Shown here: positions 1 through 64,000 of the stretch, piece by piece
Position numbering within the stretch: position 1 is the first letter of the stretch
How the letters are laid out: every line of letters begins with the position of its first letter
Source: Povalibacter uvarum
GTDB lineage: Bacteria > Pseudomonadota > Gammaproteobacteria > Steroidobacterales > Steroidobacteraceae
Assembly: GCF_014202975.1 (NCBI RefSeq)
Contig: NZ_JACHHZ010000001.1
Coordinates: forward strand, 1,302,001 to 1,366,000
DNA: 64,000 bases
Direction of reading: 5' to 3'
Made by a program: the position numbers and the translations under genes
The notes under the pieces: generated by a model
What the model was told of the DNA's origin: nothing
Seen by the model: the letters and a program-made list of their open reading frames with translations, nothing else
Database searches by the model: none

Positions 1-636
1 ACGCCGTACGCTGACTTCCCTGAACCAGACGACGTCTTTGTCGCCGTGATTCTGCAGGCCGATGTACCCTGACTTCTGACGCGGACCGCGCTCCGGCTCG
101 TAGGGTTTGGTGCGCTCCGGTACCGCATCGCCTTCGCGAAAATCCGTCACGACCGCGCCGTTGACCGTCACGACGGTTCGATCGCCGTCGAGCTTGATCT
201 CCATCGTGTTCCACTCACGCACTTGCGGTTTCGCCTTCGCTTTGGTGAAGGAGTACAGGACGCCCGTGCGGTGGAAATCGTCCTCGCTGTCGTCGATCTG
301 GACTTCGTAACCCTTGTTCACCGGCATCCACGGCTCACCCGGTTCCGTCGGGATGCGGATGAACACACCCGCGTTCCCGCCTCCCTGAGCCTGGGCACGG
401 TAGACGATGCGCAATGTCGTATCGCCGAACTTCTCACGCGTGAACCAAAGCAGCCCCATGCCGCCTTCGGTCCGGAGCGTGCCGTCTTCGATGACGAAGC
501 GGCCCGGCCCCACGTGCGTCCAGCCCTCGAGATCCTTGCCATTGAAGAGCGGGCGCCATTGGCCCGTATCGTGTGCGGATGAAGTCATGGCGGATCCCAT
601 GATGAGAACAACCACCAACGCGCAGCGCGGGAACAT
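1..636 (-). CDS. DUF1080 (3-keto-disaccharide hydrolase family) secreted protein, 3' end cut by window edge
   Basis: The first 212 residues are inside the window and no stop is reached. The start is ATG at 636, chosen because AAGGAG lies about 11 nt upstream and the first 20 residues (MFPRCALVVVLIMGSAMTSS) form a signal peptide. The mature part begins with the family signature FNGKDLEGW and has the jelly-roll hallmarks GVFIRIP, VNGAVVTDF and GYIGLQNHG; it reaches WFREVSV at the edge, so only a few residues are missing. DUF1080 proteins are concanavalin-like beta sandwiches, and members have been shown to hydrolyse 3-keto-glycosides. It is the last gene of a four-gene leftward operon, 24 nt after the oxidoreductase. 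Family is secure; substrate is inferred. Confidence 0.88.
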   Translation of the reverse strand, partial: MFPRCALVVVLIMGSAMTSSAHDTGQWRPLFNGKDLEGWTHVGPGRFVIEDGTLRTEGGMGLLWFTREKFGDTTLRIVYRAQAQGGGNAGVFIRIPTEPGEPWMPVNKGYEVQIDDSEDDFHRTGVLYSFTKAKAKPQVREWNTMEIKLDGDRTVVTVNGAVVTDFREGDAVPERTKPYEPERGPRQKSGYIGLQNHGDKDVVWFREVSVRR

Positions 637-660
637 GTTCAAGTCGAACTCCTTGCGCAA

Positions 661-1809
661 CTACAAAGAGACCCAAGCCGCATTTCGCTGGCTGGACGAA
701 ACGGCTGCCTGAATGAACTGAACACCGCGCACACCGTCAGCGACAGTGGGCACGAGCAACGCACCGCCGCTCGCGGCCCTGCCTTCCTTCGACGCGACGA
801 TGAGGTCAGCTGCGTCGGAATAAATCTGCGCGAACGCTTCGATGTAGCCCTCGGGATGGCCCGACGGCACACGAACCGCCGCCTTGGCCCAGGCGCCCAG
901 ACCCGGGCCGCCGCGCGTGAGAATTCTCGGCTGTTCGCCGACGGGTGCGAACCGCAACTGGTTCGGAGTTTCCTGTGACCATTCGAGACCCGCCTTCGCA
1001 CCGTACACGCGAATGCGCAAGCCGTTCTCGTTGCCGGGCGCGACCTGGCTGGCCCAGAGCGAAGCCCGTGCGCCGTTCGCGAAGCGCATCAGCATCTGGC
1101 CGTTGTCATCGAGCCGGCGCCCCGGCACTGCGATCGAAAGATCCGCTGCCAGTTGCGTGACACGCATGCCCGTCATGAACTCTGTCAGATGAAACGCGTG
1201 AGTCCCGATATCGCCGATCGCACCGGCCATGCCGCTGCGCTCGGGATCGACGCGCCAAGTTGCCTGCTTGTTGCCGGTAGCCTCGACGGGCGTCGCGAGC
1301 CAGTCCTGCGCGTACTCTGTCTGCACGACTCGGATATCGCCCAGCTCGCCGCTCGCGATCATCTCCTTCGCCTGGCGCACCAGCGGATAGCCGCTGTAGT
1401 TGTACGTCACGGCGAATACTCGCTTCGTCTGCCCGACGAGGTGCGAAAGCTCTTCTGCATGTGCAAGCGTCGTGGTCAGCGGCTTGTCGCAGATCACGTG
1501 AAAGCCGGCTTCAAGGCAGCGCTTCGCCGGGTCGTAGTGCAGGTGGTTGGGCGTTACGACAGCGACGACGTCGACGCGATCCGGGCGATTCCGCTCCGTC
1601 CGCAACATGTCATCGAGCGTCGCGTAACAACGCTCTGGCGCGAGGCGCAGGTCAGCACCGCTGTCGCGTGAACGTTGAGGATCGGACGAAAACACGCCCC
1701 CGACCAGCTCGTAGCGATCATCCAGGCGCGCAGCCATGCGATGCACGGCACCGATGAAGGCGCCGCGACCACCGCCGATCATCGCAAGTCTCAATCTCGA
1801 TGCAGCCAC
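661..1809 (-). CDS. Gfo/Idh/MocA family NAD(P)-dependent oxidoreductase
   Basis: 382 aa, cytoplasmic. A Rossmann fold opens with [14 protein letters not shown], and [15 protein letters not shown] matches the family's EKP catalytic-lysine motif, followed by the C-terminal alpha/beta domain ([10 protein letters not shown]). The start is taken as GTG at 1809, which overlaps the stop of the upstream gene (TAGTG) and leaves about nine residues before the nucleotide-binding loop, as is usual; ATG at 1782 is the alternative. The family oxidises or reduces sugars and inositols with NAD(P). Between two isomerases and a DUF1080 protein it probably acts on a 3-keto-sugar or glycoside; the exact reaction cannot be read from sequence. 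Confidence 0.92.
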
Positions 1810-2864
1810 TACTCGAGCCCCAGCATCCGACGGTTTGCGGCCGCATCCGTGCCGGCGCTTGCGAAGTCGTCGAACGCTTTGTCGGCCGTGCGAATCAGAT
1901 GGCGCTGAATGAACGGCGCACCTTCGGCCGCGCCCTGCTCCGGATGCTTGATGCAGCATTCCCATTCCAGCACCGCCCAGCCGTCATAGCCGTACTGCGT
2001 GAGCTTCGAGAAGATGCCGGTGAAATCGACCTGCCCATCACCCAGTGAACGGAACCGGCCCGCGCGGTCGATCCATGATTCATAACCGCCATACACGCCC
2101 TGCCGCGCATTCGGCCGGAACTCGGCGTCCTTCACATGGAAGATCTTGATGTGCGGATGATAGACATCGATGAAGCCGAGATAGTCGAGCTGCTGCAGCA
2201 CGAAGTGGCTCGGATCGTAGAGAAGATGGCAGCGCGGGTGATTGCCGACGTTCTCGAGGAAGCGCTCGAACGTGGCGCCGTCGAAGAGGTCCTCGCCCGG
2301 ATGAATCTCGTAACACACATCGACGCCCGCGGTGTCGAAGGCATCGAGAATCGGTCGCCAGCGACGCGCCAGCTCTTCGAACGCAGCTTCGATCAGTCCC
2401 GCCGGACGCTGCGGCCACGGATACAGATACGGCCACGCCAATGCGCCTGAGAAAGTCGCATGCGCCTTCAATCCGAGTCGCTGCGACGCGCGAGCTGCTT
2501 TGAGCAACTGGCCGACAGCCCATTCCTGCCGACCGCGCGGATTGCCGCGAAGCGACGCTGGCGCGAAACCGCCGAACGCTTCGTCATAAGCCGGATGTAC
2601 GGCGACCAGCTGGCCTTGCAGATGCGTCGACAGCTCCGTGATCGCAAGTCCTTCCTCGGCGAGCGTGCCTTTGATCTCATCGCAGTACGTGTCGCTTTCA
2701 GCCGCGCGATCCAGATCGAACAGACGAGCTTCCCACGTCGGAATCTGCACGCCCTTGTAGCCGAGCCCCGCCGCCCAGCGCCCGATGCTGCGCAGGTCGT
2801 TGAATGGAGGTTCGGCACCCGCGAACTGCGCCAGGAAGATTCCCGGCCCTTTGATCATGGCCAT
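1809..2864 (-). CDS. sugar phosphate isomerase/epimerase-like TIM barrel
   Basis: 351 aa, no signal peptide. AP-endonuclease-2-like (xylose isomerase-like) barrel with the metal and substrate residues in YEIHPGEDLFDG, HLLYDPSHFVLQQLDY, IKIFHVKDAEF and VLEWECC. The start is ATG at 2864 after a GGGGG stretch; a second ATG six nt in is possible. It follows the Tat-signal isomerase by 14 nt and shares a base with the oxidoreductase start, so translation is coupled. Related barrels act as isomerases, epimerases or hydratases on keto-sugars. In this setting a role on 3-keto-glycoside or 2-hydroxyglucal intermediates is plausible but unproven. Confidence 0.9.
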   Translation of the reverse strand: MAMIKGPGIFLAQFAGAEPPFNDLRSIGRWAAGLGYKGVQIPTWEARLFDLDRAAESDTYCDEIKGTLAEEGLAITELSTHLQGQLVAVHPAYDEAFGGFAPASLRGNPRGRQEWAVGQLLKAARASQRLGLKAHATFSGALAWPYLYPWPQRPAGLIEAAFEELARRWRPILDAFDTAGVDVCYEIHPGEDLFDGATFERFLENVGNHPRCHLLYDPSHFVLQQLDYLGFIDVYHPHIKIFHVKDAEFRPNARQGVYGGYESWIDRAGRFRSLGDGQVDFTGIFSKLTQYGYDGWAVLEWECCIKHPEQGAAEGAPFIQRHLIRTADKAFDDFASAGTDAAANRRMLGLE

Positions 2865-2878
2865 GTGGCGCCCCCGGA

Positions 2879-3781
2879 TCAGGCGAGCTTGCTCAGATAG
2901 TCGAAGCTGAGCTTGATGGCCTCGAGCGGGCTGCGCTCGAAGTTCTCCTGCTCGACGAAGTAGTGCTTGATCTGGCCCGGCTTCGCCGCGCCGAAGAATG
3001 CTTTCCAGTCGATCCTGCCGCTGCCGACTTCGGTCGTCTGCGCATTCAGCTCGATCGTCTCCTTTGCGTCCTTGCGGATGTCTTTCACGTGCAGCAGCGA
3101 GATGCGGTCCGAATGCTTCTTCAGATACTTCACCGGATCCACGCCGGCGGTTGCGACCCACGCGATGTCGAGCTCGATCGTGACCAGCTTCGGATCGGTG
3201 ATGCGAATCATCTCGTCCATTGCGACGACGCCGTCGTACGAACGGAATTCGATGTTGTGATTGTGATAGCCGAAACGCAGTCCCGCCTTGTGCGCGAGCT
3301 CGCCGAAGCGATTCAGCTGATCGGCGTTCCACTTCCAGTCATCGAGCGTCATGCCAGCAGCCAGCGATCCGGTGGGGATCGATCGCGCATCCGCGGTCGA
3401 CGGGAAGGAACAGACGAGGTACTCCGCGCCGACCGCTTTCGCATAGTCGATTCGCTCCTGCGCCTTCGTCTGCAGGTCGCGCATGTTCGTGTGCATGCTG
3501 GGGACGGCAATGCCGCACTCAGCGGCCAGCTTGCGCATCTCGGCGGCCGACAGCGGCGGCGGGCCTGCCAGCTCGAGCTCTCGATACCCGGCGTCCGCGA
3601 TCGCTCTGACCGTGCCGGGAAAATCCTTAGCGGCGGCCTCGCGTACGGTGTAGATCTGCAGGCCGATGGGCAATCCCAGGGGGCCCTTGGCGGAACTGGA
3701 CGCTGAAGCGCCCGCGGGCAGGCAGGTCATCGCTGCCATTGCCATGGAAGAACTCTGCAAAAAACGGCGTCGCGTCCACAT
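2879..3781 (-). CDS. Tat-exported sugar phosphate isomerase/epimerase-like TIM barrel
   Basis: 300 aa. The N-terminus MWTRRRFLQSSS is a twin-arginine signal followed by an Ala-rich hydrophobic stretch ending near ASASS, so the enzyme is probably periplasmic. The barrel keeps IGLQIYTVRE, ELELAGPPPLS, GYHNHNIEF, ELDIAWVATAGVDP and LLHVKDI, the metal-binding pattern of the xylose-isomerase-like superfamily. It is the first gene of the leftward operon and its start lies 109 nt from the divergent ROK regulator. Its export, unlike the following isomerase, suggests one sugar step occurs in the periplasm. Confidence 0.92.
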   Translation of the reverse strand: MWTRRRFLQSSSMAMAAMTCLPAGASASSSAKGPLGLPIGLQIYTVREAAAKDFPGTVRAIADAGYRELELAGPPPLSAAEMRKLAAECGIAVPSMHTNMRDLQTKAQERIDYAKAVGAEYLVCSFPSTADARSIPTGSLAAGMTLDDWKWNADQLNRFGELAHKAGLRFGYHNHNIEFRSYDGVVAMDEMIRITDPKLVTIELDIAWVATAGVDPVKYLKKHSDRISLLHVKDIRKDAKETIELNAQTTEVGSGRIDWKAFFGAAKPGQIKHYFVEQENFERSPLEAIKLSFDYLSKLA

Positions 3782-3890
3782 AGCGCCCCCTCGGTCGGAC
3801 TCATCGGTGTTCTTTCTGCCAGAATAAATCCGTACAGCCGGGTCTGTATATCGACACGTTTAGTTCGGACATCGACGAAAAGAGGCAGAC
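3782..3890. promoter_or_regulatory. divergent control region between isomerase operon and ROK regulator
   Basis: This 109-nt gap must hold promoters for both directions. ATCGAC occurs at 3850-3855 and again at 3871-3876, a period of 21 nt or two helical turns, just upstream of the ROK start. Such spacing fits a site for a dimeric winged-helix repressor. An AGAGGCAG ribosome site precedes the ROK ATG. No promoter can be assigned confidently. Confidence 0.4.
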
Positions 3891-5081
3891 ATGCTTCCCT
3901 GGCTCAACCTGGGCCTGCCGCGGACAACGTCGCCCGCGCAGACCAATCATGCGCTCAATCTGAGCAGCTACCTGGCGCGGCTGGTCGCTTCGGGCCAGGC
4001 CACGTCCCGTTCGGAGCTGGCCCGCGTCACCGGTCTCGCCCGCTCCACCGTCTCCGAACATCTGCTGCCCCTGCTGCGGATCGGCCTTATCGCCGAGCAC
4101 GAGGCCGAAGCCGGCGCACGAGGCAGACCGCCTTCAGTCCTTACGCTGAATCCTCAGGCAGGCGTCATTCTGGCCGCCGACATTGGCGCTGCAAAAGGGC
4201 GACTCGCGATTGCGGACTTCGGTCAGCACTTCATCGTCGAGCGATCGATCCAGACGGACGTGGCACGCGGTCCCGATACGGTGCTCGCCGAAGTTCGCAC
4301 GGCATTCCTGCAAATGCTCGCAGAACGTCAGATCGATGCGCGCAATGTGCGACTGATCGTAGTCGGCCTTCCTGCCCCGGTCGATTTCGCGAGCGGCATG
4401 CCAGTCCGGCCGCCGATCATGCCGGGCTGGGACAACTATCCCGTTCCCGCCTCTTTCCAACAGGAATTCTCCGCGCCGGTGCTCGTCGACAACGACGTGA
4501 ACCTGATGGCGCTCGGCGAAGCGCGCTGCCGCCCCGCTACACAATGTCCGCTGCTGTACGTCAAAGCGTCGACCGGCATCGGCTGCGGCATCGTGACGCA
4601 CGATGGCCAATTGCATCGCGGTGCCGACGGCGCGGCAGGTGATATCGGCCACGTTCGCGTGCCAGGGCATGAAGAACCCTGTCGTTGCGGCGCGTACGGC
4701 TGCATCGAGGCGTTCGCCTCGTACGGCGCAATCCTGCGTAAGGTGGGTGGCGATGTCGGCGGCGATCCCGGTGAAGCACAACTCTCAGCGCTGGTGAGAA
4801 CCGCCGCAGGTGAGATCGGCGAAGTAATCGCGATGCTCGTGCATTTCTTCAATCCGGCCGTGATCGTACTCGGTGGCCGGATGACGCAATTCGGCGATGA
4901 GATGCTGGCCGGCGTGCGGTCCGTTGTCTATCGCCGTGCCTTGCCGCTCGCGACGCGCAAGCTTTCCGTCGAACTGTCTACGCTTGGCAACCGCGCCGGC
5001 ATCATCGGTGCGGTTGTCCTCGGCGTCGAGCATGTGCTGTCGCCGCAAGGATTGCGGTCGATGATGCCGACGACGGAGTGA
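3891..5081 (+). CDS. ROK family transcriptional repressor
   Basis: 396 aa. The N-terminal 80 residues are a winged helix (SRSELARVTGLARSTVSEHL). The rest is a ROK sugar-kinase-like fold with DIGAAKGRLAIADFG, VDNDVNLMALGE and the zinc motif CRCGAYGCIEA (C264, C266, C271). The helix-turn-helix fusion marks a regulator of the NagC/XylR type rather than a kinase. It is divergent from the isomerase operon, the usual arrangement for a local repressor relieved by a sugar ligand. The regulated genes and inducer are inferred from position only. Confidence 0.93.
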   Translation: MLPWLNLGLPRTTSPAQTNHALNLSSYLARLVASGQATSRSELARVTGLARSTVSEHLLPLLRIGLIAEHEAEAGARGRPPSVLTLNPQAGVILAADIGAAKGRLAIADFGQHFIVERSIQTDVARGPDTVLAEVRTAFLQMLAERQIDARNVRLIVVGLPAPVDFASGMPVRPPIMPGWDNYPVPASFQQEFSAPVLVDNDVNLMALGEARCRPATQCPLLYVKASTGIGCGIVTHDGQLHRGADGAAGDIGHVRVPGHEEPCRCGAYGCIEAFASYGAILRKVGGDVGGDPGEAQLSALVRTAAGEIGEVIAMLVHFFNPAVIVLGGRMTQFGDEMLAGVRSVVYRRALPLATRKLSVELSTLGNRAGIIGAVVLGVEHVLSPQGLRSMMPTTE

Positions 5082-5117
5082 GAACGCAGTCGTCGTCCCC
5101 ACGCAGGCAGAGGGGAT

Positions 5118-5195
5118 CGTCATCCCCGCGCAGGCGGGGATCCACCTTATGGGTTCGCATCGAAGCATGGATTCCCGCTTACGCGGGAATGACGG
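5118..5195. repeat. paired inverted repeat of the ATTCCCGCG type, copy A
   Basis: Two imperfect palindromes face each other: CGTCATCCCCGCG...GGGGATCC at the left and GGATTCCCGC...CGGGAATGACGG at the right, so the whole element can also fold as one long hairpin. It lies between convergent genes and ends one base before the stop codon of the DUF1080 gene. Further copies lie near 21.1, 22.6, 28.4 and 54.5 kb, with halves near 40.2 and 45.0 kb. Confidence 0.85.
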
Positions 5196-6065
5196 TTACT
5201 TCCCAGCGTACGCGCACTGCGCCGGCACTGACTTCACGTAATAACTCTTGTAGTTCGACGCCTTGCGATCCATGCAGCCCGCGAGGTTGAGCAGCTCGAC
5301 TTTGCGGAACTCGATCGGGTGCGACTCGCTCTGCAGGGCGATGTATCCGCCTTCGATCAGCTGACCATCAGGCTTCGCCGCGGGCTCGAACTCGTTCACG
5401 GCACCGCCGCCATACTGGGGCTTGGAATACTCGAGCACCGTCTTGCCGTCGATGATGTGGGCGATTCGCTCGCTGCCGAGGACCAGCAATTCGGCTCGCA
5501 CCCACTGATCGCCATCGTACGTCGCGGAAGCAGAGTTCAAACAGTGCGTCGGCAAGAGAGCGCCATTGTGGATGACTTCGGTCCCCGGCGTGCAGACATT
5601 GAGCGTCGGGCGCGCCTTGCCGTCGCTGAGCCCGCCAAGGAACTGGGCTTCGATCGAAATCGGGAAGTTCTGCGCCACCGTCATGGTTTTCGGATCCTGC
5701 GAATGCACCATCACTCCGCTGTTGCGCAGTGCCCAGGCGCCGGGACCCTGCGGTGCCTGTTCGCCGATGAACCGATACTCGATGACGAGGCGGTAGTAGT
5801 TGAACGGCTTCTCGTAGAACAGGTGGCCGAACTGACCTTCGAACGCCTTGTAGCCGTCATAGCTGACCTGCAATGCGCCATCGGCGACCCGAAACGTATT
5901 CGCGTAGTTGTCGCCCAGTTTGTGATGGGTGAGTTTCGGCGTCCAGCCGGTCAGATCGCGTCCGTTGAAGAGCCGAATCCATTCTTCGTCGTTCGGGGCG
6001 GCTTCGCTGCCGACGCACAGGGATAACAGGACGAGGACTGCGGGCAGGGTTCGCGCAACGATCAC
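5196..6065 (-). CDS. secreted DUF1080 (3-keto-disaccharide hydrolase family) protein
   Basis: 289 aa from GTG at 6065. This start gives a clean signal peptide (IVARTLPAVLVLLSLCVGSEA); an ATG at 6125 also lies in frame but would read through a hairpin repeat at 6067-6106, so I reject it. The mature protein carries LFNGRDLTGWTP, HSQDPKTMTV, FPISIEAQFLGG and GYIALQSESHPIEFRKVELL, typical of DUF1080. A C-terminal extension (AGCMDRKASNYKSYY) follows the domain. It is convergent with the ROK gene and close to the GMC dehydrogenase. Probable role: cleavage of 3-keto-glycosides in the periplasm, by family analogy. Confidence 0.88.
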   Translation of the reverse strand: MIVARTLPAVLVLLSLCVGSEAAPNDEEWIRLFNGRDLTGWTPKLTHHKLGDNYANTFRVADGALQVSYDGYKAFEGQFGHLFYEKPFNYYRLVIEYRFIGEQAPQGPGAWALRNSGVMVHSQDPKTMTVAQNFPISIEAQFLGGLSDGKARPTLNVCTPGTEVIHNGALLPTHCLNSASATYDGDQWVRAELLVLGSERIAHIIDGKTVLEYSKPQYGGGAVNEFEPAAKPDGQLIEGGYIALQSESHPIEFRKVELLNLAGCMDRKASNYKSYYVKSVPAQCAYAGK

Positions 6066-6066
6066 T

Positions 6067-6106
6067 GGAGCTGTCTCGCGGAACGCCGACGCTGGCGCTC
6101 CTACAG
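6067..6106. repeat. short hairpin repeat (GGAGC...GCTCCTACAG type)
   Basis: A 40-nt segment begins GGAGCTGTCTCGCGG and ends GCTGGCGCTCCTACAG; the ends pair and the interior repeats GCCGACGC. It resembles the TGTAGGAGC-type extragenic repeats common in pseudomonads and xanthomonads. It lies directly upstream of the chosen GTG start of the DUF1080 gene. Only one copy was seen here, so family membership is tentative. Confidence 0.45.
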
Positions 6107-6249
6107 CATAGCCAACATTGCGCACCGGAACACCCGCCCCTCAATTGCGTCGTCAATAGTTCGGCGCCCGACGTAATTTGCGGGGCTTCAATGTGGGATT
6201 CGCTTCGCGTTACAGTCGCCGCTCTCAGGGGTCAGAACGAGCACCGGCA

Positions 6250-7947
6250 GTGGCGCCAGACAAAAATGACACGTACGACGCGATCGTCGTCGGTACCGGC
6301 ATCAGCGGCGGATGGGCCGCCAAGGAACTGACTGAAAAAGGCCTGAAAACGCTGGTCCTCGACCGCGGACGGATGGTGCGTCATGGCGAATATCCCACCG
6401 CCACGAAAGAGGTGTGGGAACTGCCCTACGGCGGTCGCGCCACCCAGGAAGATCTGCAGCGCCACGCAACGGCGGCGCGCACCAACTACGTCGTGACGCA
6501 GGCCACGAAGCACTGGTGGGTCGACGACAACGAACATCCTTACGGGGAAACCAAGCGCTTCGACTGGGTCCGCGGCTATCACGTGGGCGGTCGTTCGCTG
6601 CTGTGGGGACGCCAGTCGTATCGCTGGAGTCCGATGGATTTCGAGGCCAACGCGAAAGACGGCATCGCCGTCGACTGGCCGATCCGGTACGCCGACCTCG
6701 AACCCTGGTATGACCATGTCGAACGCTTCATCGGCGTCAGCGGCCAGTCCGAGGGGCTCGCCCAGCTGCCGGACAGTACGTTCCTGCCCCCGATGGAAAT
6801 GAACTGCGTCGAAAAGCACTTCAAGCAGTCGATGTCGACGAACTTCCGTCGCACGATGACGATCGGTCGCACGGCGCATCTCACCGCACCGCTCACCCAT
6901 GCGCATAGTCCGCAACGCGGCACTTGCCAGACCCGCAACTTGTGCATTCGCGGCTGCCCGCTGGGCGCTTACTTCAGCAGCAACTCAAGCACCCTGCCCG
7001 CTGCGGAGAAGACAGGCAACATGACGCTGCGTCCGAACAGCGTCGTGTCTGAGCTCATTTACGACGAAGCGAACGGGCGTGCCAGCGGCGTGCGCGTCCT
7101 CGACGCGGAGACCGGCGAGCAGCTCGAGTTCAAAGCACGCGTGATCTTCCTCTGCGCTTCTACGTTCGGCACCGCGCACATCCTGATGAACTCGACGTCC
7201 AGTCGCTTCCCCAACGGCTTCGGCAACGACAGCGGCGAGCTGGGCTGCAACATCATGGATCATCATCTGCAGGTCGGCGCCTCCGCTCTCGTGGAGGGCT
7301 TCGACGATCAGTACTACGTCGGCACGCGTCCCAACGGCGTCTACGTGCCGCGATTCGTCAACATCGGCAAAGACAAGCGTTCGTACATTCGCGGCTTCGG
7401 TTATCAGGGCGGCGCTTCGCGACGCAACTGGACACGACTGATGAATGACCCGGTGCTGGGCGAGGAACTCAAGCAGAAAGCGTCCGAGCCCGGTCCGTGG
7501 ACCATGGGCCTCGGCGGCTTCGGCGAGATCCTTCCCTATCACCACAATCGCGTCACGCTGAATCGCGACCGCAAGGACAAGCACGGCCTGCCGACGCTCA
7601 CCTTCGACTGCGAAATCGGCGAGAACGAACGACTGATGCGCATCGACATGGCGAACGAGGCCGCAACGATGCTCGAAGCCGCGGGCTACAAGAACGTCCG
7701 CGCACTCGATCGCGGGTACAGCATGGGCCTGGGAATTCACGAGATGGGCACGGCGCGCATGGGCCGCGATCCAAAAACCTCGGTGCTCAACTCGTGGAAC
7801 CAGGTGCACGCCTGTACGAACGTCTACGTTACCGACGGTTCGTGCATGACTTCGGCCGCGTGCCAGAACCCGTCACTGACCTACATGGCCTTGACCGCGC
7901 GCGCTGTCGATCACGCGGTCCAAGAACTGAAACGCATGAACATCTGA
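6250..7947 (+). CDS. GMC-family FAD dehydrogenase (gluconate-2-dehydrogenase catalytic-subunit-like)
   Basis: 565 aa from GTG at 6250; a TTG at 6178 would add 24 residues of unlikely sequence. FAD-binding motif VVGTGISGGWAAKEL near the start, then GGRSLLWGRQS, the cysteine stretch CQTRNLCIRGCPLGA, and the C-terminal HEMGTARMG and ACQNPSLTYMAL with the catalytic His/Asn region. It belongs to the group of choline/glucoside-3-dehydrogenase-like enzymes that work with a small subunit-3 protein and pass electrons to a cytochrome. The next gene encodes such a subunit, 13 nt away. Likely reaction: oxidation of a sugar or glycoside hydroxyl; substrate inferred from neighbours. The start is uncertain. 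Confidence 0.9.
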   Translation: MAPDKNDTYDAIVVGTGISGGWAAKELTEKGLKTLVLDRGRMVRHGEYPTATKEVWELPYGGRATQEDLQRHATAARTNYVVTQATKHWWVDDNEHPYGETKRFDWVRGYHVGGRSLLWGRQSYRWSPMDFEANAKDGIAVDWPIRYADLEPWYDHVERFIGVSGQSEGLAQLPDSTFLPPMEMNCVEKHFKQSMSTNFRRTMTIGRTAHLTAPLTHAHSPQRGTCQTRNLCIRGCPLGAYFSSNSSTLPAAEKTGNMTLRPNSVVSELIYDEANGRASGVRVLDAETGEQLEFKARVIFLCASTFGTAHILMNSTSSRFPNGFGNDSGELGCNIMDHHLQVGASALVEGFDDQYYVGTRPNGVYVPRFVNIGKDKRSYIRGFGYQGGASRRNWTRLMNDPVLGEELKQKASEPGPWTMGLGGFGEILPYHHNRVTLNRDRKDKHGLPTLTFDCEIGENERLMRIDMANEAATMLEAAGYKNVRALDRGYSMGLGIHEMGTARMGRDPKTSVLNSWNQVHACTNVYVTDGSCMTSAACQNPSLTYMALTARAVDHAVQELKRMNI

Positions 7948-7960
7948 TGGCGCAACCCGC

Positions 7961-8569
7961 ATGAATCGTCGCGAAGCAATCCAACGCGTCGCCTTGCTGA
8001 TGGGCGGCGCGATCTCCGGTCCCGCGCTTCTGGGCGTCCTCAACGGATGCACTCCAAAGAAGGCAGCGGAAGCAAAGTCGCTGTTCCTCTCGGGCGAACA
8101 GCTGTCGCTGGTTGGCGAGGTCGCGGAGATTACGATCCCGCGCACCGACACACCAGGCGCAAAGGACGTCGGCATACCGGCCTTCATCGACCTGATGCTC
8201 AAGGATGTCTATCCGAAGGCCGATCAGGATCGCTACCTTGCCGGGCTCGAAGCATTCGACTCGCAGGCGCGCCAGCAGCACAACCGTGGCTTCATGCAAC
8301 TGGAACCCGAGCAGCGAGTCGCGCTGGTCCGAGGCGCAACCGAAGCGGCTCTCGCTGCTGAGGCCGCAAACACTGGCCCTGCCGCCCTGCCACGGCCATT
8401 TGTGCTCATGACGCGCGAGATGACCCTCCTCGGCTTCTTCCTGTCGCAGCCTGGTGCAACTCAGGTCCTGCAATACAACCCGATGCCCGGTCCGTTCCGC
8501 GGTTGCGTGCCGCTGAAGGAAGCAGGCAATGGCAAGACCTTCGCAACTGAACAGGTCCAGCGGTTCTGA
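7961..8569 (+). CDS. gluconate 2-dehydrogenase subunit 3 family lipoprotein
   Basis: 202 aa. The N-terminus [16 protein letters not shown] is Tat-like and leads to LNGC, a lipobox-like cysteine at about residue 30, so the protein is probably exported and lipid-anchored. The remainder matches the subunit-3 fold ([21 protein letters not shown], then [16 protein letters not shown]). In characterised enzymes this subunit is needed to export and stabilise the FAD subunit, which itself lacks a signal. That agrees with the gene directly before it, which has no signal of its own. Confidence 0.9.
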
Positions 8570-8571
8570 AG

Positions 8572-8979
8572 ATGAGCAAACTGACGCGACGCAACGTGAT
8601 TGCCAGCACCGCCCTTCTCGCGTCGGGAGTTGCAGGCGCTGCAACGACCGGCAATGCAGCGAGCGGCAAGCGCTACCTGGTGCATCACGCTCTGTTCTGG
8701 CTGAAAAATCCGGGCTCGGAGAAAGACCGGGCGCGCCTGATCGAGGGCCTGAAAACGCTGCGACAGATCGAAGTCATCCGCGCCCTGCATATCGGTGTCC
8801 CCGCCAGCACGGAAAAGCGGGAAGTCGTCGACTCGAGCTTCGACGTCTCGGAAGTGATGTTCTTCGACGACGAAGCCGCGCAAAGCGCCTATCAGTCGCA
8901 TCCCATCCACCAGAAGTTCGTCGAGCAGTGCTCGCACTTGTGGCAGAAGGTGGTCGTGTACGACGCGATGGACCTGTAA
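8572..8979 (+). CDS. exported Dabb (stress-responsive alpha/beta barrel) domain protein
   Basis: 135 aa. The leader [19 protein letters not shown] has a Tat-like TRRNV motif. The mature part is a single Dabb domain: [24 protein letters not shown], then [30 protein letters not shown]. It begins 2 nt after the subunit-3 stop, so it belongs to the dehydrogenase operon. Dabb proteins are small ferredoxin-like dimers with varied or unknown roles; its part in sugar oxidation is unknown. Confidence 0.88.
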
Positions 8980-9015
8980 CTTCCGCCCCGCCCTCCGTCA
9001 CACCGCGAACGCGGG

Positions 9016-9624
9016 TCACTTCATCGGCTGCCGTATGACGGTCTTCCACTTCGCTGGATCCGCCCGGCGGATGTCGCTCAGATAAATTTCATGGTGCTTG
9101 CCGGTCAGCCCGGAACGTTGCTCGATGAAGGCATGGACCCGCTGAATCGTGGGCCCTTCTTCAGTGAACGGGCCCACATGCAGTATCTGAGCACATGACC
9201 CTTCGGTGAAATCCTCGAGCCTGAGCGCATCCACGGCAGCGAGTGCCTTCTTTCGCTTCACTTCCAGCATGGCCGACTGGAGCACGGCCGCCTCCACGAA
9301 GTCGGGCTGCATGATCATCATCGTCCACTGCCACTTCGACCGGTCGTTCGCGACGAAAGCGGACATGTCGTCCGACCACCAGAGACCTTCGAGAGGCATG
9401 ACGGCATAGTCGAGCGCCTGGGTGCTCTTCTTCACCATGAATTTCGCGGTGTAAGAAACGGAGAACAGCGCCTCGACCGCAGCCGAATAGGCCGGCGATG
9501 TGTTCGGATCGCCTTCGCCATCGATCATCAGGAATCGGAATGTCGGAACGTCGACCTGAACCACGTCCTTGGACGGTGGCAGATACAGGTGCCTGAGCTC
9601 TTTCTTGAGATCGACCTTCGGCAT
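9016..9624 (-). CDS. GyrI-like small-molecule-binding domain protein
   Basis: 202 aa from ATG at 9624, supported by AGGAG six nt upstream. The start MPKVDLKKELRHLY and the motifs FLMIDGEGDPN, YAVMPLEGLWW and LHVGPFTEEGPTIQRVHAFI match the stand-alone GyrI-like (SOUL/AraC-ligand-binding-like) family. No DNA-binding part is present. Members bind or hydrolyse small cyclic compounds, but no function can be assigned here. It is a monocistronic gene divergent from the glutathione-transferase-like gene. Confidence 0.85.
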   Translation of the reverse strand: MPKVDLKKELRHLYLPPSKDVVQVDVPTFRFLMIDGEGDPNTSPAYSAAVEALFSVSYTAKFMVKKSTQALDYAVMPLEGLWWSDDMSAFVANDRSKWQWTMMIMQPDFVEAAVLQSAMLEVKRKKALAAVDALRLEDFTEGSCAQILHVGPFTEEGPTIQRVHAFIEQRSGLTGKHHEIYLSDIRRADPAKWKTVIRQPMK

Positions 9625-9692
9625 TCGGGCTCCTGTCGATGTGCTACTTTCCGCCGCCAATCGCTGACCAGTTTGTTGGGAGATCACGCACC

Positions 9693-10352
9693 GTGTCACT
9701 AGTCCTCTATGGCCATCCGTTCTCGTCGTACACGCAGAAGGTGCTCATCGCGCTGTACGAGAACGGCACGCCCTTCGAGTTCCGCTCTCTCGGACCCGAC
9801 ACGCCGCAGAATGCGGCGGAGTGGCTGCAGCGCTGGCCCTTGCAGAAGTTTCCTCTGCTGGTGGACGACGGCCATAGCGTGGTCGAGACCAGTATCATCA
9901 TCGAGTACCTGCAACTGCAGCACCCGGGCCCGGTACGCCTGTTGCCGGCAGATCCGATGGCCGCACTCGACGTGCGTTTCTTCGATCGCTTCTTCGATCT
10001 CCACATCATGGACCCTGTGCAGTTTGCCGTGGCCGGCGTTCTGCAGCGAATTCCATTGAAGCCCGAGGAAGGATTGGCGCAGGCCCGCGAGAGACTCGAA
10101 CGAGCCTACGCATGGATCGAAACTCAGCTGGTCGACAAGACCTGGGCTACCGGCGCGAGCTTCACGCTCGCCGACTGTGCCGCCGCACCGTCTTTGTTCT
10201 ATGCCGACTGGACGCACCGGATCTCGGACACGTATCCATTGCTGCAAGCCTATCGGGCACGCCTGCTCGCGCGTCCCTCGTTCGCTCGTGCCGTGGATGA
10301 AGCGCGGCAGTATCGACCGCTGTTTCCGTTGGGAGCGCCGGATCGGGATTGA
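9693..10352 (+). CDS. glutathione S-transferase family protein
   Basis: 219 aa from GTG at 9693, with GGGAG about 10 nt upstream. Thioredoxin-like N-domain LVLYGHPFSSYTQKVLIALYE, cis-proline region KFPLLVDDGHSVVETSIIIEYL, and an all-helical C-domain with FTLADCAAAPSLFYADW. The Ser-Ser near residue 10 replaces the Cys/Ser catalytic site seen in many bacterial GSTs. Cytoplasmic, probably conjugates or isomerises electrophiles with glutathione; substrate unknown. Confidence 0.9.
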   Translation: MSLVLYGHPFSSYTQKVLIALYENGTPFEFRSLGPDTPQNAAEWLQRWPLQKFPLLVDDGHSVVETSIIIEYLQLQHPGPVRLLPADPMAALDVRFFDRFFDLHIMDPVQFAVAGVLQRIPLKPEEGLAQARERLERAYAWIETQLVDKTWATGASFTLADCAAAPSLFYADWTHRISDTYPLLQAYRARLLARPSFARAVDEARQYRPLFPLGAPDRD

Positions 10353-10365
10353 GCGCCCTGGTCGC

Positions 10366-10704
10366 TCAGTTGGCGGTTCTCACGAGCTCCACTTCGTCGA
10401 CAACCATCTTCCAGTCGTTGCCATCCTGATAGGGTGGCTTTGCGACGACGAACGTCGTTGCCATGGGGCCGACTCCCACTTCGAAGTCGTGGCCGGTGAA
10501 TCCCTTGAGCGGCCCTTCGACGGATGTAGTGGCGCCGGCCTTCAGTCGCTTGTACCTGACGGACCCATCCTGCGTGATGAGCAGATACATCGTCTTCGAC
10601 TGCCATTCACCGACGTAGGACGCCTTGTCGGGAGGGACTGGCTTGCCGCAACTGATCAACGAACCCATGAGGGTCAGCAGAACCAGCAGTTTGGTGAGCT
10701 TCAC
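10366..10704 (-). CDS. small putative lipoprotein of unknown function
   Basis: 112 aa from GTG at 10704. The N-terminus KLTKLLVLLTLMGSLISC is a signal with lipobox LISC, then about 90 mostly polar residues (YVGEWQSKTMYLLITQDGSVRYKR) suggesting a small beta-rich domain. The longer upstream frame lacks a signal, so the GTG is preferred. It is convergent with the GST gene (14 nt apart). I recognise no specific family. Confidence 0.7.
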   Translation of the reverse strand: MKLTKLLVLLTLMGSLISCGKPVPPDKASYVGEWQSKTMYLLITQDGSVRYKRLKAGATTSVEGPLKGFTGHDFEVGVGPMATTFVVAKPPYQDGNDWKMVVDEVELVRTAN

Positions 10705-10836
10705 GGTTTGGTCGGCCTTGGCGGGTAGCTGAGATTTTCTCCTGATCGACCCGTGAGCAAGCCTACCAGTTGCCGACCATTGCCTGCGCAAAACCGTCAA
10801 TCCCTGAGCGGATTCCACGGCCCGTCGGTCGTCTGC

Positions 10837-10864
10837 TTGTCAGTCGATACTCCGATGCTACAAT
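10837..10864 (+). promoter_or_regulatory. sigma-70-type promoter for tRNA-Ala
   Basis: TTGTCA at 10837-10842 and TACAAT at 10859-10864 are separated by 16 nt. Initiation about 7 nt further on would leave a leader of roughly 16 nt before the tRNA at 10887. Both boxes are near consensus. Confidence 0.6.
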
Positions 10865-10886
10865 TTGCGCCCTCTTCAGCATCGGT

Positions 10887-10962
10887 GGGGCTGTAGCTCA
10901 GCTGGGAGAGCGCCTCGTTCGCAATGAGGAGGTCAGGGGTTCGATCCCCCTCAGCTCCACCA
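10887..10962 (+). tRNA. tRNA-Ala(CGC)
   Basis: A 76-nt cloverleaf with encoded CCA. Acceptor GGGGCTG pairs with CAGCTCC and includes the G3:U70 pair that identifies alanine tRNAs. The anticodon loop TTCGCAA gives anticodon CGC, reading GCG codons. The T arm is AGGGGTTCGATCCCCCT. Confidence 0.97.
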
Positions 10963-10984
10963 ACTTCTTAAAGAAGCGGATGGC

Positions 10985-11074
10985 GGATAGCGGATGGTGA
11001 CTAGGGCCGAACAAGGTGCTATCGCGCCGCGCCCGTGATTCTTGGCTTTCCTGACCAGTCACCATCCGCTATCC
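10985..11074. repeat. 18-bp inverted repeat between two tRNA genes
   Basis: GGATAGCGGATGGTGACT at 10985-11002 is exactly complementary to AGTCACCATCCGCTATCC at 11057-11074, with a 54-nt loop. The left arm is part of a GCGGATA-like tandem. It occupies almost all the space between tRNA-Ala and tRNA-Arg. Confidence 0.85.
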
Positions 11075-11086
11075 CACTTCCCGATT

Positions 11087-11162
11087 GCCCCCGTAGCTCA
11101 GTGGATAGAGCGACCGCCTCCTAAGCGGTAGGTCGCAGGTTCAACTCCTGCCGGGGGCACCA
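11087..11162 (+). tRNA. tRNA-Arg(CCT)
   Basis: A 76-nt cloverleaf with encoded CCA. Acceptor GCCCCCG pairs with CGGGGGC. Anticodon stem ACCGC/GCGGT encloses CTCCTAA, giving anticodon CCT for AGG codons. The T arm is CAGGTTCAACTCCTG. Confidence 0.97.
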
Positions 11163-11218
11163 TTCCGGGAAATCCCGCTAACCCGCTGAAATGCCTGGGG
11201 CTCCCGCAGGTCCTGGTT

Positions 11219-11638
11219 TCAGCGCTCGCCTACCACCGTCACGATGACCTCACGGGAATGCCCGCGGTGCCGGTGTTCCCACAGATAGATCCCCTGCCAG
11301 GTGCCCAGCATCAGGCGGCCATCGGCGATCGGGACGGACAAAGTAGTGTTCGTCAGGACACTGCGGATATGGGCCGGCATGTCATCCGGACCCTCGGCGT
11401 CGTGCTCGTAGTCCGGGCTGCCGTCCGGGGCGATGCGCTGCATGAAACTCTCGAGATCCCGGCCGACCGCCGGGTCGGCGTTCTCTGAAATCAGCAGCGA
11501 CGCGCTGGTGTGACGTACGAAGACGTTGCACAAGCCGTTGTCGATGCGCGCGGTGCTGACGACGTTCGCGACCCGTTCGGTCAGGGATTCGAAACCGCGA
11601 CCGCGCGTCTGGATCCGGAGGAGCTCGCGAAACACCAT
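11219..11638 (-). CDS. YjbQ/UPF0047 family protein
   Basis: 139 aa, the usual family length. Signatures GLCNVFVRHTSASLLISENADP and GTWQGIYLWEHRHRGHSRE carry the conserved His, Asn, Glu and Trp residues of the YjbQ family. Members show weak thiamine-phosphate-synthase activity in vitro, hence the common name secondary thiamine-phosphate synthase, but the physiological role is unsettled. It starts 6 nt after the phosphatase gene and is probably co-transcribed with it. Confidence 0.92.
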   Translation of the reverse strand: MVFRELLRIQTRGRGFESLTERVANVVSTARIDNGLCNVFVRHTSASLLISENADPAVGRDLESFMQRIAPDGSPDYEHDAEGPDDMPAHIRSVLTNTTLSVPIADGRLMLGTWQGIYLWEHRHRGHSREVIVTVVGER

Positions 11639-11644
11639 CGGCGT

Positions 11645-12199
11645 TCAGTACCGCAGTCGCATGACCTTCTTCTTCGAGATCTGCGGCAGGAACAGGATGA
11701 ACATGGCGTCGTACTCATCCTCGCGCAACTCGACCTTCTCCCCGCTCAGCGCTTCGATGAGCGCGGGCACGGTCGTCGAATTGCCCGAGACGAGCACGTA
11801 CTCACCGCGATGCGAACGCAGGATCTTGCGCGGCAGATCGTTCCACGTCGCCGCGGGTATGACGTTCAACGGCAATGCGAGCGTCTCGGACAGCGGCGTG
11901 ACTGTCTGCTGCGTTCGCTTCAGCTCAGATGCGAAGATCGCGTCGATGCCGCGGACAGGCCGCGCTTGCGACAGCATCTTTGCGAGACGCGCAGCACGCT
12001 CCCGGCCATCGACGCTCAGACCCGGATCCGGGTCTGTTCCGACCTCCGTCTCTGCATGCCGAACTACAACGACAACTGTCGTCGCACGCGCATCGAACAG
12101 CCACGCGGCCGCGGCAACAACGGCAATAAAGACCAGGACCGGAAACAGCAGCGGGAAAAAGAAGGGACGGCGGCGGAGCTTCTCGAGATCGCTATTCAT
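11645..12199 (-). CDS. membrane-anchored histidine phosphatase family protein
   Basis: 184 aa. Residues about 12-36 form one membrane helix (FFFPLLFPVLVFIAVVAAAAW); the rest is a phosphoglycerate-mutase-like fold with VVVVVRHAETEVG (catalytic RHA), SELKRTQQT and VLVSGNSTTVPALI, where the usual second catalytic His of the GH motif is Asn. The domain probably faces the periplasm. The missing canonical GHG suggests altered or weak activity, as in other small SixA-like members. Substrate unknown. Confidence 0.85.
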   Translation of the reverse strand: MNSDLEKLRRRPFFFPLLFPVLVFIAVVAAAAWLFDARATTVVVVVRHAETEVGTDPDPGLSVDGRERAARLAKMLSQARPVRGIDAIFASELKRTQQTVTPLSETLALPLNVIPAATWNDLPRKILRSHRGEYVLVSGNSTTVPALIEALSGEKVELREDEYDAMFILFLPQISKKKVMRLRY

Positions 12200-12277
12200 C
12201 GGCCGATCATAACAAAGCGGGTTGACCGCCGTCGGTTTCAGACGGCCGGCTGTGGCCGGGAACCTGTTTTCCTCAGC

Positions 12278-12937
12278 TCATGAGCGGAACAGACGCGTGT
12301 ACTGGGTTTCATGTCGTGCGCTGGCGACGGACTGCATGACCGAGCAGTAACCGATGTCCTCATCCGCCAGTTCCAGGGCACTCGCCGCCGCAGCCTCCAA
12401 TGAGGGAATGAGCTTGTGGAGGATGCGCTGTCCCGCGCTTTGCCCGAGGGGCACGAGCTTCACCGCCGCCAGCACCTGGTTCTCCGTCCACGCCCACGAA
12501 TATGCGTGCAGTGTTTCGACCTTGCCGACGCCGGACTGCACGCAGGCTTTCGCAAACACAGCCGCATAGCCGAGCGTCTCGGGCTTACGAAGGTCGATGT
12601 CTGCATGAAGCTCCCGCAGAACTCTGATGAGGGCCTGTCCCAGATGCCTGTCTTCCGCTCGCAGTTCTTCCGTCTCACGCGAAGCGATCAGCAATGCATT
12701 CCAGCGTTGCGTTGCTGTGTGATCGTCCTTCGCCGCCGCGTCATGAAGCCTTGCCAGGATCGGCAGGTCCAGCGTTCCAAGCACACCTCGCGCGAGACCG
12801 CCCATCCAGTCATGAGCTGTCGCTTCATCGCGCACCCAGCCTGCTTCGATCGCGTACTCGAGCCCTTGAGAAAAATGAAACGCGCCGATCGGCAGTGCCG
12901 GGCTCGCCAGATGCAGGATGCGCAGAAGTTGATGCAT
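12278..12937 (-). CDS. ureF: urease accessory protein UreF
   Basis: 219 aa, all-helical. LHLASPALPIGAFHFSQGLEYAIEAGWV is the family N-terminal signature and the C-terminus QSVASARHETQYTRLFRS is the conserved tail that contacts UreD/UreH. UreF assembles with UreD and UreG on apo-urease and gates GTP-dependent nickel delivery. It begins 24 nt after ureE and is the last gene of the leftward urea run; no strong ribosome site is visible, so coupling to ureE is likely. Confidence 0.97.
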   Translation of the reverse strand: MHQLLRILHLASPALPIGAFHFSQGLEYAIEAGWVRDEATAHDWMGGLARGVLGTLDLPILARLHDAAAKDDHTATQRWNALLIASRETEELRAEDRHLGQALIRVLRELHADIDLRKPETLGYAAVFAKACVQSGVGKVETLHAYSWAWTENQVLAAVKLVPLGQSAGQRILHKLIPSLEAAAASALELADEDIGYCSVMQSVASARHETQYTRLFRS

Positions 12938-12961
12938 CGGATGGACGCCGCGGCGGCTGAA

Positions 12962-13438
12962 TTACTTCATCCCGACGCCGCGAATGATCGAATGGTCGTC
13001 CGCGTGGCCGTGCGAGTGCCCGCCGTAAGCGCCGCCCTCCGGTTCGAATGGAGCTCGTTCGGCCTCTACCGCCAGCCCGAGACCTCGGACCATTTCATCG
13101 AGCACATGGTCTTGCTGATAACGCAGCCATCCGAACCCGATCTGCAATGCGACGTGACGATTCCCCAGGTGATAAGCCGCGCGCGCAAGCTGCAATGCGT
13201 CTGAGGAACGAACTGTCGAAACGGCCTCTTCCGCCGCAACGACTTCGATGACCCGGCCATCATCGCTCAGCAGCCGATCGCCGCCGCGCAAGACCGAGCC
13301 GCGTTCGAGGAACAGGCCTGCTTCCTCACCGCTCGACAGCGTCGCGCGCAATCGGCTCTTGCTGCGTTCCTGGAACGGGAGAATCAACTGCAGTGTCGCC
13401 GGCGGCCGGTCGGGAAGTTTTCTGGAAACGTTGAGCAT
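12962..13438 (-). CDS. ureE: urease nickel metallochaperone UreE
   Basis: 158 aa. N-terminal peptide-binding domain ([33 protein letters not shown]) and a ferredoxin-like C-domain with [14 protein letters not shown], whose His binds nickel at the dimer interface. The tail [12 protein letters not shown] is a short His-rich nickel-binding extension. It delivers nickel to UreG in urease maturation. It lies 17 nt after ureC. Confidence 0.97.
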
Positions 13439-13455
13439 TGAACCCGATCTGACAA

Positions 13456-15162
13456 TCAGAAGAGGAAGTATCGCTGCGCCAGCGGCAGTTTCGTCGCCGG
13501 CTCGCAGGTGAGTAACTGTCCATCCGCACGAACCTGATAGGTCTGCGAGTCCACTTCGATGCGCGGCTGGTAGTCATTGAGAACGAGATCAGACTTGCCG
13601 AGACTGCGCGTCCCCTTCACCGCCACCAGCCGCTTGCGTAGCTTGAGCCGCTCGCCCATGCCGCGATCGAGACCCGCTTGCGACACGAAGCTGACCGACG
13701 TCGCAGCGCGAGCGCCGCCCAATGCACCGAACATCGGCCGGTAGTGCACCGGTTGCGGCGTCGGAATCGAAGCGTTCGGATCGCCCATCGGCGCTGCGAG
13801 AATCATCCCGCCCTTGATGATCAATGCAGTCTTCGCGCCGAAGAAGGCCGGCTTCCACAGCACGATGTCCGCAAGCTTGCCGACTTCGATCGACCCGACT
13901 TCGTGCGCGATGCCGTGCGTCAGCGCCGGATTGATCGCGTACTTCGCGATGTAGCGACGGACACGGAAATTGTCGTTCCGCGCATTGTCCTGCGGCAGAG
14001 AACCGCGCTGCATCTTCATCTTGTGCGCTGTCTGCCAGGTTCGCGTAATGACCTCGCCGATGCGGCCCATGGCCTGCGAGTCCGACGAGATCATCGAGAA
14101 CGCGCCCAGGTCGTGAAGAATGTCTTCCGCGGCAATGGTCTCGCGACGGATGCGCGATTCCGCAAACGCGACGTCCTCCGCGATTCCCGGATCGAGGTGG
14201 TGACAGACCATCAGCATGTCGAGATGCTCATCGACGGTGTTGATGGTGTACGGACGTGTCGGGTTGGTGGACGATGGAAGAACGTTCGGCTCGCCGCAGG
14301 CCCGAATGATGTCCGGAGCATGGCCACCGCCGGCGCCCTCCGTGTGATACGTGTGAATCGTGCGGCCCTTGAATGCGGCGAATGTGTCTTCCACGAAACC
14401 TGATTCGTTCAGCGTGTCGGTGTGAATCGCGACCTGAACGTCGTACTTCTCCGCAACCGACAGGCATGCGTCGATCGCGGCGGGTGTCGTGCCCCAGTCC
14501 TCGTGGAGCTTCAGCCCCATCACACCCGCTTCGACCTGTTCCGCAATCGGCGCAACGAGGCTCGCGTTGCCCTTTCCGAGCAAGCCGAAGTTGATGGGCA
14601 ATTCCTCGATCGCCTCGTACATGCGATCGATGAACCACGGACCCGGTGTACAGGTAGTTGCGCTCGTACCGGCGGCCGGCCCGGTCCCACCGCCGATCAT
14701 CGTCGTGATCCCGGCCATCATCGCTTCTTCCACCTGCTGAGGGCAGATGAAGTGAATGTGCGCGTCGATCGCACCCGGCGTCGCGATCAACCCTTCTCCC
14801 GCGATGACTTCGGTACCGGCACCAACGACGATCGTGACGCCCGGTTGCACATCGGGATTCCCGCCCTTGCCGATGCCGACAATCCGCCCGTCCTTGATGC
14901 CGATGTCCGCTTTGACGATGCCCCAGTGGTCGACGATCAACGCATTCGTGATGATGGTATCGACGACCTCGGCCGAGACGCGCTGGCTCTGCCCCATTCC
15001 ATCCCGAATGACTTTGCCGCCGCCGAACTTGACCTCTTCGCCATGGATCGTGAAATCACGCTCGACTTCAATGATGAGGTCCGTGTCCGCCAGTCGCACG
15101 CGATCGCCGACAGTCGGGCCGTACATCTCTGCATAAGCGCGTCGATCGATGCGGGTGCTCAC
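13456..15162 (-). CDS. ureC: urease alpha subunit UreC
   Basis: 568 aa, full length. Hydrolyses urea to ammonia and carbamate at a dinuclear nickel site. All ligands are present at positions one higher than in the Klebsiella enzyme: H135 and H137 (AHIHFICP), carbamylated K218 and H220 (GLKLHEDWG), H247, H273 ([15 protein letters not shown]), H321 on the flap (MVCHHLDP) and D361 (SSDSQAMGR). The start is GTG, overlapping the ureB stop as GTGA. Catalytically intact by sequence. Confidence 0.99.
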
Positions 15163-15464
15163 AGTTTCCCCATGATTCTCTGGTTGAACCCGTAGACGAC
15201 GCGGTCACCGCCATAAGCCACGAGTTCGACTTCGCGAATCTGTCCGGGCTCGAAGCGAACGGCGGTGCCTGCGGCGATGTTCAGCCGGAAACCACGCGCG
15301 GCATCGCGGTCGAACTGCAGTGCGCTGTTCGTTTCGTGAAAGTGGTAATGCGAGCCGACCTGGATCGGACGATCGCCGGTGTTCGCGACCTTGACGCGAA
15401 CCGTGGGGCGACCGACGTTGATCTCGATGTCGCCGGACTCGGTGAAGAATTCGCCTGGAATCAT
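15159..15464 (-). CDS. ureB: urease beta subunit UreB
   Basis: 101 aa, starting MIPGEFF as is canonical, with [18 protein letters not shown] and a FNQRIMGKL tail. It is a structural subunit of the (alpha beta gamma)3 enzyme. No Shine-Dalgarno precedes the ATG: a GCGGTTA-type tandem fills the gap to ureA, which may weaken or alter its translation. It overlaps ureC by four bases. Confidence 0.98.
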
Positions 15465-15472
15465 AAGGAGAA

Positions 15473-15501
15473 GCGGTTAGCGGTTAGCGGTTGGCGGTTA
15501 G
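15473..15501. repeat. GCGGTTA tandem repeat between ureA and ureB
   Basis: About four heptamer units, GCGGTTAGCGGTTAGCGG then TTGGCGGTTAG, lie directly upstream of ureB. The same unit type recurs at 47385-47407 beside serS, and GCGGATA variants lie between the tRNAs near 10.98 kb. Confidence 0.8.
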
Positions 15502-15522
15502 TGAGAGAAGACGGGCATAGAG

Positions 15523-15825
15523 TCATGGGATCGGGTGGTGAACGGTGACGAGCTTCGTGCCATCGGGGAAAGTGGCTTCGACCTGGACGTCGGGGATCAT
15601 TTCGGGGACGCCTTCCATTACGTCGTCGCGGCTGAGGATTGTCGTGCCGTAGCTCATGAGCTCGGCGACTGACCGGCCGTCGCGGGCGCCTTCCATGATC
15701 GCTGCGGAAATCAACGCCACGGCTTCAGGGTAGTTGAGCTTCAAGCCACGCGCCTTGCGTCGCTCGGCGACGAGTGCCGCGGTGAAGATGAGCAGCTTAT
15801 CCTTCTCTCTCGGCGTCAGATCCAC
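15523..15825 (-). CDS. ureA: urease gamma subunit UreA
   Basis: 100 aa, family length. [44 protein letters not shown] and the C-terminus [20 protein letters not shown] are diagnostic. It forms the outer layer of the urease trimer. It lies 76 nt after ureD and 58 nt before ureB, both gaps occupied by short repeats. Confidence 0.99.
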
Positions 15826-15860
15826 AATGCTCCCCAGAATTCGATCATCCCACTCTTCCT

Positions 15861-15901
15861 CTGGCTACCAGCTAGTAGCCAGCCTGCTAACCGGCTTCCT
15901 C
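15861..15901. repeat. CTAGC-rich repeat after ureD
   Basis: CTGGCTACCAGCTAGTAGCC followed by AGCCTGCTAACCGGCTTCCTC runs up to the ureD stop codon at 15902-15904. The CCGGCTTCCTC end is shared with the copy that abuts the urtA stop near 21.23 kb. Confidence 0.75.
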
Positions 15902-16735
15902 TCACGTCGCCCATATCCGCGGCAACACCGCCGGCCTTCCGATCAGCTCCGGCCTCAGCATCCGCCACATCGCAATGAACAGGCGCCGCACAGGTTCAGC
16001 CTGTGCGCCGAGCGCGCGACACACTAGCACTCCATCGACCAGGGTCACGGCGCTTTCAACGTCGTGCGCTGAGGCGCTGCGTGCCGCCTCTCGCATCGAT
16101 GTAGTGGCCGGATACGCAAGCAATGTCCCGACGGCATCGAAGCCTGCCAATCCCCAGCGCGCAGTTCGCTCGGGGCCCGTTCCATCGAGACGCATGCGAT
16201 CGATGAAGAGCGGCAGCTCATCTCGCCACAGCTCGAGATTCAGCCGCAGCTCGCCTGCATCGAATGCCTCCTGGCGGGCAGGCAATCCCAGACATGGAAT
16301 CTCCCAGCCAATGAATCGCGATTGGGCATCCAGCTGAACACGCGTCTCGCTGCGCACGCGGGCGCCGCGATAGAAGATGGTCTCCTGTGGCAGCCACTCC
16401 AGCGTCGAAGCACTCAGCACCAGGTGCTGGGACTGCATCGCGAAGCGACCGTCGCTGCGATAGAACTTCGTTGCGGCTGGTGTCGTAATCAGCGAGTGCG
16501 CTCCGCGTTCAACGTTCATCTCGAGTCCGAGGTGATCGCCACCAACGACGCCGCCCGGCGGATGCACGAGATAGGTGTGGCAAGGGCCGCCTTCAGGATG
16601 GAAGGCGCGCTGCACGACGAGCGGTCCATGATGCTGTCGCTCGGACAGATACGTCTGCCCGCCACGCTCTGTGAACCGGAGCTTCAGATGCGCGCACCAC
16701 CCTTGCGCCGCCGTTGCTGCCGGGATGCTGGCCAT
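15902..16735 (-). CDS. ureD: urease accessory protein UreD (UreH)
   Basis: 277 aa. Motifs LKLRFTERGGQTYLSERQHHGPLVVQRAFHPEG, VHPPGGVVGGDHL, ITTPAATKFYRSDG, LEWLPQETIFYRGA and FGW-like GWEIPCLGLPARQE are all UreD hallmarks. UreD is the scaffold that docks UreF and UreG onto urease and carries a nickel tunnel. It begins only 3 nt after the urtE stop, joining the transporter and urease genes in one transcript. Confidence 0.97.
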   Translation of the reverse strand: MASIPAATAAQGWCAHLKLRFTERGGQTYLSERQHHGPLVVQRAFHPEGGPCHTYLVHPPGGVVGGDHLGLEMNVERGAHSLITTPAATKFYRSDGRFAMQSQHLVLSASTLEWLPQETIFYRGARVRSETRVQLDAQSRFIGWEIPCLGLPARQEAFDAGELRLNLELWRDELPLFIDRMRLDGTGPERTARWGLAGFDAVGTLLAYPATTSMREAARSASAHDVESAVTLVDGVLVCRALGAQAEPVRRLFIAMWRMLRPELIGRPAVLPRIWAT

Positions 16736-16738
16736 GCG

Positions 16739-17434
16739 CTAGACCGTCAGATGATGCCGCACGAGATCGTCCGTTAGCCCTGCGATGCGGTCCGCGGCAA
16801 CGATGCGCCCCTTGTCGATGATCCGGAACTCGCTGGCGACGCGACGGGCGAAAGGCAGCTTCTGTTCGACGAGCAGCACAGTCAGGTTCGCCTCCTTGTT
16901 GAGTCGCAGGATGATATCCCCGATCTCATGGACGATGTTGGGCTGAATGCCCTCGGTGGGTTCATCGAGAATGAGGAGCTTCGGCTCCAGTACCATCGCC
17001 CGCCCGATCGCCAGTTGCTGCTGCTGGCCGCCCGACAGGTCGCCGCCACGGCGCCGCAGCATCTTCTTCAGTACGGGAAACATCGTGAAGATCTGCTCCG
17101 GGATCTCCTTCAGCTTGCCGCGGCTCGCGGACAACCCGATGCGCAGGTTCTCTTCGACCGTCAGCTGCGAAAAGATCTCGCGGCCCTGGGGAACGTAGCC
17201 GACGCCCAGCCTCGCCCGCCGGTCAGCCGAAATCTTTCGCAGGTCCGTGTCGTCGTACAGCAACTCGCCCGACACCGTCGGCAGCAGCCCCATGATGCAT
17301 TTCAGCAGCGTGGTCTTCCCCATGCCATTGCGTCCCATCAGGCATGTGCAGGAACCCGTCGGCACGGTCATGTCCACATCCCAGAGGATGTGGCTGCCGC
17401 CGTAAAACTGATTGAGAGATTTGATGGTCAGCAT
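16739..17434 (-). CDS. urtE: urea ABC transporter ATP-binding protein UrtE
   Basis: 231 aa. LivF-like ATPase: Walker A GRNGMGKTT, signature LSGGQQQQLAIGRAM, Walker B LLILDEPTEG, followed by the UrtE-typical GIQPNIVHEIGDII. It pairs with UrtD to power urea import. It starts 21 nt after the urtD stop and is followed within 3 nt by ureD. Confidence 0.96.
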   Translation of the reverse strand: MLTIKSLNQFYGGSHILWDVDMTVPTGSCTCLMGRNGMGKTTLLKCIMGLLPTVSGELLYDDTDLRKISADRRARLGVGYVPQGREIFSQLTVEENLRIGLSASRGKLKEIPEQIFTMFPVLKKMLRRRGGDLSGGQQQQLAIGRAMVLEPKLLILDEPTEGIQPNIVHEIGDIILRLNKEANLTVLLVEQKLPFARRVASEFRIIDKGRIVAADRIAGLTDDLVRHHLTV

Positions 17435-17455
17435 GACAGCTAGTGCAATGGCTCC

Positions 17456-18283
17456 TCATTCGCCCAGGTAGACCTCGACGACCTTCGCGTCGTTCTGCAC
17501 CTGGTCCATCGTCCCCTCCGCGAGAACGTGACCTTCGTGCAGGACGGTGACCTTGCGCGCGATCGAGCGTACGAAGTTCATATCGTGCTCGACGACGACA
17601 ACGGAGTGCTGACCCTCCAGCGACAGCAGCAGCTCGGCGGTTCGCTCCACTTCTTGCGGCGTCATGCCCGCGACAGGTTCGTCGACGAGAAGCATCTGCG
17701 CGTCCTGCATCAGGAGCATGCCGATCTCCAGCCACTGCTTCTGGCCGTGGGACAACACACCGGCGCGTGTGTCACGGCGGTCCTGCAACCGCACTGTCTC
17801 GAGAACGTGATCGATCCGATCGCGCTGCACTGCCGTCAGCGGACTGAACAGCGTGGCCCAGATCGACTTGTTGCCGGCCGCCGCCAGCTCGAGATTCTCC
17901 AGCACAGTGTGCTGCTCGAAGACGGTGGGCTTCTGAAACTTGCGGCCGATGCCTGCTTCCGCGATCTGCGGTTCCGTGAGCGTCAGCAGATCGATGGTCT
18001 GGCCGAACCAGGCCGATCCGGCGTCAGGACGCGTCTTGCCGGTGATCACGTCCATCATGGTCGTCTTGCCGGCGCCATTGGGGCCGATAATGCAGCGCAG
18101 TTCTCCAGCGTCGACATAGAGCGTCAACGCGTTCAGCGCCTTGAAGCCATCGAAGCTGACGGTGATGTCCTCGAGATAGAGGATCGTCCCGTGCGTCGTA
18201 TCAGGTGCTATCGGTCGCTCGCTGCGTGCGCCCGTTCCGAAGACCTTCTGCCATCCCTGCCGCAATGCCGTCGATGCGTTCAT
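17456..18283 (-). CDS. urtD: urea ABC transporter ATP-binding protein UrtD
   Basis: 275 aa. LivG-like ATPase with Walker A GPNGAGKTTMMDVITGKTRP, the UrtD-specific GRKFQKPTVFEQHTVLENLEL, the signature LSHGQKQWLEIGMLL (LSHGQ rather than LSGGQ, usual in UrtD) and LLVDEPVAGMT. About 35 N-terminal residues precede the domain. The start overlaps the urtC stop by four bases. Confidence 0.96.
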   Translation of the reverse strand: MNASTALRQGWQKVFGTGARSERPIAPDTTHGTILYLEDITVSFDGFKALNALTLYVDAGELRCIIGPNGAGKTTMMDVITGKTRPDAGSAWFGQTIDLLTLTEPQIAEAGIGRKFQKPTVFEQHTVLENLELAAAGNKSIWATLFSPLTAVQRDRIDHVLETVRLQDRRDTRAGVLSHGQKQWLEIGMLLMQDAQMLLVDEPVAGMTPQEVERTAELLLSLEGQHSVVVVEHDMNFVRSIARKVTVLHEGHVLAEGTMDQVQNDAKVVEVYLGE

Positions 18284-19413
18284 GCTTTCGCCGCCTCCGG
18301 CACGGGTTCCCGGCTTCCGGGAGTAAAGCGGTCCGCAAGGCCGACGACTCCGCGCGGCAGGAAAAGCGTGACCAGCACGAACAGCGCTCCGAGCGCGTAC
18401 AGCCAGAACTCCGGCACAGCGGCAGTGAAGTAGCTCTTCGCGTAGTTGACGATGACCGCGCCGGCGACTGCGCCGTAAAGCGTCCCACGACCGCCTACCG
18501 CCACCCAGATCACCACTTCAATGGAGTTGATCGGCTGGAACTCGCTCGGATTGATGATGCCGACTTGCGGCACATACAACGCTCCGGCGATTCCCGCCAG
18601 CACTGCGGAGAAGGTGAACACCCAAAGTTTGTACGACTCCACACGATAGCCGATGAAGCGCGTCCGGCTCTCCGCATCGCGAATCGCCTGCACAACCCGG
18701 CCCGCTCGCGACAGCGTGATGTAGCGGCAGGCCAGATAGCCCAGGCCCAGAGCGATCGCCGAAGCAACGAACAGTCCGACGCGTGTCCCCGGCTGGTTGA
18801 TGCCGAACCCGAGAATGTCCTTGAAATCGGTGAGCCCGTTGTTGCCGCCAAAGCCCATGTCATTGCGGAAGAACGCCAGCATCAGCGCATACGTCAGCGC
18901 CTGCGTGATGATCGAGAGATAGACACCCGTCACGCGCGAGCGGAAGGCGAGCCAGCCGAACAGCAACGCAAGCAGGCCCGGCACGAGAATCACCATGAGC
19001 GCGGCGAACCAGAACATGTCGAAGCCTTGCCAGAACCAGGGCAGTTCCTTCCAGTTCAGGAAGACCATGAAATCGGGCAGGATCGGATCGGCATAGACAC
19101 CGCGCGTGCCGATCTGACGCATCAGGTACATGCCCATCGCGTAGCCGCCGAGCGCGAAGAACGCCGCATGACCGAGACTGAGGATGCCGCAGTAGCCCCA
19201 GACCAGATCGACCGCCACCGCGAGCAGCGCGTACGTCATGTACTTGCCGATCAGCGTCATCGTGTACGACGACAGGTGCAGCGGCGAGCCGGCGTCGAAT
19301 GTCAGATGCAGCACTGGAACGAGAACAGCCGTCGCAACCAGCACCGACAGGAAGATCCTGGTTCCGCGCTCTCCCAGCAACGACTCCATCAGTGGTGTAC
19401 TTGGCTTCATCAT
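18280..19413 (-). CDS. urtC: urea ABC transporter permease UrtC
   Basis: 377 aa from the first ATG of ATGATGA, which overlaps the urtB stop. LivM-like permease with about nine or ten membrane segments; WGYCGILSLGHAAFFALGGYAMGMYLM and FRSRVTGVYLSIITQAL are characteristic. GGNNGLTDF and GRGTLYGAVAGAVIVNYAKS are UrtC-type. Together with UrtB it forms the inner-membrane urea channel. Confidence 0.96.
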   Translation of the reverse strand: MMKPSTPLMESLLGERGTRIFLSVLVATAVLVPVLHLTFDAGSPLHLSSYTMTLIGKYMTYALLAVAVDLVWGYCGILSLGHAAFFALGGYAMGMYLMRQIGTRGVYADPILPDFMVFLNWKELPWFWQGFDMFWFAALMVILVPGLLALLFGWLAFRSRVTGVYLSIITQALTYALMLAFFRNDMGFGGNNGLTDFKDILGFGINQPGTRVGLFVASAIALGLGYLACRYITLSRAGRVVQAIRDAESRTRFIGYRVESYKLWVFTFSAVLAGIAGALYVPQVGIINPSEFQPINSIEVVIWVAVGGRGTLYGAVAGAVIVNYAKSYFTAAVPEFWLYALGALFVLVTLFLPRGVVGLADRFTPGSREPVPEAAKA

Positions 19414-21092
19414 CCCTCGGCGGCGCGGCCCTTCTGCGGGAACAGTCCGCGCGGCCGTCGTTGAATGAACAGGATCAATGCAATCAGAACCAGGATCTTC
19501 GCAAGCACTGCGCCGGCGAACGGTTCCAGTACCTTGTTGATGACGCCGAGCGACATGCCGCCGATGAGCGTGCCCCAGAGATTCGCGACGCCGCCGAAGA
19601 CGACGACCATGAAGGAATCGATGATGTACTGCTGGCCGAGGTTTGGACCGACGTTCGTCAATTGACTCAGCGCGACGCCCGCCACGCCGGCGATGCCGGA
19701 GCCGAGACCGAACGTCAGCGCATCGACCCACTCAGTGCGAACGCCCATGGATTTGGCCATCGCACGGTTCTGAGCCACGGCGCGGACCTTCAGTCCAAGC
19801 GTCGTCTTCTTCAGCACGATCAGCAGCACTGTGAAGACGACTGCGGTGAAGAGGATCACGTACAGGCGATTGTAGGTAATCGAAAGCGCTTCATTGATCT
19901 GCCACGAACCGGCCATCCATGCGGGCGTCTCCACCGGGCGATTGTTGGCCGTGAAGATGTCGCGGACGATCTGCTGGAGAATCAGGCTGACGCCGAACGT
20001 TGCAAGGAGCGTCTCGAGCGGCCGACCATAAAGGAACCGGACGACGCCGCGCTCGATGAGTATCCCCACCGTACCCGCCACGAGAAACGCCATCGGGATC
20101 GCGACCACCACCGAAGCGCCGATGTGCGAAGGCATCAGCAGTTGCATGACGTAGGTGGTGTAGGCGCCGAGCATGATCAGCTCGCCATGCGCCATGTTGA
20201 TGACACCCATCACTCCGAACGTGATTGCGAGTCCGATCGCGGCAAGGACGAGCACCGATCCCAGGCTCAGCCCGAAGAACAGCGTCTCGACCCCGCCATA
20301 GATGCTTCGCCAGTTGTCGATATTGCGCACGGTCGCGGCGGCGGCTGCTCGCACCTGGTCGTCGGGTTCGTTGAATGCCCCATCGTCGCCGCGACCGGTG
20401 AGTTCCTTCAGGCGGTTGTAGACATCGGGACTCAGGCTGTCTTCGAGCCGCACAGCCGCTGCAAGACGAACTGCCGCGTCCTCATTGTCGAGATCCGCCA
20501 GCGCGAGACCCGTCTCGATGGCACTCCGCACCTTGCTGTCCGATTCTTCCGCGACTCGCTGCCGCAGAATCAGGACACCATCCTCATCCAGGGTCCGAAG
20601 CATCTCGCTCACCGCCGCGAGTCGTACCTCCGCGTCCGGATCCGACAGGTCGAACCCGGCGATCAGTCCCCTGAGCGCCTTGCGAAGCTGATTGTTCGTC
20701 GTGATCTTCGTGAATTCATCGGCCGGAGCCGATCCGGCGGCTTGCAACATCAGCGGATCTGTCAGCGCGAGACCCTCCTCCCCCTCCGTAACGATGAAGA
20801 TCCGTTGATCGGCATCGCGCGTATGCAGATTGCCTTCGAGCAGTGCACTCAGCACCGGGCGTGCGTTGGGATGGCGCGTCGCCGCGATTGCGGCGATGAC
20901 CTGTTGCTTCTCCTGAAAGCTGGCGGTGGCCAGCGGCTTCAGTGCTTGCGCAAACGTTTCATTGGCATCGGCGGCACTCGCGATCGAAGGCAACAGCGCC
21001 AGCATCGTCATGAATGCCAGAACGAAGCGGCTCCGCACTGAGGTCTGTCGATCCGGTCTCGTCAAAGGACGGCTCCATCGTTGGGTTGCCAT
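19410..21092 (-). CDS. urtB: urea ABC transporter permease UrtB
   Basis: 560 aa from ATG at 21092. A signal-like stretch (SRFVLAFMTMLALLPSIASA) is followed by a periplasmic HEAT-like helical domain (residues about 45-250), then a LivH-like permease with FGLSLGSVLVLAAIGLAITFGVMGVINMAHGE. Upstream in-frame codons lie inside an intergenic repeat and read MDSRFRGNDDF, so the longer version is rejected. GTG at 21038 is an alternative start giving a more usual signal peptide. No clear ribosome site settles this. Confidence 0.93.
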   Translation of the reverse strand: MATQRWSRPLTRPDRQTSVRSRFVLAFMTMLALLPSIASAADANETFAQALKPLATASFQEKQQVIAAIAATRHPNARPVLSALLEGNLHTRDADQRIFIVTEGEEGLALTDPLMLQAAGSAPADEFTKITTNNQLRKALRGLIAGFDLSDPDAEVRLAAVSEMLRTLDEDGVLILRQRVAEESDSKVRSAIETGLALADLDNEDAAVRLAAAVRLEDSLSPDVYNRLKELTGRGDDGAFNEPDDQVRAAAAATVRNIDNWRSIYGGVETLFFGLSLGSVLVLAAIGLAITFGVMGVINMAHGELIMLGAYTTYVMQLLMPSHIGASVVVAIPMAFLVAGTVGILIERGVVRFLYGRPLETLLATFGVSLILQQIVRDIFTANNRPVETPAWMAGSWQINEALSITYNRLYVILFTAVVFTVLLIVLKKTTLGLKVRAVAQNRAMAKSMGVRTEWVDALTFGLGSGIAGVAGVALSQLTNVGPNLGQQYIIDSFMVVVFGGVANLWGTLIGGMSLGVINKVLEPFAGAVLAKILVLIALILFIQRRPRGLFPQKGRAAEG

Positions 21093-21118
21093 CGGGCTGC
21101 ACGATCTGTTCCAGAAGT

Positions 21119-21186
21119 CGTCATTCCCGCGGAAGCGGGAATCCATGCCTTTCTTCCGGATGGATCTCGCGTACGCGGGGATGACG
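21119..21186. repeat. paired inverted repeat of the ATTCCCGCG type, copy B
   Basis: Left half CGTCATTCCCGCGGAAGCGG and right half GGATCTCGCGTACGCGGGGA are inverted relative to each other, separated by about 20 nt. It lies between urtA and urtB, inside the operon, and is adjoined by a CTAGC-rich repeat. Confidence 0.85.
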
Positions 21187-21188
21187 AT

Positions 21189-21230
21189 GGCTAGCCGGCT
21201 AGCTGACTATCCAGCTAGCCGGCTTCCTCA
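21189..21230. repeat. CTAGC-rich repeat after urtA
   Basis: GGCTAGCCGGCTAGCTGACT then ATCCAGCTAGCCGGCTTCCTC is an imperfect inverted repeat ending at the urtA stop codon (21231-21233). Related sequences abut the 3' ends of ureD, the response-regulator gene and ureG. Confidence 0.8.
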
Positions 21231-22523
21231 TCACTCGTAGTTCTGCCCCGAGCACTTCTTCGTCTTCGTGTTGTAGTTGCCGCACTTGAGCGTGACCCAG
21301 TCGGCTTCGATGTCCTTGCTGCCCGGCAGGTAGTCGGACCAGGCGTCGCCCGGGACGAGACCCTCGGTCTTCCACACCACATCGAACTGCCCGTCGGCAC
21401 GGATCTCACCGATGAACACGGGCTTTGTCAGGTGATGATTCGCGAGCATCTTCGCGGTGCCGCCGGTCATGTTGGGCACTTCGATGCCGATCATTGCGTC
21501 GGTGACCTTGGCCACGTCGATGGTCTTGGCCTTCTCGACGGCCTTCACCCACATGTTGAAGCCGATGACGTGCGCTTCCATCGGATCGTTGGTCACGCGC
21601 TTCGGATTCTTGGTGTAGGCGTGCCATTCCTTGATGAACGACTTGTTGACCGGTGTGCTGATGCTCTCGAAGTAGTTCCAGGCGGCCAGGTGGCCGACCA
21701 GAGGCTTCGTGTCGATGCCCGAGAGCTCCTCTTCACCGACCGAGAAGGCCACGACCGGAATGTCCTCCGCCGAGATCTTCTGATTGCCGAGCTCCTTGTA
21801 GAACGGCACGTTCGCGTCACCGTTGATCGTCGAGACGACGGCCGTCTTCTTCCCCGCTGAGCCGAATTTCTTGATGTCCGCCACGATGCTCTGCCAGTCG
21901 GAGTGACCGAACGGCGTGTAGTTGATCAGGATGTCTTCCTGCTTCACGCCCTTCGCCTTGAGATAGGCCTCGAGGATCTTGTTGGTCGTGCGCGGATAGA
22001 CGTAGTCCGTGCCGGCGAGCACCCAGCGCTTCACGCCGATGTCCTTCATCAGGTAGTCGACGGCGGGAATCGCCTGCTGGTTCGGTGCCGCGCCGGTGTA
22101 GAAGACGTTCTTCGACGATTCCTCGCCTTCGTACTGCACCGGGTAGAACAGCAAACCATTGTTCTTCTCGAACACCGGCAGCACGGACTTGCGTGACACC
22201 GACGTCCAGCACCCGAAGACGACGGCCACCTTGTCCTTCACCAGCAACTGTTCCGCCTTCTCGGCGAAGAGCGGCCAGTTCGACGCCGGATCGACGACGA
22301 CCGCTTCGAGCTTCTTGCCCAGCACGCCGCCTTTCTTGTTCTGCTGCTCGATCATCATCAGCACGGTGTCTTTGAGCGTCGTCTCGGAGATCGCCATCGT
22401 TCCCGACAGCGAATGAAGCACGCCCACCTTGATGGTGTCCGCCGCCTGCGCCGCGCTCGCGGCGATGAATGAAATTGCAGCCGCGAGTCCTGCCAGGCCG
22501 CGCACCCTGCGTCGATTGTTCAT
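21231..22523 (-). CDS. urtA: urea ABC transporter substrate-binding protein UrtA
   Basis: 430 aa with a signal peptide ending at AAQAA. TIKVGVLHSLSGTMAISETTLKDTVLMMIE is the UrtA N-terminus; GCWTSVSRKSVLPVFE, LLFYPVQYEGEESSKNVFYTGA and GTDYVYPRTTN are urea-binding-protein signatures distinguishing it from LivK. It captures urea in the periplasm and hands it to UrtBC. Repeats flank it on both sides, so urtA may be expressed at a level different from the rest of the operon. Confidence 0.98.
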   Translation of the reverse strand: MNNRRRVRGLAGLAAAISFIAASAAQAADTIKVGVLHSLSGTMAISETTLKDTVLMMIEQQNKKGGVLGKKLEAVVVDPASNWPLFAEKAEQLLVKDKVAVVFGCWTSVSRKSVLPVFEKNNGLLFYPVQYEGEESSKNVFYTGAAPNQQAIPAVDYLMKDIGVKRWVLAGTDYVYPRTTNKILEAYLKAKGVKQEDILINYTPFGHSDWQSIVADIKKFGSAGKKTAVVSTINGDANVPFYKELGNQKISAEDIPVVAFSVGEEELSGIDTKPLVGHLAAWNYFESISTPVNKSFIKEWHAYTKNPKRVTNDPMEAHVIGFNMWVKAVEKAKTIDVAKVTDAMIGIEVPNMTGGTAKMLANHHLTKPVFIGEIRADGQFDVVWKTEGLVPGDAWSDYLPGSKDIEADWVTLKCGNYNTKTKKCSGQNYE

Positions 22524-22557
22524 GATTCGATTCCTCGTTGATGAAAGCCAACCGCGT

Positions 22558-22626
22558 CGTCACTCCCGCGAAAGCGGGAGTCCATGCCTTTGCTCGGATG
22601 GATTCCCGCTTGCGCGGGAATGACGG
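22558..22626. repeat. paired inverted repeat of the ATTCCCGCG type, copy C
   Basis: CGTCACTCCCGCGAAAGCGG and GGATTCCCGCTTGCGCGGGA form facing halves about 20 nt apart. It lies between the porin gene and urtA. Confidence 0.85.
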
Positions 22627-22635
22627 AGCCTCGTC

Positions 22636-23697
22636 TTAGATCTGAACCTGCAACCCCAGCCCGATCTCCGTGCCGCCGCCCTCACCTTCCAGGTCCTGAT
22701 CGATGTAGAAGAGATGCACGCGCGCGTTCTGGCCCTTGATGATGTAGTTCAGGTTGAGTTCCAGCGTCTCCAGGTCGGCGTCGCCGTCGACGAATCCGTA
22801 GGTAGTTTCGCCGTACTTCGCGAGCACCTGGAATCGCCCGATCCCCACGACCTGCGGGAACATGTAAGCGCCGAGCAGGTAGTAGCCGTCGCTATCCGCA
22901 TCGAAGCCGCCTACATATCCCTGCGGCGCCTCGTAGTCGGCGTACTGCGCTTCGACTGTGACGACACCGCCACCGCCAAGCTTCTTCTCGAGCAGGAAGT
23001 CGCCGGTGTAGCCGAGACTGGTTCCGACCTTCTGCGCAGCGAGGCCGACTGCCAGCAGATCCTTCTCGCCGTAGTACGAACCATTGAGGTAGTACCCGCC
23101 CTCCGGATCCCAGAAATCGAGTTGGACGCGACCGGCATAGAGGACATCTGAATCGCCGCGCGTCTGCGGCACGTCGAACGCGCCGAACGACACCTTGGCC
23201 ATCCCGAACTGGCCCCAGTACATGACGCCATCATCGCGACCGGTCGTCTCGAAGAGGTAGCCGTCCTGAACGCCATCGCGATAGACGCCCCAGTTGCTCG
23301 CGTAGTAAGGGCCGTAGAGGTTCGCGCGATCGCTCGGGGGCAGGAAGCGGCCGGCCCAGATGTTGAACTGATCGGAGAACGCGAACTGGATCGCGGCGTC
23401 GATGACGTCGACTTCCTCGCCGTTGTACTCCGTGTTGAACATCACGCTGATCGTGTCGGTCGCTTTGCCGCTGATGTAGATGCGCGCACTGTCGAGCTCG
23501 AAGTCGTCGATGGTCTCGTCGGCCCCGTCGATATCAATCGATGAGAAATTCGTGCGCACACCGGCGCCGACCGAGATCGGTGGCAGATTGATGTCCGCCG
23601 CCATCACAGCGGGAAGCGGCGACGCGAGAAGTGCGGCACCGAGCGAGAGCGCAGCGGCTCCGGGCCTCGTGAAACGGTTTGCTGATTGCTGACGCAT
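22636..23697 (-). CDS. outer-membrane porin-like protein of the urea operon
   Basis: 353 aa from ATG at 23697, with AAGGA about 11 nt upstream. Signal peptide ends near AVMAA. The mature protein alternates polar and hydrophobic residues throughout (INLPPISVGAGVRTNF, RVQLDFWDPEGGYYLNGSYY, LETLELNLNYIIKGQNARVHLFY), is acidic, and resembles phosphate-selective-porin-like barrels. As first gene of the urt-ure run it probably forms the outer-membrane route for urea or related amides. Specificity is inferred from position. Confidence 0.87.
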   Translation of the reverse strand: MRQQSANRFTRPGAAALSLGAALLASPLPAVMAADINLPPISVGAGVRTNFSSIDIDGADETIDDFELDSARIYISGKATDTISVMFNTEYNGEEVDVIDAAIQFAFSDQFNIWAGRFLPPSDRANLYGPYYASNWGVYRDGVQDGYLFETTGRDDGVMYWGQFGMAKVSFGAFDVPQTRGDSDVLYAGRVQLDFWDPEGGYYLNGSYYGEKDLLAVGLAAQKVGTSLGYTGDFLLEKKLGGGGVVTVEAQYADYEAPQGYVGGFDADSDGYYLLGAYMFPQVVGIGRFQVLAKYGETTYGFVDGDADLETLELNLNYIIKGQNARVHLFYIDQDLEGEGGGTEIGLGLQVQI

Positions 23698-23798
23698 GAA
23701 CGTGGATTCCTTTGCGATGTTGTTTGCGAGCGTTCGGCTCGTGCCAGGTCGTTCCTCGGCTCGAACGCTACGGGTGAGCCCCCATCGCGGGTACGGGG

Positions 23799-23831
23799 CA
23801 TTTGACGTACGCGCATGGGCCATTTGACGTA
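23799..23831 (+). promoter_or_regulatory. direct repeat CATTTGACGTA x2, candidate regulator site
   Basis: GGCATTTGACGTACGCGC and GCCATTTGACGTAGGCGC lie 22 nt apart, two turns of the helix, between the porin gene and the sigma-54 promoter. The core CATTTGACG occurs again, inverted, at 29200-29208 upstream of ureG. The neighbouring LuxR-type response regulator is the obvious candidate to bind here. Confidence 0.45.
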
Positions 23832-23910
23832 GGCGCGCTGTTGGCCATCGCGGTGATCTAGTAAGGTGCAGCCGCGTTTCGAGACGCACCGGAAGGCAGC
23901 ATGAAGAGGG

Positions 23911-24074
23911 CGCGAGGCGCGAGGCTCGAGGCTCGAGCCAGAGAAAAAGAACGCGCGATGCGAGCGCAGAGGTCTGTCGCACGCTGGCACACGCTTTGCT
24001 AACAAGATGAACACAGGGTGAGGCGTGCTCTCAGCGGAAGAGTTCGCGCCTCAAGTCTCAAGCCTCGAGCCGAG
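23911..24074. repeat. inverted pair of GAGGCTCGAG-type tandems
   Basis: CGCGAGGCGCGAGGCTCGAG GCTCGAGCC at 23911-23939 (repeats of a 7-8 nt unit) is largely complementary to CGCGCCTCAAGTCTCAAGCC TCGAGCCGAG at 24045-24074. The right arm lies in the probable leader of the kinase mRNA. Confidence 0.6.
23985..24000 (+). promoter_or_regulatory. sigma-54 (RpoN) promoter for the sensor kinase gene
   Basis: TGGCAC at 23985-23990, five bases, then TTGCT at 23996-24000. This matches the TGGCAC-N5-TTGCW consensus at -24/-12 with exact spacing. Initiation near 24011 would leave a leader of about 100 nt before the kinase ATG. RpoN control fits nitrogen-limitation control of urea use. Confidence 0.7.
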
Positions 24075-24111
24075 CACTCAGAACCGCAGAGCGAACGGCT
24101 GAGACCAACAA

Positions 24112-27100
24112 ATGACGGCCAGACAACGAATCGTTCGCGAACGCCGGCAGTACAACCAGTGGGTTGCCAGCCAGACACTCGAGGACTACGCGCTGCGCTA
24201 CACAGCCGAGCGCGCTCGGCGCTCGACGTTCAGCGTCGGCAACACCGCGTTGGGGCCGATCGCGTTCCTTGCCTGCGAGGCGATCGGCGGCGGCATCACC
24301 CTCGCCTACGGATTCGCGAATGCCGCGTGGGCCATCGCCGCCTTCTCGATTCTCATGTTCCTGATCGGACTGCCCATCGCTTACTACGCCGCGAAGGATG
24401 GCGTGGACCTCGATCTCCTCACACGCGGCGCCGGCTTCGGCTACATGGGCTCGACCATCACGTCGCTCATCTATGCGTCGTTCACGTTCCTACTGTTTGC
24501 GTTCGAAGCCAGCATCCTGTCCATGGCCCTGACCATGATGTTCGACATCCCGCTCTGGGTGGCCCACATCATCAGTTCGCTCGTGGTGATCCCGATTGCG
24601 ATCTACGGCATCAGCCTCATCAGCAAGATGCAGATCCTGACGCAGCCGATCTGGTTGATCCTGCAGTTCCTGCCGTTGATCTACCTGGCCTGGAATCATT
24701 CAGCGGAGGTCGGCCAGTGGACCGGCTACGCCGGACGCGAAGGAGCGCCCGACGGCTCGGTGGACTTCCTGCTCTTCGGCATGGCGGCTTCAGTCCTGCT
24801 TTCGCTGCTGCCACAGATCGGCGAGCAGGTCGATTACCTGCGATTCATGCCGAAGCGAACGAAGGAGAATCGCGCCGGCTGGTGGACTGCGCTGCTCACG
24901 ACGGGGCCAGGCTGGATTCTCATGGGAGCGTTCAAGCTCCTCGCGGGGTCGTTCCTCGCGTTTCTGGCCATCAAACACGGTGTCGCGGTCGAACAGGCCG
25001 ACGAACCGACGGAGATGTACTTCGTCGCCTTCCGTGAAACGGTGCAGTCGCCGACCGTTGCATTGATCCTCATGGGGATATTCGTCATCGTCTGCCAGCT
25101 CAAGATCAACGTGACGAACGCCTACGCGGGATCGATCGCCTGGTCGAATTTCTTCTCCCGCCTGACCCACAGTCATCCGGGCCGGGTCGTCTGGCTCGTG
25201 TTCAATGTCCTCGTTGCGCTGCTGCTGATGCAGACCGGCATCTTCAGTGTGATCGAGAGCATCCTGCTCATCTATGCGAACTTCGCCGCCGGATGGATCG
25301 GCGCGCTCACCGCCGACCTCGTCATCAACAAGCCCCTCGGATTCAGCCCGAAGCATATCGAGTTCAAACGCGCACACCTCTACGACATCAACCCGGTCGG
25401 CGTCGGCGCGTTGTTCATCTCTGTCGTGCTGTCGACACTGTCGTTCATCGGCACTTTCGGCAACGTCGCGCAGATCCTCTCGCCTTTCGTCGCCCTCTTC
25501 AGCGGCTTCATCACAGCACCGCTGATCGCGTGGGCGACACGCGGCCGGTACTACATCGCCCGTTCCCCGTCGGGCTTGCCCGATGGCGCCGAGTTGCGAT
25601 GCACGATCTGCGAGAACACATTCGAGCGGGCCGACGTCGCCATGTGTCCTGCGTACTCCGGCCCGATCTGTTCGCTGTGCTGCACGCTCGAGGCACGTTG
25701 CCGCGACATGTGCAAGACCGAAAGCCGCTTCAACGAGCAACTACGCCGCTTCCTCGCTACTGCGTTGCCCGCCCGAGCGGCGACTGCGCTCAATACACGC
25801 GGCGGCCAGTTCGTCGGGCTGCTGCTGCTGTTCAATCTCGCCATCGGCACGATGCTGGCGCTGATCTATCACCAGTCGGGCAACTCAGCGGCGGAACGCG
25901 AGATCATCGGCACGACGCTCTGGGTCGTCTTCCTCAGTCTGCTCGTGCTCTCCGGCATCGCAGCGTGGATCATCGTGCTGGCGCACGAAAGCCGGCGGGC
26001 TGCCGAAACCGAATCGGCACGCCAGACCAGCATGCTCATGGACGAAATCGAGGCACACAAGCGAACCGACAAGGCGCTGCAGAAGGCGAAGGAAGTTGCG
26101 GAGGCGGCGAATCTCGCGAAGACGCGTTACATCGTCGGGGTGAGTCATGAGATCCGCACGCCGCTCAACTCCATCTTCGGTTACGCGCAGTTGCTCGAAC
26201 GCGGGATCGCCGGCCCCTCCGACAACGCAGTGCGTGTGATCCGGCGCAGCGCGGAACACCTGACGAACCTGATCGACGGCCTCCTCGATGTCTCGAAGAT
26301 CGAGAACGGCATGCTGCGACTCAATCGGGATCAGGTAAAGCTGGTCGAGTTCCTCGACCAGATCGTCGACATGTTCAGGCTCCAGGCAGCCGCGAAGGGC
26401 ATCGACTTCCGCTACCAACGCCCGCCTCACCTGCCGGCCTACGTACACACCGACCAGAAGCGGCTACGGCAGATCCTGATCAACCTCCTGTCGAACGCGA
26501 TCAAATACACCGAGCAGGGACACGCGAGCCTCGTCGTTCGGTATCGCAACCAGGTCGCGGAGTTCGAGATCTCCGATACCGGCATCGGCATTCCGGCCGA
26601 GGACCTCGAACGCGTGTTCGAACCGTTCGAGCGCGGCAACGCACCACGTGTGCGCGCGATTCCGGGTACGGGACTCGGCCTCACGATTACCAAGCTGCTC
26701 ACTCAGATCATGGGCGGCGAAATCCTGCCGCGAAGCACACCTGGCGTCGGCACGACATTCACGGTGCGACTGCTGCTGTCAGAGGCCATGCATGGCGTGA
26801 AGGACGACACCGTCCCCGGCCCCGTCAGCGACCACGACGGTCCGCAACTCACCGTGTTGCTCATCGATGACGATCCGCAGCATCTCGACATGATGCGGAC
26901 GCTGCTCCAACCGCTTCGCTTTCGCATACTGACTGCGCCGGACGGCGCAACCGGCCTGCGGCTCGCTGCGGAGCATGGCCCGAACCTCGCGATGGTCGAC
27001 ATCTCGCTCCCCGACATGACTGGCTGGGAGATCGCCGAATTGCTGCGAACCGCGAACACACGGACACGCATCGTCATGGTCTCCGCGAATGCGCACGAGT

Positions 27101-27465
27101 ACCACCCGGGCGGTGGCGAAGGCGCGGTACACGATGCGTTCGTCATGAAGCCGATCGACATGCGGGCAATGCTCGAATGCATCGGCAAGGTGATGGGCTT
27201 GAAGTGGACCTACGACGCTCCGCACCTGCCCGCCACGGCAGAGGCCGCAACGAATCTTCTGCCGCAGCATTCACGCCATCACCTCGACGACCTCTACCAG
27301 CTCGGCCGCATCGGCCATGTGCGCGGCATCCAGGCGAAGCTGCGCCAGATGGAGGAAGAGGACACGGCGAACGCCCCTGTCGCCAAGCAGCTGCGAGGCC
27401 TGGTGGCCAATTTCGATCTCAAGCGATACATGAACGTTGTGGAGGCGATGCGCAATCATGGCTAA
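24112..27465 (+). CDS. NCS1-permease-like transporter fused to hybrid sensor histidine kinase
   Basis: 1117 aa. Residues about 30-480 are a cytosine/purine-permease-like domain with around 12 membrane helices (GNTALGPIAFLACEAIGGGI, GAGFGYMGSTITSLIY, VTNAYAGSIAWSNFFSRLT). A cysteine cluster follows (C497, C500, C512, C520, C523, C524, C530, C534), then two more helices (about 560-625), a coiled linker, a HisKA/HATPase core (H679 in SHEIRTPLNSIFGY; DTGIGIPAED; GTGLGLTI), a receiver with D963 (MVDISLPDMTGWE), and a helical tail. It lies divergent from the urt-ure operon and overlaps the response regulator by 8 nt, so sensing of urea or a related nitrogen compound by the permease domain is likely but unproven. 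Confidence 0.93.
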   Translation: MTARQRIVRERRQYNQWVASQTLEDYALRYTAERARRSTFSVGNTALGPIAFLACEAIGGGITLAYGFANAAWAIAAFSILMFLIGLPIAYYAAKDGVDLDLLTRGAGFGYMGSTITSLIYASFTFLLFAFEASILSMALTMMFDIPLWVAHIISSLVVIPIAIYGISLISKMQILTQPIWLILQFLPLIYLAWNHSAEVGQWTGYAGREGAPDGSVDFLLFGMAASVLLSLLPQIGEQVDYLRFMPKRTKENRAGWWTALLTTGPGWILMGAFKLLAGSFLAFLAIKHGVAVEQADEPTEMYFVAFRETVQSPTVALILMGIFVIVCQLKINVTNAYAGSIAWSNFFSRLTHSHPGRVVWLVFNVLVALLLMQTGIFSVIESILLIYANFAAGWIGALTADLVINKPLGFSPKHIEFKRAHLYDINPVGVGALFISVVLSTLSFIGTFGNVAQILSPFVALFSGFITAPLIAWATRGRYYIARSPSGLPDGAELRCTICENTFERADVAMCPAYSGPICSLCCTLEARCRDMCKTESRFNEQLRRFLATALPARAATALNTRGGQFVGLLLLFNLAIGTMLALIYHQSGNSAAEREIIGTTLWVVFLSLLVLSGIAAWIIVLAHESRRAAETESARQTSMLMDEIEAHKRTDKALQKAKEVAEAANLAKTRYIVGVSHEIRTPLNSIFGYAQLLERGIAGPSDNAVRVIRRSAEHLTNLIDGLLDVSKIENGMLRLNRDQVKLVEFLDQIVDMFRLQAAAKGIDFRYQRPPHLPAYVHTDQKRLRQILINLLSNAIKYTEQGHASLVVRYRNQVAEFEISDTGIGIPAEDLERVFEPFERGNAPRVRAIPGTGLGLTITKLLTQIMGGEILPRSTPGVGTTFTVRLLLSEAMHGVKDDTVPGPVSDHDGPQLTVLLIDDDPQHLDMMRTLLQPLRFRILTAPDGATGLRLAAEHGPNLAMVDISLPDMTGWEIAELLRTANTRTRIVMVSANAHEYHPGGGEGAVHDAFVMKPIDMRAMLECIGKVMGLKWTYDAPHLPATAEAATNLLPQHSRHHLDDLYQLGRIGHVRGIQAKLRQMEEEDTANAPVAKQLRGLVANFDLKRYMNVVEAMRNHG

Positions 27466-28390
27466 CGAAGCACTGCGCCGCGATACGGTTCTCGTCGTCG
27501 ACGACACGCCCGAAACGCTCGGCTTTCTGACCGACACGCTCGATCACGCAGGCTTCACCGTGCTCATCGCGACCGACGGCGAAGCCGCGCTCGACCTGGT
27601 CGATCAGATCACACCGGATCTCGTTCTGATGGATGCGGTGATGCCAGGCATGAACGGTTTCGAAGCCTGTCGCCGGCTCAAGCGCGAGAAGCTGCTCGCA
27701 CAGCTCCCCGTCATCTTCATGACGGGCCTGAGCCAGACGGAGCATGTCGTCGAAGGACTGGCCGCGGGCGGTGTCGACTACGTGACCAAGCCGATCGTTG
27801 TCGATGAATTGCTGGCGCGCATTCGCGTGCACCTCGCGAACGCCCGCATCGCCCATGGAACACACGCCGCGCTCGATGCGACGGGCCGCTTTCTCCTCGC
27901 CACCGACCGACGCGGTCGCCTGCTCTGGTGTACTCCGAAGGCGCGGCAACTCCTCTCGGAGCTGTTTCCCGCGCAAGGCGACCAGAACGCCACCCTGCCA
28001 CCGGAACTCATCACGCAACTGATGCAGTTGCGCCAGGACGGTGCGAAGCCCAGCACGCGATCGCATCTTGCGGTCGGCGGCCGAAGACTGGAAATCTCGA
28101 TGCTCAGCTCACTCGGCCCGGATGAGCTCCTGTTTCGCCTGACCGAACTCGTGACCGGCAGCGAAGAACAGGTCCTCCAGCAATCGTTGTCACTGACCTC
28201 GCGCGAATCCGAGGTCCTGCTCTGGATCAGCCGCGGCAAGTCGAACCGCGAAATCGGTGAGATCCTGACCATCAGTCCGCGCACAGTCAACAAACACCTG
28301 GAGCAGGTATTCGTGAAGCTCGGCGTGGAGAACCGGGCGTCGGCGGCGGCGCGGGCGGTGAAGACGTTGGGAAGCAGGCTAGCCAGCTAG
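27458..28390 (+). CDS. LuxR-type response regulator partner of the permease-kinase
   Basis: 310 aa from ATG at 27458, inside the last codons of the kinase gene. Receiver domain with D15/D16, phospho-acceptor D59 (VLMDAVMPGMNG) and K in VTKPI; a middle region about residues 140-225 resembles a degenerate PAS-like domain (RFLLATDRRGRLLWCTPKARQLL); a LuxR helix-turn-helix closes it (LTSRESEVLLWISRGKSNREIGEILTIS). It probably controls the urea genes. The stop codon lies within a CTAGC-rich repeat (final residues LAS). Confidence 0.93.
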   Translation: MANEALRRDTVLVVDDTPETLGFLTDTLDHAGFTVLIATDGEAALDLVDQITPDLVLMDAVMPGMNGFEACRRLKREKLLAQLPVIFMTGLSQTEHVVEGLAAGGVDYVTKPIVVDELLARIRVHLANARIAHGTHAALDATGRFLLATDRRGRLLWCTPKARQLLSELFPAQGDQNATLPPELITQLMQLRQDGAKPSTRSHLAVGGRRLEISMLSSLGPDELLFRLTELVTGSEEQVLQQSLSLTSRESEVLLWISRGKSNREIGEILTISPRTVNKHLEQVFVKLGVENRASAAARAVKTLGSRLAS

Positions 28391-28397
28391 CAGGTAC
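28376..28397. repeat. CTAGC-rich repeat at the 3' end of the response-regulator gene
   Basis: AGGCTAGCCAGCTAGCAGGT covers the last codons and the TAG stop of the regulator gene. It is related to the repeats at the ends of ureD, urtA and ureG. Confidence 0.75.
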
Positions 28398-28433
28398 CCA
28401 GAGTCGCTTGCGCTCCGGATCTCGCACTGACGC

Positions 28434-28501
28434 GGTCATTCCCGCGAAAGCGGGAATCCATCTTCGCCAAGACATGGATCCCCGCTTTCGCGGGGATGAC
28501 G
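28434..28501. repeat. paired inverted repeat of the ATTCCCGCG type, copy D
   Basis: GTCATTCCCGCGAAAGCGGG and GGATCCCCGCTTTCGCGGGG are facing halves separated by about 20 nt. The element sits between the convergent response-regulator and ureG genes and could act as a bidirectional transcription stop. Confidence 0.88.
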
Positions 28502-28515
28502 GGTCTCTCTCTTCT

Positions 28516-28531
28516 CTGGCTAGCTGGCTCT
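28516..28531. repeat. CTAGC-rich repeat at the 3' end of ureG
   Basis: CTGGCTAGCTGGCTCT contains the TAG stop of ureG (28520-28522, minus strand) and encodes its last residues, Arg-Ala-Ser. Confidence 0.7.
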
Positions 28532-29140
28532 CTTCAACATCCCCTGCCTCTCAATAAACGCCGTCACCTGGTCCAGTCCCTGGCCCGTCTTCAGGTTCGT
28601 GAATACGAACGGCTTGTCGCCGCGCATCTTGCGGGCGTCGCGGTCCATGACTTCGAGAGAGGCGCCTACGTGGGGCGCGAGATCGATCTTGTTGATGATC
28701 AGAAGATCGGATCGCATGATCCCGGGCCCGCCCTTGCGCGGGATCTTGTCGCCTGCGGCGACATCGATCACGTAGAGGGTCAGGTCCGAGAGCTCCGGAC
28801 TGAAGGTAGCCGCGAGATTGTCTCCGCCGCTTTCGACAATGATCATGTCGAGGCCGCTGAAATCCTTCATCAGCTGATCGATCGCGGCCAGATTCATGGA
28901 CGCGTCTTCGCGAATGGCCGTATGCGGACAGCCGCCGGTCTCGACGCCACGGATGCGTTCGGCGGGCAACGCCTGGCTGCGGATCAGGAATTCGCAGTCT
29001 TCACGGGTGTAGATGTCATTCGTCACCACTGCGATGTTGAAGTCATCGCGCATCCGCTTGCACAGCGAATCGACGAGCGCCGTCTTGCCCGATCCGACTG
29101 GACCACCGACACCTACGCGCAGAACATCGCTATTCGCCAT
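28520..29140 (-). CDS. ureG: urease accessory GTPase UreG
   Basis: 206 aa from ATG at 29140 with GGAGAGGG just upstream. P-loop [17 protein letters not shown], nickel-binding Cys-Pro-His in [17 protein letters not shown], and [11 protein letters not shown] for guanine recognition. UreG couples GTP hydrolysis to nickel delivery from UreE to the UreDF-urease complex. It is separated from ureF by about 15.6 kb, beyond the transporter and regulator genes, and has its own upstream region with a CATTTGACG motif. Confidence 0.98.
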
Positions 29141-29298
29141 CGCCCTCTCCAGCACCGGGACGACAGGATGATACGACGTCCGTCTCGGCAATCCGACTGC
29201 GTCAAATGACTTATGGCACCATCGGCACTTGCTGGCGAGAGCGGCGTTGATGCGAGCCACTGCGGCAGAATGAGACTGGAAGGCGAACAGGAGGGACC

Positions 29299-29853
29299 AT
29301 GCATCGTCTGAGCGCGCTGATCCTGGCCGCCTTGTGCGGCCTGCCCTTTGGACCTGGCTACGCGTGCCAGCGTGGGTCGGACGAGACAGCGTTTGACAAA
29401 GTGGCACCCACCGCGAGCGACATCATTGCCGTTCAGGTCGAAGCACTGGTGCTCGAGGCGGAGCACCTTCCCGACTGGCACCATGTTCGCGGCAAGATCC
29501 GCGTCCTGAAGCATTACCGGGGATCAGCTCGCTTTACGGAGCTGCGGTACCTGAATTCCATGTGCGGCGGCCTGCGCATGGATGTGGGAGGCATCTACCT
29601 GATCGCTACGAATTCCCCAGGCCCTTCAATTGAGCTGAATGTGCTGGAAGCACCAGTACTGCAGATCCGCGGGCCCTACCCCGCCGACCCGGAAGTCGTT
29701 CTGCGTCTGGACGCCTCCGTGAAGCGGCTCATGGCGGCGCTGCAGGGAGAGGCCGATTTTCAGATCACGACACCCGCGGCGCGATACGGACTCCAGAGAG
29801 ACACTCAACCGCCGCCGCGCGTACCTCATCCGGATGAGTTCAAGGACGAATGA
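29299..29853 (+). CDS. secreted protein of unknown function
   Basis: 184 aa with AGGAGG ideally placed before the ATG, so it is certainly translated. Signal peptide [18 protein letters not shown] ends near YAC. The mature part has [25 protein letters not shown] and [19 protein letters not shown], a pattern seen in small beta-barrel (netrin/TIMP-like) secreted domains; I treat that likeness as weak. Its 3' end overlaps the convergent hydrolase gene by 14 nt. Confidence 0.82.
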
Positions 29854-31153
29854 CGGCTGCATTCGATACCGCCACCGTCCGTTTCCCGATCCAGCTCCCA
29901 AGCAGTTCGAAATAGCCCTCCGCCGTGCGACCGATCGGCTGCAGGCCGCCCGGGCCGTTCTTCACTGCGATCATTCCGTGATCGGCATTTGGAAACACGT
30001 TGATCTCCAGAGGAACGCCGCTCGCTTGCAGTTCCCGCAGACGCGCGAGCGTTCCATCGATGGGCGCTTCGGTGTCGTCACCGGCCAGTATCCACAACTG
30101 CGGGACCTTGATGCTCGCGATCGCGGGCAGCGTGTCGTACTCGATGTCGTAAGGATGATCGAAGTACTCCTTCCACTTGCCCATCTCCTCCCTGGGCGTT
30201 GCCATCAGCGCCGATGAGTAGTCGCCGCCGATATCCTTGAACCAGGGCTCCTTGCCGTACGCCGCCTTGAGGCGCTCGAGTTCGTCGAATCCTTCCGTGA
30301 AGCGGGATACCATGACGCGCGTCGTCGCACGATGAATCTCCTCGCCCTTGGCGAGAACGTCCGCGCCGTAGCCCTTCCCCTTCAACGACTGCGCCATCTC
30401 CTCCTGGTCTTCACCGGACATCGGGACAGCCAGCCCATAACTCACCACCACGAAGTCGACAGGCGCTTTCGTCGCGGCCACCGGCGCGACCCATCCTCCC
30501 TGACTTTCGCCCATGACGCCCACGGGCACGCCCTTCATGCCGGGCTGGGCACGCACGGCATTCACCGCCGCCGCCAGATCGTCGGCGAGCATTCCGATGT
30601 GCATGCTGAACTGCCCGGTCGAGCGGCCGGTACCGGCCTTGTCGAACACGAAGACCGCAATGTCCTCGAGCGGCAGCAAGTGCTGGACGAAGTTGTCGGT
30701 CACTGCCGAATCGCGACCGCTCCCGTACTGCAGGACCACGACCGCACGAGGCTTCTTCCTCAACGGCGCGACGAGTTCTCCGTAGAGATTCGCATCGCCA
30801 CTTTTGAAGGTAACCGGCGTCGTCGGCAGCGCGATCTTCTTTCCCGTCAGCGCCGGAGCGTCGTGCCGCTGAAATCGGACCTTCTCGCCGTCGCACCTGA
30901 CGCGCAGCGTGACGGGCTCGCGAACCGACCATCCCTCACCCGACTCATATCCGCCGGCAACCGGATAAAGCTTGCCGGATGTGCCATCGAGGAAGCGATA
31001 GCGCAGGTTCTGTTCATTGCTCGGCTGAATCACGAACCTGGCGCCATCCGCAAGCTCGTAGGCGCCGGACTGACATCGCGCACCGGGCGCGACCTCGCTG
31101 GCGTGAATCGGGAAAGCAATGCCGGTCGCCAACAGCAGAACAACGGTTCGCAT
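29840..31153 (-). CDS. secreted alpha/beta hydrolase (S9 peptidase/esterase-like)
   Basis: 437 aa from ATG at 31153 (GAGG then AAAGAG upstream). Signal peptide MRTVVLLLATGIAFPIHAS. A beta-rich N-part of about 100 residues precedes the hydrolase fold: VVLQYGSGRDSAV, nucleophile elbow GVMGESQGGW (Ser), WILAGDDTEAPI (Asp) and NADHGMI (His). The complete triad implies an active esterase or peptidase in the periplasm; substrate unknown. Confidence 0.9.
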   Translation of the reverse strand: MRTVVLLLATGIAFPIHASEVAPGARCQSGAYELADGARFVIQPSNEQNLRYRFLDGTSGKLYPVAGGYESGEGWSVREPVTLRVRCDGEKVRFQRHDAPALTGKKIALPTTPVTFKSGDANLYGELVAPLRKKPRAVVVLQYGSGRDSAVTDNFVQHLLPLEDIAVFVFDKAGTGRSTGQFSMHIGMLADDLAAAVNAVRAQPGMKGVPVGVMGESQGGWVAPVAATKAPVDFVVVSYGLAVPMSGEDQEEMAQSLKGKGYGADVLAKGEEIHRATTRVMVSRFTEGFDELERLKAAYGKEPWFKDIGGDYSSALMATPREEMGKWKEYFDHPYDIEYDTLPAIASIKVPQLWILAGDDTEAPIDGTLARLRELQASGVPLEINVFPNADHGMIAVKNGPGGLQPIGRTAEGYFELLGSWIGKRTVAVSNAAVIRP

Positions 31154-31256
31154 CTCTTTGTCGCCTCGATCGCAGGACCATGGAGGCGATTCTGACGCGC
31201 GAACCCCCGGGAGGGTTGCGGACACGCGAACCAATTGTCGCGCGTTCCCCTGAATG

Positions 31257-31469
31257 CTAGGTCTGCGGCTGCAACCGCCGCGTCACATCGCGAAATTCCG
31301 CCTCAGTCAATCGAATACAGCTCTTGGACAGACCCCGGGCACTGCAGACGTACTTCGTATGCGCCACTTGTGGCGGCTCGCGCCACTGCAGGGCTGGATT
31401 GCAGCCACCGAGCATGGGAAGCAGCACTGCGAATCGGAACAGAATCCGTCGATCGAATCCGGCATTCAT
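31257..31469 (-). CDS. small putative lipoprotein
   Basis: 70 aa from ATG at 31469 with GGGGTG upstream; GTG at 31478 is possible. RRILFRFAVLLPMLGGC is a lipoprotein signal with lipobox LGGC, followed by about 45 polar residues including two further cysteines (YVCSARGLSKSCIRL) that could form a disulphide. Not recognised. It could be spurious, but the lipobox and ribosome site argue for a gene. Confidence 0.55.
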   Translation of the reverse strand: MNAGFDRRILFRFAVLLPMLGGCNPALQWREPPQVAHTKYVCSARGLSKSCIRLTEAEFRDVTRRLQPQT

Positions 31470-31570
31470 ATCTCGCACCCCGCATGTGACGTTACGGGAT
31501 AACTAGATAGGTCTCCTTCGCGCTTCCAGAAAGGAGTATGGGACGAGCCTCATCCGCGCGCGGACGAACG

Positions 31571-32344
31571 TCATTGTCCAGCGATTGCGTTGCTCATCAT
31601 GCCGAGCAGCCGTGGCCGGAACGCGCGACCGATGGTAAGTTGCGTGCCATCGTGCAATACGGCCATCTGCTCGCCTCGCGACCACGGCAACAGCTGTCTG
31701 ATGCGCTCGACGTTGACGATGGCTGAGCGATGCAGTCGCACGAATTGCTCTGGATCGAGTTTCTCGTCGAAGGCGGTCAGTGTTTCGCGCAACAAGTAAG
31801 TCTCGCGTCCGACGTGCAGCGTGACGTAGTTGCCCGACGCTTCGAGCCAGTCGATCTCGGTCGCCTTGAGGAACACGAGACGTCCCGCCGTGGTGACGAC
31901 GACGCGTTGCAGGAATCTCCTGCGTTCCGGACGCACCGCACGCATCACCTCCTGCAGGTCCGCCCGTGCCTGCGCCGGCTTCTCCAACTCCCTGCGCACG
32001 CGGTCGAGGGCACGACGAAACCGATCTTCATCGAACGGCTTCAGGAGATAGTCGAGTGCCTGCGCGTCGAAGGCCCTGAGTGCGTACTCCTGGTGCGCGG
32101 TTGCGAACACGACGATCGGCATCGCATCGACACCGATCGCCTCGATGACATCGAATCCGTCGAGACCGGACATCTGCACATCGAGGAAAGCGACATCGGG
32201 CGACAGCGTCGAGATGGCTTCGATCGCCTCATCGCCGGTCGAGCACGCCCGCAGGATCTCGAAATCCGCTTCGGTGCCAAGCAGCGTCGCGATCCGCTTC
32301 CTGGCCCACGGCTCGTCGTCGATGATCACCGTTCGAATCTTCAT
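31571..32344 (-). CDS. LytTR-family response regulator
   Basis: 257 aa from ATG at 32344. Receiver domain with IDDEPWARKRI, phospho-acceptor Asp in VAFLDVQMSGLDGFDV and LLKPFDEDRF, then a LytTR DNA-binding domain (IDWLEASGNYVTLHVG, FVRLHRSAIVNVERI). It is preceded by, and overlaps, a LytS-type kinase, forming an AlgR/AlgZ-like pair. Target genes unknown. Confidence 0.94.
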   Translation of the reverse strand: MKIRTVIIDDEPWARKRIATLLGTEADFEILRACSTGDEAIEAISTLSPDVAFLDVQMSGLDGFDVIEAIGVDAMPIVVFATAHQEYALRAFDAQALDYLLKPFDEDRFRRALDRVRRELEKPAQARADLQEVMRAVRPERRRFLQRVVVTTAGRLVFLKATEIDWLEASGNYVTLHVGRETYLLRETLTAFDEKLDPEQFVRLHRSAIVNVERIRQLLPWSRGEQMAVLHDGTQLTIGRAFRPRLLGMMSNAIAGQ

Positions 32345-33410
32345 GAGCGACCTCTGCAACCTCCGGTGCCGGGCTGCCGGCACTTTGGAAGGGAATATCC
32401 GCGGTTACGGTGACGCCAGCCGGAACGCGCGATTCGAGACGGAACGCGTGGTTGCGCGGATAAAGCTGGTCCAGGCGCTTGCGAGAATTGGTGATGCCGA
32501 CGCCCTCGCGGCGTGCCTGCACAGGCGGCAGACCACAGCCGTCGTCGCTCACGACGAGGATCAGCCGATCGTCGACGCGCTGCGCGGAGATCGTGATGAC
32601 GCCGTTCTTGCGAGGAGGCGCGAGCCCATGCTTCACGCAGTTCTCCACCAGCGGCTGCAGGAAGAGCGCTGGTACGAGCGCATCGAGCGCCTCGGGTGCA
32701 ACCACGATCTCGGTGGCAAGCCTTTCACCAAAACGCACGCGCTCGATCTCCAGGTAAGCGCGTACGAAATCGAGCTCCTCGGCGAGCCGGACCTCGTGCC
32801 GGCCGATGTTGGCCAGCGTGAGACGGAGCAACTCGCTCAGGCGACTGATCATGCGATCGGCGCTCTTCGTGTCCTCGTGCATCATCGCCGAGATGGTATG
32901 GAGCGTGTTGAACAGGAAGTGCGGCTGCAGCTGCGACTTGAGCACTTCGAGCTGCAACTGGGCAACCTGACGCTCTCGCTCCTGATACTTGCGAAAATAG
33001 TCGAAGGCCTGCGTGAAACCGACCACCGCCCAGTAGGTCAGCAGGTTCGGATGAAAGCGGTAGAAAAGCGGCCCGCCGACGTCGTTCCATGCGTGGCAGA
33101 CGACTGCATAGAGCATCGAATGACCCACTGAGAACGCAAGGCAGGCCGGAATGTGCGCGAGCAATGCCGTCTGCCATCGACGGCGTTCGAACGGAAACCG
33201 CCGCGTGAGAACCACGATGGCGGGAATGAACAGCAGGGCGATGGCGGAATTGACGACCGTGAGCTGCAAGGTCTCGCGCCAGGAGATCGGCGCGTTGCGC
33301 AGGTAAAAAGTCAGGTACGCCTCGGGCGCAAACAGCAACGACAGCGCCGCCCACCCGAAGATGAACAGTACCCATCTGCCCCAGCGCTCGTTGAACAGGC
33401 GGCCGCCCAT
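32229..33410 (-). CDS. LytS/AlgZ-type membrane sensor histidine kinase
   Basis: 393 aa from ATG at 33410; ATG at 33452 would add 14 basic residues. Four membrane helices in the first 150 residues, then the His_kinase domain QLQPHFLFNTLHTISAMM (phospho-acceptor His) and HATPase motifs VENCVKHGL and VSDDGCGLPP. The conserved part ends near TVTADIPFQ, but the frame runs on for about 50 residues and overlaps the regulator gene by 116 nt. Such a tail is unusual and suggests a lost stop or a frameshift. Confidence 0.9.
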   Translation of the reverse strand: MGGRLFNERWGRWVLFIFGWAALSLLFAPEAYLTFYLRNAPISWRETLQLTVVNSAIALLFIPAIVVLTRRFPFERRRWQTALLAHIPACLAFSVGHSMLYAVVCHAWNDVGGPLFYRFHPNLLTYWAVVGFTQAFDYFRKYQERERQVAQLQLEVLKSQLQPHFLFNTLHTISAMMHEDTKSADRMISRLSELLRLTLANIGRHEVRLAEELDFVRAYLEIERVRFGERLATEIVVAPEALDALVPALFLQPLVENCVKHGLAPPRKNGVITISAQRVDDRLILVVSDDGCGLPPVQARREGVGITNSRKRLDQLYPRNHAFRLESRVPAGVTVTADIPFQSAGSPAPEVAEVAHEDSNGDHRRRAVGQEADRDAAWHRSGFRDPAGVLDRR

Positions 33411-33499
33411 GGCCGGCACTCTGGACCCTTTCCGGCCGCGACGGAAGCGCATGGGGCGAACGTCATCCGCAGCGGGATGAACGTCATCGGCGCGACGCT

Positions 33500-34609
33500 T
33501 CAGAAGTAGGTCTGCAGCGCCTTCGCGTCGTAGTCGCGCAGCTCAGCGTGACGCTCCGCCTTCACCTTGACCGCCCACTCCGGGTCCTGCAGCAACGCGC
33601 GACCCACAGCGACGAGATCGAACTCGCCGCGATCCAGGCGCTCGACGACTTCGTCGAGCTTGCCGGCGCTCGACCCTTCGCCGCGGAACGCACCGGTGAA
33701 TTCAGACGTAAGGCCGACAGAGCCCACGCTGATCGTGGGAAGGCCCGACAGCTTCTTGACCCATCCCGCGAGATTGAGACCCTTCGGCCCATCGACCTGC
33801 GGGAACTCGGGTTCGAGAATGCGTCGCTGCGAGCAGTGAATCGCATCGACACCTGCATCGACGAGGACGCGTATCCAGCGCTCGAGCTCCGCCGGCGTGA
33901 TCGCAACCTTTGCGCCGTAGTCGACCGACTTCCACTGCGAGATGCGGATGATGACCGGCAGGTCGCCGACAGCAACACGGCAACGACGAATCGCCTCGGC
34001 AGCAAACTCCGCACGCTTCTCGATTGAACCACCGAAGCGATCCGTGCGCTGGTTGGTGCGCTCCCAGAAGAACTCGTCGATCAGGTACGCATGAGCACCG
34101 TGCAGCTCGACGCAATCGAAGCCGAGCCGCTTGGCATCGGCGGCAGCGTCGGCGTACGCCTGCGCCATGTCGAGAACCTCGGCCTCGGTCGGTTCCTCGT
34201 CGACCTTCTTTCCCTGCAGCGTGATGCCCGACGGGCCATCGCAAGGCGCATCCGGAAAATGTCCCGTGCCAGGCTTGCGGCTCATTCCCTGGTGCCAGAT
34301 CTGCGGTCCCATCTTGCCGCCCGCGGCATGGACTGCATCGATCACGCTCTTCCAACCTGTGAGCGCCTGATCACCCCAGAACAACGGAATGTTCGCGTCA
34401 TTCGAAGCGCCCCGACGTCGCGTCAGCGTGCCCTCGGAGAGAATCAGCCCGACTTCCGCAGCGGCGCGCCTCTCGTAGTACGCGACGTTGTCGTTGTTCG
34501 GGAATCCTCCGGGCGACCGCGAACGGGTCATCGGTGCCATGACGATACGATTCTTCAGTTCCATCCCTCGCAGGCGGAACGGGCGAAACAGCGGGGCATT
34601 GTCAGTCAT
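33500..34609 (-). CDS. old-yellow-enzyme family NADH:flavin oxidoreductase
   Basis: 369 aa, FMN-binding TIM barrel. LFRPFRLRGMELKNRIVMAPMTRSRS start, then QIWHQGMSRKPG, ELHGAHAYLIDEFFWERTN (substrate His and catalytic region), DRFGGSIEKRAEFAAE and VGRALLQDPEW. It reduces activated double bonds of enones or similar with NAD(P)H. It resembles the 12-oxophytodienoate-reductase side of the family. Not clearly in an operon; physiological substrate unknown. Confidence 0.93.
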   Translation of the reverse strand: MTDNAPLFRPFRLRGMELKNRIVMAPMTRSRSPGGFPNNDNVAYYERRAAAEVGLILSEGTLTRRRGASNDANIPLFWGDQALTGWKSVIDAVHAAGGKMGPQIWHQGMSRKPGTGHFPDAPCDGPSGITLQGKKVDEEPTEAEVLDMAQAYADAAADAKRLGFDCVELHGAHAYLIDEFFWERTNQRTDRFGGSIEKRAEFAAEAIRRCRVAVGDLPVIIRISQWKSVDYGAKVAITPAELERWIRVLVDAGVDAIHCSQRRILEPEFPQVDGPKGLNLAGWVKKLSGLPTISVGSVGLTSEFTGAFRGEGSSAGKLDEVVERLDRGEFDLVAVGRALLQDPEWAVKVKAERHAELRDYDAKALQTYF

Positions 34610-34691
34610 GAGGGCGTTCGAGTTGGAATTGTGTGCGGCGATTCTAGCGAGTCCGGTCGCCTTGGCACCGGGCTGCGGTGGTGAGGATTTG

Positions 34692-37238
34692 TCAGGGCTG
34701 GACAGATCGCGATCGAAGCGGGACTGCCCCTACGCCCAATCCACCGTTCCAGCCGACGTAGACATAACCTGCGTCCGTTGAAACCACGCCGCCGGGGTAG
34801 TCTGGCACGCGTGGAAAGCGATCTGTCAGGACGTACGTGCCCGTGGGCCGGGTCCGGAGCACGGCGAGATCGTTATCGAAGACAGCAACAGTCAATCCGG
34901 TAGCGGCATTCACGTGGAAACTGCCCTCCCGATTCCCCCGATAGCTGGCCTGCAGCTCCCGCGAATCAGTCAACCGGTACGTTTTCGGGCCGGATGTAGT
35001 CAGCGTGCGCGCGGCACCGCCCAGCATCGACGCGGGATTGAAGCCTTCATTCAATCGGGTCTGCATGACCTTTTTCGGCCTGCACGGATCTCGCACATCG
35101 AACAGCGTCACGTCCCTGACGTCATCGGCGAGTGCGAGCAGCGGTTCATCCGGAAAGGAGGCGAAGCCCGCGGCGGAAACGGGCCTGCCGTACCTCGTCT
35201 GACCGAACGAGTTGCTGCACTTCATTGCCGGAGCATCAGAGCCCACGTCATAGACGAGGAGCCCTCGGGAAAGACCAGTCCGCGATTGACGCTCCTGCAG
35301 ATAGAGCGTGCGCCCGTCCGCAGCTAGATGCATCGTCGTGAAATCCCCCTCGACCTGCGTCAGCAGCGAAGGTTCAGCCGCGTTGGAAACATCCAGCACG
35401 CTGAGCCCGTACTTCCTGTCTCGCGCGGACGCCTGGTTCGCCAGCTCGATGAAGTAAATGCGCTTGCCGTCCGGGCTCAGCGCGAGATCAGCGACACGAA
35501 CACCCGGGACCACACCGACGACCCGGGGCTGATCCGGCGTCGCGATCGAAATCAGATGCAGACCGGTGGTCGGCCCACTGGGGCCTTTCCACGGTGTGAC
35601 GACGGCAACCAGCAGATCGCTGCGGCCGCGTGGCGTTGCAAGCCTTTCCACGTAACCGTCGATCTTCAGCGTCGACGAGAGGCCATGATCACGCACCGAC
35701 TCATCGGGATCACTGGAATACATCGGCGCAGCGGCGCCCTGCCCGAGCGAAGCCAAGTACCGGACATTGTCCTGGCGCTCGCCCATGACCGCGTAGTCGT
35801 ACGCGTTGAATCCGAGGTCATCCCGCGCGTCGACGGGTGCGCCCGCACCCAGCAGGATTTTGAGCATGCGCTCGTCGCTATTCTGCGCGGCATGCATCAG
35901 CGTTGAGCGGCGGGTGTGCCGCAACTCAGCGTAGACGCACGCGTCGTCGTCCGGTCTCAATTCCGTTGCGGATTTGTAAGTGTGGCGCACATCCGCTCCA
36001 TGACGGATGAGCAACTCCACCGCCGCGTGATTCCCCTCGCCAATGGCGTAGAACAACGCCGTCTTGCCGAACTCATTCGCAGCATCGACGGGATATTGCT
36101 TGCCGAGAAGATATTCGACGTTGGGCAGTTCGTTCAGCGCCAGCGAAAGCAATGGTTCCGGAACCGCGCCTCGCCGCGTCGGCTGTTCTCGCGGCAACTG
36201 CTCCTCGATCGCGGCCACGACGCTGACAGGTTGATCGTGGATCAACGCGATTCGCAGCGCCTGTTCGACGTCCGCCGTGTTGAGACCCTTCAAGGCGTCA
36301 CGGACCTGTGCCGGATCGATTGGCCCGGCACGCAGCACGTCGAACACTGCGCGCTCCTTGTGCTTTGCGGTGTCAGGTGCGCTGCCCGCCGCTCTGTTCA
36401 CTACCGTGCCCAACGCGCGCTTTGCGGCTGCGCCAGCCTCCGCCTGCGACAGCCCAAACTCGCTCCTGTACACGTTCACCAGTTGTGCTGCGGCCTTGTC
36501 GAACTCGCGCGCGAACTCTTCATGCATCGCTCGATTGACGAGGCTGCGCTCGGACCATTGCCGGAAGTAGGTGGCCGTACCGGAATCATCCTCCTGAGCG
36601 AACGCTGTCCAGTCCGCACTCCCTGCCGTCGTCGGCCACGCCGGCAACGTCCTCGGCGAGATGCCTCCTTCCGCCAGACGCAGGTGGTAGTACCGCCAGT
36701 GCGCGTGAACGATGGAGCCCGTGCATTCGGAGCTGTCCTCATTTCGGATTGCTTCGGCCAGGCCGAGCAGCACTCTCATGAAGTCGCGCTCATTCAGGCT
36801 GCCGGGGCATCGATAGTTCACATCTGTCGGTGAACCATGCCCGCTGCCGAGATCAATGCCATCGCGAAAGATCCGGCGAGGCCAGCGCTGCATGTCTTCG
36901 CAAGTAACGAACTTGTCGGCCAAGGGATCGAGCTCGTCGATCCTTGTCTTGTACTTCTCCTTCAGGCACGCGGCGTCGGTGCAACGATTGCGCACATCAC
37001 GCAACCATTGAAGCTGCTCGCGGGTCAGCCGCTCGACTTCCGCCGGTGCCAACCCCTGCTTCGAGACGGTGTAGGCCTCACCGAGCCGGGCATCGAGATC
37101 CGACAACTCCGTGTCGCCGCAGATCAGCTTCTCGGTCCTCGATCGTGCCTGTGTGCAATCGAAGCTTGCAGCCTGGACCGAAATGCATCCAAGCAAGCAC
37201 AGCACGACGCCGATGCTTGCAAAGCGAGTCGCGATCAT
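34692..37238 (-). CDS. LprI-like, ankyrin-repeat and beta-propeller secreted protein
   Basis: 848 aa. Signal peptide MIATRFASIGVVLCLLG (ends ISVQA). Residues about 25-110 are an LprI/DUF1311-like cysteine domain (FDCTQARSRTEKLICGD, CTDAACL). A helical middle part follows, then ankyrin-type repeats at about 370-500 (GKTALFYAIGEGNHAAVELLIRHGAD, RSTLMHAAQNSDERMLKILLGAGA), then a C-terminal propeller-like region (about 540-840; VADLALSPDGKRIYFIEL, TTMHLAADGRTLYLQE). It starts in a four-base overlap with the acetyltransferase gene. Probably a periplasmic binding protein; the combination is unusual and no function is known. Confidence 0.85.
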   Translation of the reverse strand: MIATRFASIGVVLCLLGCISVQAASFDCTQARSRTEKLICGDTELSDLDARLGEAYTVSKQGLAPAEVERLTREQLQWLRDVRNRCTDAACLKEKYKTRIDELDPLADKFVTCEDMQRWPRRIFRDGIDLGSGHGSPTDVNYRCPGSLNERDFMRVLLGLAEAIRNEDSSECTGSIVHAHWRYYHLRLAEGGISPRTLPAWPTTAGSADWTAFAQEDDSGTATYFRQWSERSLVNRAMHEEFAREFDKAAAQLVNVYRSEFGLSQAEAGAAAKRALGTVVNRAAGSAPDTAKHKERAVFDVLRAGPIDPAQVRDALKGLNTADVEQALRIALIHDQPVSVVAAIEEQLPREQPTRRGAVPEPLLSLALNELPNVEYLLGKQYPVDAANEFGKTALFYAIGEGNHAAVELLIRHGADVRHTYKSATELRPDDDACVYAELRHTRRSTLMHAAQNSDERMLKILLGAGAPVDARDDLGFNAYDYAVMGERQDNVRYLASLGQGAAAPMYSSDPDESVRDHGLSSTLKIDGYVERLATPRGRSDLLVAVVTPWKGPSGPTTGLHLISIATPDQPRVVGVVPGVRVADLALSPDGKRIYFIELANQASARDRKYGLSVLDVSNAAEPSLLTQVEGDFTTMHLAADGRTLYLQERQSRTGLSRGLLVYDVGSDAPAMKCSNSFGQTRYGRPVSAAGFASFPDEPLLALADDVRDVTLFDVRDPCRPKKVMQTRLNEGFNPASMLGGAARTLTTSGPKTYRLTDSRELQASYRGNREGSFHVNAATGLTVAVFDNDLAVLRTRPTGTYVLTDRFPRVPDYPGGVVSTDAGYVYVGWNGGLGVGAVPLRSRSVQP

Positions 37239-37525
37239 CCGGCAAGCACGTCACGACTCGACGGATTCCTGGCGAACTGCGCGCTCGCGAACGGACATGT
37301 TGCAAGCAGCTTGGTCTGCGTCGCACGAGCCCATTCCACGGTGGCGTCGAACAGGCGCCGGCCTACTCCCTGTCCAGCGAGGCTGTCGTCGACCTCGGTG
37401 TGATCGATGATGACCAGGGTGTCGTTCGCACGGCTGTAAGTCATCTGCGCCAGGCGGCGGCCGTTCTCTTCGATGAAGAAGGCGCCGCGGCGTTCGATCT
37501 CTTCATGGGCGATAGCATGGTTCAT
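37235..37525 (-). CDS. small GNAT-fold N-acetyltransferase (YjdJ-like)
   Basis: 96 aa from ATG at 37525. AFFIEENGRRLAQMTYSRAND, IIDHTEVDDSLAGQGVGRRL (acetyl-CoA loop GQGVGRRL) and LATCPFASAQFARNP match the short single-domain YjdJ-type acetyltransferases. Target unknown. Its stop overlaps the start of the ankyrin protein gene (ATGA). Confidence 0.88.
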   Translation of the reverse strand: MNHAIAHEEIERRGAFFIEENGRRLAQMTYSRANDTLVIIDHTEVDDSLAGQGVGRRLFDATVEWARATQTKLLATCPFASAQFARNPSSRDVLAG

Positions 37526-37588
37526 GAGCGTATGACAGCCGAAATACGCGACCCTGTCCATCGTGCGGGCACATCGCCTGCTTCGAAC

Positions 37589-38473
37589 TCAGCCCATGGA
37601 ACGCGTGAGCCGCATGAGCGGCCGCCCCATGCGGATGAGCTCGCCCTCCTTCACTGCATCGGCCAGCTCCAGCCCACGCGGAGCCACGACAACGATGGTC
37701 GAGCCCTGCTCGAACCAACCCATCTCCTGACCCTTCGACAGGCGCGCGCTGACCTGGTGAACACTGGGGCCGGCGCGCTTCATGTGCAGCGTCGTATCCA
37801 GGAAATGCAATCGGATGCTCGCGACCAGGATCGCACCGATCGGTACGAGGGCGATCACGTGGCCGCTCGGCCGCAAGCGAACGAGCACGACGGCCCGCTC
37901 ATTGCGGCAGTACACGCGAGGCACTCGCTTCAGCGTCGCTGGGTTCACATTCCATGTATCGCCGTGAAAGTGCGTCACGCTATGCACCTGGCAATCGTAG
38001 GGAGCATGGAAGCGGTGATACATGCTCGACTTGAGGCGCAGCGTGGCAAAGCTGCCTCCCCGGAATCTGTCGGCAAGACCGTCATCGCCCAGCAACTCCG
38101 CCAGCTCGTACTTCAGGCCCTTGGCCTGGAGCAACAGACCATTGGTGATCCTGCCGCACGCGGCGACCATGCCGTCGCTCGGCGACGTGAAGGTTTGCGG
38201 ATCAGGGTCGATCGGGCGAGCACCTTCCTTCAACTCCCGCGTGAAGCAGTCGCGCATGCTCCGGAAGCTCGTTGCACGTGCCTCGCTCAGATCCAGATCG
38301 GAGAACATTCTCCATATCCCGATACTCGTGCGTGCGACGAGCGGGTTTTCGATCCGGCTGAGGCGACCGATCATACGGGTCAGCCATCGTCGCGGGACCA
38401 GGTTGGTCAGAGCAAAGTTGATGTCTTCCTGGTCGAAGATCCGGGATCTCACGCTCTGGGTTCGCGTCTTCAT
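37589..38473 (-). CDS. psd: phosphatidylserine decarboxylase family protein
   Basis: 294 aa from ATG at 38473. Psd features: FTRELKEGARPIDPDPQTFTSPSDG, MYHRFHAPYDCQV with the conserved His, RNERAVVLV, and the C-terminal self-cleavage site GWFEQGSTIVVV where Gly-Ser-Thr makes the pyruvoyl group. No strong membrane anchor is visible, as in other Psd enzymes that sit peripherally on the inner membrane. It would decarboxylate phosphatidylserine to phosphatidylethanolamine. It is divergent from a membrane-anchored aminotransferase, so another amino-lipid role is possible. Confidence 0.9.
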   Translation of the reverse strand: MKTRTQSVRSRIFDQEDINFALTNLVPRRWLTRMIGRLSRIENPLVARTSIGIWRMFSDLDLSEARATSFRSMRDCFTRELKEGARPIDPDPQTFTSPSDGMVAACGRITNGLLLQAKGLKYELAELLGDDGLADRFRGGSFATLRLKSSMYHRFHAPYDCQVHSVTHFHGDTWNVNPATLKRVPRVYCRNERAVVLVRLRPSGHVIALVPIGAILVASIRLHFLDTTLHMKRAGPSVHQVSARLSKGQEMGWFEQGSTIVVVAPRGLELADAVKEGELIRMGRPLMRLTRSMG

Positions 38474-38562
38474 GGATCTGTAAGAATTCCTGCGTATTTT
38501 CCGCCGAGGTTTCTTTATCCGGCGCACCCATCATCCCGTTCATTTATTACGTTCTCGGTGCA

Positions 38563-40512
38563 GTGGCCGTGGTGTGGTTGCTCTACAAGGCGCAGCTGCG
38601 CCTGGAGCTGTCGCTCGCCAAGCATCGTTCCCTCGCCGGTCATCCCCGAAACTCGCGACGGCTCTCACGGCTCATCCCGTTCTACGAATATCCCCAGGAG
38701 CAAGTGCTGGCGGTCGACGGCGCGACGCCCGAGGTGAGTGAGCGCCGCCGGCTGGGGCTGCGAAAACTGGAGACCTTGTTCACGGAACGCTTCAATCGTT
38801 CGCGCGCGCTGACTCGGCAGACGAAGAACAGCGTTTCCGACCTTCGCTTCACCGGCAAGTACCGCGTGCCGTTTCAGTTCCGCCGCCTTCTGCGCGGACT
38901 GACCGCCGGGTCGTTCCTTCAGTCCTCGAGCGGCGTCACGGTCACCGACCTCGACGGCAATCAGTTCTTCGATCTGACCGGTTCCTACGGCGTGAATCTC
39001 TTCGGCTACGACTTCTACCGGCAGTGCATCGAACGAGCCGTGGAGCACGCCCGGGACCTCGGGCCCGTTCTTGGCTCCTACCACCCGCTCGTCGCGCTCA
39101 ACGCGCAACGGCTGCGCGAGATCTCGCAGCTTGACGAAGTCTCTTTCCACATGTCCGGCACCCAGGCAGTGATGCAGGCAGTGCGCCTCGCTCGCTATCA
39201 CACAGGGCGTACGCATGTCGTGACGTTCTGCGGCGCGTATCACGGTTGGTGGGGCGATGTGCAACCTGGCGTCGGCAACCCGATCGCTGCGCGGCAGACC
39301 TACACGCTCGCAGAGATGAGCGAGGCCACGCTGCGGGTCCTGCGTCGACGCAAAGACATCGCGTGCGTTCTCGTCAACCCGCTTCAGGCGCTGCACCCGA
39401 ATACTCCCGCGCCAAGCGATTCCACGCTCGTCGACAGTTCTCGCAAGGCGCACTTCGATCGGGTCGCGTACACCGTTTGGCTCGAGCAACTGCGTCGGGT
39501 GTGCACTCGGGCTGGCATCGTGCTCATCTTCGATGAAGTGTTCGTCGGGTTCCGGCTCGCACGCGGAGGCGCCCAGGAATACTTCGGCGTTCGCGCGGAC
39601 ATGGTCACGTACGGAAAGACTCTGGGCGGCGGCCTGCCGATCGGCGCTCTGTGCGGTCGTGCACACCTGATGAAGCGCTACCGAGACGAGCGCCCGGCCG
39701 ACATCTGCTTTGCCCGAGGCACATTCAACTCACATCCCTATGTCATGGCGGCCGCTCACGAGTTCCTGAACCGGATCGCGGATGACAACGTCGCGACACT
39801 CTATGCGACGCTCGATGAAACCTGGGATGAACGTGCCCGACGCATCAACGCCCGGCTGGAGCAATCGGCAGTGCCGGTACGGATCGCCAACCTGTCTTCG
39901 ATCTGGACGATCTGCTACACGAAGCCTGCATGCTACAACTGGATGTTCCAGTTCTATCTTCGCGCCGAAGGACTCGCACTGAGCTGGGTCGGGACGGGCC
40001 GGCTCATCTTCAGCCTGGATTACACCGACGCCGACTTCGGCGCCGTCGTCGATCGCTTCGTCGCCGCCGCGAAGGCGATGCAGGCTGACGGCTGGTCGGA
40101 TGGCCCTGCCACCAGCAATCAGCAGATCCGGCGCCGCATCTCCCGCGAGATACTGCGGCACCGGTTCGGCTTCAGCTCGACTGCTCCTGCCGGGGAGAAG
40201 GCGCTCAGGTCTGTCCCCCCCGCGAAAGCGGAAATCCATGCCTTTTCACGAAATCGCCATCAAGGCATCTTCACTCGCAGCGGCATCGGCACGGGCATGG
40301 AACGATCCGGCATCACGGCCATTTCCGGCGCGGTCAACCCTGTCACCAGATCAGGGATGCGCACTGCATTGCCAGTCCCGAAGCTGATGTTCGCGGCAGC
40401 ACCGATGAGAATCGACCACGCGCCGCTGCGCTCATCCGCCATGCGTCGATACTTGTCGGCAGGCGCATCGCCGAAGATCTCGTTGAGCATGACGTCGTCG
40501 CCGCCCCCGTGA
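38563..40512 (+). CDS. membrane-anchored class III aminotransferase, 3' end extended
   Basis: 649 aa from GTG at 38563; hydrophobic codons continue upstream in frame (PIIPFIYYVLGA), so the true start may be a rare codon slightly earlier. A membrane helix and a roughly 100-residue basic leader precede a glutamate-1-semialdehyde-aminomutase-like fold (SFHMSGTQAVMQAVRLAR, CGAYHGWWGD, LIFDEVFVGFR, PLP lysine in TYGKTLGGGLPIGA). The domain ends near residue 530-550. The last 100 residues come from a degenerate intergenic repeat (40209-40241) and antisense of the next gene, which suggests a lost stop codon. Substrate unknown. Confidence 0.85.
   Translation: MAVVWLLYKAQLRLELSLAKHRSLAGHPRNSRRLSRLIPFYEYPQEQVLAVDGATPEVSERRRLGLRKLETLFTERFNRSRALTRQTKNSVSDLRFTGKYRVPFQFRRLLRGLTAGSFLQSSSGVTVTDLDGNQFFDLTGSYGVNLFGYDFYRQCIERAVEHARDLGPVLGSYHPLVALNAQRLREISQLDEVSFHMSGTQAVMQAVRLARYHTGRTHVVTFCGAYHGWWGDVQPGVGNPIAARQTYTLAEMSEATLRVLRRRKDIACVLVNPLQALHPNTPAPSDSTLVDSSRKAHFDRVAYTVWLEQLRRVCTRAGIVLIFDEVFVGFRLARGGAQEYFGVRADMVTYGKTLGGGLPIGALCGRAHLMKRYRDERPADICFARGTFNSHPYVMAAAHEFLNRIADDNVATLYATLDETWDERARRINARLEQSAVPVRIANLSSIWTICYTKPACYNWMFQFYLRAEGLALSWVGTGRLIFSLDYTDADFGAVVDRFVAAAKAMQADGWSDGPATSNQQIRRRISREILRHRFGFSSTAPAGEKALRSVPPAKAEIHAFSRNRHQGIFTRSGIGTGMERSGITAISGAVNPVTRSGMRTALPVPKLMFAAAPMRIDHAPLRSSAMRRYLSAGASPKISLSMTSSPPP
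40209..40241. repeat. degenerate half copy of the ATTCCCGCG-type repeat, copy E
   Basis: GTCTGTCCCCCCCGCGAAAG then CGGAAATCCATG matches one half of the paired repeat with several changes. It lies between the expected 3' ends of two convergent genes and is read through by the aminotransferase frame. Confidence 0.7.
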
Positions 40513-41711
40513 CTCCCCTCGCCCGACCACGGCTGCAGATCCTTCGGTGCACCTCGCAGCGGGATGATGCGGGTTCGAACCGCATCTGAACTGCTCTGCT
40601 CCGCGCTCGCGCCGGCAACGCCGGCCTGCTCGACGATCTCGTGCTCGATGCGTCCCTTCGTGCCGTTGAACGCGATGCGGTAGCCCTCCCAGGAGTTGAA
40701 CGCGTTCAGGGAGTAGTTGAGCGTCGCGCCGCTGTTGTAGCGCACGATGACGCTCATCGTGTCTTCGATATCGATCTGGGGACGGAACACGCACTGGTCG
40801 CGGAAGTAGCCGTCGTATTGCTCGTTGTCGAGATACAGGGCCTTCAATCCCGTGTCCGCGGCCAGATCGAAGTAGAACGTGCAGCTCGCCTTCTCCGGAC
40901 ACGTTCGGCAACGCTCGTGCGAACCCTTGAGCCCCATCCGCTTCGCCATCGACGGTGTGTAGAAGTCACGCTTGCCCACTGCCATCACGGTGTCTGGCTG
41001 CGCGCTCAGCCACCAGTTCACCAGATCGAAGTGATGAGTAGCCTTGTGAACCATCAGGCCGCCGGAAGTCGCCTTGTGGCTGTGCCAGCGACGGAAGTAG
41101 TCGGCGCCGTGCACGGTGTTGAGAAGCCATTGGAAATCCACCGACAGCACCTCGCCGATGGCGCCGCTCATCAGCAGATCCTTGACCTGCGTTCGCGGCG
41201 GAGAATATCGATAGTTGAACGTCACTCGGACATGCCGCCCGTTGCGCTTGCACGCATCCAGAATCCGCTGCGCCTTCTCCGACGTCGTCGTCATCGGCTT
41301 TTCGGTGATGACATCGCATCCCGCGTCCAGCGCCCGCACGACGTACCCGTCGTGATACGCGTCAGGCGTCGTGACGATGACGGCATGAGGCTTCGTTTCG
41401 CGGATCATGCGATCGAAGTCAGCAGCGGCATATCCAGCCGGAGCCGTTCCCGTCGCTGCAGCGATCGTTTTCGCTGCGAGCGCGAGACGCCCGGCGTTCG
41501 TGTCACACAACCCCACGATGGAATTTCCCTCACTGAATCTGCCCGTGATGGCACCCGTGAACATCCTCGCCCGCGAACCGAGCCCCACCACCGCAAAGCG
41601 CCGGCGCTCCTGTGTCGCTGCATATATAGGAGCCGCCAGCCCCAGTGCCGCAACGCCCGCGGACTTGAGCAACGTCCGCCGGTCGATCGTGTCTGAAGTC
41701 AGTTCGGTCAT
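40260..41711 (-). CDS. Tat-exported Gfo/Idh/MocA family oxidoreductase
   Basis: 483 aa from ATG at 41711 with GAGGGAGAG upstream. Tat signal DRRTLLKSAGVAALGLAAP. Rossmann fold FAVVGLGSRARMFTGAI, catalytic-lysine motif VITEKPMTTTSEKAQ, and a long C-domain with a cysteine set (ERCRTCPEKASC) that may bind metal. Exported members of this family, with bound NAD, act on glycans or glycosides. It is divergent from a secreted glycosidase-like protein (117 nt), suggesting they work together. Confidence 0.92.
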   Translation of the reverse strand: MTELTSDTIDRRTLLKSAGVAALGLAAPIYAATQERRRFAVVGLGSRARMFTGAITGRFSEGNSIVGLCDTNAGRLALAAKTIAAATGTAPAGYAAADFDRMIRETKPHAVIVTTPDAYHDGYVVRALDAGCDVITEKPMTTTSEKAQRILDACKRNGRHVRVTFNYRYSPPRTQVKDLLMSGAIGEVLSVDFQWLLNTVHGADYFRRWHSHKATSGGLMVHKATHHFDLVNWWLSAQPDTVMAVGKRDFYTPSMAKRMGLKGSHERCRTCPEKASCTFYFDLAADTGLKALYLDNEQYDGYFRDQCVFRPQIDIEDTMSVIVRYNSGATLNYSLNAFNSWEGYRIAFNGTKGRIEHEIVEQAGVAGASAEQSSSDAVRTRIIPLRGAPKDLQPWSGEGSHGGGDDVMLNEIFGDAPADKYRRMADERSGAWSILIGAAANISFGTGNAVRIPDLVTGLTAPEMAVMPDRSMPVPMPLRVKMP

Positions 41712-41828
41712 CGGCTCTCCCTCACTGTCCACTCTCGTTCGCTCACGCGACGCTACCACTGCGGCGTGCGCTGAGGAAGATTCTTCGTCTCGTTGCCGAG
41801 TCATCGAAATCGCTGCAGACTCGACTCC

Positions 41829-44048
41829 ATGCATCGAGCATTGTTGTCGCTGGCGCTCCTCTCGCTCCTCGTGCCGGCCTTTGCGGAGGATTCGCCGCCC
41901 GCCGCACCGATCGATCGCCATGCGCTCGTCTCGCGACATCATCCAACGCTGACACGCATCGATCCCGCATCGCCATTCATGGTGGGCAACGGGAACATTG
42001 CGTTCACCGCGGACATCACGGGCCTGCAGACATTCCAGGAGCAGTACTCACAGCTCGTGCCGTTGATGACTCAGGCGCAGTGGGCCTGGCACAGCTTTCC
42101 GAACCCTGGCGGCTATACCTATGAGAGCAGCCTGGTGCCGATCGATATTCGCGGCACGACCCTCCGGTACCCGTGGTTGCACGATTGGTCTCAAGCGAGC
42201 CGGCCCAACATCGCATGGCTTCGCGAGAACCCGCATCGCTTCTCGCTGGGCCGGCTCTCGCTGCTTCTGCGATCCGCTGATGGCGAAGAGGCGCGCTTCG
42301 AACAGCTTCGGGGAACGAGCCAGACACTCGACTTGTGGCGAGGCGCCCTGCTCAGCCGCTTCGAGTTCGAGAACGAAGAAGTGCGTGTCGAAACACGAAT
42401 GCATCCCGACTTGGATATGCTGATCGTGACTCTGCGCGGTGCCGCGATTGCGGCCGGGCGGCTCGGAGTCACCTTGAGATTTCCTGGGGTCGCTACACAG
42501 CTCAATCCGGACCCGGCGGATTGGTCGCACCCGAAGCGGCATCGAACGTCAATCAGGCATCGCGACACGCGCACGCTATCGCTCGAACGCAATGTGGACT
42601 CGACGCGCTACTACGCGATCGCCGCCGCCGATTGCGACGTCACCTTCACCGAACGCGGCCCACATGCGTACGACATCCTGCCGACGGCAAGGCAGGATGT
42701 CATGACAGTGATGATTCTTTTCTCGCCCGACTCGTCGCGGACCGATTTACCAGACTCAGCGAACGCTCGAAACGCAGTCACCGACCATTGGCAGCGCTAC
42801 TGGAGCGCCGGTGGAATGGTGGATCTGAGCGGGAGCACGGACCCTCGCGCTACTGAACTCGAGCGGCGTATCGTCCTGTCGCAATACCTCATGGCGGTCA
42901 ACGCCTCCGGGTCTTTGCCTCCGCAAGAGGAAGGATTGTTCTCCAACAGCTGGAACGGGAAATTCCACCTGGAGATGCATCTATGGCATGCGGCTCACTT
43001 TGCCGCGTGGGGACGCTCGCAGCTCCTCGAACGCAGCATGGGCTGGTATCAGCAGCAACTACCGGCGGCAAAGGCACGAGCGCGTGACATGGGCGTCCGC
43101 GGCGCATGGTGGCCGAAGATGGTCGGGCCCGAGGGCCGGGAGAGCCCCAGCACCATCAATCCTTTCATCATGTGGCAGCAGCCGCATCCGATCTTTCTCG
43201 CGGAGCTGATCTATCGCGATCAACACAGGCCAGCGACGCTGCAGCGTTATCGCGAACTGGTCTTCGAGACGGCGGAGATGCTTGCAAGCGCCGTCCATCT
43301 GGACACGAAGCACGATCGATACGTTCTGGGTCCGCCGATCATTCCGGCACAAGAAGTCTTTCCGCCACTCTCGACATTCAATCCCGCTTTCGAGCTCGAG
43401 TACTTTCGTTTCGGCCTCGAGACCGCACAACGCTGGCGTGAGCGGCTGGGCGCGCAACGCGAGCCGCACTGGGACAAAGTACTGGCAAAGCTCTCACCGT
43501 TGCCGCAGCAAGACGGTTTGTATCTCCCGACAGAATCGTCCCCGCAGTTCTGGAGCGAGGCGCGCGCGCAACGCTGCTCCACTGGTCGCACTGATGCTCA
43601 ATGCCTGAACCGCGATCACCCATCCTTTCTCGGCGCTCTGGGTTTGCTGCCCGGCACGAGCGTGGATCGCGATGTCATGCGTCGAACGCTGCGCACCGTC
43701 GAATCCGACTGGGATTTACGCCAGACGTGGGGATGGGATCATCCGCTGATGGCGATGACCGCGACTCGTCTGCGCGAGCCGGAGAAGGCGCTGCAATTCC
43801 TCCTCACAGACTCTGCGAACTTTCAGTTTGGCCAGGCAGGCATGACGCCACGGGCTCATCTTGAAACGAACGCAGGCACAGTGAAGTATCAGCGCGTCGC
43901 CGAAACCTATTTCCCATCCAACGGCGGGCTGCTGCTCGCCGTCGCGCTCATGGCTGCCGGCTGGGATGGAGAGGAATCGCCAACACCGGGGTTTCCCGAG
44001 AATGGGAAGTGGAAGGTGAAGGTCGAAGGAGTGAGGTCGCTGCCGTGA
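41829..44048 (+). CDS. secreted six-hairpin glycosidase-like protein
   Basis: 739 aa from ATG at 41829. Signal peptide MHRALLSLALLSLLVPAFAE. A beta-sandwich N-domain (residues about 30-330; MVGNGNIAFTADITGLQTFQE) precedes an (alpha/alpha)6-like barrel with LFSNSWNGKFHLEMHLWHAAHFAAWGR, whose Glu-Met-His resembles the acid region of GH65/GH95-like enzymes, and GVRGAWWPKMVGPEGRESP. Likely acts on a complex glycan. No exact family is assigned. Confidence 0.8.
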   Translation: MHRALLSLALLSLLVPAFAEDSPPAAPIDRHALVSRHHPTLTRIDPASPFMVGNGNIAFTADITGLQTFQEQYSQLVPLMTQAQWAWHSFPNPGGYTYESSLVPIDIRGTTLRYPWLHDWSQASRPNIAWLRENPHRFSLGRLSLLLRSADGEEARFEQLRGTSQTLDLWRGALLSRFEFENEEVRVETRMHPDLDMLIVTLRGAAIAAGRLGVTLRFPGVATQLNPDPADWSHPKRHRTSIRHRDTRTLSLERNVDSTRYYAIAAADCDVTFTERGPHAYDILPTARQDVMTVMILFSPDSSRTDLPDSANARNAVTDHWQRYWSAGGMVDLSGSTDPRATELERRIVLSQYLMAVNASGSLPPQEEGLFSNSWNGKFHLEMHLWHAAHFAAWGRSQLLERSMGWYQQQLPAAKARARDMGVRGAWWPKMVGPEGRESPSTINPFIMWQQPHPIFLAELIYRDQHRPATLQRYRELVFETAEMLASAVHLDTKHDRYVLGPPIIPAQEVFPPLSTFNPAFELEYFRFGLETAQRWRERLGAQREPHWDKVLAKLSPLPQQDGLYLPTESSPQFWSEARAQRCSTGRTDAQCLNRDHPSFLGALGLLPGTSVDRDVMRRTLRTVESDWDLRQTWGWDHPLMAMTATRLREPEKALQFLLTDSANFQFGQAGMTPRAHLETNAGTVKYQRVAETYFPSNGGLLLAVALMAAGWDGEESPTPGFPENGKWKVKVEGVRSLP

Positions 44049-44049
44049 A

Positions 44050-44739
44050 CTAGTAGATCTTCAAGCCACCGTAACGCTTGCGAATCCTCCGGGCGAGCGC
44101 CTGATAGCCGGCGAGGAAGCTCACACCAGCAGCTCCCACGAGCGCGAGTGGCCAGATCCACGCCGCGTTTCGTGAGCTCGTGAGAGGCTGCGTAGTGAGC
44201 CGAGGCTCCTCTTGATGTTCCTCAACGTCGGGAGGAATCGTCGCCTGGGTCGGCGCCGGTTCTGCAACTCTCGTTGTTTGCGCTGCTCGCAGTTCGGTCA
44301 GTTGCGCCTGCAAGGCCGCTGCCTCGCTCTTCAGCCGGAGAATTTCATCCGCAGCCTTCTTCTCCGCTGCCGCCACCGCCGCCTTCTGCCCACCCTGCAA
44401 CTCGCGCAATCGCGCAGCCGCCGGCATTTCAGCAGTCAAATAACTTGCGCCGACCCAGCCTTCGCGCCCGTCACTCAGTCGTACACGCACGTAGGTCCCG
44501 CTGGTTTCGATCTCCCCGATCGCATCACCTGTCTCGATGGTTGCAACCCGCGCGCTGGCGGAGTCAGGCTCAGCGTAGACGTTCAGGACGAGTTTGTCGG
44601 AGACGTAGCGTCGTGGGAGCGCCGCCGCTTGCGCGGCCGCGTCGGGCTGCGATTGGGCGGGGTCCTGAGCGACGGCGATGCCAGCGCCAGTGGCCAGTGC
44701 GCACGCAGTCAGCAGGAGGCAGCAGGTGTGATGCTTCAT
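44050..44739 (-). CDS. SH3-domain and coiled-coil membrane protein
   Basis: 229 aa from ATG at 44739. Signal peptide ends near AVAQD. An SH3b domain at about 43-105 (RRYVSDKLVLNVYAEPDSAS, GDAIGEIETSGTYVRVRL, GREGWVGASYL), a coiled coil at about 108-155 (KKAADEILRLKSEAAALQAQL), and a C-terminal membrane helix (WIWPLALVGAAGVSFLAGY). This matches the TIGR04211 SH3-and-anchor family, thought to bind cell wall. Tail-to-tail with the glycosidase-like gene, 1 nt apart. Confidence 0.9.
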   Translation of the reverse strand: MKHHTCCLLLTACALATGAGIAVAQDPAQSQPDAAAQAAALPRRYVSDKLVLNVYAEPDSASARVATIETGDAIGEIETSGTYVRVRLSDGREGWVGASYLTAEMPAAARLRELQGGQKAAVAAAEKKAADEILRLKSEAAALQAQLTELRAAQTTRVAEPAPTQATIPPDVEEHQEEPRLTTQPLTSSRNAAWIWPLALVGAAGVSFLAGYQALARRIRKRYGGLKIY

Positions 44740-44894
44740 GCCGAGGATGCTTTCAGAGTCCGGATGAGCGGGCAACCTGCCGTCCCGAAGCAACAGTCTC
44801 GCTAGCACTCAAGTGCCGCTGAAAGTCGGCTGCGAGAAGACAGATCCGACGGCAGTCGGACCGGGAATCGCGACAATCTCGTTGCACGGGAATA

Positions 44895-44984
44895 TGGCGG
44901 AAGGGGTGGGATTCGAACCCACGGTCCTCGTGAGAGGACGCCGGTTTTCAAGACCGGTGCATTCAACCGCTCTGCCACCCTTCC
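44895..44984 (-). tRNA. tRNA-Ser(TGA)
   Basis: A 90-nt class II tRNA with encoded CCA. On the minus strand it begins GGAAGGGTGGCAGAGCGGTT, the anticodon stem CCGGT/ACCGG encloses loop CTTGAAA (anticodon TGA), the long variable arm is GTCCTCTCACGAGGAC and the T arm GTGGGTTCGAATCCCAC. Confidence 0.97.
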
Positions 44985-45021
44985 GAGATCTGCATTCCGT
45001 GCTGGCGCTCTGATGGCGCCA

Positions 45022-45049
45022 GATGGACTCCCGCCTGCGCGGGAGTGAC
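45022..45049. repeat. half copy of the ATTCCCGCG-type repeat, copy F
   Basis: GATGGACTCCCGCCTGCGCG GGAGTGAC is a single palindromic half between tRNA-Ser and the Bax-inhibitor-like gene. Confidence 0.75.
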
Positions 45050-45278
45050 AGACGAAGCCCGCGGGCCGAGCAGGCCGCGGCGGGCGCGCATTGTCACTAT
45101 TCCTGACCGGCAGGACAAGCCGTAGCCATTGATTTTCCGGCGGTTAGCACCATTTTCCACAGGCGTGGACAGTGGGCCGCAAGCTGTTGTTAGAATGGCC
45201 GCCAAGTGGGCGTTGACGCGAACTCGCGACAGTGGCCGCGGTCGAAACGGTTCGGACAATCAGAGGAGATACGTTGCG

Positions 45279-45950
45279 ATGCAGACTTATCCGGCCAATG
45301 CCGCCAGTACCACGACACGTGGTTCGGCGCTGACGACCAACAAGGTTCTCCGAAACACCTACTTGCTGCTCGGTGCGACGCTGGCGTTCAGCGCGCTGAT
45401 GGCTGGCGTGTCCATGGCGTTGAACGTTCCGTTCATGGGCCTGTGGATGCTGCTGCCCTACTTCGGCATCCTGTTCGCGATCCACAAGACCCAGGACAGC
45501 GCCTGGGGCATCTTCTGGGTGTTCGCCCTCACCGGCTTCATGGGCCTGACCCTCGGCCCGATCCTGAATGCCTATCTGACCTTCCTGCCGAACGGCTCGC
45601 AGATCATCATGACCGCGCTCGGTGCGACGGCCGCGGTGTTCCTCGGCTTGTCCGCTTACGCAGTGAAGAGTGAGCGCGACTTCAGCTTCATGGGTGGCTT
45701 CCTGATGGTCGGCCTGATCGGCGCCTTCGTGCTCGGTCTCGTCGCCTTCTTCTTCGAGCTGTCCACGCTGTCGCTGGTGGTGTCCGGTCTCTTCGTCCTG
45801 CTGAGCAGCGGCCTGATCCTGTATCAGACCAGCCAGATCATCCACGGCGGCGAGACGAACTACATCCTGGCCACCGTGACGCTGTACGTGAGCATCTACA
45901 ACCTGTTCACGAGCCTGCTGCACCTGCTGGGTGCGGCGTCGGATGATTGA
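45279..45950 (+). CDS. Bax inhibitor-1/YccA family membrane protein
   Basis: 223 aa from ATG at 45279 with AGAGGAG upstream. Seven membrane helices after a 25-residue polar N-terminus; signatures YLLLGATLAFSALMAG, TGFMGLTLGPILNAYL and the C-terminal TVTLYVSIYNLFTSLLHLLG. YccA-like members interact with and restrain the FtsH protease. It is followed by a strong terminator shared with convergent serS. Confidence 0.95.
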   Translation: MQTYPANAASTTTRGSALTTNKVLRNTYLLLGATLAFSALMAGVSMALNVPFMGLWMLLPYFGILFAIHKTQDSAWGIFWVFALTGFMGLTLGPILNAYLTFLPNGSQIIMTALGATAAVFLGLSAYAVKSERDFSFMGGFLMVGLIGAFVLGLVAFFFELSTLSLVVSGLFVLLSSGLILYQTSQIIHGGETNYILATVTLYVSIYNLFTSLLHLLGAASDD

Positions 45951-45960
45951 AGTGAAAGAA

Positions 45961-45990
45961 GGGCTGGCTGACTGACCGGTCAGCTGGCTT
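45961..45990. repeat. CTAGC-like inverted repeat after the Bax-inhibitor gene
   Basis: GGGCTGGCTGACTGACCGGT then CAGCTGGCTT resembles the repeats abutting ureD, urtA, the response regulator and ureG. It begins 10 nt after the stop codon. Confidence 0.55.
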
Positions 45991-46002
45991 TCTGGCCAGA
46001 AC

Positions 46003-46035
46003 AAAAAGGGCGCTGCTTCCGCAGCGCCCTTTTTC
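46003..46035. terminator. bidirectional rho-independent terminator
   Basis: AAAAAGGGCGCTGC, loop TTCC, then GCAGCGCCCTTTTTC. A ten-pair GC-rich stem is flanked by A and T tracts, so it can serve both the Bax-inhibitor gene (+) and serS (-). Confidence 0.92.
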
Positions 46036-46088
46036 TTTGTGAGTCTCGTTGTGGGTCCGGCTAAGCCGGACCCACAGGTAGAACGGAG

Positions 46089-47408
<1,320 letters not shown>

Positions 47409-47450
47409 TTAAGAGACGGACGTGAGACAGGGATAGCCGGCAGGCGCCAT

Positions 47451-48761
47451 TCACTGGCCGGAGTCCGTTGAGCCCTTCTTTCTGCGGCGTTCCAGGGCTT
47501 CAGCGATCTTTATCTCTAGGCCGCGGGGGACTGGGCGGTAGTATTGCGCCGGTTCCATTTCGTCCGGGAAGTACCTCTCGCCGGCTGCGTAGGCGTCGGG
47601 CTCGTTATGGGCGTAACGGTAGTTCTTGCCGTAGCCGAGTTCTTTCATCAGCCGGGTCGGTGCGTTGCGCAGATGCAGCGGCACGTCGAGGGAGCCGCGG
47701 CGTTTCGCGTCTTCCATGGCCTCGCCGAATGCGACGTAGACGGCATTGCTCTTGGCCGTACAGGCCATGAAGACGACGGCCTGGGCGATCGCGAGCTCGC
47801 CCTCGGGACTGCCGAGACGTTCGTAAACCTCGCACGCTTCCAGCGCCATAGTGAGTGTGCGGGGATCCGCGTTGCCGATGTCTTCGGATGCCATCCGAAG
47901 AACGCGTCGCGCGATGTAACGCGGATCGCAGCCGCCATCCAGCATGCGGCACAGCCAGTACAACGCTGCGTCCGGATCGGAGCCGCGGACTGATTTGTGC
48001 AGCGCCGATATCTGGTCGTAGAAGGCTTCGCCCTGCTTGTCGAAGCGGCGCAACCCGCCTGCGGCGACTTCGTTGGCGATAGCTTCCGTGAGGTGCGGCG
48101 GTTCGGTTGCTCCCGCGAGATCGATCGCGAGCTCGAGCATGTTCAGGGCGCGCCTTGCGTCGCCGTCCGCTGCGGTCGCCATCAGCTGCAGCGCGTTCTC
48201 ATCGACCGCGAGATCGGATTGCTGCAGCTTCAGCGCACGATCGAGCACGCCTCGCAGATCCTGCGCGGTCAGCGAACGAAGGACGTACACGCGTGCGCGC
48301 GATAACAATGCGTTGTTCAACTCGAACGACGGGTTCTCCGTCGTGGCACCGACGAAGACGAGCGTGCCGTCCTCGACCCATGGCAGAAAAGCATCCTGCT
48401 GGGCCTTGTTGAAACGATGGACTTCGTCGAGGAACAGGACGGTTCTGCGGCCAGATTCGCGTCGCGCTTCGGCGGCCTGTTCGGCAGCGGCGCGGATGTC
48501 CTTGACGCCCGCCATGACGGCGGACAGCGCGATGAAGTTCGCGCTGCAACGAAGCGCAACGAGTCGCGCAAGCGTCGTCTTGCCCGTTCCCGGCGGACCC
48601 CAGAGGATCATCGAATGCAGGTGCCCACCTTCGAGCATGCGACGCAACGGCTTGCCCGGACCGAGCAGATGCGCCTGTCCGACATACTCATCGATCGTCG
48701 CCGGCCGCATCCGGTCGGCAAGCGGTCGAGGATCAGTCGCTGGTGGTAGCTGCGCGGCCAC
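47451..48761 (-). CDS. rarA: replication-associated recombination protein A (RarA/MgsA)
   Basis: 436 aa from GTG at 48761, preferred because GGGTGGG lies just upstream; ATG at 48773 is the alternative. AAA+ ATPase related to clamp loaders: RMRPATIDEYVGQAHLLGPGKPL, Walker A GPPGTGKTTLARL, Walker B LFLDEVHRFNKAQQDAFLPWVE, sensor VGATTENPSFELN, and the RarA tetramerisation domain. Acts at stalled forks. It overlaps the VanZ-family gene by 29 nt. Confidence 0.97.
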   Translation of the reverse strand: MAAQLPPATDPRPLADRMRPATIDEYVGQAHLLGPGKPLRRMLEGGHLHSMILWGPPGTGKTTLARLVALRCSANFIALSAVMAGVKDIRAAAEQAAEARRESGRRTVLFLDEVHRFNKAQQDAFLPWVEDGTLVFVGATTENPSFELNNALLSRARVYVLRSLTAQDLRGVLDRALKLQQSDLAVDENALQLMATAADGDARRALNMLELAIDLAGATEPPHLTEAIANEVAAGGLRRFDKQGEAFYDQISALHKSVRGSDPDAALYWLCRMLDGGCDPRYIARRVLRMASEDIGNADPRTLTMALEACEVYERLGSPEGELAIAQAVVFMACTAKSNAVYVAFGEAMEDAKRRGSLDVPLHLRNAPTRLMKELGYGKNYRYAHNEPDAYAAGERYFPDEMEPAQYYRPVPRGLEIKIAEALERRRKKGSTDSGQ

Positions 48762-49134
48762 GAGCCCACCCATCGATCCATTGCGCCCAGCCGCCGAGGC
48801 CGAGCAGCGAAAGCGTCAAACCAATGCCGACGCCGATCGAATTCGCGATGACATCGCGAACGTCGGCAGTGCGACCGAGGTGCATTGCTCCTTGCGCCAG
48901 CTCGATCGCTACGCCCAAGAGCAGCAGCGCCACCGCAATCAACGTGTAGCGAGAGCGTGGGTAGAGTCCTGCGAACCAGATCATGAGAAATGCATACAGC
49001 GCAGCGTGCTCGATCTTATCGCTGACGTGGGTAACCGGCAGGTTCTTGCCCGGCAACAGACACACCACGATCGCGATGATGATCCACGCCCAACCGAAAA
49101 CGAGCCACCAGCGCGGGTGCCTGACCGGCAGCAT
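48733..49134 (-). CDS. VanZ-like family membrane protein
   Basis: 133 aa from ATG at 49134, sharing a base with the lolA stop (TGATG). Four membrane helices; VSDKIEHAALYAFLMIWFAGL and VAIELAQ...GRTADVRDVIANSIGVGIG are the VanZ signature. Function of such stand-alone proteins is unknown, perhaps envelope-related. Translationally coupled to lolA and rarA. Confidence 0.92.
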   Translation of the reverse strand: MLPVRHPRWWLVFGWAWIIIAIVVCLLPGKNLPVTHVSDKIEHAALYAFLMIWFAGLYPRSRYTLIAVALLLLGVAIELAQGAMHLGRTADVRDVIANSIGVGIGLTLSLLGLGGWAQWIDGWARGRAATTSD

Positions 49135-49805
49135 CAAGGTTTTCCTGGAGCAGCAGCGTCGGATGCATCGCCGATCACGTCGGCGCCGGGAGGCACTTTG
49201 AACGTGAAGCGCGATGGGTCGAGCGGCGCATTCTTCTCGACGTCGCTGAATTCGAGCGTCGTGATCTGACCGAGCTTGTCCGCCAGCTGCATGAACTTCA
49301 GCACCTCACCGGAGAAACCGAGCCGCACCCACTTGAAGTCGGTGTCGTTGCGCTTCGGTTCCATCATGACCCACTGCGCCATCGTGTCCTGCGAAGTTTT
49401 TGTGACCGTGAAGTTGTCCGCGAGTTTCCCTTCGCCGCTCAGAAGCATCGCCGGCGTCGCCGACAACGAGTCCGTGAGACGGCGAACGGTGACCTGCTCG
49501 AGATCCGGATCGTAGAGCCAGATGCGCGAGCCGTCGGAGACGATGAGCTGCTCGTGCGGTTCCTTGTAATCCCAGCGAAAGCGGTTCGGCCGGCGAATGG
49601 CCAGCATGCCGCTCGACTGATCCGTCACCTGCCCCTTGCTGTCCGTGAGCGTCTGCTTGAACTGCGCTTCGAGACTCTGCAGGTTGCCGAGCAGCTTCTC
49701 GACGCGTTGATACGCTTCGGCGTTGTCGGCTGCGAACGCGCCGAACGAAACGAGAGTCAGCAGCAGCGCGCCGGCTGCGCGCCTTGCGGCGGTATGAAAC
49801 TTCAT
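49134..49805 (-). CDS. lolA: outer-membrane lipoprotein carrier protein LolA
   Basis: 223 aa with signal peptide MKFHTAARRAAGALLLTLVS (ends AFA). Half-barrel fold: LGNLQSLEAQFKQTLTDSKG, GMLAIRRPNRFRWDYKEPHEQLIVSDG, IWLYDPDLEQVTVR. It ferries lipoproteins across the periplasm from LolCDE to LolB. Directly follows ftsK by 7 nt, the standard gammaproteobacterial order. Confidence 0.97.
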   Translation of the reverse strand: MKFHTAARRAAGALLLTLVSFGAFAADNAEAYQRVEKLLGNLQSLEAQFKQTLTDSKGQVTDQSSGMLAIRRPNRFRWDYKEPHEQLIVSDGSRIWLYDPDLEQVTVRRLTDSLSATPAMLLSGEGKLADNFTVTKTSQDTMAQWVMMEPKRNDTDFKWVRLGFSGEVLKFMQLADKLGQITTLEFSDVEKNAPLDPSRFTFKVPPGADVIGDASDAAAPGKP

Positions 49806-49812
49806 GGAGTAC

Positions 49813-52149
49813 CTATTCGGCGTCAGGCGGTGCGGGCGCGAGCACTTCGCGCGATCCGTTCGACTGCAGCGGACCAACGAGACCGGCCGCTTCCATCGTC
49901 TCGATCATGCGAGCCGCGCGGTTGTAGCCGATCTTCAGGCGGCGCTGGACGCCCGAGATGGACGCCTTGCGGCTCTCGAGCACGATGCGTACCGCCTGGT
50001 CGTAGAGCGGATCCTGCTCGCCGTCGCCACCCTCGCCGCCTTCGCCACCCTCGGATTCGCCGGGAAGACCCGGAATCGGGGTGCTCGGACCATCGAGAAT
50101 TTCCTGGACGTAGGCGGGCGGGCCCGAGCCCTTCAGGCCACCGACGACGCGATGCACTTCCGCGTCAGAAACGAATGCGCCGTGAACACGAACCGGCACT
50201 GAAGTACCCGGCTGCAGGAACAGCATGTCGCCGTGACCCAGCAGCTGCTCCGCGCCCATCTGATCGAGAATCGTGCGCGAGTCGACCTTCGCCGACACCT
50301 GGAACGCGATTCGCGTCGGGATGTTGGCTTTGATGAGACCCGTGATCACGTCGACCGACGGACGCTGCGTCGCGAGGATCAGGTGAATGCCCGAAGCACG
50401 CGCCTTCTGCGCGAGACGCGCGATCAACTCTTCCACCTTCTTGCCGACGATCATCATCATGTCGGCCAGCTCGTCGACGATCACGACGATGAACGGCAGC
50501 GGCTCGAGCATCGGAATGTCTTCCGGATTGCCCTCGGGGCCGAGATGCTTCATGAGCAACGGATCGCGGATCGGCCGGCCGGCCTCCTGCTCTTCCTTGA
50601 TCTTGCGATTGAAGCCCGCGAGGTTACGGACGCCGAGCGCAGCCATCAGCTGATAACGCCGTTCCATCTCGGCCACACACCAGCGCAGCGCGTTGGCGGC
50701 TTCCTTCATGTCCGTCACGACCGGCGCGAGCAGATGCGGAATGCCTTCGTACACCGACAGTTCCAGCATCTTCGGATCGATCATGATCATGCGGACATGC
50801 TCGGCCGTTGCTTTGTAGAGCAGCGACAGCACCATCGCATTGACCGCGGTCGATTTACCCGAACCCGTCGTACCCCCGACCAGCAGGTGCGGCATGCGGG
50901 CGAGGTCCGCGACAACCGGCAAGCCGGCGATGTCCTTGCCCAGCACGAGCGCGAGCGACGACGTCATTTCGTCGTACGTCTTCGACTTGATGATCTCGCC
51001 GAGTGTCACGAGCTCGCGCTTCTCATTCGGAATTTCGAGACCGACGGTCGACTTGCCCGGAATGACTTCGACCACGCGCACACTGATCGCGGACAGCGCG
51101 CGCGCAAGGTCCTTCGCGAGATTGCTGATCTGGCTGACCTTCACGCCGGGCGCCAGACGCAGCTCGAATCGTGTGATGACCGGACCGGGGTGAACCTCGA
51201 CCACTTCCGCTTCGACGCCGAAATCACGCAGCTTGAGCTCGACGAGGCGGGACATCGCTTCGAGGGCTTCAGCCGAGTAGCCGACGATCTGCGGCGGCGG
51301 ATCGTCGAGCAGCGACAGCGGCGGTAGTTCCTTCGAGGTCGGCTTGTCGAAGAGCGCAACCTGGCGCTCCTTCTCGACGCGCTCGCTCTTCTCGACCTTC
51401 GGCACGACGGGTTCGATCTTGGGCGGCGGACGCGCGGCGACGCGCTTCTGCTCTTCGCGGATCACCTCGGAGCGCGCTTCCTTCACTTCGCGGCCCTGTT
51501 TGATCTCGCGCGCGGTGGTGATCTTGCCGGTGGCCCATTCGATCAGCTTGAGGGTCGCGCGACCGGTGCGATCCATGATCTCGATCCAGGACACGCCGGC
51601 GAACAGCGAAACACCCGCAAGCCACAGCGCGAGCAACAGCAGCGTTGCGCCGAGGAAGCTCAGGCTGTGCTCGAGTCCGCGGCCAGCGAACTCACCGAGC
51701 ACGCCTCCCGCCGAGTTCGGATAGTCATTCGCGTTGAAATGCAGGCTGGCGAGGCCGCAGCTGGTGACGAGCGTGAGGATGAAGCCGCTGATACGAAACG
51801 CGAGCGTTGCCCGCGACTGCGCGTCTTCCTTGCCCCGCTCCTGGTAGAGCAGCCAGCCGGCAAAGCCGATCATGATGGGGAACAGGAACGACGGGGCGCC
51901 GAACAGCATGACCAGCAAGCCCGACAGATGCGCACCGAAGGGACCGATGACGTTCGAGATCGGGCCCGGCTCACCGGTTGTCGCAAAGGAAGGATCGTTG
52001 CGGTCGTAGCTCAGGAGCGCCGCAAGGACGATGAGCGCGAGCGCGCCGAACACCCAGAGCGCGCCTTCGCGCAACGACCGGATGACCGTCGAACCGAGCC
52101 GCATGCCGTTGCGCGCATTGCCCCCGCGAGTTGGTGCTGAACTTGCCAA
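49813..52149 (-). CDS. ftsK: DNA translocase FtsK
   Basis: 778 aa, at the short end for FtsK. Start TTG at 52149, supported by GAGG five nt upstream; ATG further in is the alternative. Four membrane helices in residues 25-190, a short charged linker, then the motor: Walker [44 protein letters not shown], Walker [15 protein letters not shown], and a C-terminal gamma domain ([21 protein letters not shown]) that reads KOPS sites. A Gly/Glu run ([14 protein letters not shown]) links motor and gamma. Coordinates chromosome dimer resolution with division. Confidence 0.97.
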
Positions 52150-52405
52150 AACCCTCGATACCTCATGCGCGCTTCAAGCGCGCCAATCGTCCAGGAAATA
52201 TACAGGTAACAGGTTGATACTTATAGAACTGCCGGACGCTGTCAGGGAATTCCCGCGCTCGGTGCCAGTGGAACTTCACTGATGCCCGCAACTGCCCGAT
52301 CGTTCTGATTGAAGCAGTCTATTTTGCCGCCAAGTAGTCCATTCCTTACCATTGCTTCCTTGCGGTCGCGTCCCTCGCGCCGTTCGAACTCAACGAGGTA
52401 GATGA

Positions 52406-53377
<972 letters not shown>

Positions 53378-53383
53378 GGCGGC

Positions 53384-54520
53384 GTGCGAACGCGGTTCCT
53401 GAATTCCATCGACCGCGTTTCACCGGCGCAATGGAACGCGCTCGATCCCACCGAGCACCCATTCCTGCGCCACGAGTTCATCGCGGCGCTGGAATCGGCG
53501 CATTGCGTCGGCGCCGCGACGGGTTGGTCGCCGCACCACCTGCTGATCGAAGACGATGCCGGACAGTTGCTGGGCGCCGCGCCCGGCTACCTGAAGACTC
53601 ATTCGTGGGGTGAGTTCGTTTTCGACTGGAGCTGGGCACGCGCTTACAACGAAGCCGGACTGGACTACTACCCGAAGCTCGTCAGCATGACGCCCTTCAC
53701 TCCCGCCGGCGCGCCTCACTTGCTGGTCAAGGCGGGAGCGGACGAACAAGCCGTCCGCGATCGGCTGGTTCGTGGGCTTCTCGATACGGCACGTGACCAG
53801 AAGCTGTCGTCGGTGCACGTGCTGTTCATCGCCGAGACCGATCGCCGATCGCTCACCGAGGCCGGATTTCTCTGGCGCCAGGACTGCCAGTTTCACTGGC
53901 ACAACCGGGGTTACACGACGTTCGACGATTTCCTGGCGACTTTCCGCGCCGAGAAGCGCAAGAAAGCCCTTCGGGAGCGCCGTCGTGTGCGCGAAGGTGG
54001 GGTCACCTACCGCACGTTGTCCGGTCGCGAGATGACAGATGAGCTGTGGGAGGTGGCATTCGCCTTCTCCGCCCGAACGTTCGCGCTGCACGGCCACGAG
54101 CACTATCTGAACGTCGCGTTCTTCAAGCAGCTTTCGCGTTCTTTGCCGGATGCGGTGATGGTGAAGCTCGCGATGCTGCAGGACCATCCGATCGCGGCCG
54201 CGATCTTCTTCAAGAGCCGCGACACGCTCTATGGCCGCTACTGGGGCGCCGCCGCGAATTTCGATTCGCTGCATTTCGAGACGTGCTACTTCCAGGGCAT
54301 CGAGTACTGCATCGAGCACGGCTTGCAGCATTTCGAACCGGGAACCCAGGGTGAACACAAGGTCGCCCGGGGATTCGAACCCGAGACGACATGGTCGGGG
54401 CACTGGATTGCCGACAGCCGCTTCCGGCGCGCAATCGATCAGTACCTCTCGCAGGAACGGACGGCGGTCGATCAGTACGCGCAGAGCGTTCGGGATCATG
54501 TGCCGTTCCGGAGGGAGTGA
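53384..54520 (+). CDS. GNAT-fold acyltransferase (DUF482/peptidogalycan biosynthesis-like)
   Basis: 378 aa, GTG start at 53384 just after trxB. TEHPFLRHEFIAALESAHCVGAATGWSP, GYLKTHSWGEFVFDWSWARAY, RRGYTTFDDFLATFRAEKRK-like HNRGYTTFDDFLATF and HFEPGTQGEHKVARGFEP match the COG3146 family, which has two GNAT-like domains like FemX enzymes. Role unknown; likely transfer of an acyl or aminoacyl group. An intergenic repeat follows. Confidence 0.9.
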   Translation: MRTRFLNSIDRVSPAQWNALDPTEHPFLRHEFIAALESAHCVGAATGWSPHHLLIEDDAGQLLGAAPGYLKTHSWGEFVFDWSWARAYNEAGLDYYPKLVSMTPFTPAGAPHLLVKAGADEQAVRDRLVRGLLDTARDQKLSSVHVLFIAETDRRSLTEAGFLWRQDCQFHWHNRGYTTFDDFLATFRAEKRKKALRERRRVREGGVTYRTLSGREMTDELWEVAFAFSARTFALHGHEHYLNVAFFKQLSRSLPDAVMVKLAMLQDHPIAAAIFFKSRDTLYGRYWGAAANFDSLHFETCYFQGIEYCIEHGLQHFEPGTQGEHKVARGFEPETTWSGHWIADSRFRRAIDQYLSQERTAVDQYAQSVRDHVPFRRE

Positions 54521-54531
54521 CGGGCCCTTCG

Positions 54532-54608
54532 CGTCATTCCCGCGAACGCGGGAATCCATGTCTCGCCGCTTCCGGACAGGATGGATCCCCGCTTTCGCGG
54601 GGATGACG
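54532..54608. repeat. paired inverted repeat of the ATTCCCGCG type, copy G
   Basis: CGTCATTCCCGCGAACGCGG and GGATCCCCGCTTTCGCGGGG are facing halves about 25 nt apart, starting 11 nt after the acyltransferase stop and ending about 80 nt before aat. Confidence 0.88.
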
Positions 54609-54687
54609 AAGCGGGTGACGAGACAACTGCCCCTCGCCTTCCCGTGTACACTCAACCCACTACAGCAGCTTCCGAACGGAGTTCATC

Positions 54688-55383
54688 GTGAGAGGCTCCA
54701 TCGTATGGCTTTCGGAGCGGGACTCGCCGGATACCTTTCCGCCGGTCGACAATGCCTTGCGCGAGCCCGACGGCCTGCTGGCCGCGGGCGGTGACCTTTC
54801 ACCCACTCGCCTGATCGCCGCCTATCGGCGCGGCATCTTTCCCTGGTACTCGCAGGGCCAGCCGATCCTCTGGTGGTGTCCCGATCCCCGAGCCGTTCTG
54901 TTCCCGGCTGAGTTCAAGCTGTCGCGGAGCCTCGCCAAGACCCTGCGCAACAAAGGCTTCGAGACGCGGCTCGATTCCGACTTCACCCAGGTCATCCAAT
55001 CCTGCGGCAGCAGCGCCATCCGGCCGGGCGGCACGTGGCTGTCACCGGAAATGCAGGCCGCTTACCAGTCGATGCACGAGCTGGGATACGCGCACTCGGT
55101 GGAGACCTGGTACGAGGGCCGTTTGGTGGGCGGCCTGTACGGAGTCGCGATCGGACGCGTCTTCTTCGGCGAATCGATGTTCAGCACCGAGCGCGACGCC
55201 TCCAAGGTGGCGCTGAGCCGGCTGTGCAGCGAGCTGGCGGAGCGCGATTTCCACATGATCGACTGCCAGATGGCCACCCCCCACCTGATGAGTCTCGGTG
55301 CACAGCTCATCCCTCGCACGCATTTCATCCGCCAACTCTCTGAACACACAGTCGGCGGTGCCGCGCCCGTGCGCTGGGCCTGA
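54688..55383 (+). CDS. aat: leucyl/phenylalanyl-tRNA-protein transferase
   Basis: 231 aa from GTG at 54688. FPPVDNALREPDGLLAAGGDLSPTRLIAAYRRGIFPWYS, PILWWCPDPRAVLFP, GGTWLSPEMQAAYQSMHELG, VGGLYGVAIGRVFFGESMFS and IDCQMATPHLMSLGA are full family signatures. It adds Leu or Phe to proteins with N-terminal Arg or Lys, feeding them to ClpS-ClpA, whose genes lie close by. The arginyltransferase gene often found between aat and infA is absent. Confidence 0.98.
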   Translation: MRGSIVWLSERDSPDTFPPVDNALREPDGLLAAGGDLSPTRLIAAYRRGIFPWYSQGQPILWWCPDPRAVLFPAEFKLSRSLAKTLRNKGFETRLDSDFTQVIQSCGSSAIRPGGTWLSPEMQAAYQSMHELGYAHSVETWYEGRLVGGLYGVAIGRVFFGESMFSTERDASKVALSRLCSELAERDFHMIDCQMATPHLMSLGAQLIPRTHFIRQLSEHTVGGAAPVRWA

Positions 55384-55575
55384 AGTTGAGAAACGCCGCC
55401 GCGCCCACATTGTCGTTGGGCCGGCGCAACGACACCCGGTATACCCGCCAGCCCGCTTCGTAGGCGCTTGCCCCGCACCGAGTCCGCCGCTGTGGCTTCG
55501 TTGCAATGGGATCAGCGTTTATGCACAATTCGCGCGCTTCCGGGCCAGCCCCGGGTAATTTTCATAAGAGAGTGC

Positions 55576-55794
55576 ATGGCAAAAGAGGATGCAATTCAGA
55601 TGGAAGGTCGTGTCATCGACACGCTTCCCAACACGACCTTTCGCGTGCAGCTCACGAACGGCCACACGGTGACGGCGCACATCTCGGGAAAGATGCGCAA
55701 GAACTACATCCGTATCCTGACGGGCGACCAGGTCACGGTAGAGCTCACGCCCTACGACCTGACCAAGGGCCGCATCGTCTATCGCGGCAAGTAA
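55576..55794 (+). CDS. infA: translation initiation factor IF-1
   Basis: 72 aa, exact family length. [53 protein letters not shown] and GRIVYR are canonical. OB-fold protein binding the ribosomal A site. A strong terminator follows. Confidence 0.99.
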
Positions 55795-55811
55795 AGCCAG
55801 AACCAGAAAAC

Positions 55812-55838
55812 AAAAAGGCCGGCAATGCCGGCCTTTTT
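55812..55838. terminator. bidirectional rho-independent terminator after infA
   Basis: AAAAAGGCCGGC, loop AAT, GCCGGCCTTTTT. Flanking A and T tracts let it serve infA (+) and clpA (-). Confidence 0.92.
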
Positions 55839-55868
55839 CGTTTCTGACGGTCAACCGTCAATTTTCTA

Positions 55869-58145
55869 TCAGCTTCCTTCCAGCAGCGGCTGTTCGCTGT
55901 CCGCGCGGACCTCCACCTTCAGCTTGTCGTCGTCGCCCATGGTGACGAACGCATGGCCGCCGCCCACGAGCTTGCCGAACAGCAGCTCCTCGGCCAGCGG
56001 GCGCTTGATGCCTTCCTGGATCACGCGTGCCATCGGACGCGCACCCATCTTCGGATCGTAGCCCTTGCGGGTCAGCCATTCGCGGGCGGAATCGTCGACG
56101 TGGAGCTGCACGCCCTTCTGTTCGAGCTGCGCTTCCACTTCCACCAGCATCTTGTCGACGACGCGCTGAATGGTGCGCGGGTCGAGACCGCTGAACTGGA
56201 TGATCGCATCGAGGCGGTTCCGGAACTCCGGCGAGAACAGCCGACGGATCGCTTCCATTCCGTCCGTGGCGTGATCCTGCTGCGTGAAGCCGATCGACGG
56301 GCGGTTCATTTCGAACGCGCCAGCGTTGGTCGTCATCACGATGACCACGTGGCGGAAGTCCGCTTTGCGGCCGTTGTTGTCTGTGAGCGTGCCGTGGTCC
56401 ATCACCTGCAGCAGCAGGTTGAAGACGTCCGGGTGCGCCTTCTCGACCTCATCGAGCAACAGCACCGAGTGCGGATGCTTGTTGATCGCCTCGGTCAGCA
56501 ATCCACCCTGGTCGAACCCGACATAGCCCGGAGGCGCGCCGATGAGCCGCGAAACCGTGTGGCGCTCCATGTATTCGGACATGTCGAAGCGGATCAGCTC
56601 GACACCGAGCGCGATCGCCAGCTGACGGGTCACTTCGGTCTTGCCGACGCCCGTGGGACCGGCGAACAGGAACGAACCGACCGGCTTGCGCTGGTCGCCC
56701 AGACCCGAGCGCGACATCTTGATGGAGGCCGCGAGCGTCTCGATCGCCGGATCCTGGCCGTAAATCACGAGCTTGAGGTTGCGCTCGAGGTTCTTCAGCA
56801 CATCGCGGTCCGTCTTGGAGACGTTCTTTGCCGGGATACGCGCGATCCGAGCGACTACGTCCTCGATCATCGGCGTCGTGACCAGTGTTTCGCGCTCTTC
56901 CTGCGGCTTGAGGCGCAGGCGCGCACCGGCTTCGTCGATCACGTCGATGGCCTTGTCCGGCAACTGACGGTCGTTGATGTGCCGGGCGGCGAGCTCTGCC
57001 GCCGCGGTCAGAGCGTCATCGGCGTACTTGATGCCGTGATGCTCCTCGAAGCGGGTGCGCAGGCCGCGCAGGATCTCGATGGTTTCAGCAACCGACGGCT
57101 CGACGATGTCGATCTTCTGGAAGCGACGCGCCAGCGCGTGATCTTTCTCGAAGATGCCGCGGTATTCGGCGTAAGTCGTCGAGCCGATGCAGCGCAGCTC
57201 GCCGTTCGCGAGCGCGGGCTTGATCAGGTTCGACGCATCCATTACGCCGCCGGAAGCAGCGCCTGCACCGATGACGGTGTGGATCTCGTCGATGAAGAGA
57301 ATCGAACCGGGCGTCTTCTTGAGCTCGGAGAGCACGCTCTTCAGCCGCTTCTCGAAGTCGCCGCGATACTTCGTGCCCGCGATGAGCGCGCCCATGTCGA
57401 GCGAGAACACCGTGCTGTCGGCCAGCACGTCCGGGACTTTGCCTTCGATGATCAGCCGCGCCAGCCCTTCGACGAGGGCCGTCTTGCCGACGCCCGCCTC
57501 GCCCACGTACAGCGGGTTGTTCTTGCGGCGGCGGCACAGGATCTCGATGGTCCGTTCGATCTCGATGCGACGGCCGATGAGCGGGTCGATGCGACCTTCC
57601 TGGGCCAGCTTGTTCAGGTTGGTCGTGTACTTCTCGAGAGCGGTGCCGCCCTCGCCTTCGCGCTCACCTTCGGGCGACGCCACCGACTCGTCCTTCTCGG
57701 GACGGTCCTCGGCGATCTTCGAGAGGCCATGGGCGATGTAGTTGACGACGTCCAGGCGCGCCACGTCCTGCATCGACAGCAGGTAGGCCGCGTGGGAATG
57801 CTTTTCGCTGAAGATCGCCACGAGCACGTTGGCCGTGGTGACTTCCTTCTTGCCGCTCGACTGGACGTGGAAGACCGCCCGCTGCAGCACCCGCTGGAAT
57901 CCGAGCGTGGGCTGAACTTCGCGGTCGTCGTCGTCCTTGAGGCGCGGCGTGGTCTGATCGATGAAATCCTTCAGGTCCTTGCGCAACCGTACGACGTCGG
58001 CGCCGCACGCACGAAGAATCTCTCTCACCTTGGGGGTGTCGACGATCGCCAGCAGCAGGTGCTCGACGGTCATGAATTCATGACGCGCTTCGCGGGCTGA
58101 CTGGAAAGCCTCGTTGAGACAGATTTCAAGTTCGCTGCTTAACAC
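55869..58145 (-). CDS. clpA: ATP-dependent Clp protease ATP-binding subunit ClpA
   Basis: 758 aa. N-domain (residues 1-145) that binds ClpS, then two AAA+ modules: D1 Walker A GEAGVGKTALVEG and Walker B LFIDEIH; D2 Walker A GPTGVGKTEVTRQL and LLDEVEKAHPDVF. IGF-like loop for ClpP docking lies in the D2 module (SIGFTQQDHATDG region). Unfolds substrates for ClpP. It lies 9 nt after clpS. Confidence 0.98.
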   Translation of the reverse strand: MLSSELEICLNEAFQSAREARHEFMTVEHLLLAIVDTPKVREILRACGADVVRLRKDLKDFIDQTTPRLKDDDDREVQPTLGFQRVLQRAVFHVQSSGKKEVTTANVLVAIFSEKHSHAAYLLSMQDVARLDVVNYIAHGLSKIAEDRPEKDESVASPEGEREGEGGTALEKYTTNLNKLAQEGRIDPLIGRRIEIERTIEILCRRRKNNPLYVGEAGVGKTALVEGLARLIIEGKVPDVLADSTVFSLDMGALIAGTKYRGDFEKRLKSVLSELKKTPGSILFIDEIHTVIGAGAASGGVMDASNLIKPALANGELRCIGSTTYAEYRGIFEKDHALARRFQKIDIVEPSVAETIEILRGLRTRFEEHHGIKYADDALTAAAELAARHINDRQLPDKAIDVIDEAGARLRLKPQEERETLVTTPMIEDVVARIARIPAKNVSKTDRDVLKNLERNLKLVIYGQDPAIETLAASIKMSRSGLGDQRKPVGSFLFAGPTGVGKTEVTRQLAIALGVELIRFDMSEYMERHTVSRLIGAPPGYVGFDQGGLLTEAINKHPHSVLLLDEVEKAHPDVFNLLLQVMDHGTLTDNNGRKADFRHVVIVMTTNAGAFEMNRPSIGFTQQDHATDGMEAIRRLFSPEFRNRLDAIIQFSGLDPRTIQRVVDKMLVEVEAQLEQKGVQLHVDDSAREWLTRKGYDPKMGARPMARVIQEGIKRPLAEELLFGKLVGGGHAFVTMGDDDKLKVEVRADSEQPLLEGS

Positions 58146-58154
58146 TTCGGTGTC

Positions 58155-58472
58155 TCAGTTCTCTTCCATCGTGCACAACAACGGATGTTGGTGCTGCTGT
58201 GAATACGTAGTGACCTGTGCAACTTTCGTCTCGGCGATCTCGAAAGTGAAGACGCCGCAGACGCCCTTGCCTCGCGTGTGTACCTCCAGCATGACGCGCG
58301 TGGCGGTCGTTCGATCCATCCCGAAAATGCCCTCCAGCACCTCCACGACGAACTCCATCGGCGTGTAATCATCGTTCAGCAGAATGACGCGAAACAGTGG
58401 CGGTCGCTTGAGGCGAGGTTCGGCCTCTTCGGTGACCAGCCCACGTTCATGCTGTGTTCGCTCTTCACTCAT
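58155..58472 (-). CDS. clpS: ATP-dependent Clp protease adaptor ClpS
   Basis: 105 aa. [57 protein letters not shown], and [10 protein letters not shown]-like HPLLCTMEE are the family signature; the N-degron pocket residues N and D ([11 protein letters not shown]) and H are present. It delivers N-end-rule substrates to ClpA. Confidence 0.98.
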
Positions 58473-58536
58473 TCAGCTTCGACAGATGTATCCGGATCGA
58501 TTCGAAAACGTGCGCGCAAAACCGCGGGCACGACTC

Positions 58537-58565
58537 TTTATAGGGTGGAACGTCCGACAATACAA
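58537..58565 (-). promoter_or_regulatory. sigma-70-type promoter for clpS-clpA
   Basis: Read on the minus strand: TTGTAT (58565-58560), 17 nt, TATAAA (58542-58537). Initiation would give a leader of about 60 nt before the clpS ATG. Confidence 0.5.
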
Positions 58566-58879
58566 GGCGGCATCCCACGCAACTAAGTTCCCGATACTGA
58601 AGGCGAAACTGCCCGCCTTTTCTACGTCGATCGGCGCGGAAAACGCAGACCCAGTTCACGTTAATGAAGGCTGTTTCACCCGAGACAAGTGTCCGGAGCG
58701 TATACCCGTGAATTGGATTCGATGTCGGGCGCCCGCGACGCACCATCCCGTCGGCGGGACGAGTCGACGGCTCTGCTCACGCAATTCGCGGGGAACTCGC
58801 CGGCCGCGAGGAACTTCTTCATGCGACTGACGCAGAACGGAAACAGCGCGAGGGAGTTTTCATCAATGAGAACAATCTC

Positions 58880-58909
58880 TTGTGACCCCCTAGTGCGACT
58901 ACGTATGAT
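58880..58909 (+). promoter_or_regulatory. sigma-70-type promoter for the gsp operon
   Basis: TTGTGA at 58880-58885, 18 nt, TATGAT at 58904-58909; gspC starts 85 nt further on. Confidence 0.5.
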
Positions 58910-58993
58910 GGCGCGCTCTGTAACGTGCGACCGCGAGTACGACCGGTCACGCTCAGAGTGGGGTCTTAAGAGCAGAACGACGATTCAAACCTG

Positions 58994-59980
58994 ATGCCGC
59001 TTCCAGCCAGCCTGCGCGCCTTCGAGAACCTGACGCCACAGCAGTGGCTCGACCGCGCGTCGCGGACGTTGCCGCAGGCGCTGACGGTCGTTCTCGTCAT
59101 TGCGATTGCCTGGCAGCTCGTCCAGCTCACGTGGCTGCTGCTCGATCGTGACGAATCCGCCGTCGCACCCATCGTTGCACCGCCGATGAATCAGACGCAG
59201 TCGCAGTCTCGCGGTCCTGACGTTCAGGCAATTGCCGACGCCCATCTGTTCGGTACGGTCGAAGTCCAGAACGCCGTCGACCCCGCGAACGCGCCGCCGA
59301 CGCAGGCCAACCTGGTGCTGTCGGCGGTCTTCGCCACGAACGATCCGTCGAAGGGGCTTGCGATCATCGGCGAGTCGGCGGCCTCCGCGAATGTCTATAC
59401 CGTGGGTCAGGCCGTGCGACCCGGCGTGACACTTCACGCTGTTTACGCGGACCGCGTGATCCTGGATCGCAGTGGCAACCTCGAAGCCCTGGCCCTTCCG
59501 ACCCAGAACCTGGCAGGCGTGCAGATGTCGAGGGCGCCGGCGCCCCGCCAGCAATCTCAATTCCAGGAGAACCTCCGCCGGATCGCGGAATCCAATCCGG
59601 GCGCGTTCGCCGAAATCGTGCGTCCGCAACCGGTCTTCGCGAACGGCGTCCAGCGTGGGTACCGCGTCTATCCGGGACGCAATCGACAGCAGTTCGCCCG
59701 GCTCGGCCTGCAGCCAGGCGACCTGGTGCTTGCCATCAACGGCACGGCGCTCGACGACCCGGCGCGTGGCATGGAGATCTTCAATACCATGGGGACCTCG
59801 GACCGCGTCACGGTGACAGTTGAACGTAATGGGCAATCTCAGGATCTGACGTTGAACACCGCGCAGGTGTCGCTGCCCGAAGCGAATCCTCCTCCCGGAC
59901 CCGGTGGCGAGCCACAGGGCGGAATGGGTCGCGGAGCCGTGAACCAGCAGGTGCCGCCCGCCGGCCCCGATACACAATGA
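58994..59980 (+). CDS. gspC: type II secretion system inner-membrane protein GspC
   Basis: 328 aa. One membrane helix (ALTVVLVIAIAWQLVQLTWLLL, residues about 29-50), the HR domain (IADAHLFGTVEV, LVLSAVFATNDPSKGLAIIG, VYTVGQAVRPGVTLHAVYADRVILDR), and a PDZ domain (GYRVYPGRNRQQFARLGLQPGDLVLAINGTAL). A Pro/Gly/Gln-rich tail of about 45 residues is longer than usual. Links the inner-membrane platform to the GspD secretin. Confidence 0.95.
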   Translation: MPLPASLRAFENLTPQQWLDRASRTLPQALTVVLVIAIAWQLVQLTWLLLDRDESAVAPIVAPPMNQTQSQSRGPDVQAIADAHLFGTVEVQNAVDPANAPPTQANLVLSAVFATNDPSKGLAIIGESAASANVYTVGQAVRPGVTLHAVYADRVILDRSGNLEALALPTQNLAGVQMSRAPAPRQQSQFQENLRRIAESNPGAFAEIVRPQPVFANGVQRGYRVYPGRNRQQFARLGLQPGDLVLAINGTALDDPARGMEIFNTMGTSDRVTVTVERNGQSQDLTLNTAQVSLPEANPPPGPGGEPQGGMGRGAVNQQVPPAGPDTQ

Positions 59981-60007
59981 GCGCAGCATGACCAGCAAGG
60001 ACTGTGC

Positions 60008-62194
60008 ATGACGATTCCTATGACAACAAAGCGCAGCCGGTCGGGCAGTGGTCGCCGCAAGGCCGGGCCGTTGCTCGGCGCATTCGTCCTGATGCTGACC
60101 TGGTCGGCCGGACATACGCAGCAGCAGCAACAGCAGACCATCACGCCGAACTTCAAGGATGCCGACCTCGCGCTGGTCATCCAGGCCGTTCAGTCCATCA
60201 CCGGCAAGACGTTCATCATCGATCCGCGCGTGCGCGCGCAAGTGACAATCCTTTCGTCCACGCCGATGACGGCGGATGCGTTCTACAACGCGTTCCTGTC
60301 GGTGCTGCAAGTCCATGACTTCGTCGCCGTGCCGTCGGGCAACATCATCAAGATCGTGCCGGCCCAGAACTCGCGCTACATGCCGGGCAACGACCTGCCG
60401 AATCGAGTGAGCTCGTCTTCGGACGAGATCGTCACCCAGGTGATCGCCGTCAAGAATGTGAACGCGGCGAACCTGGTGCCTGCGCTGCGTCCGCTGCTGC
60501 CGCAGGGCGCTCACTTCGTGGCTCACCAGAGCTCCAACACCCTGATCGTGTCGGACCGCGCGTCGAACGTGAACCGCATGATGCGCATCATCGAGCGCAT
60601 CGACCAGGCCGGTGACGAGGAAGTCGAGATCATCCGCCTCGAGAATGCGAGCGCCGCCGAAATCGTCCGCGTGGTGAACACGCTGTACACCGGTCCGGCT
60701 GCACAGCAGGAAGCGGCCACTTCGGCCGTGAAAGTCGTCGCTGATGATCGAACCAACAGCGTGCTGCTGTCGGGTGAAAAGAACAAGCGATTGCAGATGC
60801 GCGCACTCATCGCCCATCTCGATACGCCGCTCGAAGCCGGTGGCGATACTCAGGTTCGCTACCTGCGCTACGCCGATGCGGAAACACTCGCAGGCAAGCT
60901 GAAAGAACAGATCACAGGCATCGTCCAGGCAACTCCAGGCGCACCGCCGGCACCGGGCGGCGCTGGCGGCGGCAGCTCTGGCGCCGATCGTGGCGTCACG
61001 ATCTGGTCCGATACCCAGAACAACGCACTGATCGTTACCGCACCGCCGAAGGTGATGCGATCGATCATGTCCGTCGTCGACAAGCTCGATATTCGCCGCC
61101 CGCAGGTGCTGATCGAAGCGATCCTGGTGGAAATGAACATCACCAAGGCCTCGGAACTGGGCGTGAACTGGGCCGTCGGCAACACGGACTCCGACAGCAC
61201 GGTGCCGATCGGCACATTCAATCAGCCCGTGGGCAACGCGAGCATCGGCAGCATCGCAGCGGCGATCGACAACCCCGCCCTGCTGGCGACCGCCGGCCTG
61301 CCGACAGGCCTCACGCTCGGTGCCGGACGATTCCTGGACGACGGGACGAACTTCGCCATCCTGCTGCGCGCGCTGCGCTCCGATGGCAACTCGAACATCC
61401 TGCAGACGCCTTCGGTGACGACGCTCGACAACGAAGAAGCCGAGATCAAGGTCGCCCAGGAAGTGCCGTTCGTGACCGGCCAGTTCACCAGCACGGGCAG
61501 CAACAACAACAACGGTTCGGTGAATCCGTTCCAGACCATCCAGCGCGAAGAAGTCGGCACGATCCTGAAGATCACGCCGCAGATCAACGAGAGCGATTCG
61601 ATCACGCTCAAGATCGAACAGGAATCCTCGGATCTCGCGCCCTCCGCCACCGCGGCCTCGGGCGCGGTCGACCTGATCACGAACAAGCGCACGATCAGCA
61701 CCAAAGTCATGGCGGAAGACGGCGGCATCATCGTGCTCGGCGGCCTCATCCGCGATGCTGCGATCGAGGGCGAGAACAAGGTGCCGATCCTCGGCTCGAT
61801 CCCAATCATCGGCGAGTTGTTCAAGACCCGCAGCGGCAGCAAGGAAAAGCGCAACCTGATGGTGTTCATCCGCCCGACGATCCTGCGCGATGGCGTCCAG
61901 GCGGCGATCGAGACGAACGCAAAGTACAACCTGATGCGCAACCAGCAGCTGCAGCGTCGCAACGGCAAGGTCAACCTCCTGCCCGGCGAGCGTCAGCCGC
62001 TCCTGCCGCCGATCGAAGACCTGTCGCGCTATGCCGATCCGACCGCCGGAGCGGCACCGCCCGCGCCGAACACCGAAACATCCACGCCACCGGTGCAAAC
62101 CGCTCCGCTGACGCCACCGCCCGAGACCACGCAGGGCCCGCCTCTGGCGCCGCCCCCTGCCACGGGCGAAGTCCCGCCGCAGCAGCCGCAGTAA
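60008..62194 (+). CDS. gspD: type II secretion system secretin GspD
   Basis: 728 aa, AAGGA six nt before the ATG. A signal-like segment (GPLLGAFVLMLTWSAGHTQQ), N0 domain (ITPNFKDADLALVIQAVQSITGKTFIID), N1-N3 repeats, and the secretin core with VPFVTGQFTSTGS, ILKITPQINESDSITLKIEQESS and GGIIVLGGLIRD...VPILGSIPIIGELF. The C-terminus is a Pro/Thr-rich tail of about 60 residues (PPAPNTETSTPPVQTAPLTP), where a pilotin-binding S domain might lie. Forms the outer-membrane pore. Confidence 0.98.
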   Translation: MTIPMTTKRSRSGSGRRKAGPLLGAFVLMLTWSAGHTQQQQQQTITPNFKDADLALVIQAVQSITGKTFIIDPRVRAQVTILSSTPMTADAFYNAFLSVLQVHDFVAVPSGNIIKIVPAQNSRYMPGNDLPNRVSSSSDEIVTQVIAVKNVNAANLVPALRPLLPQGAHFVAHQSSNTLIVSDRASNVNRMMRIIERIDQAGDEEVEIIRLENASAAEIVRVVNTLYTGPAAQQEAATSAVKVVADDRTNSVLLSGEKNKRLQMRALIAHLDTPLEAGGDTQVRYLRYADAETLAGKLKEQITGIVQATPGAPPAPGGAGGGSSGADRGVTIWSDTQNNALIVTAPPKVMRSIMSVVDKLDIRRPQVLIEAILVEMNITKASELGVNWAVGNTDSDSTVPIGTFNQPVGNASIGSIAAAIDNPALLATAGLPTGLTLGAGRFLDDGTNFAILLRALRSDGNSNILQTPSVTTLDNEEAEIKVAQEVPFVTGQFTSTGSNNNNGSVNPFQTIQREEVGTILKITPQINESDSITLKIEQESSDLAPSATAASGAVDLITNKRTISTKVMAEDGGIIVLGGLIRDAAIEGENKVPILGSIPIIGELFKTRSGSKEKRNLMVFIRPTILRDGVQAAIETNAKYNLMRNQQLQRRNGKVNLLPGERQPLLPPIEDLSRYADPTAGAAPPAPNTETSTPPVQTAPLTPPPETTQGPPLAPPPATGEVPPQQPQ

Positions 62195-62229
62195 AGCGGC
62201 TCGCTGCGACCCTGCCTTAGGAGAAATCC

Positions 62230-63759
62230 ATGAGCGCAGCAGACACTGATGCTTTGTCGCTGGTGCCGGATCCGCCGCCCGCCGCTCCCGCCCCTGCCAC
62301 GTCGCAATTGTCTTTTGCCTTCTGCAAACGTCACGGCGTACTCATCCAGCGCATCGAGGATGGCATCGCGGAAGCGGTCTATCGCTCGGGCGCCCAGCCT
62401 TCGAGCATCGCTGAAGTTCGCCGCGTGCTCGGCATCCCGCTGCAATTGCGCCGGGTCGACACCGACCAGTTCGACGAGCTCCTGCGCCGCCACTACGAAG
62501 GCGGCACGAACACCGCGATGCAGATGGTCGAAGGTTTTGAAGACAGCACCGACCTCGCGCATCTTGCGCAGGATCTGCCCGAACCTTCGGACCTGCTCGA
62601 AAGCGACGATCACGCGCCGATCATCAAGCTGATCAACGCGATCCTCACGCAGGCCGTGAAGGACAACGCGTCCGACATTCACATCGAACCGTTCGAGAAC
62701 CGGCTCGTCGTACGTTTTCGCGTCGACGGCGTGTTGCGCGAAGCGTTGCAGTCGCGTCGTGCCGTGGCGCCGCTGGTCGTGTCGCGTATCAAGGTCATGT
62801 CGAAGCTCGACATCGCCGAGAAGCGCCTGCCGCAGGACGGCCGCATTTCCCTGCGTATCGCCGGGCGCGCAGTCGACGTTCGCGTCTCCACGATCCCAGC
62901 CGGCCACGGCGAACGCGTCGTGCTGCGTCTGCTCGACAAGCAGGCGGGCCGCCTGGAGCTCAATTCGCTCGGCATGGATCCGCGCACCCAGAAGCTGATG
63001 GACGAGCTGATCCACAAGCCGCACGGAATTCTGCTCGTCACGGGTCCGACCGGCTCCGGCAAGACGACGACGCTGTACTCGTCGCTGGAACGGATCAACG
63101 ACAACACGCGCAACATCATGACGGTCGAGGATCCGATCGAGTACTACATCGACGGCATCGGCCAGACGCAGGTCAACACCAAGGTCGAAATGACATTCGC
63201 CCGCGGCCTGCGCGCCATCCTGCGCCAGGATCCGGACGTGGTGATGGTCGGCGAAATCCGCGACCTCGAAACCGCTCACATCGCCGTCCAGGCATCGCTG
63301 ACCGGCCACCTGGTGCTCTCGACGCTGCACACCAACACAGCCGTCGGCGCAGTTACCCGTCTGCGTGACATGGGTGTCGAACCCTTCCTGCTTTCCTCCA
63401 GTCTCGTCGGCGTGCTCGCTCAGCGACTCGTCCGCGTTCTCAACCCGGAGACGAAGGAAGCCTATGAGGCCGGCGAGTACGAACGGCGCCTGCTGAACAT
63501 TCCGCCGAATGCGCCTTCGCCAAAGCTCTATCGACCCGGGGTCGAAACCGCCAACGGCTTCAAGGGCCGCACCGGCATTTACGAGCTCGTGGTGATCGAC
63601 GATGCGATGCGCACGATGATCCATGACGGCGCCAGCGAGCAGGAAATGGAACGTCATGCCCGCACCCTGACCCCGAGCATTCGCGACGACGGTCGCGCCA
63701 AGATCACGTCCGGCGTGACGACGATCGAGGAAGTGCTGCGGGTTACGAGGGAGGACTGA
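62230..63759 (+). CDS. gspE: type II secretion system ATPase GspE
   Basis: 509 aa, AGGAG before the ATG. N-domain that binds GspL, then the motor: Walker A VTGPTGSGKTTTLYSSL, Asp box MTVEDPIEYYIDGIGQTQVN, Walker B RAILRQDPDVVMVGEIRD, His box HLVLSTLHTNTA. The tetracysteine zinc module normally found after RLVRVL is missing; that position reads LNPETKEAYEAGEYERR with no cysteine. Confidence 0.97.
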   Translation: MSAADTDALSLVPDPPPAAPAPATSQLSFAFCKRHGVLIQRIEDGIAEAVYRSGAQPSSIAEVRRVLGIPLQLRRVDTDQFDELLRRHYEGGTNTAMQMVEGFEDSTDLAHLAQDLPEPSDLLESDDHAPIIKLINAILTQAVKDNASDIHIEPFENRLVVRFRVDGVLREALQSRRAVAPLVVSRIKVMSKLDIAEKRLPQDGRISLRIAGRAVDVRVSTIPAGHGERVVLRLLDKQAGRLELNSLGMDPRTQKLMDELIHKPHGILLVTGPTGSGKTTTLYSSLERINDNTRNIMTVEDPIEYYIDGIGQTQVNTKVEMTFARGLRAILRQDPDVVMVGEIRDLETAHIAVQASLTGHLVLSTLHTNTAVGAVTRLRDMGVEPFLLSSSLVGVLAQRLVRVLNPETKEAYEAGEYERRLLNIPPNAPSPKLYRPGVETANGFKGRTGIYELVVIDDAMRTMIHDGASEQEMERHARTLTPSIRDDGRAKITSGVTTIEEVLRVTRED

Positions 63760-63761
63760 GA

Positions 63762-64000
63762 CTGGGCGCCTTCGAATACACCGCCGTCGACGCTACTGGT
63801 CGCGAACGCAAGGGCGTCCTCGAGGGTGATACCGCCCGCCAGGTCCGCCAGTTGCTGCGCGACCAGAATCTGTTCCCCGTCAGCCTCAACGAGGTTGCCC
63901 AACAGGAAAAGAAGCAGCAGCGAAGCACATCCCTCGTAACGGTGCGCCGCGGCGTCTCGGCCGCCGATCTGTCTCTTCTGACGCGGCAGCTGGCCACGCT
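63762..64000 (+). CDS. gspF: type II secretion system inner-membrane protein GspF, 5' part
   Basis: About 80 residues before the window ends. The frame GAFEYTAVDATGRERKGVLEGDTARQVRQLLRDQNLFPVSL is the GspF N-terminus, followed by SAADLSLLTRQLATL. No ATG, GTG or TTG lies near the expected start; CTG at 63762 gives the normal length and has GGAGG ending 7 nt upstream. It is 2 nt after the gspE stop. GspF is the platform protein of the pseudopilus assembly motor. Confidence 0.9.
   Translation, partial: MGAFEYTAVDATGRERKGVLEGDTARQVRQLLRDQNLFPVSLNEVAQQEKKQQRSTSLVTVRRGVSAADLSLLTRQLAT

Follow-up and report, generated by a model that had tools for sequence, protein, structure and literature searches.

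What does a histidine kinase sense when its input domain resembles an entire permease and its gene lies beside those for urea uptake and hydrolysis? This question is raised by a locus of Povalibacter uvarum within the 64,000-nucleotide stretch of DNA that was analyzed as a whole (contig NZ_JACHHZ010000001.1, positions 1,302,001 to 1,366,000), hereafter referred to as the window.

The kinase-regulator pair and the surrounding urea genes

An initial sequence-only reading had described a permease-like domain fused through a cysteine cluster and two helices to a hybrid kinase, with a LuxR-type regulator in an 8-nt overlap. All the fused parts were found in the 1117-aa protein P0001, and its ORF does share 8 nt with that of P0002 (27458-27465). 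The pair is organized as follows, in positions of the window:

24112-27465, plus strand: hybrid sensor histidine kinase P0001 with an NCS1-type membrane domain, 1117 aa (ORF, Pfam, relatives)
24169-25566, plus strand: NCS1/APC-fold membrane domain, the proposed ligand-binding part, residues about 20-485 (profiles, AlphaFold2 model)
25591-25716, plus strand: 8-Cys module, residues about 494-535 (C497, C500, C512, C520, C523, C524, C530, C534)
25798-25986, plus strand: two extra helices leading into the kinase linker, residues 563-588 and 593-624 (AlphaFold2 model)
26125-27180, plus strand: kinase HisKA (H679), HATPase_c, and C-terminal receiver domain (Pfam)
27458-28390, plus strand: response regulator P0002, 310 aa, with a receiver, a middle part of about 100 aa, and a LuxR-type HTH

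P0001 has the H-box, ATPase, and receiver of a hybrid histidine kinase (Pfam: HisKA 672-733, HATPase_c 780-889, receiver 915-1023), and P0002 is a separate receiver-HTH protein of the LuxR type (receiver 11-123, GerE 245-298), in which the middle part of about 100 aa has no Pfam match. The genes for both proteins are divergent from a porin-urtABCDE-ureDABCEF block, and ureG lies on the far side of the pair:

22636-23697, minus strand: outer-membrane porin (start at 23697 set by eye, long ORF to 23982; ExtI-type porin family, below cut-off)
21231-22523, minus strand: urtA, urea ABC transporter binding protein (TIGR03407, over cut-off)
16739-21146, minus strand: urtB, urtC, urtD, urtE (TIGR03409, 03408, 03411, 03410, over cut-offs)
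12278-16735, minus strand: ureD, ureA, ureB, ureC, ureE, ureF (family model confirms ureC only)
28520-29140, minus strand: ureG (TIGR00101, over cut-off; likely start at 29140 within a longer ORF)

The names of ureD, A, B, E, and F are presumptive, given from the sequence, and the ureD ORF had no NCBIfam match at 1e-10.

The membrane domain, its central site, and the cysteine module

The Pfam model of the NCS1 family, PF02133, had no match at the gathering score in the membrane domain of P0001 or in five fused relatives, and it scored the stand-alone relative L014/L139 at just 15.8 bits against a cut-off of 23.5, so the label "NCS1-like" required other proof. Such proof came from profile-profile comparison, in which the domain matched six NCS1 permeases at 98.8% (E 5.7e-17), or 99.5% (E 3.8e-22) when 69 sequences were used. 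A stand-alone protein, L137, bridges the two groups, as it matches both the kinase membrane domain (E 8.8e-32) and TIGR00800, i.e., the ncs1 model (E 2.5e-16, below the model's curated cut-off). The AlphaFold2 model of the membrane domain and the following helices (pLDDT 89.0, pTM 0.87) has CodB or Mhp1 for all five of its best PDB structure matches, with a TM-score (target) of 0.81 for CodB; a PDB sequence search with the domain gave no matches or chance-level ones. Since profiles, bridging protein, and fold all agree, a chance resemblance to NCS1 is ruled out, and the earlier description of an NCS1-like permease is borne out although PF02133 has no match. On sequence profiles and predicted fold, we place the domain with the NCS1 permeases Mhp1 and CodB.

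Two other kinds of sensor were considered and rejected: an SLC5/STAC kinase, as Pfam finds neither an SSF nor a STAC domain (its matches are HisKA, HATPase_c, and receiver, plus DUF6377 below threshold), and a relative of the ammonia sensor GrtK, which has a 6-helix PilS-type domain in the cited part of its description (PMC12918730).

Conservation was followed in alignment A4, which holds 67 fused kinases, the window's and 66 of the 70 other non-redundant ones (L050, L102, L109, and L135 left out). The pocket candidates Y121, E132, Q329, N333, N336, and Y338 are invariant in 67/67 rows, as are the kinase-only residues E56, T125, E238, and Q239. The part of the Mhp1 literature cited here has Asn318 of TM8 binding hydantoin (PMC4195764). 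This residue is the invariant Asn336 of the kinase in the alignment, while the stacking residue Trp117 of Mhp1 becomes Leu128 and its Gln121 becomes Glu132. Mhp1 and CodB have the same fold as the kinase domain but carry no kinase, and they differ from it at the sodium site: S312 and T313 of Mhp1, which we take to be the Na2-site Ser/Thr on TM8, align with K331 and I332, so the Ser/Thr pair of NCS1 permeases is absent. K331 is present in all 67 rows, with Arg there in two stand-alone relatives, and the domain may thus have lost Na+-coupled transport.

The eight cysteines are likewise kept in 67/67 fused rows, and the same module is found in the stand-alone permease L139. It has no Pfam match, and a PDB sequence search gave one chance-level match.

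Conserved neighborhoods and a shared palindrome

Of the 398 genomes sampled from the phylum, 57 have a kinase match, and in all 56 fetched full-length loci the frame stays open for 881 aa or more downstream of the match start, so the fusion is no accident of one genome. These loci exclude the partial set-A loci L038 and L041 and the stand-alone permeases L137 and L139; also left out were the partial matches G097, G129, G253, and G295, as well as L138 (G347), which has no NCS1 domain. Fusions that consistently lay remote from genes for urea or purines would have spoken against the proposed wiring, and the sampled loci are arranged otherwise: 54/56 have urea (17) or formamidase/amidase (37) genes no more than about 10 kb away, the other two being on cut contigs. 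In a second locus set, urea or amide genes adjoin the kinase in 25/34. Two relatives whose flanks are complete, L043 and the Azospirillum ramasamyi locus L151, lack urea and amide genes in their surroundings, and L151 adjoins a xanthine-dehydrogenase-family operon; at five Nitrospirillum loci, the genes of this kind within about 10 kb are limited to a porin and an Urt-like transporter.

The link to formamidase is close, as the kinase occurs in 38 of 39 genomes with FmdA and in 14 of the 359 lacking it (the Fisher test of this co-occurrence ignores kinship). A quickly built tree of 71 kinases, with long branches for L050, L132, and L113, shows 8 switches of the urea/amide label, 5 to 8 of these being forced by starred branches; the swaps are repeated, and the link to the amide class therefore survives them. 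Five genomes have two full copies, with one per locus kind in G217, G305, G438, and G284 and both at amide loci in G150. In yet another genome, a true NCS1 permease gene sits between aliphatic amidase and formamidase genes. UrtA exceeds the cut-off in 135/398 genomes, most without the kinase, so urt genes can also be controlled otherwise.

Upstream regions share the palindrome TACGTCA-N2-TGACGTA, presumably comparable to the 7-2-7 palindromes of NarL-like regulators. Strict copies occur chiefly at amide loci, and those at urea loci are looser. Before the kinase, TACGY-N6-RCGTA occurs at 27/68 loci with a gap of 6 and at no more than 3 with a gap of any other length between 0 and 15. The strict palindrome precedes the kinase at 25/34 amide loci vs 1/30 urea loci, the looser TRCGY-N6-RCGYA at 29/34 and 12/30, and a score matrix exceeds 99% of the null in 30/34 amide and 18/29 urea regions. 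Elsewhere in the loci, 13 of 14 strict copies sit 73-254 bp, counted to the tblastn-aligned gene edge rather than a mapped start codon, before fmdA (5), urtA (4), amiE (2), or porin (2). The P of 4e-20 for these off-site copies is too good, as the 260-bp limit was set after the distances were seen and several loci are close kin. Out of sample, the palindrome was present at 3/5 named plasmid loci scanned, from a set of six with kinase-type matches (L156, lacking annotation, was outside the labeling and the scan), and L151 and L152 showed no site. Methylosinus trichosporium OB3b carries the kinase-regulator pair next to urt/ure genes on pOB3b1, where no palindrome exceeded the score used. The window contains imperfect forms:

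23794-23831, plus strand: two imperfect operator-like sites (23794-23809 and 23816-23831) in a 22-nt tandem, some 97 bp upstream of the likely porin start
29198-29213, minus strand: imperfect operator-like site, some 58 bp upstream of the likely ureG start at 29140

A genome-wide pattern scan returned only both window sites, with about 0.75 chance matches estimated and 0 in the reversed control; the pattern was written with these sites in view, and the support is weak. With conserved neighborhoods, FmdA co-occurrence, and the shared palindrome, the early suggestion of a transporter-domain kinase wired to urea genes has gained strong support.

What the system may sense, and its known counterparts

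Starting from the computed architecture, fold, family spread, neighborhoods, shared palindrome, and invariant site residues, we propose that this two-component system probably senses small carboxamides (most likely urea in the present locus) and induces the genes for taking them up and hydrolyzing them. In the model that we infer, an amide would bind directly in the central site of the NCS1-fold domain, and the rocking motion of this fold would be relayed by the 8-Cys module and the two helices to alter kinase activity at H679, as the invariant site and the genetic context suggest. Phosphate would pass to P0002, which may bind the palindrome and its variants before porin-urtABCDE-ure and ureG, presumably as an activator rather than a repressor, and in relatives the same system would serve formamidase/amidase operons.

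No membrane-domain position cleanly separates urea- from amide-linked kinases, and a search for specificity residues was dropped for this reason. This fits recognition of a shared moiety, but equally a signal other than the amide. Urease, formamidase, and amidase all release ammonia, and the system might read nitrogen status or ammonium as this common product, with the NCS1 domain a mere anchor or relic. Ks-Amt5 offers a precedent, being a transporter-fold kinase that senses ammonium in the cited part of its description (PMC5764959). We nevertheless consider this unlikely, as the strictly kept central-site residues are unlike those of a relic, and one would not expect a general nitrogen regulator to keep to a single enzyme class in 54/56 loci and to 38/39 FmdA genomes. 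Much as PhoR watches Pst, the kinase, often divergent from urtA, could instead watch the transporter or UrtA at work rather than free ligand; this is quite improbable, given urease-only loci with no urt gene in 20 kb (L123, L129, L131, and L136, with UrtA elsewhere in the genome) and an AlphaFold2 model with no large periplasmic docking domain. Very improbable, too, is that the invariant 8-Cys module senses nickel, zinc, or redox state, in keeping with nickel-dependent urease: the cysteines are equally invariant where the kinase is linked to formamidase/amidase genes, whose products do not use nickel, and the module of L139 is seemingly permease-linked.

The sequence-only reading had left open an NCS1-type precursor or urea, and the link to the amide class (37/56 amide, 17/56 urea) favors urea or the amide itself. 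Sensing of precursors such as purines, hydantoins, or allantoin, in the manner of classical NCS1 transporters, is scarcely credible and not supported despite the fold, the family, and the one relative beside a xanthine-dehydrogenase-family operon, as Trp117 of Mhp1 aligns with Leu128 and four purine/pyrimidine/hydantoin-type probes, a small set with no allantoin or urate genes, matched 0/95 loci (the probes were annotated xanthine-dehydrogenase-family subunits, together with ORFs identified by eye as resembling hydantoinase and dihydropyrimidine dehydrogenase).

More broadly, and tentatively, NCS1 could be a further receptor fold beside SLC5 and Amt, in widespread, often plasmid-borne kinases that would be uncoupled from Na+ by a fixed Lys and act as carboxamide receptors, with a direct urea sensor for Proteobacteria, a near-obligate FmdA regulator, and the 8-Cys module as permease-kinase link. 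Stand-alone relatives would then offer a comparison. Urea and small amides rank among the major nitrogen sources, and sensing them directly would explain the induction of urea and amide use in many bacteria, plasmid carriers included; the operator-like palindrome makes the regulon testable at once.

In the open-licence literature, no earlier description of an NCS1-kinase sensor system was found, and the cited part of one source places, without discussing them, a kinase of 1131 aa and a receiver protein of 308 aa next to UrtA in Dechloromonas aromatica (PMC2907700, Table 4). The known SLC5/STAC kinases CbrA, CrbS, and RpuS also join a transporter domain to a histidine kinase (PMC13022988, PMC9100948, and PMC5715377, in the parts cited). 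CrbS and RpuS are hybrid, with a LuxR-type partner, as here, and in the same parts CrbR acts through an imperfect inverted repeat. The group differs in having the SLC5 family and the STAC domain in place of NCS1, the 8-Cys module, and the two helices, and in being tied, in those sources, to histidine, acetate, and pyruvate use. Ks-Amt5, in the cited part, binds ligand without efficient translocation and has its transporter fold as receptor on a histidine kinase (PMC5764959), but with an Amt fold, ammonium, and an anammox organism, vs the NCS1 fold here. The cited part of a report on Pseudomonas veronii describes an amiE-fmdAB-urtABCDE cluster lacking amiC and amiR (PMC13209695), and by analogy the kinase system is a candidate for its missing regulator. 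In the AmiC/AmiR system, aliphatic amidase control is amide-responsive, as proposed here, but differs in that AmiC is soluble and AmiR binds RNA.

Kinase, regulator and membrane domain

The sequence-only reading placed a kinase and a LuxR-type regulator in an 8-nt overlap, and both reading frames bear this out:

24112–27465, plus strand: kinase, 1117 aa, overlapping the regulator ORF by 8 nt
27458–28390, plus strand: LuxR-type response regulator, 310 aa

According to Pfam, the kinase ends in HisKA, HATPase_c and receiver domains, and the regulator consists of a receiver and a LuxR-type HTH. Starting some 415 bp ahead of the kinase gene, the opposite strand carries genes for a porin, urtA-E, and ureD, A, B, C, E and F, and ureG lies beyond the regulator in convergent orientation; family models confirm the urt genes, ureC and ureG, the remaining ure genes being named by sequence. 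By kinase gene, the closest relative is an uncultured Steroidobacter (91%). Short, repeated, REP-like palindromes of the cccgcgaaagcggga type were seen by eye at gene borders (22560–22630 and 28430–28505), as was a separate LytS/LytTR-type two-component-like pair on the minus strand (31571–33452), named from its sequence.

The membrane domain had also been called an NCS1-like permease, a claim upheld by profile comparison, a bridging relative and the predicted fold. PF02133 matched neither this domain nor anything else in the genome. Profile comparison with six NCS1 permeases gave 98.8% (E 5.7e-17), and with 69 sequences 99.5% (E 3.8e-22). The bridging relative, a stand-alone protein about 30% identical (L137), matches TIGR00800 ncs1 at E 2.5e-16, under the curated cut-off, and its match to the kinase profile reaches E 8.8e-32. 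For an AlphaFold2 model from the 69 sequences (pLDDT 89.0), the five top-ranking PDB entries were CodB and Mhp1 structures, and a prior 27-sequence model gave the same result. Judged by profile and modelled fold, the domain is an NCS1 homologue with a predicted altered ion site, beyond the reach of Pfam.

Mhp1 S312/T313, residues of the Na+ site, align to K331/I332 of the kinase, and residue 331 is Lys in 67/67 kinase-fused sequences and Arg in two stand-alone relatives; because a Lys occupies the Na+ site, the alignment suggests that Na+ coupling has been lost. Mhp1 Trp117 aligns to L128, Gln121 to E132 and Asn318 to N336, the last two positions being invariant in the kinases. In Mhp1, Asn318 binds the ligand (PMC4195764). 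Invariance of E56, T125, E238 and Q239 is limited to the fused sequences. Comparison of the membrane domains found no position cleanly splitting urea-linked from amide-linked kinases, a result that would fit, without proving, a readout of the shared H2N-C(=O) group.

Several other proteins differ from this architecture. A stand-alone permease carrying the 8-Cys module of the kinase occurs in a relative of the window's family (L139:3793–5415); L137 and the Arthrobacter plasmid match (L155), itself a stand-alone permease, are without the module. At L143:206–3870, a true NCS1 permease, which scores above the PF02133 cut-off and is nearest to cytosine permease, lies between aliphatic amidase and formamidase genes, a gene order that hints that NCS1 permeases may carry small amides. 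The kinase at L138:9756–12604 has part of the linker and the kinase, without the NCS1 domain, and its signal must differ from that of the NCS1-type kinases; the regulator convergent with it shares 44% identity with the L094 regulator. Variants of about 900 aa (L133 and L134, ~7100–11050), too short for an attached receiver, have the formamidase gene fmdA nearby; L134 additionally encodes a separate receiver-plus-kinase-like protein, whose reading frame shares 4 nt with that of the kinase.

Urea and amide neighbourhoods

Among 398 genomes of the window's own phylum, 57 had matches, with a full or near-full domain in 52. The 59 regions fetched, mostly of 20 kb, held 56 full-length or nearly full-length kinase-fused domains: 37 lie beside a gene for formamidase (FmdA) or aliphatic amidase (AmiE), 17 adjoin urease genes or canonical urtA, and two, both on cut contigs, have no urea or amide genes. 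A second set of 36 loci gave 19 urea, 5 amide, 1 with both and 9 with neither among its 34 full-length members; both sets contain near-copies. These nine comprise three short contigs, five Nitrospirillum loci with a porin and a Urt-like transporter as the sole related genes, and L043, where no related gene was found around the kinase. The identities of FmdA, AmiE and a second type of UrtA were checked on examples with NCBIfam. FmdA exceeded the cut-off in 39/398 genomes, and the kinase is present in 38 of these vs 14 of the 359 others (Fisher P 3e-40, kinship ignored).

Purine sensing was weighed as an alternative. Four purine/pyrimidine/hydantoin-type probes matched 0/95 loci. One counterexample to the urea/amide link, L151 of Azospirillum ramasamyi, has the pair adjoining a xanthine-dehydrogenase-family operon and lacks urea and amide genes out to 9 kb; the other four of the five annotated plasmid loci read have such genes. 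A tblastn search with the membrane domain matched 520 plasmid records, of which 340 are from Klebsiella and 303 are typed as conjugative; at least one, from Arthrobacter, is a stand-alone permease. At L154 an IS5 lies close by, and the regulator gene is absent from an incomplete gene table.

A quick tree of 71 kinases, made non-redundant at 90%, requires 8 changes of the urea/amide label, 5 to 8 of these forced by well-supported branches, vs a mean of 23–24 when labels are shuffled; the label is therefore clustered, yet has switched several times, always within the small-carboxamide class. Five genomes hold two full kinase copies: four (G217, G305, G438, G284) have one at a urea and one at an amide locus, and G150 has both at amide loci. 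In Sphingobium, the pair forms the end of the urease operon itself.

A shared palindrome

A motif search returned TACGTCA-TT-TGACGTA, whose half site TGACGTA is ~14 to 18 times denser in upstream regions than elsewhere in the same loci. TACGY-N6-RCGTA occurs upstream of the kinase in 27/68 loci, vs at most 3 loci for any other spacing in the range 0–15; these are 25/34 amide loci, 1/30 urea loci and the sole locus with both. The looser TRCGY-N6-RCGYA occurs there in 29/34 amide and 12/30 urea loci, and with the score matrix 30/34 amide and 18/29 urea regions exceed the 99% null. Of fourteen strict copies elsewhere in the loci, none used in building the motif, thirteen lie 73–254 bp ahead of fmdA (5), urtA (4), amiE (2) or porin (2) genes as measured to the aligned edge, and one lies inside urtA. 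Stretches of this target type make up 2.6% of the DNA, and the binomial P of 4e-20 is too favourable because the distance limit was fixed afterwards and the loci are kin.

In the window, the top scores fall at 23816, before the porin, and 29198, before ureG; further sites at 19654 and 21989, within urtB and urtA, may be chance. Sites before ureG exceed the 99% null in 7/17 loci, all in the window's clade and some near-copies. Three of five named plasmid loci have a site before urtA (L157 before ureD too) and no further site that passes the chosen score; in L151 and L152 no site passes it.

Proposed mechanism and known systems

A carboxamide ligand would move the NCS1 domain, the motion would pass through the Cys module and helices to the kinase, and the kinase would act through the LuxR-type regulator and the palindrome on uptake and hydrolysis genes. 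Ammonium or nitrogen status, UrtA sensing and metal sensing were also weighed. In the open-licence literature searched, no description of this kinase was found, and the annotated plasmid records listed mostly say ‘ATP-binding protein’, otherwise hybrid or ArcB-like kinase. In its predicted mode of working, this putative carboxamide sensor resembles CbrA, CrbS and Ks-Amt5, although the kinase lies outside the families of all three. The likeness to CrbS/R extends to DNA: CrbR requires an inverted repeat (PMC5715377), and the present loci carry a candidate palindrome.
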